From contig JAQGDQ010000017.1 in assembly GCA_030141605.1 (NCBI GenBank), positions 438,001-502,000 on the forward strand: DNA of 64,000 nucleotides. Direction: 5' to 3'. Below are positions 1 through 64,000 of the stretch, in pieces (within the stretch, counting starts at the first letter, position 1; each line of letters begins with the position of its first letter). The notes beneath the pieces were generated by a model that was not told the DNA's origin, made no database searches, and saw nothing but the letters and a program-made list of their open reading frames with translations. Made by a program: the position numbers and the translations under genes. Origin of the DNA: Tubiluchus corallicola. Its lineage: Eukaryota; Priapulida; Priapulimorpha; Priapulimorphida; Tubiluchidae.

Positions 1-2842
1 TCAAATCATTAACCAGATTGCTATTAGTAATCAATATTTTAAAGTTGCACAGTAGCGTTTACTAACCTAGTTATAGTCCATCAGTCAGGTGGAATTATTG
101 TTGTCACCTCTCAGTCTGAGCGAGGCTGACTAATAATTGTTTTTGTAAGTGTAGGATCCTAGCGTAACATTTTGATCCGAAAAGTAATTTTGAATCGGTA
201 TTTTTTCGCCAACAACCATCTTGATTTTAGAACTAGTTTTTCAAGATGGCTGTACTGCAAAAATAAATTACATGTATTTTAATTTTTCAAATTAATGATT
301 TTATTACGTTAGCCTGGAAAAAGAAGAAATTTAGTAGTGGCAGCCAAAGTGACATTTACATTTCAAATGCATCGCTTTGAAGTGAGTGTGATTACAAAGG
401 AATGAGTTTTGTCAAATTGAAGCCAATGTGATGTGAGCATAATCTGTTTGTTCTTGAAACGAAAAGTCAACCTACAGGGAAGTTAAGCTTATTTCAATAT
501 TTGCAAAAATCTTGCAAGGATTTACTAATAAAAGCATCATAATCACTTTAAAAACACCATCATTTCGTGCTTGGGCACTTCCATTTTGAACCCCCATTCT
601 TTCAACAATGACATTGCTTATCAGCTAAAGAAAAGCAATGCTCTATAAATTTCTGTCAAAGGTATAATAAGTTTTTACAAAAAGTTAGACAGCTGATAGT
701 ATAACATTTATGCATGAACATCAGGTACACTGTAGATGTTTGAATTAGTTTAAGCAGCGTGGACTTACAGAAAACCTCAATGCCCTTATGAAAAGTCACA
801 AAGTCCACCAGTTACCTCACAGTTTTGAAGTGAATTGCAGCAACCACCATGCCTGAAAACTTTTGTGCAGTGGTAGTACAGATTAACTTTATGCTTTATA
901 GATTTCTTTACTATATTTTTCTAAGTTTAAACTATAAGGTTAAAATAAACCCAACATGTAAGTAATTAAATTGTGCTGTTGCAGACAGCCAGAGTATCAG
1001 AAATGCTCTCCCAGCATGGACTGTGCAGTAACCTTTTATTAGATTTATTAGATTTACTCATCTGGTACCTTAGCTTTAACTTCATCCCTTTTAAGTTTCC
1101 GTTAGTGCTTGACGTATTCCAATGTAAAGTCTTGTAAATCACTTAGAAGCATAAAGCTCCAGTTTTATTCATTTGTTGTTATTGTAGTTTTTAAAATTCA
1201 CACACATATATGCTTTTCTAAGATTTGTTTATTATTATTTATCATATCACATTTATATCGCTACATGACGAGCATCCGTGGAACAACAAATGTGTGCTTG
1301 CAAACCAAAAAAATCGTCCACAAGTTGGCATAGTTAAAACTATGTTATGATGCTTCAAAGTAGAAAGCACCAAGAATTTAGTCAAATGACATTTTTTTAT
1401 TTTTTACAAAAACAAATGTTATATACGTTGGGCTTTTATATTCTAGCATCAAATTATCAGCAAAATGTCCAAAAAATACTAAAAATCTGATTCTACAACT
1501 CCTTACCCACGCTTCTGTGTAGAAACTAGTACTGCAATTGTAAAAAAACTCGTGTTTTCTAACTCTGATTGTAGCTCGTAGAAACAACCATTTTGCTTCC
1601 TTTTTTTCTGTTGCAAGACCAGATCTTCGCCAGGAAGAGCCATCTACCGGATTTAAATGTAATTTCAATTTGCTCTAATAAAATCGATAGCAACCAGACT
1701 TTCGTACGGTTGCTAAGTGTTTTGTAGATACGCAACAAAAAATAATGGCTGACTTTAACAGCGTTTTTCTTAAGATTACATTTTTCAGTACATAGCTTGC
1801 ACCTCAACTTCAACATGGATTATCTCAGCTTAGAAATAACATAGAGCGATGAGCTAGGTATCAAAATGATCCTCATGAAATGCAGATTCAGGATATGTGA
1901 ATAACTAGAAAACATTAATTGCTGACCTATGGACGACTTTGCTATGCAAGCACACATATACAACTAAATTAAAAATCACTATTTAAAAATACTACTGCAA
2001 GACAAATAAAATAAATATTTACGCAAAGAACAGAGGATTAGTAAGCTAAATATCTTAAAATATTTACAACAATCTGAAGTGCTTTTTAAACACTGAAAAT
2101 ATTCATGTTAAATCATTTTGTTCATAATCGAATTGGTATGGAGTCTGAGTCTAAAATGCATCATGCTGAATTCGATAATATTTTGTATTACAAGACACCA
2201 TGTTCTATTTATAGCACATAGATTATACATGTACATGTAGCAAACCCGACTTGCTTTTAAGCGATGTAAAATGAAAATACTTAATTGTATTAGTTTAGCT
2301 TTTATGACACTTCCATTTTATGAAATTCTGCAATGGCTCTGTCTGGACATTTTATTAAATCCTGCCAGATTTATATTTTCAAAGGTGTACCAGTTTACTG
2401 TTTAGCACGAAGTTGTCTTATTCTAATTCCAATTGGTTTAATACTAATCTACTTATTCATTTGTGTCTCATAACAAGGTTGACGATGTTGCACACATTGG
2501 GAAGGCCTTTTATTCCACTCTCCTGCAACTGCTCATTATTAAGAGCTTTGGTCTTGTGTTGTAACAAGAAAGTTGCATTATGTCCTTTTGTCTAGGCTAC
2601 TTTTGTTTTTGACAGCGACACTGCAGTTACATTTTAAGATCTTGTAAAACATTGAACCAAATTAATGTGTAAATTGCAAACTAAAATTTCTTCGGAGCTG
2701 CAGCATCTTTGTAAACATCACAGTAAACAAAATGCTGCTCACAGAATAGAAAGTTTTTTCCGTACCTTGGTGATGTTTGGACCAGAATTGCTGGAACTTG
2801 TCTTTATGTTTGGTGTGTCTGTTTTCACTACGGTTTGCAAAT
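1..2842. other. Intergenic, no gene recognised
   Basis: AT-rich sequence left of the first receptor gene. Reading both strands I find only short open frames without family resemblance. No UBA1 exon could be seen here, which matters because the terminal UBA1 exons lie 34 kb to the right. No clear repeat boundaries were seen. Confidence 0.5.
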
Positions 2843-3970
2843 CTATGTGTGGAATCGAGATTCTGAGTGTCGCAGCTCATCCGTGGTGCCTTCCGTCCCG
2901 CTGTTTGGCATATTTTCTCGATTGGATACCACTGCAGCGGGGCTGACTTGAAAGCGAGATTTACAGCAGAACAGATCTTTTATTTTGCTCTTAAGCAGCG
3001 GTATTCTTATCATGAAAATTATCGGATTGAATAATGAATTACTGGACATGATCATCATCATTATTGGTAATACGTAAAATGTCTTGATTTTATTGTAAGA
3101 CTTTGGCACAACACTGAGTACTGCGATGTAGCCTATTTGTGGCAACCAAAGAGCCACAAATGTTCCTACTATAAGGGCTGTTGTCTGTAGTGCCCTCCTG
3201 TTGGAACCCATGGAACTACTTGCCTTCATCTTAACTTTAATTTCATTGTTTTGCTGTACTGCTCGATATATTCTAACGTGCAGTCCGATTGATGTGAAAA
3301 CTGCTATGAAGCTCATTGCAGTTCCCAAGGCTCCATTGCTGTCACTGTAGGGCCCTACAAGGCACAGGTATTCATCATTGATCCCAATGACGTGATTGAT
3401 GTTCCAAGAAGTTAAGGCTGGCAGTAGGGTATAGGCTAGATCAAGCAGAATAATGGCAATCCCAGCGAATATTACATGCTTTGTTTTAATTCCCACCGAG
3501 TGAGGATAAATGATTTTGAAGTACCTGTCTATAGACAGAAGCATCATTGAAAGGGCTGATCCCATTAGCCCGAATGACATGAAGACGGCACTGCTCCAAC
3601 ACCAGGCTCCGGTTGGTGGGAAAATGTCGTGATTTGGATCAATTCCGACGACAAAAAACTTGAGAATGCAGTGTACTCCAACGCAGAAATCAAAGAACGA
3701 TATTAAGGTCACAATCCACAAGGATTGTCCCACTTTCTTCATTGTTGTTATGGTTACAATAACAATGCTATTGTTGCTTATTATCAGACATCCCAGGAGC
3801 AAATATACTGAATAAATTACAGTTAAGTATGATCTAATGTGTGGATTATGAAAGGCCAACGTCTCAATACTGATGCTTTCGTTTGCACTTTGCATCGCTT
3901 CTTCCACTGTTTTATTCGATTTGTTCCTGATGGTAGTACACAGTGGTCTAGTGAAACGCCCGTTTTCCAA
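2843..3970 (-). CDS. GPCR-A, class A rhodopsin-like receptor, intronless
   Basis: Seven-transmembrane receptor of 375 residues, expected at the cell surface and G-protein coupled; the ligand is unknown. Visible class A landmarks are an SNN motif in TM1 (about 65-67), Asp94 at position 2.50, Cys124 at the top of TM3, the DRY motif at 148-150, the ECL2 cysteine Cys203, a WLP motif in TM6 at 275-277, and NPIIF at 315-319 in TM7. The last residue of the NPxxY motif is therefore Phe, which is unusual. Cys335-Cys336 after TM7 could be palmitoylated. The family's ICL3 signature ends in GSNRRALQT. An internal Met26 (codon at 3895) may be the true start, because GPCR-B also begins a similar peptide with MQS. 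It is the closest relative of GPCR-B, its neighbour on the same strand. Subfamily and ligand cannot be assigned by eye. Confidence 0.88.
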   Translation of the reverse strand: MENGRFTRPLCTTIRNKSNKTVEEAMQSANESISIETLAFHNPHIRSYLTVIYSVYLLLGCLIISNNSIVIVTITTMKKVGQSLWIVTLISFFDFCVGVHCILKFFVVGIDPNHDIFPPTGAWCWSSAVFMSFGLMGSALSMMLLSIDRYFKIIYPHSVGIKTKHVIFAGIAIILLDLAYTLLPALTSWNINHVIGINDEYLCLVGPYSDSNGALGTAMSFIAVFTSIGLHVRIYRAVQQNNEIKVKMKASSSMGSNRRALQTTALIVGTFVALWLPQIGYIAVLSVVPKSYNKIKTFYVLPIMMMIMSSNSLFNPIIFMIRIPLLKSKIKDLFCCKSRFQVSPAAVVSNRENMPNSGTEGTTDELRHSESRFHT

Positions 3971-4738
3971 GGTTTTTTATTGTCCTAGCTCTTTTACGGT
4001 GGTAATTTTCCTTTTTACAAGAGTTCCCAAAATTATCACACATTTTACCTATTTTCCACCATTTTTCGATTTAATGTAGTGGAATTTGTTGAGTTGGTTT
4101 AGTCATAATCGTACGTTTTCGTTGTTCTGCTCTTGTTGTCTTCATGCTGCCTTCCCATCTTTAACAATTCCTCCAAGCCAAGAAATAGCTTGGAAAGTTT
4201 CACGTTTGTAGCTGCTTAATGCTACATATTTGTACTTTGCTAACTGAAACACATCAGCACCGTGACTATAATTATTACAGCAATGTCCATGTAAATTGAA
4301 AGTGCAGAACCACACATTTTCGTTGATCATACGAACGTTTGGAGAGTAACTTATTAAAATCGATGATTCTTGCTGGAGCAAATTGTATTTTCATTAAGCG
4401 GTTTTGTTCAAATTCTGACAATAAGCTTATTTACCCTGCCTTTTCATCATTCTTAATTTCATTATTTTGCTTTTCATAATCCTTTTAGATGTTGCTGCAT
4501 AATGTAGAATTTCTCATTTAATCATATTTGTATAGGGCTTAAAATATCCAGCATGTACGTCAGCTCTCTGCTTTAGAAATTGTCAAATCTTTTTCTGCTG
4601 TTAATCAATGAGTAAAACAAAGCTGATGTAGATTTTGAATAAATGTTTATTATTTGCAGATACCATGTAACACAATATTATTAATTACTGTATATTTTAA
4701 AATTAAAAGATGTATATAATTTCGAACTCACAAAGTTT
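3971..4738. other. Intergenic, nothing recognised
   Basis: Between the 5' end of GPCR-A and a LINE relic. It is AT-rich. A short open frame at 4142-4381 (-) resembles no family I know and is probably chance. The GPCR-A promoter should lie here but I see no clear core element. Confidence 0.4.
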
Positions 4739-4975
4739 ATGCATAAATATAATGGTAATGCTCTTCCTCACTTGTTTAATGATTATTATACAAAATTTTT
4801 TAGTGTGCATTCGTGTAGCACTAGAGCAGATGTATCAGGTGCTGTTTTTCTGCCAAGGTTTAGCTCCAAGTTAGGTCAAAGGTCATTACGTTATCAAGGT
4901 ACATTGATCTGGAATATCTAAATGGAGACTTATGAAAACTATCGTATAAATGATTTAAGAAAAACGATATAAGAA
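4739..4975 (+). mobile_element. LINE reverse transcriptase C-terminal relic
   Basis: The open frame at 4739-4921 contains FLPRFSSKLGQRSLRYQGT followed by a WN motif. This matches the layout at the C-terminus of many CR1/L2/jockey-like LINE polyproteins, where a serine-rich Y-x-G-x-x-x-WN block closes ORF2. Stop codons follow immediately, and the frame read on to about 4975 keeps a weakly similar tail. No RT catalytic domain lies upstream, so this is a 5'-truncated dead copy, as is usual for LINEs. Assignment to a named clade is not possible. Confidence 0.6.
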
Positions 4976-5666
4976 GTCTTTGATTGACACTTATAGAGTA
5001 GCGACATAATATTGATTCTATGAATATTGGTTCTCTTTTTCTTTCTTTCTTTCTTGGACAATAATTTGTAAATTTTTGCTTTTTTTATTATGTTCTGCAT
5101 GAAATTTGAGTTTTTGTTTTGTTTGAAATTTGTTAAATTTTAGGCCATATTGATTTAAATAATTATATATACAAGTATATCAGCATACTAATCTCCGGTC
5201 AGTAATTTTATATATTTCTGTTTACATTATATGAAGCATGAAGAATTTGAATTTTTTCCAAGAAATTTTGCCAATTGAAGACTGGTGCCAATATATAGGA
5301 GGTCAAAGAAATATACTTGATTCGTTTTTATTTTCTTTGCTTACATGTGTTTATTGCATTTGTATTTTAATTTGGTTTTTTGTGTTGACCTTATTTTGAT
5401 TTGTTATGATTTTGTTTGCTTAAAATTTTATTTGAGTTATTTGTTGTTTGCTAAACATGTTTGAGCATGTAACGGTTATCTTTTTTTATTTGGAAATGTT
5501 ATTTATAAATAAGCATCTCAAATTTGTTCATCATAATGTGGGATGACAGCATTAATGATCGTATGGCCTTTCTGTCATTCTGTCTCACAAATTATATTAG
5601 AGCATTGTTGTTATTTGTGTATGTGATCAGCAAAAAGGCATTATTCAAGTCAATTTTTTATTACAG

Positions 5667-5962
5667 TCACTTAAAAAGATTTATAGTTAAAATATCACAA
5701 CTTTATTAAACTTTTAATTTACATAGTTAAAAAATTGTCACCCGTTTTAACAGAGCTACTGCTGTGTCATCATCAGTGGTAAATTTTTACAAACATACAT
5801 TCAGTTTAACCGACAAGCATAGCAACTGGTTGTATGCTTGTAAAAATTTACCACTGATGATGACAGCAGTAGCTCTGTCGAAACTGATGTATTTTTTAAC
5901 TACGTAAATTAAAAGTTTTAATAAAGTTGTGGTGTTTTAACTATAAAACTTACTTTTAAGTA
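5667..5962. repeat. Foldback element with about 130-bp inverted arms
   Basis: Left arm (about 5667-5799) and right arm (about 5829-5962) are near-perfect reverse complements around a loop of about 30 bp. The outer part of both arms reads TATAGTTAAAA, then a block ending CAACTTTATTAAA, and the inner part GGTAAATTTTTACAA. The arms differ by several substitutions and small indels, so this is an old insertion rather than a read artefact. Tail-to-tail repeats of this type occur in foldback MITEs and in inverted pLTRs of Penelope-like elements. No coding sequence lies within it. Confidence 0.8.
5854..5891 (+). ncRNA. Hammerhead-ribozyme-like core (putative)
   Basis: The right arm of the foldback contains CTGATGA (5854-5860), a GACAG/CTGTC hairpin (5862-5866 with 5875-5879), then GAAA (5880-5883), a short C-TGAT-G hairpin and GTA (5889-5891). 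This is the order of the hammerhead catalytic core: CUGANGA, stem II, GAAA, a very short stem III, NUH cleavage site. Weak points are the extra T before stem II, where G10.1 is expected, and a stem I that I cannot pair convincingly. The left arm repeats the layout on the minus strand from 5776, but its GAAA box is altered to TAAA. Penelope-like retroelements are known to carry minimal hammerheads in their repeats, so a decayed copy is plausible. Confidence 0.4.
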
Positions 5963-6354
5963 ACGCATAATCAAGAATACACACAAGCATTAATAGTATA
6001 AACAGTGCTGTAACAGCTGATTCTGAAAGCTAAACCAGAGCAATCTGGATTAAATTAATAAAACAGATGTGAATTTATTTCTTGAGAGGTTTGTGCAGGG
6101 ATACTCATTAGACCAAAGTTGGCGTATTTTACTCTGAGTCACTTTAACACTACTGTGTACTTTGATGTTTCAAATGTAGCATTAGTGAGGGTGGCAATGT
6201 TGGATTAGTTTGGAATGACCGTTTCTTTACATGACATTCGTTGTCGCTTAATAGATGTTCCGTCACTCGATCAATTTGCATTATAACTTCGACCTTGCTG
6301 TCAGCACTGCAGTGTCAATGTCCTGTTGTCAGGTTCATTTTTCAACTTCAACTT

Positions 6355-7623
6355 CTACGACGTAGTTACTGATGTGTGAAAATCTTGTAAATTATTAACC
6401 TGAATAATGTTCAGTTTGCCAGGTGTCATTTGTTCAAACTTTTGCGACGTTTTTGTAGATGCCACAGAGAACACAATGTTGCCCGTAGAAATTGGAACTT
6501 TTCCTTCCATGCCTTGATGATGTTTTTTAGTTGGTTCAGAATTGCCGCTTCTGTTCTTGGCATCTGATGCATCTTGCTGACTGTTAACTGCTGTAGTGCT
6601 TACACGAGTACGTCTTTTACAAGGAAACACATTTTTGACCCTTCTTTTTATCAGTGGTATTCTGACCATGTAAATTACCGGGTTGATTAACGAATTCACA
6701 GAAACGATAACCATGAATATGGGTAGTCTGTAGAAATTCATGATGGTATAATAAGAGCTGGTCGACTGGGCAAGCAAGGCTATGTATATTGCTTGAGGCA
6801 GCCAAAGTAGTACAAATGTTCCCACTACAATTGCTATAGTCTGCAGTGCTCTTTTGTTAGAACCCATTGAACTGTTTGTATGCATCTTGGCTTTAACTAG
6901 TTGACTTCTTTGAACTGCCCTGTATATTCTGAAGTACAGTCCTATTATTGTGAAAAATGATGAGAAACACAACACTGCACCTATGACCCCATGGCTCTTA
7001 GTGAAAGGACCCATGAGGCACAGATATTCCACTTCATATTTGGCTCCTATTTTATAATTACTGTTCCATGGGGTGATGACTGGCATTATAGAGTACGCAA
7101 ATATTAAGATAAGTATAGCTGCCCCACAAGCTGTTACTTGTTTTACGTTTAGACCCGCTGAATGTGGATATACGATTTTAATGTATCGATCTGTTGACAG
7201 AAGTACCATTGTTAAAACTGATCCCAGATAACCAAATGTCACGAGCATGGCACTGCCATTACACCATGCTCCTGTTGGAAAGATTTCATAGCTCGGGTCG
7301 ATTCCACTTACTAAAAACTTTAATACACTATGTACGCCTACCCAGAAATCAAAAAATGATCCGAGTGCTACAATAGACAGAGATGGTCCCGCCTTTTTCA
7401 TTGTTAGTATACTTATAATGACGATGGCATTGCTGAGTAAAATCAGACAACCGATGAGCAAATAAATTGTAAAAACTATAATCAAATAAAATCTGATATG
7501 GGGATCATAGTATGCAATTATACCCACCGGAATGTCTGTTGAATTTTTCAAACTAATGATTTCATTTAAAGGGAGGTTGCTGTATGGTTTGCTACTTTGC
7601 ATCTTTGCTACTATAGTTTTCAC
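6355..7623 (-). CDS. GPCR-B, class A rhodopsin-like receptor, intronless
   Basis: A 422-residue seven-transmembrane receptor, the longest of the array. Landmarks are Asp92 (2.50), Cys121 before TM3, DRY at 145-147, ECL2 Cys202, WLP at 274-276, and a standard NPVIY at 314-318. The extra length is a cytoplasmic tail of about 90 residues after Cys335, rich in Ser, Thr, Gln and Lys, a likely target for receptor kinases and arrestin (inference). The ICL3 block SSMGSNKRALQT is shared with GPCR-A and, with Ser-Lys variation, with every other receptor here. Met8 begins an MQS peptide like the internal Met of GPCR-A and is an alternative start. No frameshift or stop interrupts the frame. The ligand is unknown. 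Confidence 0.9.
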   Translation of the reverse strand: MKTIVAKMQSSKPYSNLPLNEIISLKNSTDIPVGIIAYYDPHIRFYLIIVFTIYLLIGCLILLSNAIVIISILTMKKAGPSLSIVALGSFFDFWVGVHSVLKFLVSGIDPSYEIFPTGAWCNGSAMLVTFGYLGSVLTMVLLSTDRYIKIVYPHSAGLNVKQVTACGAAILILIFAYSIMPVITPWNSNYKIGAKYEVEYLCLMGPFTKSHGVIGAVLCFSSFFTIIGLYFRIYRAVQRSQLVKAKMHTNSSMGSNKRALQTIAIVVGTFVLLWLPQAIYIALLAQSTSSYYTIMNFYRLPIFMVIVSVNSLINPVIYMVRIPLIKRRVKNVFPCKRRTRVSTTAVNSQQDASDAKNRSGNSEPTKKHHQGMEGKVPISTGNIVFSVASTKTSQKFEQMTPGKLNIIQVNNLQDFHTSVTTS

Positions 7624-8505
7624 AGTTTTTTGTAATTATGCACTTTTGATAAGTGAATGTTTACAATGTCATAGCATTGCTCCAACACTGCTCTGCTCCA
7701 TCAATGTCACCATTTCATCACTCATTTCAATCTAGCTGAAAACAGAGCCTTTATTATGAAACGTACACTCGCAGAGAAATTGTCCCATGCAGAAACCAAA
7801 CTCGGATTAGCACCAAACTCGGATTTTCGCAAAAAGATCAGGCGCTCTGTATACTTGTTGGCCCGGGAACACATCCGCTTTCACTGCAGTTTGCAAATCT
7901 TATTCCACTATATTTGTTGCTTGTAACTCGTTGTTGATATGCACCTCTCTTTGCCAACAAGAGAGAAATAGTACTTGAATGTCAAAAGGAGGCTTCTGTT
8001 TTCTTGCGTGCTCTTTTATGCATTTTCATTGCTCTGCCTGACCTTGATGAGAAGTTAAACAAGGACACTTGAAAGGTTTCTTGTTAATGGTCTGATTGTT
8101 TTCGAGGAAAGTCACGAAACTTGATTTGTAAATTTTCAAATGTCCTAAAGTCATTTGCTAAATCAAAAGACTGACAAGTTTAAATTATCAAGTGTACATT
8201 TAGGTCTTCACATTTATTGAGCTCAGATCGTAACATTATAGCATGTCCTTTGTCATGTGTGTTTATAACAACAATAATTTCTTGCATTACAAGCATGTTT
8301 CATGATCTGAGAACAATAATGAGCTTCAAAAACTGTTGCTATGACAACAATGCATGGCAAACTTTAAAAGCTCCACTTTTCTAAATAGTCGACATCATTA
8401 GCAGATTAGAGATTAGCAGATTAGTGGCTGTTTAGAGATTTACAATAATTTAACTGAAAAATAGAAATGTAACTGAGAAATAAAGAGTAACACATAGGAC
8501 GCAGG

Positions 8506-8742
8506 GTGTATACCATAGTGATGGAAATTTCTGTTTTGAACTCTGAGGCTCCAGTTAGAAAGTACATCTGCAGTTTAGAGTATAAATCACTTGCCCGCTG
8601 TTTGCTAATTTTAACTATTTGGGCAACATTTTCAAATACAAAAGTTGTTTTGTATTTGGACTTCCTATACAGAACAACTGAGATGTCTGTTGAATTTAAT
8701 GCCTCTTTCCTTGGTACTTATTACCTGCTGATTATCTTGTAG
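8506..8742 (+). other. Small open frame, identical in both duplicates (doubtful)
   Basis: A 78-codon open frame that by eye is identical at the DNA level to 14013-14249, although the surrounding duplicated DNA carries substitutions and indels. The product has two hydrophobic stretches but resembles no family I know. Identity over 237 bp could be chance or local conversion. I do not claim it is a gene. Confidence 0.15.
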
Positions 8743-10530
8743 GTGAAGTGAATATTTTTCATCATTATTCTATTTAGCTTCATTAGTTAGAGTTTGTTGC
8801 TTATTAGAATTAGTATGCTCAAGTAGCATTTTTTGAATTTGGTTTCTAAGCGTCTAATTCAACCTCATTTATGAAGTTCTCGATTTAACTTTGCAACTAG
8901 TTTTTGGTGGTTCAAACAAAAAGAAATTGGATATAAATGTGTGTTTTCTGAAGAAAGTTTGGAAGTTCTTTTGCAACTTCACCCGTAAGATGGCCCTGAA
9001 AGATGAGTCGCTTTAGTTATCCCAGAGTTTATCGCTTGTGTGACGGTTTTTCAGTAAAATGGTTGTAAACACAGCATTTTCCACTCAGACAGCAACCAAT
9101 TTAGCAGCGCCATCAGTTTCTCATCCTTCTGGAGTTAAAAATATTTTCCAGATGCCTGAGACAGCCCCTTACCGAGACAAATGGCATGTTTGCAAATTTG
9201 ACAGAGAAGTGCCATGATATCTAAGTAAGCTGTTACGCTGCACTGCAATAATGTGAATCACTAAAGTCTCCAAAACAAAATCTGAACGAAATCATTTTCT
9301 TGAGGGACAATTAAATGCTCTTCATAATTAAAGCTTAAAAAATTCATCTTAAACTTTTATATCACTTACAATGCTGTCTTACTGCGTACTAACACCGAGC
9401 TTGTGTTAGTAGTAAAGCTGTATGAAACTTGTAATCGTAGGAAACGTGTTTTGATAACATTGCATAAAGTTTGAAAAAATAATCAGAGCAATCGTAGCAC
9501 ACTCTTTGCTAACTAAACAAAATTTAAATAACTTTATATCGTCAGTAAGTTCAATAATGTATTTTTTGGTGAATCAGTGGCTCACACTGGGATGGCGATG
9601 CCATGCTGTTTTAAATTATTAAGAATTTTTTCTTTTCAATTACATAAATCTTTCAAAGAGGTGGGCTCAGTGTTAAGTAATATAACTTTGCATGGAAAGT
9701 TCTTTGGGATATACCATAGAATTCCCATTTCTTACCATTCAAAAATTCATTTTCAAGCTTGATTTCACCAGGAATAAATCTGTATAGTGTACCTAAACTT
9801 TGTATTAATATCCTTGTCACTCACAGCTCTTTTAATAATTACAAAAACTTTAAAAATGTTTAATCTGATTTTTAAATCATTGTTATTTTTGTCCAGATCT
9901 CAGAAACTTTCATGCCACTCTGCCCTCTATTTTTACGAAAGTTTTCACTTAATTTTTGTTATAAAGTATAATTTATAATATATTGGCTTAATATTTTCTT
10001 CAAAACGCCTTGGAAGTGAGAGATGCCCTTTATGTGTCTTTAGATAAATTTAATCACTGAGCGTGTTTTGGTAAATTCAATTTGCATGTTTCACATTACA
10101 AGTTCTGATTTCTCATCTTGGTAAATGAAATTTTTAATAATGTTGTATGATACTGAAACATAGTAAGACATCAAAGTTGTCTTACACAAAAATTAATTTT
10201 AACAGCCTTTCAGTTTTGCACAGACGTGAAATTATGTGACGTGCAATAAGAAAATAGTGCCTTGAGGTGCTATGTGCGTGGATATTTTACCAGTAGTTAC
10301 ATTATTCAGTGCACCAGACAGCAAGTTCATCGCAGTACGTTGTTGTTGATTACAACGTCACATCCCTTTTTGAAAAAAAGGCAGATTTCATTTTGCTAAT
10401 GAAGCGTCAAGAATGTTTGAACACTTATGAGAGAGGAGAAAAATGAAGTAAATAACTCGCTAGGAAGATTTTTGCAGAAGTGCTGTGTTGATTTTGAAAT
10501 CAGGTTTTTTTCAATTTCATTTATATTTCC

Positions 10531-10740
10531 ATGTTCTGGAACACTTTTGTTATTGTGACACTAAATTGTAGTGAAATCGAATTCGAAAATGAATCTGTTG
10601 ACATCTCTGCCATGAATCCAGACGAATTTACCAATAGGCATTTGAAACTGTACCTAACACGATTGTATTCTGTACATTTTTTTCTTGGAAGCACCATTGT
10701 TATCAGCAGTTACGTAAACCACAGTATAAAACAACAAAGA
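10531..10740 (+). pseudogene. GPCR N-terminal fragment upstream of GPCR-C
   Basis: The frame beginning at 10531 encodes a second copy of a receptor N-terminus through TM1: ENESVDISAMN, then HLKLYLTRLYSVHFFLGS, then an STIVIS block. This parallels MNESIDDSAI, HLRLYLTGLYSV and ILGSATVIS in GPCR-C itself. Homology stops in TM1, and the frame then runs into the 5' leader of GPCR-C, ending at a TGA (10756-10758) inside the GPCR-C start region, in another frame. Compared with the twin at 16044 it lacks about 30 bp in phase. It is best read as a partial 5' duplication. If transcribed it would act as an overlapping upstream ORF. Confidence 0.75.
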
Positions 10741-10741
10741 A

Positions 10742-11809
10742 ATGGAATTTATGAATGAATCTATTGATGACTCTGCCATAAAAGAAAACAAATACTTAGA
10801 ACAAGAAGTTATTTATAATAACAGCCACCTAAGATTGTATCTCACTGGGTTGTATTCAGTGGATTTTATTCTCGGAAGTGCAACTGTCATCAGTAATGTT
10901 TTAACAATCATAGCTGTGCTGACATCACGAAAAATTGGAAGTTCATTGTTAACAGTAGTCATTGTTGCACTTGGTGACACATGTCTAGGAATAGCTGGAA
11001 TATTTAAATTTTTGGTAGCAGGAATCGACCCGCATTATAACATCTTGCCCGATCGAGGACCGTGGTGCTGGACCAGCACAGTAATGATCGTTATTGGTTT
11101 CCTTGTATCTGCACATGGGATGCTGCTTCTTTCCATTGACCGATACATCAAAATAATACATCCACATTCAAATGGATTAAAGATAACACATGTAATTGCT
11201 GCAGGAAGTGCAATAACTGGATTTTCTGTTGTTTACGCATTGATACCAATTTTAACTGATTGGAATTTGGCTAGCAAAAGTGGTAATCCAAAACGATATC
11301 ACAAGGTGATGTTTTATTTAACTGGTCCACTTCTTCAAAGCTTTTTTTATGTAGCAATACCTTTATTTCTCACAGCCATATTAACATCAATTGTACTTTA
11401 TATCAAGATATACATAGCAGTGAAGAAAAGTCAACAAATAAAAGCAAAGATGTCTAAAAACAGTTTACTGGGTTCTAACAGTAAAGCACTACAAACAATA
11501 ATACTCGTTGTAAGCACATATGTGCTGTTATGGCTGCCACAGTTCTTGTACTTGTTGTCCCTTTCAATACCCAATGGCAAGAAGCTTACTATTCAATTTT
11601 ACTACATTTACCCTGTAGTGAATCTTTTCTTTTTATCTAACTCCTTAATAAATCCATTGATTTACATGACAAGAATACCTTTAATTAGAAATCAGTTAAT
11701 AAAAATCTTCCGTAAGTGTCAAGTTCGCATTGGTGCACAAAATATTGAAGCAGGAGTTAAGAGAAATCATCATAAAGTCAACGTCTTTGTTACACTTAGA
11801 GATGAATGA
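10742..11809 (+). CDS. GPCR-C, class A receptor lacking the ECL2 cysteine
   Basis: Intronless 355-residue receptor. Landmarks are Asp79 (2.50), Cys109 in GPWCW before TM3, DRY at 133-135, WLP at 264-266 and NPLIY at 304-308. Two N-glycosylation sequons lie before TM1 (NES at 5-7, NNS at 26-28). The ECL2 cysteine, present as FCLAG in GPCR-D and GPCR-F, is Tyr192 here (TAT in place of TGT), so the usual TM3-ECL2 disulfide cannot form. The twin gene is GPCR-D; GPCR-F shares nearly the same N-terminus. Met1 and Met4 are both plausible starts. The 5' leader (AAACCACAGTATAAAACAAC) is shared with D and F. Confidence 0.88.
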   Translation: MEFMNESIDDSAIKENKYLEQEVIYNNSHLRLYLTGLYSVDFILGSATVISNVLTIIAVLTSRKIGSSLLTVVIVALGDTCLGIAGIFKFLVAGIDPHYNILPDRGPWCWTSTVMIVIGFLVSAHGMLLLSIDRYIKIIHPHSNGLKITHVIAAGSAITGFSVVYALIPILTDWNLASKSGNPKRYHKVMFYLTGPLLQSFFYVAIPLFLTAILTSIVLYIKIYIAVKKSQQIKAKMSKNSLLGSNSKALQTIILVVSTYVLLWLPQFLYLLSLSIPNGKKLTIQFYYIYPVVNLFFLSNSLINPLIYMTRIPLIRNQLIKIFRKCQVRIGAQNIEAGVKRNHHKVNVFVTLRDE

Positions 11810-12570
11810 ATGGCACAGAGCAATACGCACCATTTTGGAAACTTTTGTTTAAATGCTATGCTATATTTGTTTAAAACTCATTATGTAGGCATCTACATTT
11901 CATAATTTAAGTTGTTGTTACATCTCAGTTTGGAAATCGACTGCTGTTTTCTGGAAATTTCAGCATAGAAGCTATGTTGCACTATTTAAATATCTCAGTT
12001 AAGCGAACAAATGTCACCACCTGTTACCTCTTAATTTAGAATATGTAAACTTGTAGCTGCAGAGTAAAAGTTTATGGCAGTAAAACAGAAACTGTATTCA
12101 CTAACAGTTGCAAATGCCATTTGGTAACAATTTTCACATTATATTTATCATGTTATTGCAAGTCAGTGAATATTCTGTGAATCTGTTGTATATGTAAACA
12201 AATAGATTTTCAAATATAAAAAGCATTTAGCCTCTTATTTATTTTCTAAAAAAAATCACCTAAAGTGTACCAATATTATTATTTAATTAGTATTAAATTA
12301 ATTAATTCTTTTTTAATTGGTGGATAATGTTTAAAATGGGAAAAAGATTTGAAATAAGTTTCTATGAGTAAGTAGTCAATCGAACGAACGAAAAATGGTA
12401 ATGTAATCTTTTCTATCAAAATTTGTGACTGTTTATCTACAGAATTTTTCAATTGATTTAGTATTATTCTTTGTAATATATTGTATAATTTTAACTATAT
12501 ATGTTCTATAGCTTCTTTAAAAACTTGGAAAACTTAAAATAAAGAAATGTCTCTCTTTGAAAATGATATT
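11810..12570. other. 3' flank of GPCR-C, no gene
   Basis: AT-rich sequence repeated almost unchanged after GPCR-D (17326-18083). It probably includes the 3' untranslated region; I could not choose a single poly-A signal. No further coding sequence recognised. Confidence 0.4.
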
Positions 12571-12589
12571 CTCTCTCTCTCTGTCTCTG

Positions 12590-12620
<31 letters not shown>

Positions 12621-12680
12621 TCTATCTGTCTCTCTTCTCTCTCTCACACTGTCCTCTCTCTCTCTCACTTTCTCTCTCTT
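12571..12680. repeat. (CT)n microsatellite at duplication end
   Basis: Imperfect CT tract with GT, CA and TCTATC interruptions. The same interruption pattern appears at 18084-18240, so the tract is part of the duplicated unit and marks its right end. Homology stops at or just after ATGTCC near 12680. Confidence 0.9.
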
Positions 12681-13378
12681 ATGTCCAAATTTGGACATAA
12701 AGCCGACCATTTAGGCTTACAAGTCACTGCCTACTAACACCAAAAGATTTTCTTAACATGTATACATGGCAAAATTCATATGGATCATATGATTATACAA
12801 GGTACAAGATTACTTTACAATTCTAGAAACGATTGTAGAAACTGTCTGTCATTGTTTATAGAGTTCTTTTTGCCTCTTTGTTTAAGAATTTTGCATAAAG
12901 CGAGCAAAGCTTCTAGTTAAAACATCAGCATTCACAATAAAAGCAATTTTTTCGGTATTCACCAGTTGCATGAAATTTTATTCGATATTGCAACATTTTT
13001 TTTTAATAAATCACTTCTTTGTGTATGATGAAATGTGCAATCAAGTAGGAGATGTATCTCGTTTTCTATTTTGCCTGAATTGCACATTTTGCACATTCCT
13101 TCCTGTAAAGAAAACCCATGGAATCGAGTCTCAATTTTTTAAGGCAGAAAACGACGTCTAAACCGAGATAAAAGTGATCTTTTACTAATTGCGGACTAAT
13201 TACTAATTATTCACAAACATAATTCATAACGTAGTGCAACATTTGCAATACTTGTATACACAGATAGATGTAGTGCAATTTTTATACACACATAGCTGTA
13301 CTAACATTTTTATAAGACAGAAAACGGCATTTAATAGCATGCAGTAATTGTAAACTCAAACAAAATCCATATCTGTGA
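12681..13378. other. Unique spacer between duplicates
   Basis: About 700 bp that I do not find in either duplicate. AT-rich, no gene recognised. It holds repeated CACATAG/CAGATAG-type words around 13260-13300 but no clear element. Confidence 0.4.
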
Positions 13379-14012
13379 GCTTTCACTGCAGTTCGCAAAT
13401 CTTATTCCACTATATTTGTTGCTTGTAACTCGTCGTTGATATGCACCTCTCTTTGCCAACAAGAGAGAAATAGTACTTGAATGTCAAACATAAAAGGAGG
13501 CTTCTGTTTTCTTGCGTGCTCTTTTATCCATTTTCATTGCTCTGCCTGACCTTGATGAGAAGTCAAACCAGGACACTTGAAAGGTTTTTTGTTAATGGTC
13601 TGATTGTTTTCGAGGAAAGTCACGAAACTTGATTTGTAAATTTTCAAGTGTCCCAAAGTCATTTGCTAAATCAAAAGACTGACAAGTTTAATTGTCAAGT
13701 GTACATTTAGGTCTTCACATTTATAGAGCTCAGATCGTAACATTATAGTATGTCCTTTGTCATGTGTGTTTATAACAACAATAATTTCTTGCATTACAAG
13801 CATTTTTCATGATCTGAGAACAATAATGAGCTTCAAAAACTGTTGCTATGACAACAATGCATGGCAAACTTTAAAAGCTCTACTTTTCTAAATAGTCGAC
13901 ATCATTAGCAGATTAGAGATTAGCAGATTAGTGGCTGTTTAGAGATTTACAATAATTTAACTGAAAAATAGAAATGTAACTGAGAAATAAAGAATAACAC
14001 ATAGGACGCAGG

Positions 14013-14249
14013 GTGTATACCATAGTGATGGAAATTTCTGTTTTGAACTCTGAGGCTCCAGTTAGAAAGTACATCTGCAGTTTAGAGTATAAATCACTTG
14101 CCCGCTGTTTGCTAATTTTAACTATTTGGGCAACATTTTCAAATACAAAAGTTGTTTTGTATTTGGACTTCCTATACAGAACAACTGAGATGTCTGTTGA
14201 ATTTAATGCCTCTTTCCTTGGTACTTATTACCTGCTGATTATCTTGTAG
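14013..14249 (+). other. Second copy of the small open frame (doubtful)
   Basis: The same 78 codons as at 8506-8742, without any difference that I can see. No recognised function; see the entry for the first copy. Confidence 0.15.
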
Positions 14250-16043
14250 GTGAAGTGAATATTTTTCATCATTATTCTATTTAGCTTCATTAGTTAGAGT
14301 TTGTTGCTTATTAGAATTAGTATGCTCAAGTAGCATTTTTTGAATTTGGTTTCTAAGCGTCAAATTCAACCTCATTTATGAAGTTCTCGATTTAACTTTG
14401 CAACTAGTTTTTGGTGTTTCAAACAAAAAGAAATTGGATAATAAATGTGTTTTTTCTGAAGAAAGTTTGGAAGTTCTTTTGCAACTTTACCCGTAAGATG
14501 GCCCTGAAAGTTTAGTTACCCCAGAGTTTATCGCTTGTGTCACGGTTTTTCAGTAAAATGGTTGGAAACACAGCATTTTCCACCCAGACAGCAACCAAGT
14601 TAGCAGCGCCATCAGTTTCTCATCCTTCTGGAGTTAAAAATCTTTTCCAGATGCCTGAGACAGCCCCTCGCCGAGACGAATGGCATGTTTGCAAATTTGA
14701 CAGAGAAGTGCCATGATATCTAAGTAAGCTGTTACGCTGCGCTGCGATAATGTGAATCTCTAAAGTCTCCAAAACAATTAAAATCTGAACGAAATCATTT
14801 TCTTAAAGGACAATTAAATGCTCTTCGTAATTAAAGCTTAAAAAATTCATTTTAAACGTTTATATCACTTACATGCTGTCTTACTGCATACTAACACCGA
14901 GCTTGTGTTAGTAGTAAAGCTGTATGAAACTTGTAATCGTAGGAAACGTGTTTTGATAACATTGCATAAAGTTTGAAAAAATAATCAGAGCATTCGTAGC
15001 ACACTCTTTGCTAACTAAACAAAATTTAAATAACTTTATATCGTCAGTAAGTTCAGTAATGTATTTTTTGGTGAATCAGTGGCTCACACTGGGATGGCGA
15101 TGCCATGCTGTTTTAAATTATTAAGAATTTTTTCTTTTCAATTACATAAGTCTTTCAAAAAGGTAGGCTCAGTGATGGTAATATAACTTCGCATGGAAAG
15201 TTCTTTGGGATATACCATAGAATTCCCATTTCTTACCATTCAATAATTCATTTTCAAGCTTGATTTCACCAGGAATAAATCTGTATAGTGTAGCTAAACT
15301 TTATATTAATGTCCTTGTCACTCATAGCTCTTTTAATAATTACAAAAACTTTAAAAATGTTTAATCTGCTTTTAAATTAAATCTCTGAAAACTTCTCTGA
15401 AAGTTTCATGCCACTCTGCCCTCTATTTTTACGAAAGTTTTCACTTAATTTTTGTTACAAACTATAATTTATAATATATTGGCTTAATATTTTCTTCAAA
15501 ATGCCTTGTAAGTGAGAGATGCCCTTTATGTGTCTTTAGATAAATTTAATCAGTGAGCGTGACTTTGGTAAATTCAATCTGCACGTTTCACATTACAAGT
15601 TCTGGTTTCTCATCTTGGTAAATGAAATTTTTAATAATGTTGTATGATACTGAAACATAGTAAGACATAAAAGTCGTCTTACACAAAAATTAATTTTGGC
15701 AGCCTTTCAGTTTTGCACAGACGTGAAATTGTGTGACGTGCAATACGAGAACGGTACCTTGAGGTGCTATGTGCGTGGATATTTTACCAGTAGTTACATC
15801 ATTCAGTGCATCAGACAGCAAGTTCATTGCAGTACCCTGTAGTTGATCACAATGCCACATCCCTTTTTGAAAAAAGGCATATTTCATTTTGCTAATGAGG
15901 TGTCAAGAACGTTTGAACACTTATGAGAGAGGAGAAAAATGAAGTAAATAACTCGCTAGCAAGATTTTTACGGAAGTGCAGTGTTGATTTTGAAATCAGG
16001 TTTTTTTCAATTTGATTAATATTTCTGGGACACTTTTGTTATC

Positions 16044-16260
16044 GTGGCACTAAATTGTAGTGAAATGGAATTCGCAAATGAATCTGTTGACATCTCTGCC
16101 ATGAATCCAGACGAATTTGTAGAAAAAGAAATTATCTACAGATTCTATACCAATAGGCATTTGAAACTGTACCTGACAGGTCTGTATTCTGTACATTTTT
16201 TTCTTGGAAGCACCATTGTTATCAGCAGTTATGCAAACCACAGTATAAAACAACAAAGAA
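16044..16260 (+). pseudogene. GPCR N-terminal fragment upstream of GPCR-D
   Basis: Counterpart of the fragment at 10531. It keeps the longer form, including a VEKEIIYRFY stretch that matches the LEQEVIY of complete receptors. TM1 homology again ends at STIVIS, and the frame terminates at a TGA (16275-16277) just inside the GPCR-D start, in a different frame. Presence in both duplicates shows that the partial 5' copy arose before the 4.8-kb duplication. Confidence 0.75.
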
Positions 16261-17325
16261 ATGGAATTTATGAATGAATCTATTGATGACTCTGCCATAG
16301 AACAAAACAAATACTTAGAACAAGAAGTTATTTATAATAACAGCCACCTAAGATTGTATCTAACTGGACTGTATTCAGTGCATTTTATTCTCGGAAGTGC
16401 AATTGTCATCAGTAATGTTCTAACAATCATAGCTGTGCTGACATCACGAAAGATTGGAAGTTCATTGTTGATAGTAGTCATTGTTGCACTTGGTGACACA
16501 TGTCTAGGAATAGCTGGAATATTTAAATTTTTGGTAGCAGGAATCGACCCGCATTATAACATCTTGCCGGATCGAGGACCGTGGTGCTGGACCAGCACAG
16601 TAATGACCATTATTGGTTTCATTGTATCTGCATATGGGATGCTGCTTCTTTCTATTGACCGATACATCAAAATAATACATCCACATTCAAATGGATTAAA
16701 GATAACACATGTAATTGCTGCAGGAAGTGCAATAATTGGATTTTCTGTTGTTTCCGCATTGATACCAATTTTAACTGATTGGAATTCGGCTAGCAAAAGT
16801 GGTAATCCAGAACGATATCACAAGGTGTTTTTTTGTTTAGCTGGTCCAGTTCTTAAAAGCTTTTCTTATATAACAACACCTTTATTTCTCACGGCCATGT
16901 TAACATCGATTGTACTTTATATTAAGATATACGTAGCAGTGAAGAAAAGTCAACAAATAAAAGCAAAGATGTCTAAAAACAGTTTACTGGGTTCTAACAG
17001 TAAAGCACTACAAACAATAGTACTCGTTGTAAGCACATATGTGCTGTTATGGCCACAGTTCTTTTACTTGTTGTCCCATTCAATACCCAAAGGCAAGAAG
17101 CTTATTATTCAATTTTACTACATTTACCCTGTAGTGAATCTTTTCTTTTCATCTAACTCCTTAATAAATCCATTGATTTACATGACAAGAATACCTTTAA
17201 TTAGAAATCAGTTAATAAAAATCTTCCGTAAGTGTCAAGTTCGTATTGGTGCACAAAATATTGAAGCAGGAGTTAAGAGAAATCATCATAAAGTCAACGT
17301 CTTTGTTACACTTAGAGATGAATGA
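16261..17325 (+). CDS. GPCR-D, class A receptor with shortened TM6 motif
   Basis: Intronless 354-residue twin of GPCR-C. Landmarks are Asp79, Cys109 in GPWCW, DRY 133-135, an intact ECL2 Cys192, and NPLIY at 303-307. A 3-base in-frame loss changes TGGCTGCCACAG, as seen in GPCR-C, to TGGCCACAG, so the TM6 motif reads LLWPQ instead of LLWLPQ. Removing one residue between Trp and Pro should rotate the extracellular half of TM6, so signalling may be altered or lost (inference). The frame is otherwise open. The start and leader match GPCR-C and GPCR-F. Confidence 0.87.
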   Translation: MEFMNESIDDSAIEQNKYLEQEVIYNNSHLRLYLTGLYSVHFILGSAIVISNVLTIIAVLTSRKIGSSLLIVVIVALGDTCLGIAGIFKFLVAGIDPHYNILPDRGPWCWTSTVMTIIGFIVSAYGMLLLSIDRYIKIIHPHSNGLKITHVIAAGSAIIGFSVVSALIPILTDWNSASKSGNPERYHKVFFCLAGPVLKSFSYITTPLFLTAMLTSIVLYIKIYVAVKKSQQIKAKMSKNSLLGSNSKALQTIVLVVSTYVLLWPQFFYLLSHSIPKGKKLIIQFYYIYPVVNLFFSSNSLINPLIYMTRIPLIRNQLIKIFRKCQVRIGAQNIEAGVKRNHHKVNVFVTLRDE

Positions 17326-18083
17326 ACGGCACAGAGCAATATGCACCATTTTGGAAACTTTTGTTTAAATGCTATGCTATATTTGTTTAAAACTCATTAT
17401 GTAGGCATCTAAATTTCATAATTTAAGTTGTTGTTACATCTCAGTTTGGAAATTGACTGCTGTTTTCTGGAAATTTCAGCATTGAAGCTATGTTGCACTA
17501 TTTAAATATCTCAGTTAAGCGAACAAATGTCACCACTTGTTACCTCTTAATTTAGAATATGTAAAGTTGTAGCTGCAGAGTAAAAGTTTATGGCAGTAAA
17601 ACAGAAACTGTATTCACTAACAGTTGCAAATGCCATTTGGTAACAATTTTCACATTATATTTATCATGTTATTGCAAGTCAGTGAATATTCTGTGAATCT
17701 GTTGTATATGTAAACAAATAGATTTTCAAATATAAAAAGCATTTAGCCTCTTATTTATTTTCTAAAAAAAATCACCTAAAGTGCACCAATATTATTATTT
17801 AATTAGTATTAAATTAATTAATTCTTATTTAATTGGTGGATAATGTTTAAAATGGGAAAAAGATTTGAAATAAGTTTCTATGAGTAAGTAGTCAATCGAA
17901 CGAACGAAAAATGGTAATGTAATCTTTTCTATCAAAATTTGTGACTGTTTATCTACAGAATTTTTCAATTGATTTAGTATTATTCTTTGTAATATATTGT
18001 ATAATTTTAACTATATATGTTCTATAGCTTCTTTAAAAACTTGGAAAACTTAAAATAAAGAAATGTCTCTCTTTGAAAATGAT

Positions 18084-18085
18084 AT

Positions 18086-18116
<31 letters not shown>

Positions 18117-18123
18117 GTCTTTC

Positions 18124-18173
<50 letters not shown>

Positions 18174-18222
18174 CTATCTATCTCTCTTCTCTCTCTCACA
18201 CTCTCCTCTCTCTCTTTCACTT

Positions 18223-18254
<32 letters not shown>

Positions 18255-18299
18255 TCACACACGCGCGCGTGCACACACATGCACACACGCACGCACGCA

Positions 18300-18343
<44 letters not shown>
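18084..18343. repeat. (CT)n then (CA)n compound microsatellite
   Basis: CT repeats to about 18256, then CACACACGCGCGCG and a CA tract to 18343. The open frames of repeated Leu-Ser or Thr-His that cross it are artefacts of the repeat. Confidence 0.95.
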
Positions 18344-18344
<1 letters not shown>

Positions 18345-19282
18345 GTTGTTTTTGAGTTGTTATTCTCAATTACTGACCACAAGATAAATGTTATTGGTCA
18401 GTGTAGCTGCAAAGGCAATTGCAAATCAAATTAGTGTGGAACTTCAGAATTCCTTGTATTACTTACATTGTACACGCTTGGTATACATATTTGGTGTATA
18501 TTCATTAATGTAGTACATGTGTAATGATGACAAAACAAAGCAAAAAATAAAGTCAATCTATACACATGTTGTTATACCAAGATCACAGTGAGAGCCTACA
18601 GTATTTCAAACATGCGATATGTAAAAGTTTAAAAGATAAAATCCAATAAAATTTACAACACATGTGACATGTAAGATAAATGAACTACAGATAGTGAAAA
18701 CATCATAGTAGATATTCTGCTAAATATGTTGATTAACACAGATTTTTGATTGCGTTTACTGTTAATTTTATTCTTTTGCATACAGAGCTTGCAAGCTTGG
18801 CTAGGTCAGATCATCTATGTAAGCAATTGCTTAAGTTGCACTTATTATCTATCCTATTTTTATAATCAGTCTTAGATTCCTTAATTTATCAATAGTTCAT
18901 CGAGGTAAATGCCAAATAAAACTGGTGAAAGAGATGCACCCTTTCTCACTCCATTTCTAGCTGTAAAGTATTTTGACTTACAGTTCTTCCGTGTTATTCA
19001 CTAATTAGTAGGCCTTTACATAAAAACGTAAATTTCTTTATAGTAATTTGTCTACTTCACCAATACTTTTGGGACAGCTAAGAAAGCACAGCTAATAAAA
19101 TACACCTGAGAACCTTCACTTACATGAAGTCTGGCCTGTTTAGCAGTTTCTGTTTAAAACCAAATTATTGATTTTGATTCTAACAGTCCTGTACACCCTA
19201 CAGCAACAAAAGATAAACATGGTGTCCTTTCAAACTCTACCGACACTACACTACTAGAAATCTGTGTAAACTGCATGTTTAT
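18344..19282. other. Intergenic, nothing recognised
   Basis: AT-rich DNA between the microsatellite and a MITE. No gene, no clear repeat edge. Confidence 0.4.
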
Positions 19283-20248
19283 TCGGGGTGAACCGAACGT
19301 TCAAATAAGATTCGAACTGGTTTTTTTAATTCTCATCTGATTCGAACTCAAAATTACGAATTCGAATAATTTACCACTCAACTACAAACATTCTTTGTCA
19401 TTAAAACATTTGAAACAGCATGCAAACAGCACAGTTTTGTTGCAATTTCTGTGCACTATTTTTAAACAAATTAATCTAGCCATCTTAATCTTCGGATCTT
19501 GACTTTTGAACTCCGAGAAATTTATTTTGTTCTGGTGTTTAAATCTTCATTTTTGATTATGTATGGCCATCTTATCTTTAAAACTTTCCTAAGAGGACTT
19601 CTATGAAGTTTGGCAATCTGATTTCGCTGCTGTACATAAATATGCTAGTAATATAGTCATTAAGTAATCGAAGTCTTATGCTAAGACTTAATTTCTTGTT
19701 AGTTAATACATTCTTATGCTGAAGAAAAGCATGCATTGCTTGTTGCCTTCTGCTTTTAATATTGTCTTTGGTGCTTAGAAAAGTGCCCGTGTACTTGCAC
19801 TTTTTCCAAGACTGATTATCATCTCTTACAATAATATATTCTCTGTTTTTGACTGGTTTCTTGAAGAGATTTTTTTGGAAAATCGCTTTTTGTTGTGTGA
19901 GTTCGCAGATTTGATACAATAATCCATCCAATATCGTCTGCGTATTGTTGATCAATGAGGAATGGTTCATAGGATTCCAAAGCAGGAAAGGAGTGATCCA
20001 GATTATGTTGAGGAAGCTTATCACAGACTGGTATATTAATCATGATCATCATTTGGAGGAGTTGGGATCTTAAGTGCATTTGCTAGGTAGTGCGTAAAAA
20101 GTATTAGACTTAATGATTAAAAATCTTTAAAACTGAATTCAAATTCTATTTGGATTTAAAATCTTGAAACTTGGTTTGGTTCGAGTTCAAAAATTATAAG
20201 TTTTATTCAATTCGAATTTGCTTTCTGATAGAGAATGCTTACCCCTAA
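19283..20248. mobile_element. AATTCGAA-family non-autonomous element, split by a LINE
   Basis: The left end starts CGGGGTGAACCGAAC and the right end closes GAGAATGCTTACCCCTA, the same ends as the better copy at 54443-54808. Both halves show the family's ATTCGAATT-rich arms and the block CATTAAAACATTTGAAAC. Between them lies an unrelated reverse transcriptase relic (about 19578-20079), so the element was probably interrupted by a LINE insertion. Confidence 0.6.
19578..20079 (-). mobile_element. Frameshifted LINE reverse transcriptase relic
   Basis: Two overlapping minus-strand frames carry consecutive parts of an RT. The first (to 20079) contains QQYADDIGW, with the YADD catalytic motif of RT domain 5. 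The second (19578 onward) contains WKKCKYTGTFLSTKDNIKSR and then a block ending in SIFMYSSEI, which corresponds to the W-K-C-x-x-LG and S-I-F-L-Y-x-S-E blocks found after the catalytic domain in LINE RTs. The frame change between them shows it is dead. The rest of the element is missing. Confidence 0.75.
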
Positions 20249-21228
20249 TATTTATGTATTAAACCCACATTTAATAAAGTAAATTGAACTTAACTTTTGG
20301 GTGATTCTATCTAAGCAGTTAATCATCATCATCATCATCATACGCCCGTCAGGTCTATTGTAGACATTGGGCAGGTAGAATTCTAAAATAAAAGAAATCT
20401 GCCTTCAGACAGGTAAACGCAGCAGTAATCCAGCAAAAAAAAACTAGACAAAGAGGTTCGTCTAAAGAGTCAACATGGCCAATCTTAGTCCTGCTGTCAA
20501 TTGATAAGTCCTGCACATCAAAGATCAAAGTATTTACTGTTGTAACAGTAAAAAAGTTTACTGCGAGCACCAAGAAACAACAATAAAGCTGCACGATTAT
20601 AATCAGCACTGCAATCATTTTAGTATAGTAATTATGATGAAACCGCTTATCATAACCATTGCAAAAATAACCAATTTTTTATTTGTATGTCGACTGCATT
20701 AAGTCATCTGTGGTAGTAACCACCTGCTTATTAACTCAAATTTGCTCAACTACACAGTGCTTGCACTACCTCATTCCCTTTTTCATAGAATAGCAATTTG
20801 ATTGCTAATGAAGTCTCTTTGCAAGGACATTGCTTGTTAAAAATTTCTGCAGAAAAAACTGATCTGATTATTTGTAAAGAACACTGGAATTTAATCCAAA
20901 ATTTCTAAGCGTCGCAATATTTTTCTGTAAGTATGGTTGCACCAGAATTAATTCTTGTTTAGTTTACTTACACAGGAAATCTATTAGGTGTAATTTTCAA
21001 GGAAAATTATCACGGAAAACATTAATCAGATGGGTACTGTTTACCTGTGGTTAGAAATAGTTTGTTCAAAACATGTCAACACATGATACCAAGGTGGATT
21101 ATCAGTAGATACCTTTGCTTAATTTTTCTGGTTAACATAAGCATCATTCTGTGCAAGTCTGTTACACATAGCAATCCAGTTGGCAACAGTTGCTATATTT
21201 GGTGGCGGTGGTTTATTCTCATATATAT
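20249..21228. other. Intergenic, nothing recognised
   Basis: AT-rich. A short (ATC)n run at about 20321-20341 is followed by a CGCCCGTCAGG stretch that looks repeat-derived. No gene found. Confidence 0.4.
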
Positions 21229-21669
21229 TTATAATACATACATATAAATATTTACATCCGAAAGCGACTGTACGGAACAGCAATATGAGTGGTAAATATA
21301 TCCATTTACTTGAAGAACAAAGTCATAGTTAAAAATCATATTATGCTTATTTACAATTGTTAGAAAGTCAGAAGCTTTATCAGTATCATTTAGAAGTGGA
21401 CACAAGTTCGTGTTAAAATCAAAACTACATTTGTTATGAACACAGTTAGTTCTAGTGCAATCAAAAATAAAACATATTTCATCTTCCAAAACATGACAGA
21501 GATTACATAAATGCTGGTCCCTGGGGATGCCCCTCTTCTTTCCTAATTCAACCTTCAAATTGTGTGAACCTACTCTTACAAGGTCTTTAGTAACTTTCGT
21601 AAAGTTTGAATCACCCATTAAGTACATTTCAGTATCCCGAATATTTGTTACTAGTTGCAGCGAATGCAT
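21229..21669 (-). mobile_element. LINE C-terminal zinc-knuckle relic
   Basis: A minus-strand frame with RVGSHNLKVELGKKRGIPRD, then LCNLCHVLEDEICFIFDC. This is the conserved R-x-GSH-x-L-x-x-E-x-G-(K/R), C-x-x-C, EDE-x-x-F-x-F-x-C pattern at the C-terminus of many animal LINE polyproteins. It begins inside the 3' end of GPCR-E and runs on downstream of it. The frame is open for 146 codons but has no RT domain. Confidence 0.75.
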
Positions 21670-22711
21670 TGTCTCTGCTGTGACGCATGTCGATAGGTTT
21701 CAACTGTATTACTCTAACTGTTGACTGACGCTTATAAAAGATTTTTCTTAATTGATTTTTTATTAATGGTATTCTAGCCATGTAAATTAATGGATTAACT
21801 AACGAGTTCGAAGCCATAAAAAAGTTAAATACTGGCACCAGATAGTAGAATTTGATGGTGAGTTTCTTCCCTTTTGGTATTGTAACAGACACAGCGTAAA
21901 GCAACTGCGGCAGCCATAGCACGACATATGTGCCAATGACAAGTGCAATTGTTTGCAGTGCTTTACTGTTAGAACCCAGTGATCCATTTCTAAACATCCT
22001 TGCTTTAATGTGCTGGCTTTTCTTCACTGCGGTGTATATCCGGACATAGAGTGCAACTGGTACAAATATTGTTATGAACAATACTAGCGTGATTGTGTAT
22101 GAAAAATATTGGGACATAGGGCCAATTAAACAGAATTTCATCTTGTGGTACCTTTTTGGATCCCCACTTTTGCTAGCTAAATTCCAGTCAGTTAAAGCTG
22201 GCGTCAATGAGTAACTAAAAGAAACTATGATGGTAATAACTCCTGCAATGATTACGTGTGTTATTTTTAATCCACTTGAATGCGGATGTAAAATTTTAAT
22301 ATATCGGTCAATTGAAAGAAATAACATTCCAAATGCGGATATTAGGAAACCAGCTGTATCAATTACTGTACTGATCCAACACCAAGGTCCACGATGTGGC
22401 AGGATGCCATAATGTGGATCAATTCCTACGACAATAAATCTGAAAAATCTGCTTGCACCCATGCAAGCATCACCTAATGCAACAATGCTTACTATCAACA
22501 CAGACGTTTCTATTTTTGGTGCTCTAAACACGGCAGTAATTGTTAATGAATTGCTGGCAACAATAAGACATCCGAGCGCTAGATGTACCGAGTACAATGC
22601 AGTCAAATATGACCTTAAGCTGTAATCATTGTAGAGCATTGCATCTTCTGTGCCATTGTAGTTTTCTTTAACGGTGATATCAGTTGACATATTTGCATGT
22701 TTGGATTCCAT
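21629..22711 (-). CDS. GPCR-E, class A receptor with LINE-overlapping tail
   Basis: Intronless 360-residue receptor. Landmarks are Asp81 (2.50), Cys111 in GPWCW, DRY 135-137, ECL2 Cys194, WLP 266-268, NPLIY 306-310 and the ICL3 block SLGSNSKALQT. Sequons before TM1 include NMS at 7-9 and NGT at 19-21. Its first 150 or so residues are almost identical to GPCR-G, while the rest differs widely. The last residues (about SNKYSGY) and the stop lie in DNA that, in another frame, is LINE-derived, and the tail lacks the VNVF-type ending of C, D and F. The original C-terminus has probably been replaced. Confidence 0.88.
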   Translation of the reverse strand: MESKHANMSTDITVKENYNGTEDAMLYNDYSLRSYLTALYSVHLALGCLIVASNSLTITAVFRAPKIETSVLIVSIVALGDACMGASRFFRFIVVGIDPHYGILPHRGPWCWISTVIDTAGFLISAFGMLFLSIDRYIKILHPHSSGLKITHVIIAGVITIIVSFSYSLTPALTDWNLASKSGDPKRYHKMKFCLIGPMSQYFSYTITLVLFITIFVPVALYVRIYTAVKKSQHIKARMFRNGSLGSNSKALQTIALVIGTYVVLWLPQLLYAVSVTIPKGKKLTIKFYYLVPVFNFFMASNSLVNPLIYMARIPLIKNQLRKIFYKRQSTVRVIQLKPIDMRHSRDNAFAATSNKYSGY

Positions 22712-25660
22712 TTATGTCTTCTTTCTGCTGTTGCTTTGCAGATTCACAGCACAATTTTATTAAATTATGAATCCATTACAGACCTCGACATGGACGACAT
22801 TATTTACTTGGAAATGATGTTATTTGTTGTCAGGCAAAACAGTCCGAAATGTTTACGTTTAAACGCTTTAGTTTTGTTTCGATAAGTTGTACCACGATGA
22901 GTTTGATTATTCCTTTTCTGAGAAAATCTACATCTCTTGTGAAGATCCAACATAAAACTTCAGTAATGGTTAAGCAACTGGAATACATTACTTGGTAACA
23001 GTACGGTTAATGCTTACACTTTGGCTGTTCATTCGCATTTCAACTTCGACGTGTGAATTTATTCCATTTCTGGTTTTATACTGAAACTTGGTGCTGTAAA
23101 TCATTTACACTTACAGTTTCAGTGGTATTAAACATCCTTTTGATAACGTGTTGGTGAAATTTTAGCGTCGTGGTTTATTTTATGAACAAAAATGTCATTG
23201 TAGTTCAGCCAAATGGACTATGTTACACATTTACCTTGAACGTTAGTGCTTAATGGCGTCTACATTAGAATGCAGCTGCATTACTAGTAATTGTTTGCTC
23301 GTCTTATTATGTTCTGAATGAAATTAATTCATATAGCATTAAGTTAATTTGACTTCACATTTTGACTGCACCATTAGTGGAAAAAGTATAGTGACGGCAT
23401 TTAGAAACAATACTGTTTGTGATCCATTATTCATCTTTGTGGCTGTCAATCTTTGCAAGATTATCTGACAAATGACACTGCTTATATTGGTGATGCTATG
23501 CATGTTTTTATGAAATCTCATTGTCTCGTAATAATCGATTTAAAGAAGTCTTTGTTGCTTTAGATTAGGTTAGGTTTACTCGGATTGAGCTATAAAACAA
23601 AGATTATCCTACAATAGCCCAGTAGTGAAAATTGATCCTTGTTGTGACCATTTCTTGTTCACAGCACACAAAAAACAAGCCTACACTTTATAGAAAGAGA
23701 ACAAATATGGAAAATATTGAAAGAATTGCATTTCTTCATTGCTGAGATGTACATAACACTGATAATTAAATCAGGCTGACATATCTTGTTTTTTAAAATA
23801 AGGCTACATTTGTACAAAAAATTCAAACATTTTTGATACATTTTTAATGACACTTTATTTAGAGTACAATAACTTGTAAATTACTGATAACAATTATACA
23901 TCTTAGAACGAATTGCACTGAATACAGTCCAGTTAAATGCCATTTCAGGCACTTATTCTCTTTTTGCATCTCGAGAATTGCAATCTTTTTGCTCAGTACA
24001 GATAATTTCTATGGCCCTTCGGCAAAAAACCTTGCTTTATGTCCCTGTTTTCATATCTTTGCTTTGCTTGTCGAATGCCTTGTGGCGCTGCAATTAACGA
24101 AGGCAAGGTGCTTTCTGAATAGCATTTCTTATTCTCTCTGTTTCATTTGTCTGAGTGTTGATGAAAGTCAGAACATTTCATTTATAGAGAGGCATTGTGC
24201 TATTGTGTCATTGAAATAAATGATATCAAAAGGTTGACTTGTTTCTCCTCCTGATTATGAAACGTATCAGATTTTCATGCTTATTTAAAAATATCAATAA
24301 TATTACCTTCAAAAAAATTTGGGGATAGAAATGTTATCGCGTAATTAAACTTTGCGTATCAAAGTTTCAGGTTACATAAAATTCTTATACATGTATTACT
24401 GTACTAAACTATAACTTGCTAAGTGAAGCTGCGGATATACGTATTGATAAATTTCAAGCCAAAATAGCAGGGTTTCCTTAGCCGTGTTTTTGTGCAGTAA
24501 TGCTCAGACATAATGTGATATTTTATTCGAAAAAAAGGAAAGTTTTTAATGATATTTATGTGATTCTCAAGTATCTTACAATATTGGAAATGTAAATGCT
24601 ATTTGTTTAAGGTTTAATTTGTATTCAATGTACAGCCATTTCCAACCATACCTACCGAGACAGGAAAAATGGATAGATCCAGCTGTTTGCTCGCACAAAT
24701 AGTAAGCAGTACAGAATCGTAACCACATATACACTCCCCAATTCAGTCATAACCTCTAGATAGTCTTGTAAAGTGACATATTACCCAGAATTGAACTCTA
24801 AATTTTAAATTGTGACTGGACTGAAAATTTGCTACGATTTTTTTTGTTTCACTGTTATTCGTCACACATCAGTGCCTCGTTGCAGTCTTCACTTCAGAGT
24901 CAGCTTTTGTGATATGTATAGAAGATGTTTGCCATTTGATTATTGTTCCTAACAATGATGTCATCTCTAGCCGTTCTCTTGGGTCTTTAATCCATGTTGA
25001 CAGTAAGTCTTTAAGCCATTATTTAAATATAAGAAACGTCTTAACAGTAATTAATAGTAACATCTTAACAGTAATTAATGTATATTTGATATCTCAGGTC
25101 AAAGCAAGCTATAATCAAACATGAACAGCAAGAATATTATTTTCACATAGAATCATTATATTAACCATGGGTATTCAAAATTCTGAAAATGAACATTCAT
25201 AAAATGTTGATAGAAAACAATTTGCCTGATGATTTACAGGATTATTCTATTCTTTCTGTTGATTACTTACTACCCGCTTACTAACAAAAACTCATGTCAA
25301 AATTTTGGTCAGTTTTTGGGCATTGTTTTTTCGGAAAAGGTAGAAAGGGGCAGAATGCGAACGAAAGCGTATAGTCACACAAGGTAACAAGCACCTGAAC
25401 TGTCATTAGTCGTCCAGCTTCTAGTCACAGTCATCGTATCTCTTTATCAACTTTCATTTACTAGTTCAAGGTCCACATACTTTTAACATTTCCTTCAGAA
25501 TTCTGGTTGTTAGGAATTTGTAATCCATAAATAAATATAATTACCTATGTTAAAGGCTTATATAACTTCAAGAGACATTAAAGTTTTTTTAACGCATTAT
25601 TTACACAAAGAATTCATAGTTATTATTAAACAAAAGAGACTTATAAATTAAATAACTTAC
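22712..25660. other. Intergenic, nothing recognised
   Basis: AT-rich region upstream of GPCR-E. Short frames look random. A 22-bp direct repeat ending CTTAACAGTAATTAAT occurs twice near 25037-25079. Confidence 0.4.
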
Positions 25661-25830
25661 CTTTTCCTGGCGAATACGTGCGTTGCCATAAAGATCGCCA
25701 TGTTTTGTATCTTTGGGGCGAGTGAGCGAGAATGACATATGAGATACAGAAAGTGTCTTTGGTTGCCGATCTTTGGTGACGGCGTGACTGTACTCATAAC
25801 ATCATTCGTCTCGTGCAACAAAAATGGCGG
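25661..25830 (-). promoter_or_regulatory. Candidate GC-rich promoter and first exon
   Basis: A pocket of CpG-containing sequence in AT-rich surroundings. On the minus strand it reads AACATGGCG (ATG at 25701), stays open for 13 codons and meets a strong donor AAAAG/GTAAGT, with the exon ending at 25661. This looks like a first coding or leader exon. The next minus-strand gene downstream is GPCR-E, but no acceptor has been linked to it. It could instead be the remains of an unrelated gene. Confidence 0.3.
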
Positions 25831-26262
25831 TTCTTCAAATTTAATGCCGGTAACAACGAACTGATAAAAAAATCAAGAGAAACAAGTTTTACAGTATTTT
25901 CATATTAAAAAAAATTTAAATATTCAAAATGAGAGTAGGATTTTGAGTTGCAAAAGCTTTTTATTATAGTGAGGGTTTAGTTTGACTTTAACTTTTCAGA
26001 CATTGCTTTGTACTGCTGAAATGCATCTTCATAAAACATTTTATTATAGTTTCTTCGTTGGATTGTTATTTATTATTTAGTATTATTTATTACCTTAAAC
26101 ACCAAAACATATACATTTTATCATATTTATTCTTTGTAAATTCTCATTAAACTAACAACTTGACACAAAAGCTCGACAGAACATACTTGAGGGCATTTAA
26201 TTTTTACTCTGTGATCAACTACATTTATAGATTCCATATCAAGAAGCAACAGCTAATTAAAT
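25831..26262. other. 3' flank of GPCR-F
   Basis: AT-rich, presumably containing the GPCR-F 3' untranslated region. No gene recognised. Confidence 0.35.
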
Positions 26263-27327
26263 TTAGCTTTTATACGTAACAAAGACATTGACTGTATGAC
26301 GGTGTCTGTCAGTTGTTGGTGCGAAGTGTCTTGCAGCAATACCAACTTGATGCTTAGAGAATATTTTTATTAATTGATTTCTAATTAAGGGTATTCTTGT
26401 CATATAAATCAATGGATTTATTAAGGAGTTAGATGAAAAGAAAACATTCACTACAGGGTAAATGTAGTAAAACTGAATAGTGAGCTTGTTGCCTTTAGAC
26501 GTTGAAAGCGATATCAAGTAAAAAAATTGAGGCAACCATAGCAGCACATACGTACTTACAACAAGTATTATTGTTTGTAGTGCTTTACTGTTAGAACCCA
26601 GTAAACTGTTTTTAGACATCTTTGCTTTTATTTGTTGGCTTTTCTCCACTGCTCTGTATATCTTGATATAAAGTGCAATTGATGTTAACATAGCTAGGAG
26701 AATTAATGGTGTTTTTACATATGAACTGTTGTGAGAAATAGGACCAGCTAAGCAGAACATGACCTTGTGATATCGTTCTGGATTACCACTTTTGCTAGCC
26801 AAATTCCAATCAGTTAAAATTGGTATCAATGCGTAAACAACAGAAAATCCAATTATGACACTTCCTGCAGCAATTACATGTGTTATCTTTAGTCCTTTTG
26901 AATGTGGATGTATTATTTTGATGTATCGGTCAATGGAAAGAAGCAGCATCCCATATACAGAAGCAAGGAAACCAATAATGGTCATCACTGTGCTGGTCCA
27001 GCACCACGGTCCTCGATCCGGCAAGATGTTATAATGCGGGTCGATTCCTGCTACCAAAAATCTAAACATTCCACCTATGCCTGTACATGTGTCACCAAGT
27101 GCAACAATGACTACTATCAACAATGAACTTTCAATTTTTCGTGATGTCAGCACAGCTATGATTGTTAAAACATTACTGATGACAATTGCACTTCCGAGAA
27201 TAAAATGCACTGAATACAGTCCAGTTAGATACAATCTTAGGTGGCTGTTATTATAAATAACTTCTTCTTCTAAGTATTTGTTTTGTTTTATGGCAGAGTC
27301 ATCGATAGATTCATTCATAAATTCCAT
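26263..27327 (-). CDS. GPCR-F, class A rhodopsin-like receptor, intronless
   Basis: A 354-residue receptor very close to GPCR-C and D but on the opposite strand. Landmarks are Asp79, Cys109 in GPWCW, DRY 133-135, ECL2 Cys192, WLP 264-266 and NPLIY 304-308, all intact. It is thus the least damaged member of this subtype. The C-tail differs after TM7 (AARHFAPTTDRHRH in place of the GAQNIEAG block) but keeps the VNVFVT ending. Upstream of the ATG it shares the leader AAACCACAGTATAAAACAAC with C and D, though there is no N-terminal receptor fragment in front. Met1 and Met4 are alternative starts. Confidence 0.9.
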   Translation of the reverse strand: MEFMNESIDDSAIKQNKYLEEEVIYNNSHLRLYLTGLYSVHFILGSAIVISNVLTIIAVLTSRKIESSLLIVVIVALGDTCTGIGGMFRFLVAGIDPHYNILPDRGPWCWTSTVMTIIGFLASVYGMLLLSIDRYIKIIHPHSKGLKITHVIAAGSVIIGFSVVYALIPILTDWNLASKSGNPERYHKVMFCLAGPISHNSSYVKTPLILLAMLTSIALYIKIYRAVEKSQQIKAKMSKNSLLGSNSKALQTIILVVSTYVLLWLPQFFYLISLSTSKGNKLTIQFYYIYPVVNVFFSSNSLINPLIYMTRIPLIRNQLIKIFSKHQVGIAARHFAPTTDRHRHTVNVFVTYKS

Positions 27328-28009
27328 TTCTTTGTTGTTTTATACTGTGGTTTAGGTAACATAAACATTATACAGCACTGAGCAATAAATCAAACTGAAA
27401 AAATTACTGCCAAGTAACACTGTACTCCCTGTAGTTTTCTGGAAGCTTTCTTTATTCTTACTTCACTTTACAGAATTGTTTGAATGTTGTTGACACTGTT
27501 AGCAACGCAGTACGAATGTTTTATACGCAGTATACCTATTCGATTTTAACGTCTTATGAACTCGGAATCACTTTGCTCAGAAAAAAAGTTCTGTAGTTCT
27601 TCAGAGTTTCTAGAAGGGCAGTTTTTATCATCCTTCCGTTCAAATATTTGCATTGAATATCTCCGTCTTTGAAGTGTTCCAGTTAATGACTGTCTTGCCT
27701 GAATGCTGTCTATAGTTAGTCTGTGCCTTTTGTCTGAGTGGTGATCAAAGTTATAAAGACGATAATTTTGCTTAAGGAGTTGCATTGTATTGTTTGTCCT
27801 TGAAAATGTTGAAATCAAATGTTTATTAATGAGTCTATGTTTAATAGCTTTAGAAAGAGGTTTTGCACAATGTTCAGTTTATCCTTACTTACGAAGGACA
27901 CAGTTTTGAGGACACGGTTTTTCTCACATAACTAAAGAGCCTGGTAGCCACACTTTGAGTCGCTTAAAATTCTTATTTTACTAAAGGAATCAGTGGGCAG
28001 CGGTAAGCA
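27328..28009. other. 5' flank of GPCR-F
   Basis: Holds the conserved leader next to the start codon. A 90-codon frame at 27546-27818 (-) resembles nothing I know. The DNA just left of 28010 may be further decayed receptor sequence, but I cannot align it. Confidence 0.35.
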
Positions 28010-28162
28010 TTACTAATGCTGAGTCCAGCACACCAGAAAGTGCACTTGCACTTTGTCAATGCTGGTTAGGTATGATCTTGAAGCTGAGTTGTTAGGAATT
28101 ACAACTTTTGAATTGTTCTCTTTTGTGTTATAGTCATCAAGAAGTGTGTTTGCATATTCCAT
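28010..28162 (-). pseudogene. GPCR-H-like N-terminal pseudogene fragment
   Basis: Starting at the ATG whose complement is at 28160-28162, the minus strand reads MEYANTLLDDYNTKENNS, then a PNNSASRSYLTS stretch. This aligns with MEYANASVDDFHKENSSS and FNNLALRSYLMG of GPCR-H. TM1 begins but falls out of frame (VHFLVCW, with ISNA recovered in the next frame) and a TAG ends it. The rest of the receptor is not recognisable downstream. It is a dead or truncated copy that lies outside any longer open frame. Confidence 0.75.
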
Positions 28163-29557
28163 TTTCTTTATTTGGATATCCATTGGAATGCCATATTATG
28201 TATATGGATATTCCATTTTCTAAAGTAATGCTGTTACAATGCATTAATTGTGACTACTGTTTTAGCTAGAGCTAAACTATATGAGGATCAACTATTTTGT
28301 CTTAAACAGCAGTCTTTCACTTTTTCTACATGGCAGAATCAAACATTTGTAAAAGTCTGCCAAGCTTAGGTCGACCTGATACAACTAGTTTCAGCTGACA
28401 AGAAACATTTGTAGACACATGCTCAGACTGACTGCGACTGATACCCAGTAACTAGGAAGATATGAGTTTCCTGGAATTGCAACTGCTCACGTCGACAAGG
28501 ACAGAGGGTACGCAAATAAAAAATCTCTAACCAGGCCTGTGACCAAACCACAATCATCGTTGAACAATGTTCAAGCTAAAACTTCGTGGGTACCGTGTAC
28601 CGCTAGTAGAATGTTGAGCAACTCGCCGGAATTGAGTCAAGTTCTGTTGCATCATAAACTGGAACTATATACTCAGAACTCATACTACATACTAAATACT
28701 CAGAACTAGAGACATACCATATTTTCTTCAGTCTTCAGTTGCTCTCAGTTACATTGTGCTGCAAGGTCAACCTAAGCCTGCCTCATAATCCAGTCTTACA
28801 CTCATTAACCTACTATTGTATTTATGCAGATAATGACGATGATTAATTTAACACTGTTTGGACAATTTTCATTTATTTTCCATCATCTCTGAGTGAGAGA
28901 CATTTTGTGACATAAATATGACCACACTTATACATACAGTATGTTATTTTGTAAAGACATGAAAGCTAGTTGTTTGTGACACAGGTTTCTAAAAGTGGAA
29001 TCTTGTAACAGTTTTCTAGCTTGGAAATTTGTTAATTGTGTGTTACGCAAACATATGATTGACACAGGAAACAGATCAAATTTGATCCTGTTTTTTGGCA
29101 AATTTTACAGGTTTGCAGCTTTTATCCCACTTCATCTCTGTAGTTTCAGTTCCGTTTATGACAAGCATGTGGTATTCTAATTTTGTAGCTTTAAAATTAA
29201 CTTCCTGTCAAGGACACTGACTGTTTTATGTCTTCACTCTATTTATGGCTGATGTGTTCTACACAGGCAAGCCATACTCCTGTGAAAATTAAGAAGTATT
29301 CTAACCGTAAATGAGTAGTAAAAAATTTTGAAGACAACATTTACTAACAACGAGTGAATACTAGAGACATAAATTACTATTATTAATGTAAACAATTTTG
29401 CTGTTACTGCAAGAAATTTTTACAGTACACTTGTACACACAAATTTATACATTTCAAATTAAGTAGTAATACCAAGCATAATTTAATTGCAGCAGATACA
29501 TATTAAAGCAAAACAGAGCTTTGAAATTTCCAAAAAGAAGCATGTCACTGCTCCTTG
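28163..29557. other. Intergenic, nothing recognised
   Basis: AT-rich. The string GGATATTCCATTTTCT near 28200 repeats the start-codon region of the fragment at 28162, possibly another short piece of the same decayed copy. No gene found. Confidence 0.35.
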
Positions 29558-30631
29558 TCATTTACTCCTAAGTGTAAAAGAGAGATTGGCTATACGAGGG
29601 TTTCTCTCAATGGCCAGCTCAATGTTTTGTGCAGCAACTCGCGCTTGACGCTTACAGAACATTTTTGTTAATTGATTTCTAACTAACGGTATTCTTGTCA
29701 TGTAAATCAATGGATTTATTAAAGAATTTGAAGCAAAGAAGAGATTTACGACAGGGAGAATGTAGTAAAATTGGATGGTGACCTTCTTGCCTTTGGGTAT
29801 TGTAAGTGATAACATGTGAAAGAACTGTGGCAGCCATAACAGCACATATGTACTGACAACGAGTGCTATTGTTTGTAGTGCTCTACTATTAGAACCCAGT
29901 GAGCTGTTTTTAAACATCTTTGCTTTTACTTGCTGGCTTTTGCTCACTGCAATGTATATCCGGATGTAAAGTACAATCGATAGGAACATGGGTGTGAGAA
30001 ATAATGTCGTAGTTATATACGAAAAGCTTTGGGAAAGCGGACCTGCCAAACAGAACGTGAACTTGTGATATTGTTTTTTATCTTCACTTTGGCTAGCCAA
30101 GTTCCAGTTAGTTGCAGCTGGTATTAATGCATAAAGAACAGAAAATCCAATGATAGCAATTGCCGCAATAAATACGTGTGTTATTTTTAATCCACTTGAA
30201 TGCGGTTGTAAAATTTTAATGTATCGGTCAATTGAAAGAAATGACATTCCAAATGCAGATATTAGGAAACCAGCTGCGTCAGTTACTGTGCTTATCCAAC
30301 ACCAAGGTCCACGATGTGGCAGGATGCCATAATGTGGATCAATTTCTACGACAATAAATCTGAAAAATCTGCTTGCACCCATGCAAGCATCACCTAATGC
30401 AACAATGGTTACTATCAACACAGACGTTTCTATTTTTGGTGCTTTAAACACCGCAGTAATTGTTAATGAATTGCTGGCAACAATAAGACATCCGAGTGCT
30501 AAATGTACCGAGTACAATGCAGTCAGATATGACCTTAAGCTGTAATCGTTGTAGAGCATTGCATCTTCTGTGCCATTGTAGATTTCTTCAACGGTGATAT
30601 CAATTGACATATTTGCATGTTTGGATTCCAT
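29558..30631 (-). CDS. GPCR-G, mosaic class A receptor
   Basis: Intronless 357-residue receptor with Asp81, Cys111 in GPWCW, DRY 135-137, ECL2 Cys194, WLP 266-268 and NPLIY in TM7. Residues 1 to about 153 are almost identical to GPCR-E. From TM4 on it switches to the C/D/F subtype (IIGFSVLYALIP, FCLAGPLSQ, WLPQFF, and a tail with AAQNIELAIERN). DNA identity to GPCR-E begins upstream of the ATG near 30666 and stops near 30172, the limits expected of a conversion tract of about 500 bp. The displaced C/D/F-type front end is still present upstream. The frame is intact, so the chimera may work. Confidence 0.9.
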   Translation of the reverse strand: MESKHANMSIDITVEEIYNGTEDAMLYNDYSLRSYLTALYSVHLALGCLIVASNSLTITAVFKAPKIETSVLIVTIVALGDACMGASRFFRFIVVEIDPHYGILPHRGPWCWISTVTDAAGFLISAFGMSFLSIDRYIKILQPHSSGLKITHVFIAAIAIIGFSVLYALIPAATNWNLASQSEDKKQYHKFTFCLAGPLSQSFSYITTTLFLTPMFLSIVLYIRIYIAVSKSQQVKAKMFKNSSLGSNSRALQTIALVVSTYVLLWLPQFFHMLSLTIPKGKKVTIQFYYILPVVNLFFASNSLINPLIYMTRIPLVRNQLTKMFCKRQARVAAQNIELAIERNPRIANLSFTLRSK

Positions 30632-30664
30632 CCTCTATTACAGATGCACAGCACAATTTTAATT

Positions 30665-30838
30665 AATCTGTCGCCTAGTGCAAGAAGATCTACTATCAAT
30701 GGCGAACTTACAATTTCTCGTTACGTCGGCGCAGTTATGATTCTTAGCACATTACCAATAAGAATTGTACTTCCAAGAACAAAATATGCTAAATGCAGTG
30801 TATTCCAAGTAGTGTCTTTAGGTGCTTATTGCTGTCCA
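30665..30838 (-). pseudogene. Displaced GPCR 5' fragment next to GPCR-G
   Basis: On the minus strand this reads, with one frameshift and one TAA stop, NKHLK, FSIF, then VLGSTILIGNVLRIITAPT, stop, then REIVSSPLIV and LALGD. This follows the N-terminus to TM2 of GPCR-F (HFILGSAIVISNVLTIIAVL, SRKIESSLLIV, VALGD). Homology ends at the TM2 Asp, exactly where GPCR-E-like leader sequence starts. It is the orphaned front half of the gene whose back half survives in GPCR-G. Confidence 0.78.
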
Positions 30839-31836
30839 CAACGTCTATGCATTTGTCTTGTTTTGTGGAAAAGATATTAACAGATTTCATTTCTCTATCG
30901 TTAAATGCCTATCGTTATTGATAATGTAACATTACACAATGTCGAGAAAGAAGTCTAACAAACAAACTAGTGTATGGCATTAACATCAATGTGTACTGTT
31001 TGATGCACTATGAATATACACTATATATGCTGACAAAACATCAGAGCACATAACACTCATTACACTCAATTACTATTCTTGACTGCCAGACATATTTTAT
31101 TGCTTGAAACTTGCATTCACACTGCAATTAAACAGTGCATGTGTTATTTGCACAGTTTTTCTGCAGTTCATCGGCTTACATATTACACGAAGGATGGCTT
31201 GATTTTGCTTTGGTTGTCAAAGTGCCTTGGGTCTTGTAATTAGTGGCTGTGCCTGAACAAAATTGGAGAGTGTTGATTAAAGTCACAAATAAAGAAAATT
31301 TTCCTCAAGAAAGGGCATTTCATATATATATATAGTTATTTGATGAAATCACAACTTGCTCTTCACAAAAAGCTGTCAAGAAAATGATTAGTTTTCATCC
31401 TTGCTTACAGATATTAACAATATTATTTTCTTACAAAGCAGAGCTAACCACGCAACAACTGTTGAAAGTTAGTTTAAATGACTTTTGCATCATATGGCAC
31501 ATGCACAGTCATTTCAGAGAGTTAAGTACATACAGGATATTTGAGTAGTTTATGTGTATTGAGCCTCATTGGGTGATATAAACTATAACAGGAATTCCGA
31601 GCTAACCAGATCAAAATTAAGCAAATTAGATTATTTGTGTGAACATAAAGTTAAAATGTATGTAATTATATGTATACGTAGAGAATTCAAACGCATTGTT
31701 TGTTTGTGTAAATTAAAGCGGAAAAGATATAGATCTAGACTTTCCTACACGCTGGACTACTTTATTGCATCTTATGAGCTATGTACAAGCATTGCCTAGT
31801 TTTTATACGATTTTCCTGATATACAAAAGATATTGT
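30839..31836. other. Intergenic, nothing recognised
   Basis: AT-rich. A short (TA)n run at about 31326-31337. Short open frames look random. Confidence 0.4.
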
Positions 31837-32958
31837 TCAAGCGTCAGTTAATGCATTGACATGGCTACTATTTGGAGTTGTAGTATTACGTTGACCTCTG
31901 CTCAATGTAACAAGACTATTGCCTTTACCGATGCTTCCTTCTGTTGCTGTTATAGCTGGTTGTACACTAACTCGAGCTTTATGACTGTGGAACATATGAG
32001 CTAATCTATTTTTAATCAGTGGTATTCTAGTCATGTAAATCAATGGATTAATCAATGAGTTTGCAGTGAGTATAAGTTTAAGCCATGGTTGAAGGTAAAT
32101 AAAGTCAGCTGTGAAACCTTTACCCCCGTACACAATGGAAATTATAATAAGATAGAGTGTTTGTGGTAGCCACAACAGCACGTATGTTCCAACGATGAGT
32201 ATTATCGTCTGCAGTGCTTTACTGTTCGAACCTAGCGAGCTATTTTTAGACATCTTTTGCTTTATCTGATTACTTTTTCTCACTGCAATGTATATCCTGA
32301 TATAAAGAACAATTGATGCAAACATGGCAATTAGCCATAATGGCGTAGTTACATATGATGCACTTCTAGAAAAAGGTCCGATTAAGCATAACATTGTCTT
32401 GAAATATTCGTCTGTGTAGCCCTTTTCACTGAGAACGTTCCAGTCAGTTAAAGGTGGTAGCAGTGAATAGGCAACTGAAAATCCAATGATAGCCAATCCT
32501 GCAATGATTACATTTCTTACTTTGAATCCACTTGAATGTGGATGGATTATTTTAATGTACCTGTCAACAGAAAGGAGAAGCATTCCAAATGCTGAAACTA
32601 GGAAACCAATTAAGGTAGTCACTGCAGCTGTCCAACACCAAGGTCCTCGGTTTGACAATATGCCGTAACTTGGATCAACTCCTACAACAATGAATCTCAG
32701 AATACTGCCAGTGCCTATGCACGCATCACCCAATGCAACAACTGCTACTGATAACAGTGAACTTCCAACCTTTGGCGTGCTGAATATCAGTGTGATTGTG
32801 AGTATATTACTGACAACAATTAAGCATCCAAGGACGCAGTGTACGGCATACACACCCATCAGATATGACCTCAATGCCAAGTTGTTGAAGAAAATTACAT
32901 CTTCTGAACTGCTGTTTTCTTTGTGGAAATCATCGACAGACGCATTTGCGTATTCCAT
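31837..32958 (-). CDS. GPCR-H, class A rhodopsin-like receptor, intronless
   Basis: A 373-residue receptor with Asp78 (2.50), Cys108 in GPWCW, DRY 132-134 (preceded by Val, not Ile), ECL2 Cys191, WLP 263-265 and NPLIY 304-308. A sequon before TM1 lies at NAS 5-7. ICL3 has the family block SLGSNSKALQT. The tail after TM7 is about 55 residues, Ser/Thr/Asn-rich, and differs from all others here. It shares its opening MEYAN with the fragment at 28162, so it is the source or sister of that piece. Confidence 0.9.
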   Translation of the reverse strand: MEYANASVDDFHKENSSSEDVIFFNNLALRSYLMGVYAVHCVLGCLIVVSNILTITLIFSTPKVGSSLLSVAVVALGDACIGTGSILRFIVVGVDPSYGILSNRGPWCWTAAVTTLIGFLVSAFGMLLLSVDRYIKIIHPHSSGFKVRNVIIAGLAIIGFSVAYSLLPPLTDWNVLSEKGYTDEYFKTMLCLIGPFSRSASYVTTPLWLIAMFASIVLYIRIYIAVRKSNQIKQKMSKNSSLGSNSKALQTIILIVGTYVLLWLPQTLYLIIISIVYGGKGFTADFIYLQPWLKLILTANSLINPLIYMTRIPLIKNRLAHMFHSHKARVSVQPAITATEGSIGKGNSLVTLSRGQRNTTTPNSSHVNALTDA

Positions 32959-34294
32959 TTTTTTATTGTCTCAAGGAATATCGTTGTAATATCGATGTAG
33001 TACTTGTAGGTCCAAGTACTTTTGTAGTGCATTAAGTATAGCACTGCAGTAATTAAAGTTAAATCAGATGAGGTTCAGCCTTTATGTTTTAAACAGCCAT
33101 GTGACTGTTTCTCTGTTCTCTACATTGCTTGTTTCATGCGACAGCTTTCCAACTCTTTATTTACATAGCTTCGTTTCAATCGCCTACTATGTCTTTGGTA
33201 TTTGCACTCAAAAATCATTACAGTTGCATATATTGCGAGCTAGACATGCATTATTTATGTTCCTTATGCAAACAACATTAAGCAGTGCTACTTTCCAGTG
33301 TTATCTCACCAATTATTTCACCTCTTATCTTTCTGTCTCATACGTTACACGCGTTGATGTTCCGAACAAACTGGTGTATTTTATATGAACCATTCCCTAG
33401 ACTTCAGTGGCAGTATTTTTGAAAAAGTGCAGATATTGAGTTTCCTTCAAAGACATTTCTTTGTATTTTGCCATGAATGCATTCGTAACAGATTGAAGAT
33501 CCTACATATTACGTCAATTACACACGTTAATCACCTACTTGAATGGACAAGCTTTTAGCAAGAAACGTGACATGAAGCATGGTAAAAACATCAATTGCAA
33601 ATCCCTTTTTAGATTTTTGAAGGCGATTGCTACACTGAAGCACTTTCACGCTTGCTGTGATAGCTGTGTTGCCATTTCCTTAGAAAAGTTAACTGAAATG
33701 TTTTATTTTTGTTGATCTCACTCAAGCAATGAACACGATATAGGCTAATCGGATCACCTTAACATTGTCAACAATTCATCTTCAATTTACAAGATAAAAA
33801 CGATGAAACTGGACTCTAATTGTGTGTTCTCTGAATTACACAAGTTCTCGTTTGTAGCTCATATTTGATGCATAGAATTATAAATTTCAGCCCAAGTTTT
33901 TGACAAAAAATAATATTTAGGTGGTAATAGTAATTCATGTAAGTATAATAATTATTATGGGAAGGAGATTACCCTAACCCCCTAACCCTAATCCATTTGA
34001 CAAAGTAATTTCTTGTGTATGGGGAATTGTAAACTTTAGCCTAATTATGTCACATGTATATAAACATTGCTTTCACATACACAACATTTTTTAAATGTAT
34101 AACATTTTTCTACCAAATACCGATAATTACTATGATAAAAACAGCATATTTTAGAATAATTGTGATTGGGTTGATCTTGTATGAAATCACCTATTAGTAC
34201 CCAAGTACCAAATCCCGCTGTGGCAAAACCGTAAGTTTCCATTTTTACTTTAGCAGTTTATTGTGTACCCAAAACCTCACAACATCTAATGGGC
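32959..34294. other. Intergenic, nothing recognised
   Basis: AT-rich DNA. A short CCCTAACCCCCTAACCCTAA run at about 33971-33990 resembles telomeric repeats but is only about three units long. A minus-strand frame at 34045-34242 resembles no family. Confidence 0.4.
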
Positions 34295-35317
34295 TCAGTA
34301 TTGACTTCTGGATACAACAGAGATGGTTTGTACACCGACACGTGCCTGACGCTTGCAGAAAATACGTACTAACTGAGTTTTAATCAGCGGTATTCGAACC
34401 ATGTAAATTAGGGGATTTAGTAATGAGTTAGAACAGAGAATAAAATTCAAAATTGGGTGAATATAGTAAAATTCTATTGTCGTACCACCCATTGCAGCTA
34501 AACCAATTAAGTAAACAGATTGAGGCAGCCAGCACAGCACAAATGTGCCCACAACAAGTGCTATTGTTTGTAGTGCTTTACTGTTAGATCCTAGTGAACT
34601 GCTCTTAGACATCTTAGCTTTCATCTGACCACTTTTCCTCACTGCAATGTATACCTTCATGTACAGTGCAATTGATGTAAACATGGCTGTAAGAAACAAC
34701 ATTGTAGTTACATACGAAGTACTTGCAGTGAAAGGTCCAATGAGGCACAGCAATGTCTTGTAATATTCCGGGCTGTAACCTTTTTGATTGAGCTCATTCC
34801 ATGTTGTTAATGGCGGCATCATCGAAAAGATAAATGAAAATCCTATAATACCAATTCCTGCAATGATTACGTGTGTTATTTTTAGTCCACTTGAATGCGG
34901 ATGCACAATCTTGATGTAACGATCAATTGAAAGAAATAACATCCCCAATGCAGATATTAGGAAACCAGTTACTGCAAATACCGCGCCTGCCCAACACCAA
35001 TGTCCGCGATCCGACAGAATACCGTAATTTGTATCTATTGAAAGAAGAATAAACTTGAAAAGTCTGCTTATCCCTATGCAGGCGTCCCCTACTGCAACAG
35101 TTGCTACTATCAACACAGAACTTTCGAGCTTTCGTGCAGTGAATATAGCTATGATTGTCAATGCATTGCTTGCAATTATCAAACATCCAAGCACTAGATG
35201 TATCGAGTACTGAATAGTCAAATATGACCTTAACTCCAAGTTGTTGTATAGCATTAATGCTTTCATCTTGTTCAGTTCTTCTTTGATAATGGCATCCGTT
35301 GTATTCTGGTGTTCCAT
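34295..35317 (-). CDS. GPCR-I, class A receptor with canonical CWLP
   Basis: Read from the ATG at 35317 it gives 340 residues. The frame stays open to an earlier ATG at 35386, adding 23 residues, but MEHQNTT followed by LMLYNNLELRSYLT aligns with the start of the other members, so the later ATG is preferred. Landmarks are Asp78, Cys108 in HWCW (Pro of GPWCW replaced by His), DRY, ECL2 Cys in LLCLIGP, a canonical CWLP in TM6 (others have LWLP or LWP) and NPLIY. The tail is short. It is nearest to E and H. Confidence 0.88.
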   Translation of the reverse strand: MEHQNTTDAIIKEELNKMKALMLYNNLELRSYLTIQYSIHLVLGCLIIASNALTIIAIFTARKLESSVLIVATVAVGDACIGISRLFKFILLSIDTNYGILSDRGHWCWAGAVFAVTGFLISALGMLFLSIDRYIKIVHPHSSGLKITHVIIAGIGIIGFSFIFSMMPPLTTWNELNQKGYSPEYYKTLLCLIGPFTASTSYVTTMLFLTAMFTSIALYMKVYIAVRKSGQMKAKMSKSSSLGSNSKALQTIALVVGTFVLCWLPQSVYLIGLAAMGGTTIEFYYIHPILNFILCSNSLLNPLIYMVRIPLIKTQLVRIFCKRQARVGVQTISVVSRSQY

Positions 35318-35957
35318 CTCTTGTTTTAAGTTGTGTGCTAACACTTTTCTTATTACCTTTGTGCAAATGTTTAAATGTTTGTGCAAATACTTTCCATATA
35401 GTCAGAAAGACCTTGAAGTCTGTAATCAACTATAATAAACACTCTTTTGAAAGTGGACACTTTTTCTTTGAACGTAGCTCAATTTTTGCGCAGTGTGCTG
35501 ATGTCATGGATATTTTTTGGACATTTGTGTATAGTGTCTATAGAGGACTTTTCATAATGCTGAAAAGCATTGAGTACGTCGGTAAATGTTTGCGTGACTT
35601 AATTCAATAAAGGAGCTTTTTGCTGGAATCTAGATGTAACAGACAAATTGCTCAGGTTCAGCTTAATAAAAGGGAGGAGTTGCTCTTGCAATGGACTTTG
35701 CCAATTTTAACTAAGTATATTATGGCATGTCCGTATCGATTTGCGTTGCATTAATCAATTTGTTTTAATCTTGTTTAGAATGCACGAGTTATAATAAATG
35801 GATTTCTAAACATTAAGATCAAGAATGGAAGATTTCGTGGTAGTATTTACTTGGCGGGTGGGTTCAAGTAAAAAAACTTTTGAGTTGTGTTATGCTGCCA
35901 AAAATAGTGTGATATTTGAGTGAAATTCAAATATTTAAACGAACAAACATTCATAAT
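35318..35957. other. 5' flank of GPCR-I
   Basis: AT-rich; no exon recognised. It separates the receptor array from the UBA1 exons. Confidence 0.4.
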
Positions 35958-36120
<163 letters not shown>

Positions 36121-36611
36121 TAATTAAATAGTAAATTATTATCTAACAGATGTCTAATATCTTTGTACCAGCTTTGTTATGCTTTTTAAATAAGTATAAT
36201 ATAAACAATACAATTTCCTTAATATAGAGTTTTATTTCTTTGTTTTGTTTTTAATATCTTCTTTTTGTCTAAACTAATCGAGTAATGTGAAAACATTTTT
36301 GTCATGATCACATAAATGAAATGAATGAAAAAATGTTCCATGTTATGTTCTAAATTTGATGTGAAAAATGTACTGATATTTCTTGATGCAACTTAAGTTC
36401 TCTAAATTTTTTCAGCTGCTTAAAATTAATTTGGTTACTTTATGTATTCACTCAGTTTCTTGCAAAAGTTTTATTGAAGTAAATTTACAGATGAGTCAAA
36501 TTTTTTTGGTAGGCAGACATTTTCTAGATAAAAAATCTTGAATGTTTTGTTCAACTATGTTCATTGCAAAATTAAGCATATTTTCCTAACATTTCGGCTA
36601 TTTTTTTGCAG

Positions 36612-39487
36612 TACTACGACACAGAGTTCACATTATGGGACCGATTCGATCTTCAGGGTGAGATGACTCTCCGAGAATTTATTGAATACTTCCAAGTAAG
36701 TAAAAATTACTTGTGTGGTCTGTTTTTCATTGCCAAGGGTCACCTATATGCAGATTTGACACTGAGCTATTCTTTGTCATTGGATTCATTATCTCCATTT
36801 CTCTGCTTAACCCAGGCTTTCACTGGGTTTGCAACATCCAAAAATTTCTAAATCCAACGGTCACAAAACATTCCTGTTCACCGTTGTTGCAAAAATGTTG
36901 CCGACTTTGAAAAATTTTGTTACAGTATTTAAAGTTTGTCGCCGGAGTCGCAAAGCTCGCTACTTCGCCAAAACTTCGCAAAATAGTATATGCAATACGT
37001 TCGCAAATTTGTCGCAATTATTTGTAATGTTCGTCAACTATTTCCGAATTGGCAAAAATCCCTCAAACATTTTGCAATGCTTTTGAGAATGTTGCGATGA
37101 CTTTGCGACTATTTTTTGAGCATTTTGCTACATTTTGGCGCGCCTTGGTGGTCCTGCACTATTCTGCAAAAATTCCATGAAATTGCAGTGAAATAATCCT
37201 AAAATACTCACACGACTGTCAGGCAACATTTATCTTATTGCACAAGCATTGCAGAAGTCGCTAAATATGTGCAAAGTTCGTGCGACATTCTTGAGATTTT
37301 TGCTCGAGAAAAAAGCACGAAATTCGCAAAAATGTGGCAAAAGTAGCGCAAGCTTCGCACGAATGATTTGCGACGAAACGCAGTCCGCGGAATAGTTTGA
37401 CAACTATTGGAATTAGAAGATTTTCGACTGTTGCAAAAAAGTTGCAGTCCCGTGAACATAAATTGCATAATGATATTCAACTACAGTAGTAAACACCAAA
37501 GTATGCTGAATTATTTTAATTGTAAACCTTCGTCTTTTTGCATGTCCAATAACAAATGATTTAATTCACAACTGGCATAATGAATTTGAATTCATATCTG
37601 TTACATTTGTGACCAAAAGGCGTTCTTTTTGGTCAACGTTCGTCACTGTAGTAATTAATAACTATACTGACATACTTTACGATCTCTTGTTTACGACACC
37701 TCGAGTTTATATAACACCATCAAGCTGCAGATGACAATCGAGAGCTTCTAAATAGCCTAATGCATACAAAAATAGCCATATTGTTGTGTTAAAATTGTAC
37801 AAAATGCTTATGCAATGTACAAAAGTGTATTCATACAATATCAAAACAACCAGTGTGGAATTTGAGAGTATTAAGGTCTTGCTGATGTCTTCTCTTTCTT
37901 GTTGATGGCCTATTGTGTTCATTTGATATATACAGTGTCCCCTCATTTATTGCAAGTGAATTTCCGCGAAGTAGGGACGCTATACTTATTTTAGTAGTTA
38001 TACGTTATTTTAAGTCTTTATAAACAATCCCCACACTCTTATACACTCCCCACAATTCAGTCTCTAACGAAAATTTCACAAATAGCGTACACAACACCGC
38101 AGATGAAAACTATGCACACGCGACAAGTAGCATCTCAAGCGGGCGCAAGTACTACATTTCGTTTTTGGTGTATATTCATCCGCCGAATAAATACACTATT
38201 TACTGTAAATGGTAATTTTTTATGATTTGTAATATTCTTTTAATGTTAGAATTAATATTTTTAATATATTTTTATACATTTTGTGATTTTTTATGCAAAA
38301 TTTATCAAATCTATGCATTACTATACAATACGTACTATGCATGTGCAAAAGTACTTTAGACGGAGTACTACAAAAACCCGCGAAACAGCTAGTTCACGAT
38401 AAACGAACCGCAAAGTAGCGATGTAACACTGTATTATCAGATATCTGTGAAAGAATATTCTACAAAGATTAAACTTTGCAGAAGAAAGTGGTTCTGTATA
38501 ATAATTATGTGAGTTGTAATATTTGTAAATTGTTTTCAGAACGAGCACAAGTTGGAAATTACAATGTTGTCACAAGGTGTCTGCATGCTTTTTTCATTCT
38601 TTATGGCTCCAGCCAAGCGCAAGGAGCGACTGGACTTGCCGTGAGTACCGTTAGCTTATTTGTGTTTTCTACATAAGAATATGTGTTGTAAAAGATTTTT
38701 TGTGTATTTGACAGAGCCCAGAGAAACCTAGAGTGTTATTTAAGAAGATTTTCGAATTCCAAGTTGTTACAGATAAAAAATCTAGCCATAAAAGATGTTA
38801 TTTCATTCATAAATTTCACAGTTAGTTACCACGCATTCTTAAGAAAGAGGTTGTAATCCTCACCCAAATTGAGAGGCAAGAATGGGCATCATGTGTTAGG
38901 TAAATACAGCTATCTGCATGTGCACTGGTGAAATATTGATTGATAATGCAGGCTAGCAGTCTCTTTCTTGCTCAAGCGCGATATTAAAATCAGAAGCCAT
39001 TTTAAAAATAAAAATATGTTTTATGAGAAAGGGCCATTAGCTAGATTACTTTATTTGTACTGCAATGTCTTCGTTAAAATCTAACTAAGTAATGAACACA
39101 GTTTAATTAGCTTGTATGCCACAATCACCATGTTTACCATCCTTTACTGGACCATTTAATTGGTTAGATTAAAAAAACAAAATGACTGATCTAGGATGAC
39201 AAACTAGTCAAGTCTTAATTGTTTATTAAACTTCCTGTGGAAATTAAATTTACAAGTCTACATTTATAGTGTGGCATACTTTAGTTTGTTGATCATTTTA
39301 CCAGTCTGTCTTTGTAGCCTAGGAATTCAGAAACCTTTCTTTCTTCTGCAGAATGTCAGAGGTTGTAAAGAAGGTGAGTAAGAAGAAAATTGAACCCCAC
39401 GTGAGAGCACTCGTCTTTGAACTGTGCTGCAACGACCTTGATGGCGAGGACGTTGAGGTACCGTATGTACGTTACATGCTGCCATAG
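36612..39487 (+). CDS. UBA1: UBA1 C-terminal exons (ubiquitin-activating enzyme E1), partial
   Basis: Three exons: 36612-36695, 38540-38640 and 39352-39487 (stop TAG at 39485), all with AG/GT borders and compatible phases (0, 2). They encode 106 residues, the C-terminal ubiquitin-fold domain with which E1 recruits E2 enzymes. Recognisable blocks are [43 protein letters not shown] and the final [13 protein letters not shown]1 activates ubiquitin with ATP and passes it to E2s in nucleus and cytosol. The adenylation and catalytic-cysteine domains are not seen in the window, and the first acceptor (TTTTTTTGCAG) implies an upstream exon. It may belong to a gene whose other exons lie left of the receptor array, or be an orphaned piece. 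Confidence 0.9.
36880..37450. repeat. TTGCAAA/TCGCAAA-rich repeat in UBA1 intron
   Basis: A stretch with very many TTGCAAAA, TCGCAAA and GCGAC words on both strands, locally richer in CpG than its flanks. The ends (CCGTTGTTGCAAAAATG near 36880 and GACTGTTGCAAAAAAGTTGCAG near 37428) hint at an inverted-repeat transposon, but I could not fix its borders or family. Confidence 0.4.
37933..38431. mobile_element. Pogo/Tigger-like MITE with TA flanks
   Basis: The left end CAGTGTCCCCTCATTTATTGC and the right end, read on the other strand as CAGTGTTACATCGC, share CAGTGT and are flanked by TA on both sides. The subterminal GCGAAGTA and GCAAAGTAGCG words also mirror each other. Size 499 bp, no transposase. 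TA targets and a CAGT terminus fit the Tc1/mariner-pogo superfamily. Confidence 0.6.
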
Positions 39488-40549
39488 TCAGTCATCTGTC
39501 ATCGAAGTCACATCCGCTTGCTGGTTTTGGTCGAGAATATGCTGGCATCTCATTGTTGCTGTCATTTTTTATTCAATTTTTCATTTTATGATGTAATTTT
39601 TGATTTTTTGACTCTGTTTTTGGAGTTCTTCAAAATTGTTTAAAGAAAGGTTGGAAAACCTCGCATCACTTACATTTGTAGGATCGTTTGTGTAAAAATC
39701 TCTGTCGTGCTATACAGTTTTCATTGTCTCTCGTGTAACAAGTGAACTGTTTTGTTGCTATGCAACAGCTCAAATGTATTTATTGTTATTAAGATTATAA
39801 TAATGTCCAATTTTACTGGTTGAGTAAACGTTTTGGTGCTAGAAAGCCTTACCAGGATGTTACTTGATCCAGAAAAGTTGATAAGATAAACTATAAAACA
39901 AAATAGAAAATCTTAATAAAATGATGATTTTGAATGTAATGTATCGCGTCATTGTGTGTCGATGTTCTGTGATCCACATGCCTAGCTTTTGCTAGGATTC
40001 CGGGACTATCTCGGGATGATATTACTAATATCAATGCCATTTTCAGAAACCTTTACTGTTATTTCATGTCTGATGCAACAGCGCATCATCTGTAACAATA
40101 ATCAAGTCTCATCTCTTGCATTAAGCTGCAGTTACATTGATTTAAGCCTTTTTAAGACTTTTTCCTGTCTATTGAATGTAATGGACCAGGCTCGTTTACA
40201 ATTATCGTAGCACGCATGTTAGTGGAATTAGCATAAATAAAACAGCCTTCAACACGTTTAGGTTCCCCAAGTGAATATATTTTCACCTTTTGAGACATCA
40301 AATCACCAGGACAAAAGAAACTGTACATAAGTTACTCTCAAAACCTGGAAATTTACCAGAAACCATCCAGCACCAGATTTTGTACATAAGTTCCAAGGTA
40401 AAATGGGCTCAGGAGAGGTCCATAATGTCTTGTTGCAGTGCATCATGGCGACTCTCTTTCGCCTGTTTTACACTGACGAGAGCTGCTGTGATGTCTTGTT
40501 GCAGCCCACATCATTTCAGTTCTTTTGTGCCTATTTTGTGTTGAAACCA
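39488..40549. other. UBA1 3' flank
   Basis: Downstream of the UBA1 stop. AATAAA at 39915-39920 is a possible poly-A signal (3' UTR about 430 bases); another lies near 40234. No further gene recognised. Confidence 0.35.
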
Positions 40550-40825
40550 GGGGTGACAGATTTGAATAATTCGATCAGCACTTCAACTGCATAACGTTCC
40601 TTATCATTAAAACATTTGAAACATCATGCAATAAGCACAATTTAGCTGCAATTTCTGTCCACAATTTTTAAACAAATTTTAGTGTTTTTACCGCAGAATA
40701 AAACCAGTAAAATAAAATCAACATGCATGATTCGGTGAGACCGCTTTTTATTATTGATTCGAAAATTTGTGCGAAACTGAATTCCATTCGATTCAAATTC
40801 GTTTTTTGGTCGAGACTGCTCAGTG
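40550..40825. mobile_element. Degenerate AATTCGAA-family element
   Basis: Starts near CAGGGGTGACAGATTTG and shares the blocks CATTAAAACATTTGAAACATCATGC and ACAATTTTTAAACAAATTTTA with the copies at 19283 and 54443. The right end is GATTCAAATTCGTTTTTTGG. Borders are eroded. Confidence 0.55.
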
Positions 40826-42113
40826 TGTTTGTACTGTTTCTAGTGATTTGACGGTGTCTTAAAAGGTGAAAACATATTCATTTGAAGATTTCCAAAAGTG
40901 CTGGTGGCCTATTTATTATAATGATATTAGAAATTCTTAGCCCATTCAGCACACACATAAACATCAATACAAGCTTTTACGTAGGCGTGATAATTATCTG
41001 TCTGATTTGTTGTTTTCTTTGCCGGTGATTGTAAGATCATGACTGTAGCTTTGATGAAGTTTATCTCAAAATAAACGGTATAATCACATTACTTTTCCAT
41101 GTCACGACTGTCTTTGTATGATTGGTTTGTCTAATAACTACTAATTTGTAGTTTTGTTTTGGTAGCAGGTGCTGCTTACGTGGATCAAGTGACAGCTCCT
41201 GTTATATTATGCCTTTGTTTATTTTTGGTAATGTTTGCAACGTGAGCATTCCCATTTTACTGTATTTAATTCTAGAACTGTTTAGTTTTGAAATCTCCAC
41301 GATAAGGTTCTTGTAACCCTTTGAAACAAAACAAGAAATTGTGGCAATAGTGCGTATTAAAAGACATTGAAATCGCAAAGAAATGAAATACATGTACTAA
41401 ATTGTCAAAAATCATGGATAAATCTAGGGATGGAACTGTAGTAACTAACACATGTTAAACATAGTTCATAATGTAATTTATTTGGTAGAAAAAGTGGAGC
41501 TAAAAAGACAGTAATTCTTTTTTTCTTAGCTAGATGTGAGGTGCAGTTCCTCATAAAACTAGATTATTTTTGCTATTTTTCTCAGACTTATTATACAGTA
41601 CCTGTACTTTATTTACTGGGAAAAATTCACTTTCATTAGAAAGATACACTCAGTACAAACAGAAAAAAATGAAGTTGATGCTTGCAAAAGTGAGTGTAAC
41701 AAGCAATATACTTGCCGTTTTAATGTTGTACGTGTGCTACGTACTGAGCCCCATACCAGTGACGTATTGGAAAAAGCTAACATAAACCTGGACTTGTTCA
41801 TACTCGTATGTTTACATGGTGATATTGATTTAGTAACTCATGAGGGTAAGAGGTTCTATATAAACTCAATGCCTTTGCAATTGAAATGTTATAACTAAGT
41901 AATACTTAATATTGGTAACTGTGCTCAGTTAAAAGGATCTTGGAAGACAGTGTGTCAAAAATCTGTTTACATCTGTTCTCAACCTATTGGGTAAGTATTG
42001 AATATATCTTTTCTCATTTATATATATTTGGTCATTAGTGATTGTTATGTCATAATTTTTATCGTGGTATTATGAACTGCCTATCATAAATGCAGCATTT
42101 CAAATAATAAAGC
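40826..42113. other. Intergenic, nothing recognised
   Basis: AT-rich, no gene or clear repeat. Confidence 0.4.
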
Positions 42114-42347
42114 AATAATAATAATAATCTTTATTTAAAGTTAGATTTTTGGATCAACAACTAACATGTAAGCTCAAAGAGACAGAGACTATTATTACAT
42201 CAGTTTTACCCTAAATACCACATGTGAAGCAGGGCAAAATCAGGTACCATTTTTAAAGTCTGGTATAACCCAGCTGCAGTGTCGAACTCACAACCTCCCA
42301 GATTGAAAGCGAACGCGTTACCACTAGATTAAACCGTTTGGTCTACA
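42114..42347 (-). mobile_element. tRNA-derived SINE
   Basis: On the minus strand the element starts near 42347 with a tRNA-like head: an A-box-like TAGTGGTAACGCGTTCGC and a B-box-like GTGAGTTCGACAC. A body of about 120 bp follows and it ends in TTTAAATAAAGATTATTATTATT, an ATT-repeat tail. Head, body and tail are the standard SINE plan. The head is diverged enough that it is not a working tRNA gene. Confidence 0.65.
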
Positions 42348-43135
42348 CTTTAAACTTTAGTAGTAGTAAATAAGAGAATTTAAACGTTAATAGTAGAATT
42401 TTCTGCTTTGTCTGAGATTGTCATTGCAATATTTTGTCAGAGCTGTTGAGTGGTTTAAATAGTGCCCAATTTTTTTATTATAATGATAATGAAAGCCTTT
42501 GCTTAACATGTGGTTTATGTTTGTAAGAAATTTGTGGTTTATTTCACAGTAAAATCTTTATAAAAATGTAATATAATTATATAGAATTTTCCATTTTTTA
42601 TGAAAAAAATGTGCAAAAGCATGAAATTTTTCTTGTGCTTTTGGATGCAAAGCACAAACCTAGTAAATTGTGCTAAATCTAATTTTCTTATGCAATTCGA
42701 TGCTACAAAATCTGTGTCCAGCACTCAAATGCCTACTGCTGTATTAACGTTGGCCGACGATCAATTTACTGATCAGACTTTGTATTGCTTAACTTTGGTA
42801 GGTGAGCTCTAGCATGAACACTAAGTTTTTCTTTCACTGCAAGCTTTTTGGTCTTTAACTGCACTTTGTAACATATCGATACGTTTTATCTCGCATTGTA
42901 AAACACTTAAGAAAGGAACTTTGTACCAATTTATAGGGCCAGCAAATATAGTCTGTTTGACATATGCAATTTTAAATGGTAGTACAACTGCCGTGTAATG
43001 TTAGATTTTGAAGCAGTATTCAGTGCTGTTTGCTTGTTTTACGCAATATAAGGGAATAGCTATAGCTACTTAGACCTACAATACCAACTGGTATTAACTT
43101 AAGGATTGCTATTTATCAGAATTTGTTTGGTCACG
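42348..43135. other. 5' flank of the PARP3-like gene
   Basis: AT-rich; should include the PARP3-like promoter. No TATA box or initiator could be assigned. Additional 5' exons cannot be excluded. Confidence 0.35.
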
Positions 43136-46100
43136 ATGCCACGGAAGAGGAAGGCGATATCGCAGATTGTAGCACCATCATCAGTTGACTGGGAAAGTAT
43201 GAAAGTGGCTGATCTTGTTAAAGAATGCCAGAAACGTGGACTCAGTGCTAGTGGAAAAAAGATTGCCCTTGTTGCTGCACTTTTGGCTAGTGGTAAGAGG
43301 TCAAAATAAATTGCATTGGTAACACTTGACAATTGAAAGCATTTCAATGTACATTTCATTGGTGCACATAATTTTAAATGAAAAAGGTATCGGTTAAAGG
43401 AAGACCGGACGATTGATTAGACTCATTCTCATTTTAATTTACTGTCCAATAAGTACATACCTATAAAAGTTAGCAGTTATTTTTAATATTTGAATAATGA
43501 GCTTGGTAAGTTAATTAATGGCAACCAAACAAACTATCGCTTACATTATAAACTAACCACAGTTTGTGCAATGGTAGACATCCTCCCTGCATGTCAAATA
43601 TGTTTATGTAAGCGAAGATTGCTATAAGACGCGGATGTGATGTCACAATAATGAGCTCTACATCACACTGATGTCACAGATGAACACTGCAGTTCACGAT
43701 CACGCTTATCATGGTACTGCGCCTATTTGCCGGCCACGCGAATGTGACAAAAAGGCACCTTTGCCAGTCTTAGTGGATTCGCTCACCTGCACATAGCTTT
43801 GAAAGTTTAACAAAATTTAACTATCCGAGGTAATTATTATTTAATCTAAGCTTTGATTTTAAAAAGGCTGTTATAGTTTTCAGTATTTTTGAGCATACTT
43901 TATTTAGAACAAATGTCTACACAATCGTCTGAATTCCATCATTCAACCATGTGTGATGATTGACTACCTACTCAGGACTTATTCAGTTCCATGTTTGTGG
44001 CATGACTGGAACCAAGTGTCATAATGCATAAGTCTAGGTTCAAGTTTGGATGGAATAATAAGTGTTATTCAAAGCACCAAACTTGGCAAACTTGAGTTTG
44101 TGTTTCACAGCATGCAACATTGCTACCGTTTATTTCTACAAGTTGAAAACTTCCAGCTGTTATTGTGGTACATGTGACGTAACAATCAATCACTTTCTTT
44201 ATGATTCGATCGAAATATTTTACCATTTTTCTAGTGCTCTGTTTCTTCTGAAACACCCTGTACACGTGTAACAGTCTTGGATTCCTATTATGTTGGACTG
44301 ATTGCTTGTTGAGACATCCTATAGTTTGTAATTATACGTGTTAAATTGTTGTAATTTTTGCATCTCAGAGAGCGCTGCTGGAAGAAAGAAACTCAAGACA
44401 GAAACAAAAACTAAAGCAGAATGGCAAAAAATGAAAGTAGCCGAATTGAGGACCGAGTGCAAGAAGAGAGGCTTGGAAGAGAGCGGTACAAAGGCACAGC
44501 TGATTGAAAAACTTCTAGGTATGATTAATCAAAAAATTTAAAAATATAATTTTTAATAGGGTAAATGCTATAATATTCCTTGGTTCATATTCGGGCTGGA
44601 AACAGGTTTTTGTACAACCATTTGACACATTTAGCATAAATGTCATACATATGTGTGCATGCTAGATCTTCAAATCCATTTCATGCCCAGCCAAGTTTTT
44701 TAGTCTGTCTTGATCATCGTACCCTGGCGCATCTATCCTTATGTTCTGTCAACGTCATTTCTTTTTTTCTGGAGAAGGCCACAGCCTACCAGGCAAAAAC
44801 CGAACAAGTATACAGACCAAAGCACGGCAAATTAAAATAAGGCAGGTTGCAGAAAATGTATATAATTATATCTTTTGCTTGTAGGTGGCAGTGATGGAAA
44901 TGCAGATGAAGAGAAGGATGATAAGTCCAAGGTCAAACAAGCCATGGAGGAAATGGCTAAAAGTGGTGCAAAGAAACAGAAAGTTCACAAACTTGATGGT
45001 CATTTACCAGCACATCTAGTAAAGTTTGTTTCATACTTTTATAAGGGATATCAAGGAAGATTTTTAATTTTTTTATGTTGTTACATTATGACCAATATTT
45101 TTGTTCAAACTTTGAAGCTTTTGTCTCATTATTACTGAGAATTTGTTTTAAGGCAGAGTTAAACAGTGGCGTAGCATGGGGTGTGCGGCATGTGCGGACC
45201 AGACAGGGTGGTCAGCCGCAGAAGGTACAAGAACGAAATACACGAATTCGTGACTGCTATTCATTACACGAATGGAAGGAATGAAATTTTAGGCATTTGC
45301 AATAATACAGGAACGAAACGAATGAAATTTTGAAAAACTAATGAAAAACTAATACACGAAAACTAACAGCGACAAAAATTTCTAACAGTGCACTAAATAG
45401 TTGATAATAAAATTAGAATATTTTTGCCGACAGCCCTAACTGTAAGACACCATGACAGCTAAAGGAAACATGTGGGGCCCTCTGGCGGTCAAACAGATCA
45501 CAAAGTGGATACATTTAGGACAATGTTTAAAAAAGGTAGTGACTAGAGGTACGGATCCATACAACATACAATGCTTTAATTGGCTTGACACTGCCTGTAT
45601 GGGGACAATATTCCATTGTAGAAATAGACTCTGCTGCCAGGCTTAAATTACAAATTATAAATCATTTATTATTCCTGTGCACCGTAAGTATGATTATATG
45701 CTTTTATAAACAAGAGCCGTACTGCCATCTGTTGCATGGAAAAGCAACTAGTAATTCGCAGAACTCAAAAGAAACGTCCTATGCATACCAGCTAGTAAAC
45801 AAACGGTAACAGCAGTCAGGTGGTCAATGCAAATTTTTAGATTGATTTGTGATAAACTTTAAACATATAAGACTTGTGCAAAAGTCCAAGTTTAATTTTC
45901 TCATTGTGGTTTCCTTTTCTTAGAAAAACTCAAACATGTACTGTGTATACAATGATTATGACTGCATGCTAAATCAGACGAACATTGGTCACAACAACAA
46001 CAAATATTATGTGATCCAGATAATCCAGTGCAAGGGTGGTCATAATCTGTTCTATGTATGGAACCGCTGGGGTAGAGTGGTGAGTTGCATAAATATTGTA

Positions 46101-49100
46101 TTGAAAGTGCCAGTTTTTAGCTGGGTTTTTTATTTTGCAGCAAATGTTTTCTTAATTTTGTTCTAAAAAAGATTACTTCTGTTTGGTAAATAGTGGTGTG
46201 TCTTTTGTGTTTTCTACAACTACTAAATGACAGGGCTGCTTACCAAGTACATGTATGGCTGACACGATCTTTAATCACAATGCACTGAATCATTTGCAAT
46301 AAGCCTTTTCACAGTTTTGTTGCGCGCACGTGCAGTTGCTCTAGATGAAAAGTTAAGTGAACCCAGCGTGTCATAACTACAACCGTCATGTGACTTTGTG
46401 GATAAGGCAAAACTGTCTGCCGCAGCAGTTCAGTAATTTTAGTTGTTTTTCGAGGACTTTTCTTAATTGTGCATTAATCTCTGCACTTTGGAGTGATTTT
46501 TAGCAGGATGTAGTTTAAGAGTAAGAAAAAATGAAGGTTCTAGCTAGCTGTTAAAACCGTTATTTTACAACAGTATGGGTTGGGAGGCATTGCCAAGTGT
46601 ACACAAATGCGTTGTCTAGTATGTTTAACATTTGACCATTTCACGATCATCATCAATCGCCGAAAAAGGTTTATTTTCCAATGAGTACTTGGTTTTACTA
46701 AAGGAAATCACTAATGACAGGTGGAGGCCTCTATCGTAATAGAAACGATTCGAACTAAACTAAATTGAACTTTAATCCAGTACAATTTATATTGATTGAT
46801 GTTAAAACAAAAACTGAACATAGAAGTACAAGAAGTGTTACATCAGTAAACTGCACTAACTCTGGCTGTGAAGCTTATTTACTGACCATTCTAATAATGA
46901 ATAAGCTTTCCTTGGAGTGGCATGACCACTTAGCCATGGCCGCTTGGGCATCCATCCAAAATTTGTTGAAAAGAGTTGCCTGTTGAATGAGTTTATTAGT
47001 ATCTAGCACTAGTATGTTATTCTTTCTTGTAAAATGTACAGTCATATACATACAACAAGTATTCCTACACTTATTAGTCAGTCATGTGATTTCGACAAGA
47101 GATGAAAGATCCGGCAAAGGTAAAGGAAGCACTTGTTGGCATCACACGCAAATATAAGTTTGAAGCTTTATAACACAGACCTGTTATTTGTTATAGTTGC
47201 TTTAAATTACCTTAGAAAATATTCTTTGGATCAGTGTGACTTTGCTTTGTTTTTTATACTTCAAAAGCTCTCATTTTGGAATGGCTATTGTGACACTGTT
47301 TGATAGCAAAATGTTTGCTTAATGATTTCATTTTACTCCAATAGGGAGAGCCTGGTCAGAATGCTCTTAGACATTATTCCGATGAGGATGATGCTATAGC
47401 TGATTTCTGCAAAAAGTTTAATGACAAAACAAGGAATAACTGGACAGACAGGCACAAGTTCAAACCTCACCCAGGGAAGTATACATTAATAGATGTGGGA
47501 GTTGAAGAGGAGGAGGGCGGATCCTCAACTGGCAGTTCATCTCCTCAGGTCAGTAAATGTTTGTTGATTTGATTATTTATCCATATTTGTGAAGAAGCAT
47601 TAGTTGACAAAATAGATTACAAATTACATTAAATAATAATTTATGATATAGGTAATAATTAGGGATATTAGAATTTACCACATTAATTACTAATAAAATT
47701 CTGTTTAAGTGCTCGTACAAATGCTAGTTCTGGACTGGAAAGTGTCATTCTTTTTATGGAGGTTAGCCAAGTAGTTAGGGCATGACCAGGCAATACTGAG
47801 TTTGACTAGTAACTGGCTTAGTGACCATTTAGTAAACTGCTTTTAGGCTGCTTTAACTCCTGCTCTTGAGACAGTGTATGTTCATCCAAATGTGGTTAAG
47901 ACATCTGTGCTTGTTCAATGCCTTATCTTAGAGGTTTATGTATGTTAATGAACTAGGTTCTAGTGTTGCTATAAACAGTTTACTTAAGTAAACCCTTCCG
48001 CTGAGTGCTGGATCCCAGCATGTAGAATGCCGAACTTGTGTGAAAAATATCTGTTGAACAGTTCCAACTCTAATAATCATTACTTGAGTTTTTATGCTAA
48101 CAAAAAAAATCATCGAACACTGCTTTGTATGAGTATATACATGTACACATCGTTATTGCTTGTCCACCATCATCTCGGCTCATTAACATGTCTTTTCATC
48201 ATTTTACTTCTCATTAACATGTCTTTTCATCATTTTACTTCTTATTAACATGTCTTTTCATCATTTTACTTCTCATTAACATGTCTTTTCATCATTTTAC
48301 TTCTCATTAACTTGTCTTTTCATCATTTTACTTCTCATTAACGTGTCTTTTCATCATTTTACTTCTCATTAACATGTATTTTCATCATTTTACTTCTCAT
48401 TAACATGTGTTTTCATAATTTTACTTCTCATTAACATGTCTTTTCATCATTTTACTTATCATTAACATGCCTTTTCATCATTTTACTTCTCATTAACAAG
48501 CCTTGTCATCATTTTACTTCTCATTAACATGTCTTTTCATCATTTTACTTCTCATTAACATGCATCGAGACGTCATTTCACCCAAATGATACATTTCATC
48601 TGGAACAAATTGTTAAGGCAAAGGCATTAATTATTATTAACTAATGTTAACTAGAGAATTTACAGTAAATAGTTAAATCAAGTTAAACAAAACATACATA
48701 CATTTTTGGCATCAAATCATGAGTTTCACACAAAAAAGTTATCAACACATCGTTGCTTTGATAACATTGAAACCTGAATGACAGGTACTAAAAACTAAGA
48801 TGCTAAAGATGAAACTAGATGTCGCCACATTTTAAGATAAGTACTGATAAGTCAACTTAATCTAATCAGAAAACGTCTTGACTATTATGCATTATGCTGT
48901 TAGAACAAAAACTATTATGGTTAATCAGTGACTGGAAATTCTCAACAATCATATTGCCCAAACTTTTGCATGCTGTGCCAATTTCATTTTGTTTTCTTTA
49001 GAAATTTTCTGGCGTGCAAACGGCTGCATGTAAACTGGACACAGAAACTCAGAAACTCATAAAACTTCTCTTTGACCATGATATGTTCAAGTCTGCTATG

Positions 49101-52100
49101 CAAGAAATGGATATTGGTATGCTAGCTGTAATTAAAGACAGTTTTTTCACCCTAAAATCTTGTTGAATGCATTTCTGCACATCTTTGTCAGTTTTTTTCC
49201 GATCTCGTAGGAGTCTTTTTCAGTCTGTTGCAGTCGATACAGAGTCTTTTACAGTTTATGTTACAGTTGATAAGAGTCTATAAAGACTGTGTGATATTTG
49301 TCTAACAGATGATAATTTTTAATGCGCTCTTGGCACTCAAGGTTTAATTAAAAACTTAGACAGTGTTTCATTTATGATTTTTCATTTATTAAAGATGTGA
49401 GCTAACACTACTAAAAATCGAATTATTTGAATAAAGTCGATTTGTGGTCAAAATTTCTAATTATTCAAATCGAATTCGAAGTCAGTATTAAAACTCCTTG
49501 AAGATTTTTTGCATCAGTAATAAAAATGATAACGTGGCTGTTTTTGTGCACAAAAAATTTTAATTTAACTCTCAGTTGCTAAAAATTATAAAAGAAACTG
49601 CTCACAAGATCGTAATACATTGTGCTGACAAGTGGTCAAATCACTGTTTTTGATTGCGTGATGTTTTAGACATTTTAATTAATAATAAAAAACGAATGTA
49701 ACTGATGCATTGAATCATTTAGGCCCCTAATTGTAGATTCTAATCAAATTTAAATTTAAAAAAGTTGTACAAATCTAGTTTGATCATTCAATATGCAAAC
49801 TTCATATACATAACAAATATTGAGCTGATAGTAAATGAACTTTTTTCAGATATCAAGAAAATGCCATTAGGTCAATTAAGCAAAGCTCAGATAGCAAAGG
49901 GTTATGAAGTCTTAGAAGACATTGAAAGCATTTTGGACAAGAAGTGCAAAGGCAATTTACAGGAACTTTCCTCGAAATTCTACACGTTGATTCCACATAA
50001 CTTTGGTCGCCAGCGACCTCCGGTGATCAATACGAAAGAGTTACTGCAAGCAAAAATGGACATGCTGATAACGCTAGGTGATATTGAATTGGCCCAAAGT
50101 CTTCAGAAGACAATTAAAAAAGTTAGTTTTTGTTGCTTTTTATATGTTTTTCAATGTTAAATATTGCCCATATTGACATGATATGTGAACTCATTATGTT
50201 TATAATATTGATTGACTATTTGTCAAAGTACACTAGCCATTGCCACTGCCTAGTGCTTACTGTACCAGCTGCTGTGTTTAACTGCAGTTTGCCTTAAAGA
50301 CAGTTTTCTTTTATTAGAATCTTGTTGGCCTAATGTATGTAATAGATGTAACAGACATTCGACATATAGGTTATGTAATACAGGATGTCTGAAAAGAAAC
50401 AGTGCACTAATAAATGTTATAGCTTAATAATAGTAATCATACTAGTAGAATACAAAGTCAAAGGTATATAATACATTGGAAATTCAAGTATAATGTAATA
50501 ATAATGTAAAAGTTGTAATATTATTTTTACATCATTAGTATGTCATTCTGTAGAAGTCCTGGTTAATTTTATCGTATTTTTCATATTTCTGATGCACTGT
50601 TTCTTTTGGAACACCCTGTAGGATCATTTGCAATTCATTACAACTTTAATGTGTTTTTTATACAAAGGAAGAGAAAGCACATCCATTGGATGTCAATTAT
50701 CAGCTGCTGCAGTGCCACCTGGAATATATTCCGAAAACAGATAAAGAATACAAACTTATAGAGAACTACGTAGCTTGTACTAGTGGGCGGTGGTGTGGGA
50801 GAGGTCAAACAATCCTTGGCATTTGGCGAGCAGATCGTAATGGAGAGGTAATTTTTTACAAGAATTGCATTAAATGATGCATTAGATCATCATTTTGTTG
50901 TAGGTAAATAGAAAGGTTTTAAAAAGTGCTTGACAAGCAATAACCAGTTGATTCAGGACCGTTTTAACAGCATTATAGGTCCCCGGCAAAGCAGTGCACT
51001 GGGGGCCCCTACCTATGCAATTACTCACAGGAATAAAAATGAATGGTCGATCGAATTAAAAATATTTATTTATTGTACTGATGCTTCTAACAATATCAGT
51101 GTTTAAACATTAAAAAACATGCTGTACAGCAAGGATTAATCAACACAAACACTTGAACAATATAACACAGTCTTAAAAAGCACAAAAACACAACTTGCAT
51201 AGATGATCCTGTGGCCCCTATGCTTGTGACCCTTTCCCCCCTCCCGCGCAACTGCCCAGCGTACCGATGCATTCAGATGACACTGAGTTTATAAAATCAG
51301 AAATTCACATTTCTCCTAAAATCTGTTCACGTTACTGGAGAGACTAAGTGAAAATGTCTCTCAAAAGTTGTTACAGTAACTTTCATTTGTAAATTTTTGT
51401 GGCATTAATTAAGTTTTGCCCGTGTGACTAAACCAGTTCAAAGAGTTTAAAAATATGAGGCACTTCTTCAGTGATGTAGCAAGTGCTTCTGGCACCCAGG
51501 GGCAAAAACTTCTGGTGCCCTACCATTTTAATGTTTTGATCATTTGTTTCATGGGTGAAGCCATAAATTGTGCACGTTTTTTGCACCTCTGAGCCAGACT
51601 TTTCTTTTTCGACATGATGGGATAAAGATAAACAAATTGTTTCTAATAGTCACCATGAGTTTGATTTGCACTACTGCATCAGAATAACTTTTTTGTATGC
51701 GTTAGTTGTTGCGAGTAACACGACAGTCTTTAAACATTCAGCTCCGGCATTAAATCGTGCAAAGATTATGAAAGATACAGAACACTGCAGGTTTTCACAA
51801 TAATACAGTCAGCATTTAGAGGAACGCCACTGTTTCTCCCAAAATTGTCTATCTGCTAAGCCGCGAGCTACCTTACACATGCTGTTAAGTAACAACATTA
51901 GCCTTTTTTCTAGGCTGATTGTAGTAATTAACTCTGCTGAGATGATCTCTGGCTAGACAATTTTGTTGTAGTTTGAAAACTTTTGTTAATGTCGGATTAG
52001 TAATTAATAATTAACAGTCATTGAACTCTAGAAGAATTTTGTGCCTTCTCACCATTGAGATGAGGGGCGATTGCTTCCTGTCACCCCCACCTTGTTACGC

Positions 52101-55100
52101 TTCTGCATTTCTTATAAAATGTACTCTCGATCTCGGTTTCAGTCAAAGCGATTTGAGCAACACAAATCTATTGAAAACCGGCGCTTACTGTGGCATGGTA
52201 CAAATGTAGCTGTGGTAGCGGCCATTTTGAAGAGTGGTCTTCGCATCATGCCCCATAGTGGAGGAAGAGTTGGAAGAGGCATTTACTTCGCCTCGGAGCA
52301 TGCAAAGTCTGCTGCATATGGTACGTGAATTTATAACTTCGACTGGGAAATGACAGTGCAGTTTTACAGCAAAGGAGGTTCATTTCAGTTCATACTCATT
52401 TTGTTTTGCTCAAACACTGCAGTTACTGGATTTTTTTTCATTTTTTGAAATCTATTGTTAATTTGTCTAAGAGAACATTTCATGTGTACTTGTGCATGAA
52501 AGCCATTGTGTGAGGAGTAGAAACCTATATAAAGTATCTAATATAACGTAACCGTTACTTAGTGAGAGCAGTTTTTCAGGAACCCATGCAAAATGCAGCA
52601 AACTCTTATGGTCCTGAAGAATTTAAGGAAAATATTCAAGAATTGTTAAATAAATTTAAAAGAATGTTTAGCAAATACATTTTTCATGTTAGAGTAATTT
52701 GATTATTATTTATCAAAAAGTTTAGACAAGTGTTTCATTATGTATGAGGGGTGATTGACTTTGCACATGTTGCCAAAAAATAATTATGTTTTGCACCAAG
52801 TTTCTTGTCTATACTCCCTAATGGAGTACAATCAAACCTCTTTACACCACTTACTTTGGGACTGCAGAAAAGTTGGTGTTAAGCAGGTTTGGCGTTGTAA
52901 CGAGGTGCATTAAATATATCTGTCTGTGCAAATATAGACATTTTATTTTGCGAAAAATATAGGCATTAAGCGAAGTTAGCAGTATAAAGGGGGCGTTATA
53001 ATGAAGGTTAATAGCAGATGATGTCTTTGTGCGGTAAACTTATGCTATAAATGATATTAAAGCGAGTTTTCCAGGCTGTGTGTCATGTTTTTCTTTCATG
53101 TTAGTTTTGTGGGAATTTTGCATTCAATATAATGGTATAACTAGGATTCTGTAATACTGATTTTCCATATCTAATAATTCCACACCCAAAGACACCATGT
53201 CACATGCTTAATGTCTGTTCTGTGTTATGCGATCAAGGAAGGTATCTTTGGAGACATATAAATTATCTAAATCATATTGTTAAGTCTGTACAATCAACCC
53301 TTAGTTCAACCAACGAACCAGCCATTTTGTACGCTGATTTACCAGGACTTGCTATCATTCAACAGGGCACTGTTGATCCCGAATGGGTACAAACAGCACA
53401 AATTCCTGATATTACGATTTTCTTCCCAGAATTTCGTTTCTTAGTAATAGCTATGCTTACCGATCCATTCGATATTCTAGAAAATATTCACAAAGCCAGA
53501 GATCATAAAACAAGCAGATATGCAGCTTTAATATCAGATCTTGAAAAACAAAATTTTCAGGTGTTGTTTGTTCCATTTGAGATCGGCAGTCGCGGTTTTA
53601 TTTCTGCCGACAATTACAATATGCTTAAAATACTTTTCAAGCGGTACCATTAACAAGGATAATTATCTGAAAAGTGAAGAGTCTTAATGAAACTTGCCAT
53701 CATCTCATTTTCTATTCAAAATTCTTGTGAGGTTGCCAAGCTCCATCTTTAATGTCTCTGCCAAACACATAAGATATATTATTTATAAATTTTAATATCT
53801 AAGTTTTAATAGATTTAATTATTTTTACCACAAATTTATTTATAACTCATCTTTTTGATTTCGCAGAATGCTTGTGTTTGTCATATAAGTGTTTATGTAA
53901 AATTTGTAATGTACAAGTCAATATGTATTTAATGTGTGTTAATCCCTGGAGGAGTATCATCATGTACACTCCTATCTGGGACTTTGCGTGTTTTAAATTT
54001 TGTTGTTTACAGCAATAAAATTTTTAAAATAAAAATCTACAAGTGTTCGCATTTCTGCAGTGCGGCCAGCTACTCGGGATGGAGTTCGTACTGGTATCAT
54101 GTTTCTCAATGAGGTGGCACTAGGAGCAGAGCATACAACACTGACTGGAGGTTCTTTTACCTCTGCTCCTAAAGGATATGACTCGATCGTCGCACGGGGT
54201 TCCCAAGAACCAAGTAAGTTTTATTAAGTGGAGAGCTTGAAGTTTGTTTGTATTATAAGTACTGTGCTGATGACCATGTATTGACTTCTTAAGTTGAATG
54301 TTTTCTGACTTGTATTTTAACAAAAATGTAAAACTTTGGCTTTGTTATGTTTAGCAAATAAATGAAACCTTTCGCTTCATGGTTTTATATCTGACAACAT
54401 CGGCTTAACTTTAATAGGAATTTCACAGACAATAGTTCTTACTAGGGGTGAACATCGAACATTCGAATTCGATTCAAATGAGTTTTTTGCTCAAATTCGA
54501 GTCGAAACTAAAGTTATAGATTCAAATAATTCAACCATGTAGGTTCTTTATCATTAAAACTTTTGAAACATCATGGAATTAGCACAATTTAACCGCGATT
54601 TCTGTACCAAATTTTCTACAAATTATTAATGGTTTTACTGCAGAACAAAACTCTGTAAAGTGCCTGATCTTCGTTAAACTGCTTTTAACCGGTGGTTCAA
54701 AAATCTTTCAAACTCAATTTGAATTCGAAATTCAGTTTAATTCAAATTCTAAAGTAACAAATTCGATGCGATTCGAATTCGTTTTCTGGTAGAGAATGCT
54801 CACCCATAGTTCTTGCCCTTAAATATTCCTCTTATTATATAAAATCTTTTTTAGTCGTATTATGTTACTATGGTCAATTAGTTGGCAGTTATCATTGCAT
54901 TGAAGAATAATAATTATGGTTGACTGACAGAGACACAGATGTTTTTTATTTCTTTGGCTGTGAGGGCAAAGGTCGAGAGGAATAGCTGAGTATTTATGAT
55001 ATGTGCTTGACTATGAAATCGTGTATAGGCACTATGGAACTGCAGTACCCCCTCTTTTCGCTCGATATTATTGACAACATTCAATGTAATGAGTCTTTTT

Positions 55101-55821
55101 TCTTTAATTCTTTCTTTATACTTATACATATTTATAAATCAGAAAACGTGACAGAACTGTGCACTTCACAGTTCCAGCGATGCAGTGTTTGGCTGTTGTG
55201 CACATGCGGCCATGTGCACATGTCTGAAATAAGAAGCTGCACACTCTAGGTAGAGAGAGCACTGCAGTACCATCCTTATTGTGTAAGTAGTGTTTCTTTT
55301 TGACTCGGTGTGTGTTGTGTTTAAAAACCATGTACCATATTCTTCCGTGACTGTAAGTGAACTTCAACAGCTTAAGTCTTCACAGTTGTCTCTCCAAGAG
55401 AAAGTTCCAGTTAAGAAAAGAGGCCGCTCAACGCCTGATATTCAAATATCTTAACCAGGAATAAGCAACAATTTTCTGTAGCAGCACCCCCACTAATTTT
55501 AACTAAGAGCTGCCACTGAGGCCTAATTAGTTGAGTGATTTAGTCCTTGCTTGGCAAGTACCGAGGTGCGTAAAAAGTTTGTTGATGTGTTTGGCTATAT
55601 ATGCTTCATTATCAATAGTTACAGCTTTCAAAAATCTTTTTTTGGCAATTCCAGATCCAAAGAATGATGTGATTATGACATTTGATGGGAAGAAAGTTGC
55701 TGTGCCGCAAGGAAAACCAGTTCAAACCAAGTACAAGGGAAGTCACTTCAACCAGAGTGAATACCTAGTGTACAAGGAAAGTCAGAATAAAATTCGGTAC
55801 CTCATCATGTTTAAGTTTTAA
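43136..55821 (+). CDS. PARP3: PARP3-like ADP-ribosyltransferase with two SAP domains
   Basis: Eleven exons: 43136-43292, 44369-44518, 44885-45018, 45924-46079, 47345-47548, 49002-49116, 49850-50121, 50668-50847, 52143-52320, 54061-54213, 55655-55821. All junctions are GT-AG with matching phases, giving 621 residues. Domains: SAP1 (about 19-52), SAP2 (71-103), WGR (about 148-262, WGR at 196-198), helical regulatory domain (about 275-396, with KKMPLGQLSK), catalytic domain (to 621). The catalytic triad is His474 (LLWHGTN), Tyr504 (GRGIYFAS) and Glu602 (QSEYLVY). The NQTNI, HPGKYTLI, GLRIMPHSGGRVG and VPQGKPV blocks favour PARP3 over PARP2. Such enzymes sense DNA breaks through WGR and ADP-ribosylate proteins in the nucleus. 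Vertebrate PARP3 has no SAP domain; plant PARPs with SAP-SAP-WGR exist. An in-frame ATG ten codons upstream (43106) is a possible start. Confidence 0.92.
44227..44260. mobile_element. Solo right end of a CAGGGTGTT MITE
   Basis: GCTCTGTTTCTTCTGAAACACCCTG followed by TA matches the right terminus of the complete element at 50381-50618. I found no matching left end, so this is a fragment in the first-to-second exon intron. Confidence 0.4.
47758..47940 (+). mobile_element. Possible tRNA-derived SINE
   Basis: TTAGCCAAGTAGTTAGGGC resembles an A box and GAGTTTGACTAGT, 37 bp on, a decayed B box. The following 130 bp have no clear tail. Its body does not match the SINE at 42114. Tentative. Confidence 0.3.
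48179..48562. repeat. 31-bp minisatellite, 12 units plus a partial
   Basis: Unit CTCATTAACATGTCTTTTCA followed by TCATTTTACTT, repeated twelve times without any length change from 48179, then a 12-base partial unit to 48562. Most units carry zero to three substitutions. It lies in the intron between the WGR exon (ending 47548) and the exon at 49002. An open frame across its left edge is an artefact. Confidence 0.97.
49395..49560. mobile_element. Fragment of AATTCGAA-family element
   Basis: ATCGAATTATTTGAATAAAG, CAAATCGAATTCGAAG and the following bases resemble the arm of the family at 54443, but without the CCCCTA ends. Short and diverged. Confidence 0.35.
50381..50618. mobile_element. Mariner-like MITE with TA target duplication
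   Basis: The left end CAGGATGTCTGAAAAGAAAC and the complement of the right end CAGGGTGTTCCAAAAGAAAC form terminal inverted repeats of about 28 bp that continue into CAGTGCA. TA flanks both sides. Size 238 bp with no coding capacity. It sits in the PARP3-like intron before the exon at 50668. Confidence 0.75.
50955..51960. other. Probable transposon debris in PARP3-like intron
   Basis: GGTCCCCGGCAAAGCAGTGC and GGGGGCCCCTA (50980-51010) and a CAGTGATGTAGC start with CACCCAGGGGCAAAAAC (51472-51510) look like transposon ends seen widely in invertebrate genomes. Right borders could not be set. No exon lies here; the flanking exons join in phase without it. Confidence 0.35.
53204..53653 (+). mobile_element. 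Retroelement C-terminal endonuclease-like relic
   Basis: A 149-codon frame inside the intron between exons 9 and 10 of the PARP3-like gene. It contains GRYLWRHINYL, then LYADLPG, then PDITIF, a DPFD turn, HKTSRYAALISDL and FEIGSRGFISADN. This order (W-R-H, PD, an acidic residue two to three positions on in a hydrophobic strand, K-x-x-(K/R)-Y, G-x-RG) matches the C-terminal region of several animal non-LTR elements and resembles a restriction-like endonuclease of the R2 type. In relatives I recall, the middle motif reads E-L-T-V-P-F-E; here it is degraded. No RT is attached, so it is a relic. It is not part of the PARP protein. Confidence 0.6.
54443..54808 (+). mobile_element. AATTCGAA-family hAT-like MITE with 8-bp TSD
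   Basis: Starts TAGGGGTGAACATCGAAC and ends GAGAATGCTCACCCATA, so the ends are inverted repeats beginning TA(G/T)GGGTGA. Flanks GTTCTTAC and GTTCTTGC form an 8-bp target duplication with one mismatch, as expected of hAT transposons. The interior has inverted ATTCGAATT-rich arms. 366 bp, non-coding, in the last intron of the PARP3-like gene. Confidence 0.7.
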
Positions 55822-55829
55822 TTTGTGGC

Positions 55830-56037
55830 AAAGTTTTTGTGAGTGGTGACCATTTGGTTTATCGTGTTCTAAGAAACTCGTAAACTTATTACATTAATGA
55901 TGTGGCAGAGCACACGTTCAATCTGGCTATTTCAAAGTTTTTGTGAGCGGTGACCATTTGGTTTATCGTGTTCGAAGAAACTCGTAAACTTATTACATGA
56001 ATGATCTGGCACAGCACACGTTCAGTCTGGTTATTTC
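55830..56037. repeat. 104-bp tandem duplication in the PARP3-like 3' UTR
   Basis: Two direct copies, 55830-55933 and 55934-56037, each opening AAAGTTTTTGTGAG and containing CATTTGGTTTATCGTGTTC. They differ at only about six positions by eye, so the duplication is fairly recent. It begins 9 bases after the stop codon. Confidence 0.92.
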
Positions 56038-56139
56038 AAAGTATTTTCCAGTTTAAAGAAAGTGAATGTTATTTGTTGCTTTTGATTATGAAGTTGTTTT
56101 TTTTTTGTTATGAGTTGAGTGTTATTTGTTTACTTCAAG

Positions 56140-56900
56140 TGCCTCGACCTTTGAAGGAACAGTGCACTAACAAATGTCATAAGTACAGTAAACTGGGTAT
56201 AATTCGAACGCCTCGGGACTGAAAGTACGAGTTAGGCAATGTTCGTAAGAAAACAAGATTGAGTCATTCATCAGCGTTGGACAATACACTACAATGTGTG
56301 AAAATGATAAACTGAGCCTTTAATCAAAATTTAATATCAAACAACAGTTTTTATATTTTTATGAATAATCATAAATAAAATGACTGGCCACTTCTACTGT
56401 AGTCTGAGTAGCATCTTTAATAGAATTTGGCAATAATAATATAGTGATCTACATTAAACCATGTTTGCCATGTTGTGTACAGCATTCTGCTAAGATAATA
56501 TAAGAAATCTTAACATTTTTACTTAAACTAACAGTTAAAATCATAATATGGTGCATGCTTTCGACATCGCCCGGGAAACTGTTTGAGATAGGTGAGGTAA
56601 TTTCAATCAGATTCTTAGGTGTACCGGGAATTTGGTTCGAGTTACACTATGTTTGTTAAAGGGGAAAACCCGTTCCACGAGATACGGGAGAATTTCAGTT
56701 ATACCTGTTCGAGTTAAATGTAGTTTACTGTACACTAATATTACACCACACAAAGTCCACTAAGTGTAGTCATATTAAGTTATATGGGAATAAAATTGGA
56801 ATAACATCATATTTATGTCATTATGATGTCATAACGCAAAAGAGCAGTTTCATTTTATCATGTTTCTACTGTAGGCCTACTGTTTCTTTTAGAACACCTT
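56140..56900. mobile_element. CAGGGTGTT-type MITE interrupted by another MITE
   Basis: Left flank GAAGGAACAGTGCACTAACAAATG matches the inner left arm of the element at 50381, and right flank CTGTTTCTTTTAGAACACCTTG matches its right end. The 56186-56730 element lies between the two. The outermost left bases are eroded. Confidence 0.5.
56186..56730. mobile_element. Pogo-like MITE, TA flanked, nested
   Basis: The left end CAGTAAACTGGGTATAATTC and the right end, read as CAGTAAACTACATTTAACTC, share CAGTAAACT and are flanked by TA. Inner words TAATTCGAAC and TTCGAGTTA mirror each other. 545 bp, no transposase. A partial relative lies at 60804-60999. Confidence 0.7.
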
Positions 56901-57541
56901 GCAAAATGCAAAATGCAGGTTTGAGTTGGGTGAATGTAATGATTGTTTCATCTTTGAAACACATCTGGCTACCAGATTTAGCAAATAGCAAGTTGTTTAT
57001 TTTATTGCAAAAGCAAATTTTTTTGTTTGACTAGTATATCAATGACATATTTATGAAACCTTTGTTTGAAGTTGTTAAATTTATAAGCTGAATGTGGGAT
57101 AGATTTTCTTTTTCAATGATATCGTTTTTTGCCGTGATAGCTGAAATTAAATCGTTTGTTGAATTTTCTGATTTAAATTATCGTTGAATCTTCAATTTAC
57201 AAATGCATATGCATGTAAATAATTGTTTTCAATAATGATGACTTTTGTGATGTAATTCAATTGCTGTGATACCTTGAAATGTGTTTTAGGTTAAAGAATT
57301 GAGAAATAGTTTTTTGAATGCATAACTAAATGAAATTGTGGGTTCTGAATGATGATCCTGCACACTGGACTTTGGCCTTCTAGTGTGGCTGCTGTGTGAT
57401 CAGTGATTTTTGAAAGTCAGTACAATACAATCATTTTCAGTTAAACGCTCTTGATTATTTCAATTTGTTTGTACATGGTAATAACAAAACTGCAGAACTT
57501 GAATTTTGTGTGATGTTGTAAACTGTGTTTTGAAACACTAT

Positions 57542-58533
57542 CAGTGCTGTAGCTAATGGGGGAACAACTGCTCCCTCAAGCACGTTTTTCGAAATTGACG
57601 CCTTTTCAACTATTTTTTAACTTCAGCTCACTTGTACAGTAACTGTTGCCGAGTGATCCTTTAGCCGGCTGAAACAGAGAAAGTCTTGCCTTCTTTCTAC
57701 AATATGCGAGGATAGGGTTAGCTTTGCTCTCCATTGAAAGAGAGCTACTGAGGTGGATTTACCAAATTTATAGATTACTTTGCTAAAATGAAGCCTAGAC
57801 GAAAGAGACTATTGTAGTTCCTTCATGACAAAATTTTTCATGATGCTTCAAATTGTTCTCATTTTACGTTTAAAATTATAATTGTTAAGTTATATATTAA
57901 GAGGAATATATTATTATATATTATTATTGAGCAATTTCTACCTGAAAACGAATTCAAATCGCATCAAATTTGTTACTTTAGAATTCGAATTCAAATTGAA
58001 TTTGAAAGATTTTCGAACCAGTTAAAAGCAGTTTAACGAAGATCAGGCATTTTACAGAGTTTTGTTCTGCAGTAAAAGCATTAATAATTTGTAGAAAATT
58101 TGGTACAGAAATCACGGTTAAATTGTGCTAATTCCACGATGTTTCAAAAGTTTTAATGATAAAGAACCTACATGGTTGAATTATTCAAATCTATAACTTT
58201 AGGTACGACTCTAATTTGAACAAAAAACTCGTTTGGTGAATCGAATTCGAATGTTTGACGTTTACCCCTAGTAAGAACTATTGTCTGTGAAATAGTTAAG
58301 TAAAATACATTTTTGTTGTTTTTAATTTATGAGCTTACAGTTAAACTTGTTTTAATTTTAAATACAAAATAACAATTATGTACTTCCTTTAAAACTGTAT
58401 CTTCCTCGTGTTTTGATTTTAAACACAAAATTAAAATGTATAATCGGTGCTTTAAAAATTGTTTGGTATGTGTCACAGTGACGTTTTTATGTGCTAGCTC
58501 CCCCCCCCACTTTAGAACCTGGCTATGCTTCTG
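57542..58533. mobile_element. Putative DNA transposon remnant (CAGtg..GTAGC ends)
   Basis: Left end CAGTGCTGTAGCTAATGGGGG; right end read on the other strand CAGAAGCATAGCCAGG, then a G-rich run. Such short imperfect ends with an adjacent G tract occur on many animal DNA transposons. The copy at 57938-58273 would then be nested within it. No coding frame. Borders uncertain. Confidence 0.4.
57938..58273 (-). mobile_element. Inverted second copy of the 54443 MITE
   Basis: The reverse complement matches 54443-54808 through most of its length, including GTGCCTGATCTTCGTTAAAC-type and ACATCATGGAATTAGCAC-type blocks. The end reads TTTACCCCTA, and the next 23 bases outward (complement ATTTCACAGACAATAGTTCTTAC) equal the flank of the first copy. 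Shared flanks imply a copied genomic segment or insertion into two copies of one host repeat. Confidence 0.7.
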
Positions 58534-58582
58534 AAAATTACTCTACACAGATGACTGCAAGATTTTTTTTAAACATCACAAA

Positions 58583-58588
58583 TTTATT
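58583..58588 (-). terminator. Candidate Prickle poly-A signal
   Basis: TTTATT on the plus strand is AATAAA on the minus strand, about 880 bases beyond the Prickle stop codon. Plausible but unproven; other A/T-rich hexamers are nearby. Confidence 0.3.
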
Positions 58589-59463
58589 AAGAAACATGAT
58601 AATAATTGGCAACAGCATAGATAGTCATGTTTGCAAACATTTTTGATATGTACATTAAAACTTAGAAACAAGTATGCAAGCATGTTACAAGAAACTGTCA
58701 TCCCTTGATTTTTGCATATCTACATATGAAAGAACTAACAAGAATCTAATGCTATTTTAGCCTGGAGTCATGAAGATAAAGCTACTGCAGTTGTAGGTTA
58801 AAAAAATCTGGCATGTCTACGCCCATCAAAGGGACAGAAATAGCTAGTCACTGACAAGAATTCGGTCATTACATAAGTCTTTCTATTATGTGGAGATACA
58901 CATCAGTAGACCTGAATTTGAGGTTATGAATATGTAAATACGTTTCTCAATAAACTAAAATAATGTCGCAACTTACTTAACATCACATGGTAGCCAGCGC
59001 TTTTACTACAGTATTGTTGGCATTACATTATTGCAGTACTGATCAAATTATAGTTATTATACAGTTGCAATTAATATTAACAAAGGTAAAACAACTGAAA
59101 AAATAATACAAAACCGCCATTTATGTACATCTGTTTCTCTCAATCATTTACAAATAACTTAAGCGATAAAAACTTGTCATAATATAATATTAGTGTACAC
59201 GTAACAACAGTTGCAATTTATGGTATAAAAAAGTATAAAGATAAACTACAAGAACGTTCATGTCCAAACACGTCAGGACACCTTTATATTTACAAAGTAA
59301 AAAGTGGAAGCATTAAACTTAAAAACTCTAAGAAGCCATTTCAAATGAACAAAGTAAAAAAATTGCATACATGTACAAATAAGTTATGAACTTAATATTG
59401 CATAAAACTTATTGGCATTGCGCAACCAACGGACGGTTGCTGAGAAAACGAGCACAAGGTACC

Positions 59464-61583
59464 TCAAGAAATTACACAGTTTTTGCTGCCTCTTTTTGAG
59501 TGATGTCGGTAAGCACCCATGGGTAGTGTTCCGGCTCGAGGGAACCCTTCGGCACCATTAACATAAGAGATTCGAACCCCACCGAGTCCGCCCATACCTC
59601 TTCGTGGAGCAAAGAAGTCATACTCATCAAATTCGCTGTCACTTGAACTGGAGCAAGTGCTGCAAACGCTGAATCTTTCGTCCTCCTCTCCAGGCGTAAC
59701 ATTCATCTCATCGAGTTTATCTGGGACGCTTCCCACAGCTGGGTGGGCAGTTTCGGATGGTGTCTGTTTGTCCGTTTCTGACACATCCGGAAAATAATCG
59801 ATAGAAGTTGGCCGACCTCCAGGAGCACTGCGGCTACGTGGATATGTCCCGGTCTGACAACTTTGACTCACCTGCTGACGCTCTCTATGTTTCGCTCTAT
59901 GACGGCGACGATGTGGCCGTGGTCGAGACGGCTTCGTCTGACACGAGCTTGAGTCGCTCTCGGCCGGAATCGGCTTTTTACCAGTTGGCACGTCCGGGTT
60001 AAATCGGTTCGCATTTGCGTTCAGCACGGCACTGGGGTCAAATCGAACAGTCAAGTTTTTGGCAGAGCTGGAGCTGCTGCGAGAACTCAAGCTGCTCTTT
60101 TTTGGACGCTTATCCAGATCAGGCACAGTTGGCAGCTCCGCATGAAGGTCGGGCATTGAATGCCGTGATAGACGCTTCTGGCCATCGTTCAAACCCGAGG
60201 TTGCTTCATTAGCGAGCAGACTTTCCAAATTAGCATCATCATACGCAACTATAGGGTCCCTGCTTCGAGGGCTGGTAGTCCTGGGGTAGGGCTCACCTAG
60301 CACCGGGGTGGTATCACCACCACTTCCTCGAGGTGGCGGCGGCACAGAACCAGCCTCTGTGTATAACCCCATTGTCACGTGTCGTTGTAATTTATTTCCA
60401 ACTCCAGCACTAGGATCGCTTTTACTGTGTTGTAGTTGTCCGCGACTACACTGTGATGAACAATAGATGGCGCCGTGTTTCGGCAAAAATGGCTGCCCAA
60501 GGAGAATTTTTTTACACGTCTGGCAACAGAAGCAGTGCTCAGTGGCGTGCCAGTGTTGTCCTTCATGTGTCATCTGAGCCTGATCGACACCAATCGGCTC
60601 ACCACAACTATCACAATATTCCGCGAACATACTGTCGTAGCAGCGAAGGCAATATGGGCGACCTTCTTTCATGATGTATCGCTGACCACCCAACTGTTCA
60701 TCGCATTCAAAGCAGGAGAAGTGCTGCATGTGCCAGCTCCGATTCTCAGCCTCCGTGCATTCATCAGCAAAGATAACCTGTCATGCAAAACACAAAATTA
60801 ACACTGTTCGAGATAAGGGAGGTAATTTCAATCAGAATCTTTAAGAATTGTAATGGAAATTCGGTTTAAGTTATGCGATAATTAGAGTTACAGGTTTCGA
60901 GTTACACGATGTTTGTTAAAGGGAAGAAACAAAAGGGAAAATCCGTTCCACAAGATCTGTTCGAGATTTGCAAGAATTCGAGTTATACGTAGTCTACTGT
61001 ATCACATTCATAATCACTGATACACATAAAAGAAAATCAAACCACATCAGGAAGGCTGATAAATAACAAAAGCATTCAACAAAGCCCTCAAAATAATAGC
61101 AAAGATTTATGTATATATATACAGAATGAGTAGACACATAGGCCATTTTTGCTACGACAAATAAAGCTATGAGGTAATACAGAAACAGGCATTACAGCAA
61201 AAATCACCAAACTATTAACAGTAATTATTGTACATATTTGTCACAGAAAACTGAAAATGTGCTAAAAGGCGATGAGAATATTTGTGCAAGTTTTAAATGA
61301 AGCACCTAGGAAAACTTCAACGCTTGAATTATATTAAGACGCGTATGATCATGCTAGTATTTATTTGCCAAATACGCACCTCATCACAAGCCGCACATCG
61401 AGGTTTCAAACTCTCCGCGTGGTGGCGTCCGCAGTACAACTTGCCGTCTTTGTAGAAGTAAATGAGGTCCACAAGAAGCTCCTCGCACACATTGCAGATG
61501 AAACAAGCTGGGTGCCAGCAGAAAGACGCACCCGCCCTTGATGCGAACACCCCCATGTCTCCACCCTGAACTGGACATTCACA
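59464..61583 (-). CDS. prickle: Prickle 3' exons (LIM1-3, tail, CAAX box), partial
   Basis: Two exons: 61583-61380 (68 codons) and 60777-59464 (437 codons plus stop), joined in phase 0 with donor GAG/GTGCGT and acceptor GACAG. LIM1 lies in the first exon ([31 protein letters not shown]). LIM2 and LIM3 open the second ([58 protein letters not shown]). A 300-residue Ser/Pro/Arg-rich tail follows, with an Arg/His cluster and an acidic [10 protein letters not shown] segment, ending in CVIS, a CAAX prenylation signal. Prickle is a cytoplasmic planar cell polarity protein working with Vang and Dishevelled at the membrane. The N-terminal PET domain, which distinguishes the family, must lie past 64000. 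Testin is less likely because it lacks this long tail and CAAX box. Confidence 0.93.
60804..60999. mobile_element. Truncated pogo-like MITE in Prickle intron
   Basis: CTGTTCGAGATAAGGGAGGT through TAGTCTACTG matches the right half of the element at 56186-56730 (shared GAGGTAATTTCAATCAG and ACGATGTTTGTTAAAGGG-type blocks) and ends at a TA. The left terminus is missing. Confidence 0.6.
61000..61379. other. Prickle intron between LIM1 and LIM2 exons
   Basis: AT-rich intron sequence. Nothing else recognised. Confidence 0.5.
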
Positions 61584-62327
61584 CTGAAAGAAAAAAAGAG
61601 GTTGAAATGTGGTTTAAAAAGCAAAACTCTAAAGCTCAGTTAGAAAAAGTTACAATACTCCAATAGATTAAATGCAGTACCTACAGCAAGTTAGTGTAAA
61701 CGTAGTTTTATTGTAATATTACAGAAATTACAATATGGCTTGAACAAGACAGTTTTACATCTGATAGACGGAATGAAACGTAACACTTAGAAGAGTGAAA
61801 AAAATAAACGAACAGTAGAAGCATTACAGTATGACTACTAGTAGTACAGATACAAACATGGCATAATATTGAGAATAACAATAATATTACTATGTAAACA
61901 ATTTAAACGAATACAATGGTTAGAAGTGCTTAGAAAAACAAATTTCTGTACAAGCTGAAATACTTGAATATTAACAGTTGTATTTACATGTTGATTGCCA
62001 TGAAGAAGCAGACAAACGAGTTCATTTGTTGACAGATTATAAATTCTAATATTATAAGGAATTAACAAAGTACAGAGTTTGTTTAGTAAGATATCTCGAG
62101 GCAGCTAACGATTTCAAAAGAGGCGCCGCGTCTACAGGTAGGTACAACAGGGGTTCCATGATAATTTTTACATCCCCGTTGGTTCAGGTCGAAGGTAGAA
62201 TAGGTTAGATTCAAACTTAACGCTGCGTCACAGGCATGGTTTATAGTCTGTATTAACGTAGTTATAGCTTTATTTTGGCCACATGCCAAAAATCAACAAA
62301 GGTATCTTATCTTATAACAGTGACATA
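61584..62327. other. Prickle upstream intron, nothing recognised
   Basis: No PET-domain exon seen. The stretch at 62095-62230 is more GC-rich than its surroundings and may be repeat-derived, without visible borders. Confidence 0.4.
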
Positions 62328-62335
62328 CCCTACAT

Positions 62336-62813
62336 CAGGGGTGTGCAAATTGCGGCCGGCCGAGAGAATTTGTGCGGCCCGCAAAGAGATTTGTCAACCT
62401 AATGAAAGTGCGGCCCGGGCGATTGAGTGTATCCAACTGAAGTCCGTGCCACGATCCCAAAGATAGTGCAGGTAGTTTTTTCTGCTAGATCGGATGCCAT
62501 TAACCCTTACAAGACGGTTGCAGCTTAATGTCACTGTACTACACAGACTGTGTGACACACATTACTAATACGCATTGTAATGAAATTACCACTATCTGTC
62601 CTGAAAGTAGAAATATATGGTTTGTAATATAAATTTTAATAACTTCTAAAATAGTTCCTTGAGTGCAGTAGTAATGATGTACGCAGGTCGGATGCAAAAA
62701 AATCCTTATTAGGCCTTTCTGTACTTGGCTCCTTGATCAAACTGCCTGTGGCCCGCAGGAATTGCGGGAAAGTTTAATGTGGCCCGGCTAGTCAGATAAT
62801 TTGCACACCCCTG
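62336..62813. mobile_element. Non-autonomous hAT element with perfect 8-bp TSD
   Basis: Begins CAGGGGTGTGCAAATT and ends with its exact reverse complement AATTTGCACACCCCTG, a perfect 16-bp terminal inverted repeat. The flanking 8 bases are CCCTACAT on both sides (62328-62335 and 62814-62821), the hAT target-duplication length. GCGGCC and GGCCCG words next to the ends are typical of hAT subterminal regions. 478 bp, no transposase frame. Perfect ends and TSD suggest recent movement. Confidence 0.92.
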
Positions 62814-63038
62814 CCCTACATGCAAGTAACATAATGTCTAGTATAGTAAGTGGTTTCACTTTGAACTAACTAAGCCAAACCTCAACATTCTGAGGAATCC
62901 TTCACTGACAGTGACATAGACCAGACATATAGGTAATGCAGGGTAGTAGAGTGTCAAGCAACTTCAACCAGAGAGTACAATATATTTGTAGAAAATCAAG
63001 AAGTTTTTTCACAACAGAGACAGCTTAAAAACGCCATC

Positions 63039-63218
63039 ATGTTGCGGAACAAGGCCAGGAATAGTGCATCAAGAACGGAACAAGTATTTCGAAATGTTCC
63101 CAGAAGGTCACTTAGACATATGAGCAAATATGTTGAGATCGGTCGAGTTGGCCTAGTTGAGAATGTCTCGGGAACAAAACAAAGAAAAGAAAAAGCCCTA
63201 AATGGCATGCAACATTGA
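63039..63218 (+). other. Short open frame with an eL14-like peptide (doubtful)
   Basis: A 59-codon frame on the strand opposite Prickle, in its intron. One stretch, KYVEIGRVGLVEN, resembles the start of ribosomal protein eL14, but the rest (RNKARNSASRTEQ before, GTKQRKEKALNG after) does not. It may be a chance match or a fragment of a processed pseudogene. Confidence 0.2.
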
Positions 63219-63967
63219 TTTCAAATTTTCCAAATTCTTCTGAAAAAACTTACACTATGAGGTATAGATGGGTGAGATTCCTCAATGTACAATTATGGAT
63301 GTTATAGATATGATATCCATACACCCTTGTCCAATTCACAAATGGTTTTATTATGGATCTCTTTAGTTTACTGTACAGTAAGTAGATTGGGATGCTATGC
63401 GCATTCAGCACATGTGACTCAGACTGCAGTGGAATTTCATTAGAATCTCGTCAGACAAGGTTTTCACATAATTCGCAAACAAAAATTGAATTAGCATAGT
63501 TTGCCGAGGCAGTTTATCTCGCCTGACCGACAGTTTTGAAGCAATTTTACGGTTGCGCAGCACAATTTATCTCGGCCAGCATGATTCATAGCCATAAAAA
63601 GCGTGGACTAGAAATTGGAGGTCAGAAAATGTATAAAACTGGCTTCCTAGTGTGAACTATCCATTATAGGTCAGCTTGTGTACAATACTGGCTTTCTAGT
63701 GTGAACTACGGCAGTTTTCAATACATGAGAAGACTTTTATTTATAATTATAGTTAACGTTACAAGAGATAATCGGATTAACGTACACAATTATAAATAAG
63801 ACAAAGTGCCCTTTAAATCCCAAAATGTTTTTGAAATTTAATGGGCACTTTGCCTTCTTTATGATTATCACCATGGCAGGTTCCAGAGGAGTTATTTTCA
63901 CACACAATTATACATACATTACACAATGTTATTTGTGTAATATAGATCCTTATATCCTTCAAAAACA

Positions 63968-63970
<3 letters not shown>
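63219..63970. other. Right edge, presumed Prickle intron
   Basis: AT-rich. No exon recognised. Confidence 0.35.

Positions 63971-64000
<30 letters not shown>
63971..64000. repeat. (CT)n(AT)n microsatellite at window edge
   Basis: CT repeats followed by TA repeats, cut by the end of the window. Confidence 0.95.

Follow-up and report, generated by a model that had tools for sequence, protein, structure and literature searches.

GPCR-G of Tubiluchus corallicola is a mosaic of two receptor paralogues and lies beside the remnant of a C/D/F-type front

In a receptor gene cluster of the priapulid Tubiluchus corallicola, the gene GPCR-G raises the question of how one open reading frame came to combine the front of one paralogue with the back of another, and how a broken N-terminus came to lie directly upstream of it. 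The window analyzed here is the whole stretch of 64,000 nucleotides (assembly GCA_030141605.1, contig JAQGDQ010000017.1, positions 438,001 to 502,000, forward strand), taken from a draft assembly of 343.5 Mb in 2344 contigs. It contains nine long single-exon ORFs, A to I, which can be aligned as one GPCR family, and an assembly-wide search listed 55 matches to this family, many of them distant. Besides these ORFs the window comprises a LIM-domain ORF (59464-60729) with the C-terminal end CVIS, which we take to be prickle-like, and an inverted repeat pair (54475-54693 and 58017-58235; 219 nt, 95% complementary). Rfam at the gathering threshold gave zero matches. The coordinates of the relevant features are listed in Table 1.

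Table 1. Position, strand and evidence of GPCR-G, its parts, related genes and the N-terminal stubs in the window.
Feature	Position	Strand	Evidence
GPCR-G, mosaic class A receptor ORF, 357 aa	29558..30631	-	ORF; PF00001 E 7.1e-23
E-type tract: leader and codons 1-153 (N-terminus to TM3/ICL2)	30173..30666	-	20/459 CDS differences to E, dS 0.10; leader homology from 30666/22765
C/D/F-type back of G (TM4-TM7 and tail)	29558..30172	-	identities in codons 154-333; informative sites
Degenerate C/D/F-type N-terminal stub upstream of G, ending at codon 79	about 30667..30893	-	nhmmer 30886-30670, E 7.9e-18
GPCR-E, likely donor lineage	21629..22711	-	only other E-type front found in the assembly
GPCR-F: leader from about -33 to -37 and front common to C/D	26263..27327	-	sequence comparison
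N-terminal stub preceding C; reaches codon ~52; ATG -> ATC	10576..10711	+	nhmmer E 3.6e-11
N-terminal stub preceding D; reaches codon ~52; frame open	16065..16230	+	nhmmer E 7.6e-19
C/D/F-like N-terminal stub 1.15 kb upstream of E	23864..23980	-	nhmmer E 3.6e-10; identities of 66.7% (D), 59% (E) and 50% (I)
H-like N-terminal stub 0.7 kb upstream of F	28043..28162	-	nhmmer E 2.2e-5; scores higher locally against H than against I, F or E

Two paralogue types in one open reading frame

The comparison of G with its neighbors confirmed that G is a real mosaic, in which two paralogue types meet at a sharp breakpoint within one open frame. Residues 1-153 of G agree with E at 143 of 153 positions (10 differences), and the nucleotide differences between the two genes amount to 20/459 up to CDS nt 459 and to 202/612 beyond it. 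The best split of the E-G comparison falls at nt 459 (chi2 131; Fisher 1e-34), a value reached by none of 300 codon shuffles (maximum 29.4). By itself this shuffle test is not specific, because rates vary along these genes, above all in the tail. Nine other gene pairs used as controls gave best-split chi2 values of 8 to 62, and eight of them (chi2 20 to 62) also exceeded all 300 shuffles, the exception being C-D (8.0, reached in 26/300). The best splits of the control pairs fall elsewhere, except for E-I (20.3, nt 474).

Direct evidence for the mosaic is the pattern at the 276 sites where C, D and F agree with each other and differ from E. In the front, which holds 131 of these sites, G agrees with E at 120, with C/D/F at 7 and with neither at 4; at the 145 sites of the back it agrees with C/D/F at 95, with E at 28 and with neither at 22. 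The synonymous distances follow the same division. E-G dS is 0.103 in codons 1-153 and 0.97 in codons 154-330, while C-G dS is 1.06 in the front and 0.46 in the back, where G has a dS of 0.51 to D and 0.55 to F. Front identity is 95.6% for G-E and 66.7% for G-C; in the back (codons 154-333) it is 80.6% for G-C, 78.3% for G-F and 71.7% for G-E. The earlier note had described an E-like front on a C/D/F-like rest, with TM1-TM3 swapped and the frame kept open, and this description is borne out by the residue and site counts and by a 357-aa ORF that is E-type from the N-terminus to TM3/ICL2. A uniform divergence of G from E, named there as one observation that would refute a mosaic, is contradicted by the split at nt 459, the site pattern and the jump in dS.

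Phylogenetic trees resolved the two parts to a different degree. The front tree joined E and G with a support of 99, and a placement of G with C/D/F was rejected by the AU test (p 0.002 among three trees; with more relatives p 0.002 for DNA and 0.003 for protein). The back of G grouped with C/D/F at modest support in the DNA tree (62; 83.9/85 in another tree) and weakly in the protein tree (31.6/68; 55/10), and a grouping of E with G survived the AU test (p 0.37; with more relatives 0.20 for DNA and 0.49 for protein). Since the back topology leaves this grouping unrejected, the assignment of the back to the C/D/F type rests on distances and site counts. In a search of the assembly for E-type fronts, in which very common words were skipped and the best candidates were scored, the eight matches consisted of G itself, E (96%) and six sequences at 70-77%; no second E-type donor besides E was present among these candidates.

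The edges of the tract and the adjoining stub

The E-type tract of about 495 bp is composed of 36 nt of leader and 459 nt of coding sequence. Its right edge lies at nt ~457-460 (window 30175-30172) in a conserved segment after DRY: the last unbroken match to E is nt 456, and differences are dense from nt 460. This segment would be easy for homologous pairing. On the left, homology to E extends as far as about 30666 (22765 in E, 54 nt ahead of the E start codon) and adjoins the stub; judged by eye, the end of the stub and the start of E homology lie within ~3 nt of each other, and the join shares ~2 bases, too few to prove a pathway. About 18 nt of the leader of E are missing from the leader of G. 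Both limits of E identity proposed earlier, near 30666 and near 30172, agree with these edges. Ordinary gene conversion calls for homology on both sides of the tract, whereas here homology is present on the right, and on the left leader DNA runs straight into codon 79 of the stub. G does fit a chimeric gene formed by ectopic recombination, as two paralogue types share one open frame with a sharp breakpoint.

The stub upstream of G shows 68% identity to D and F (225 columns) and 52-53% to the fronts of E and G. Its frame is disrupted by a 2-nt insertion and an in-frame stop within codons 37-79, and whether its first ATG is the old start varies with the alignment. It represents about half of a 153-codon front, and as the remaining C/D/F-type codons, 80-153, are absent beside G, the E tract replaced material and was not simply inserted. 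Parts of the earlier note have to be modified at this point. A tract of roughly 500 bp does lie in a C/D/F-type gene, but neither simple insertion nor ordinary conversion describes it, as material was lost and the left edge lacks homology. The broken N-terminus does adjoin the left breakpoint, but it extends further than the 30838-30665 given, and what was taken for the displaced front half is a C/D/F-type remnant without codons 80-153.

The dS of the stub is 0.50 to D (42 codons, codons 37-79), 0.64 to C and 0.52 to F. Because these values are close to those of the back of G, the stub fits an old front of the G lineage, which would since have decayed; compared with D its dN is raised (0.235 against 0.156 for the back of G), and it carries one stop. 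This assignment is weakened by the fact that C, D, E and F have stubs upstream as well. The flank upstream of the G stub is F-like (z 4.3). The G stub and the C/D stub were not resolved as sisters (support 40); in site agreement the G stub sided with the D stub 14 times, with the genes 17 times and with neither 8 times.

Stubs elsewhere in the cluster and the origin of the exchange

An nhmmer search of the gene-masked window yielded seven matches, five of which are the N-terminal stubs upstream of C, D, E, F and G. The other two are weak: one lies directly behind the F stub (E 0.19) and one at 961-1131 (E 0.019) without a receptor-like open frame. C-terminal fragments were sought in the same search, and all five clear fragments are N-terminal; this polarity is not significant because the C/D stub is shared by duplication, which leaves four independent cases. 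No stubs were found at 10 loci of relatives elsewhere in the assembly (E up to 0.1), where the two matches were a full-length but disrupted copy (L012) and a fragment at the beginning of a contig (L018). The broken relative (L012, 3874-4893) lies just left of the window and is flanked by two near-identical A-like genes. Short inner or C-terminal matches occur elsewhere in the assembly, for example in C2252, and we claim no genome-wide N-terminal bias.

The F stub does not match the back of F itself, and its flank resembles the H flank (z 5.4); the DNA upstream of the E stub resembles the F flank (z 9.9). Among the 35 flank pairs compared, five exceeded z 3.5 (3.7, 4.3, 5.3, 5.4 and 9.9), and as the shuffles were first-order and the DNA is AT-rich, the low values are weak. 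The stubs of C and D go back to a single event that was copied in a 5.5-kb duplication. Their anatomy is like that of G: a stub up to codon 52 adjoins an F-type leader ~30-37 nt before the ATG, followed by an F-type front. Synonymous differences between D and F were counted in 7/174 same-residue codons up to codon 190 and in 24/113 in codons 191-325 (Fisher 7.5e-6). The back is patchy, with dS ranging from 0.10 to 0.91 by segment (codons 186-325), which makes more than one exchange likely.

Several further observations concern the same genes. The tandem duplication with C and D (7984-12680 and 13492-18231) has 92-98% identity and may be a true duplication or consist of uncollapsed haplotypes. 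C (10742-11809) has lost a cysteine, probably that of extracellular loop 2, by the exchange C194Y, and D (16261-17325) has one Leu codon fewer in the W-L-P motif of TM6. D and F (26263-27327) are near-identical outside the tail and two blocks, codons 186-220 and codons 256-290; these blocks are perhaps near ligand-facing parts.

It is suggestive only that E may itself be an older mosaic. Its best split at nt 496 was reached by 0/2000 label permutations. With eight genes, the trees that place E beside C/D/F in the front were rejected in all three cases for protein (p 0.031-0.047) and in one of three for DNA (0.037; the others 0.0525 and 0.0997), and those that place it beside I in the back were rejected in all three cases for DNA and protein alike (p 0.015 or less). 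With J, K, M and O added and D, N and G removed the test was weaker (front 0.020 for DNA and 0.111 for protein; back 0.144 and 0.279).

Concerning the origin of G, we think that it probably arose in one event of ectopic recombination or repair between paralogues. A break or gap in a C/D/F-type gene would have removed codons ~80-153, and the right-hand end would have invaded an E-type gene at the conserved segment after TM3, which corresponds to the homologous right edge at nt ~459. The E front would have been copied back through the start codon to ~54 nt upstream of the ATG, and the new strand would have been joined to the left-hand end at codon 79 without real homology. The outcome would be a complete new reading frame with the old N-terminus left immediately ahead of it as a dead stub. 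Both the order of these steps within one event and the repair pathway are what we infer from the present locus. In mammalian cells, copying from a donor has been observed to end by end-joining (PMC5104497).

The rival with the best standing, which we still regard as unlikely, separates the two edges: ordinary conversion or unequal crossing over would have made G chimeric, and a separate deletion would have brought the 5' stub of a further C/D/F-type gene, located upstream, into contact with the leader of G. Stubs do occur upstream of C, D, E and F as well, and the H-like F stub, unlike the back of F, indicates that neighbors can supply them; on the other hand an extra event is needed whose joint falls exactly at the edge of E homology, and the dS of the stub matches the back of G itself, although another gene of the same type could match too. 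An RNA-mediated route, by which a 5' cDNA of an E-type mRNA reaching from the transcription start recombined with G, would account for both left edges lying only ~33-54 nt upstream of the ATG (the E tract starts at E -54, the C/D-F homology at -33 or, by eye, at -37), but no motif common to the edges was visible by eye, and we consider this route improbable. A misjoining of E and G reads is conceivable for similar paralogues in a draft of 2344 contigs, but the tract differs from E at 20/459 sites and by the leader deletion, E itself also stands in the assembly and such an error would call for two internal joins, which makes an artefact more improbable still. Uneven rates along an E-G sister pair are almost certainly not the explanation, for although the back topology tolerates E+G and control pairs do show rate variation, E-G dS jumps about ninefold at the point where G-C identity goes up from 67 to 81%, and the informative sites speak against it.

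The construction of G is a known kind of exchange between paralogues, and its one-sided junction is unusual. In bird olfactory receptor genes, conversion in a tandem family was suggested with one GARD breakpoint inside the 7TM region, in TM6 (PMC6969042). These genes resemble G in an exchange between paralogues with a breakpoint within the 7TM region; the non-homologous left edge and the remaining N-terminal stub set G apart. The Drosophila gene Or22ab is a functional chimera of two neighboring chemoreceptor genes with a reported ligand spectrum; two reports describe it as a fusion, and one of them defines fusions as deletion-born (PMC4910016, PMC9093017). Both are chimeras of neighboring receptor genes, and G differs in that E as the donor is still present and a stub has been left behind. 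Insect ORs are, moreover, not GPCRs. The mammalian system shares with the proposed origin of G the copying of a homologous donor ended by joining at a non-homologous site, but it is a cell reporter with sister-chromatid copying (PMC5104497), whereas G is an evolved gene. No published case matching the anatomy of G was present among the papers listed in a literature search, by which absence is not proven.

A front swap may have happened more than once in this cluster. Tentatively, the cluster could repeatedly swap fronts by one-sided repair from a neighbor, with a datable stub of the former N-terminus left behind on every occasion: in G, in the ancestor of C and D (F-type leader, and F-type front up to about codon 190) and earlier in E. 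Under this reading front and back would act as exchangeable modules that carry different halves of the binding pocket, and the gain of Asp3.32 would be part of the shuffling.

Receptor class and possible consequences of the swap

With 81.8 bits against the Pfam 7tm_1 cut-off of 30.5, G is a class A receptor; among the nine receptor genes the Pfam scan covered G and E. D81, D135 R136 Y137, W266, P268 and N306 P307 are invariant columns and Y310 is kept in G, and we take these residues to be D2.50, DRY, W6.48/P6.50 and NPxxY. The solved sequences closest to G belong to beta-adrenergic (E from 4e-13) and trace amine receptors (about 1e-9). With the low-confidence structure model of G (mean pLDDT 66.9), beta-adrenergic, melanocortin and S1P receptors were among the top Foldseek matches. 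Three residues of G are private in comparison with the other eight window genes. Within the tract the E-G dN/dS is ~0.28 (0.029/0.103), which suggests constraint in E, G or both.

Asp3.32 is present only in E and G among 19 intact family ORFs (nine window genes and 10 relatives elsewhere). In amine receptors this residue of TM3 binds the amino group (PMC4695389). The swap brought Asp3.32 into G. The further aminergic positions, presumably W7.40, Y7.43 and an aromatic residue at 6.51, are occupied by L297, A300 and Q269 in G, and because of this misfit we do not file G as an amine receptor. We hypothesize from the sequence that the swap may have changed the ligand specificity of G, as the earlier note proposed; Asp3.32 is the single concrete hint in this direction.

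Taken together, G represents a natural front/back swap of a receptor, with the likely donor, the recipient and a remnant of an old front within about 9.3 kb. The main amine-anchoring residue is now joined to a back half that has its closest relatives in C, D and F, genes without this residue.
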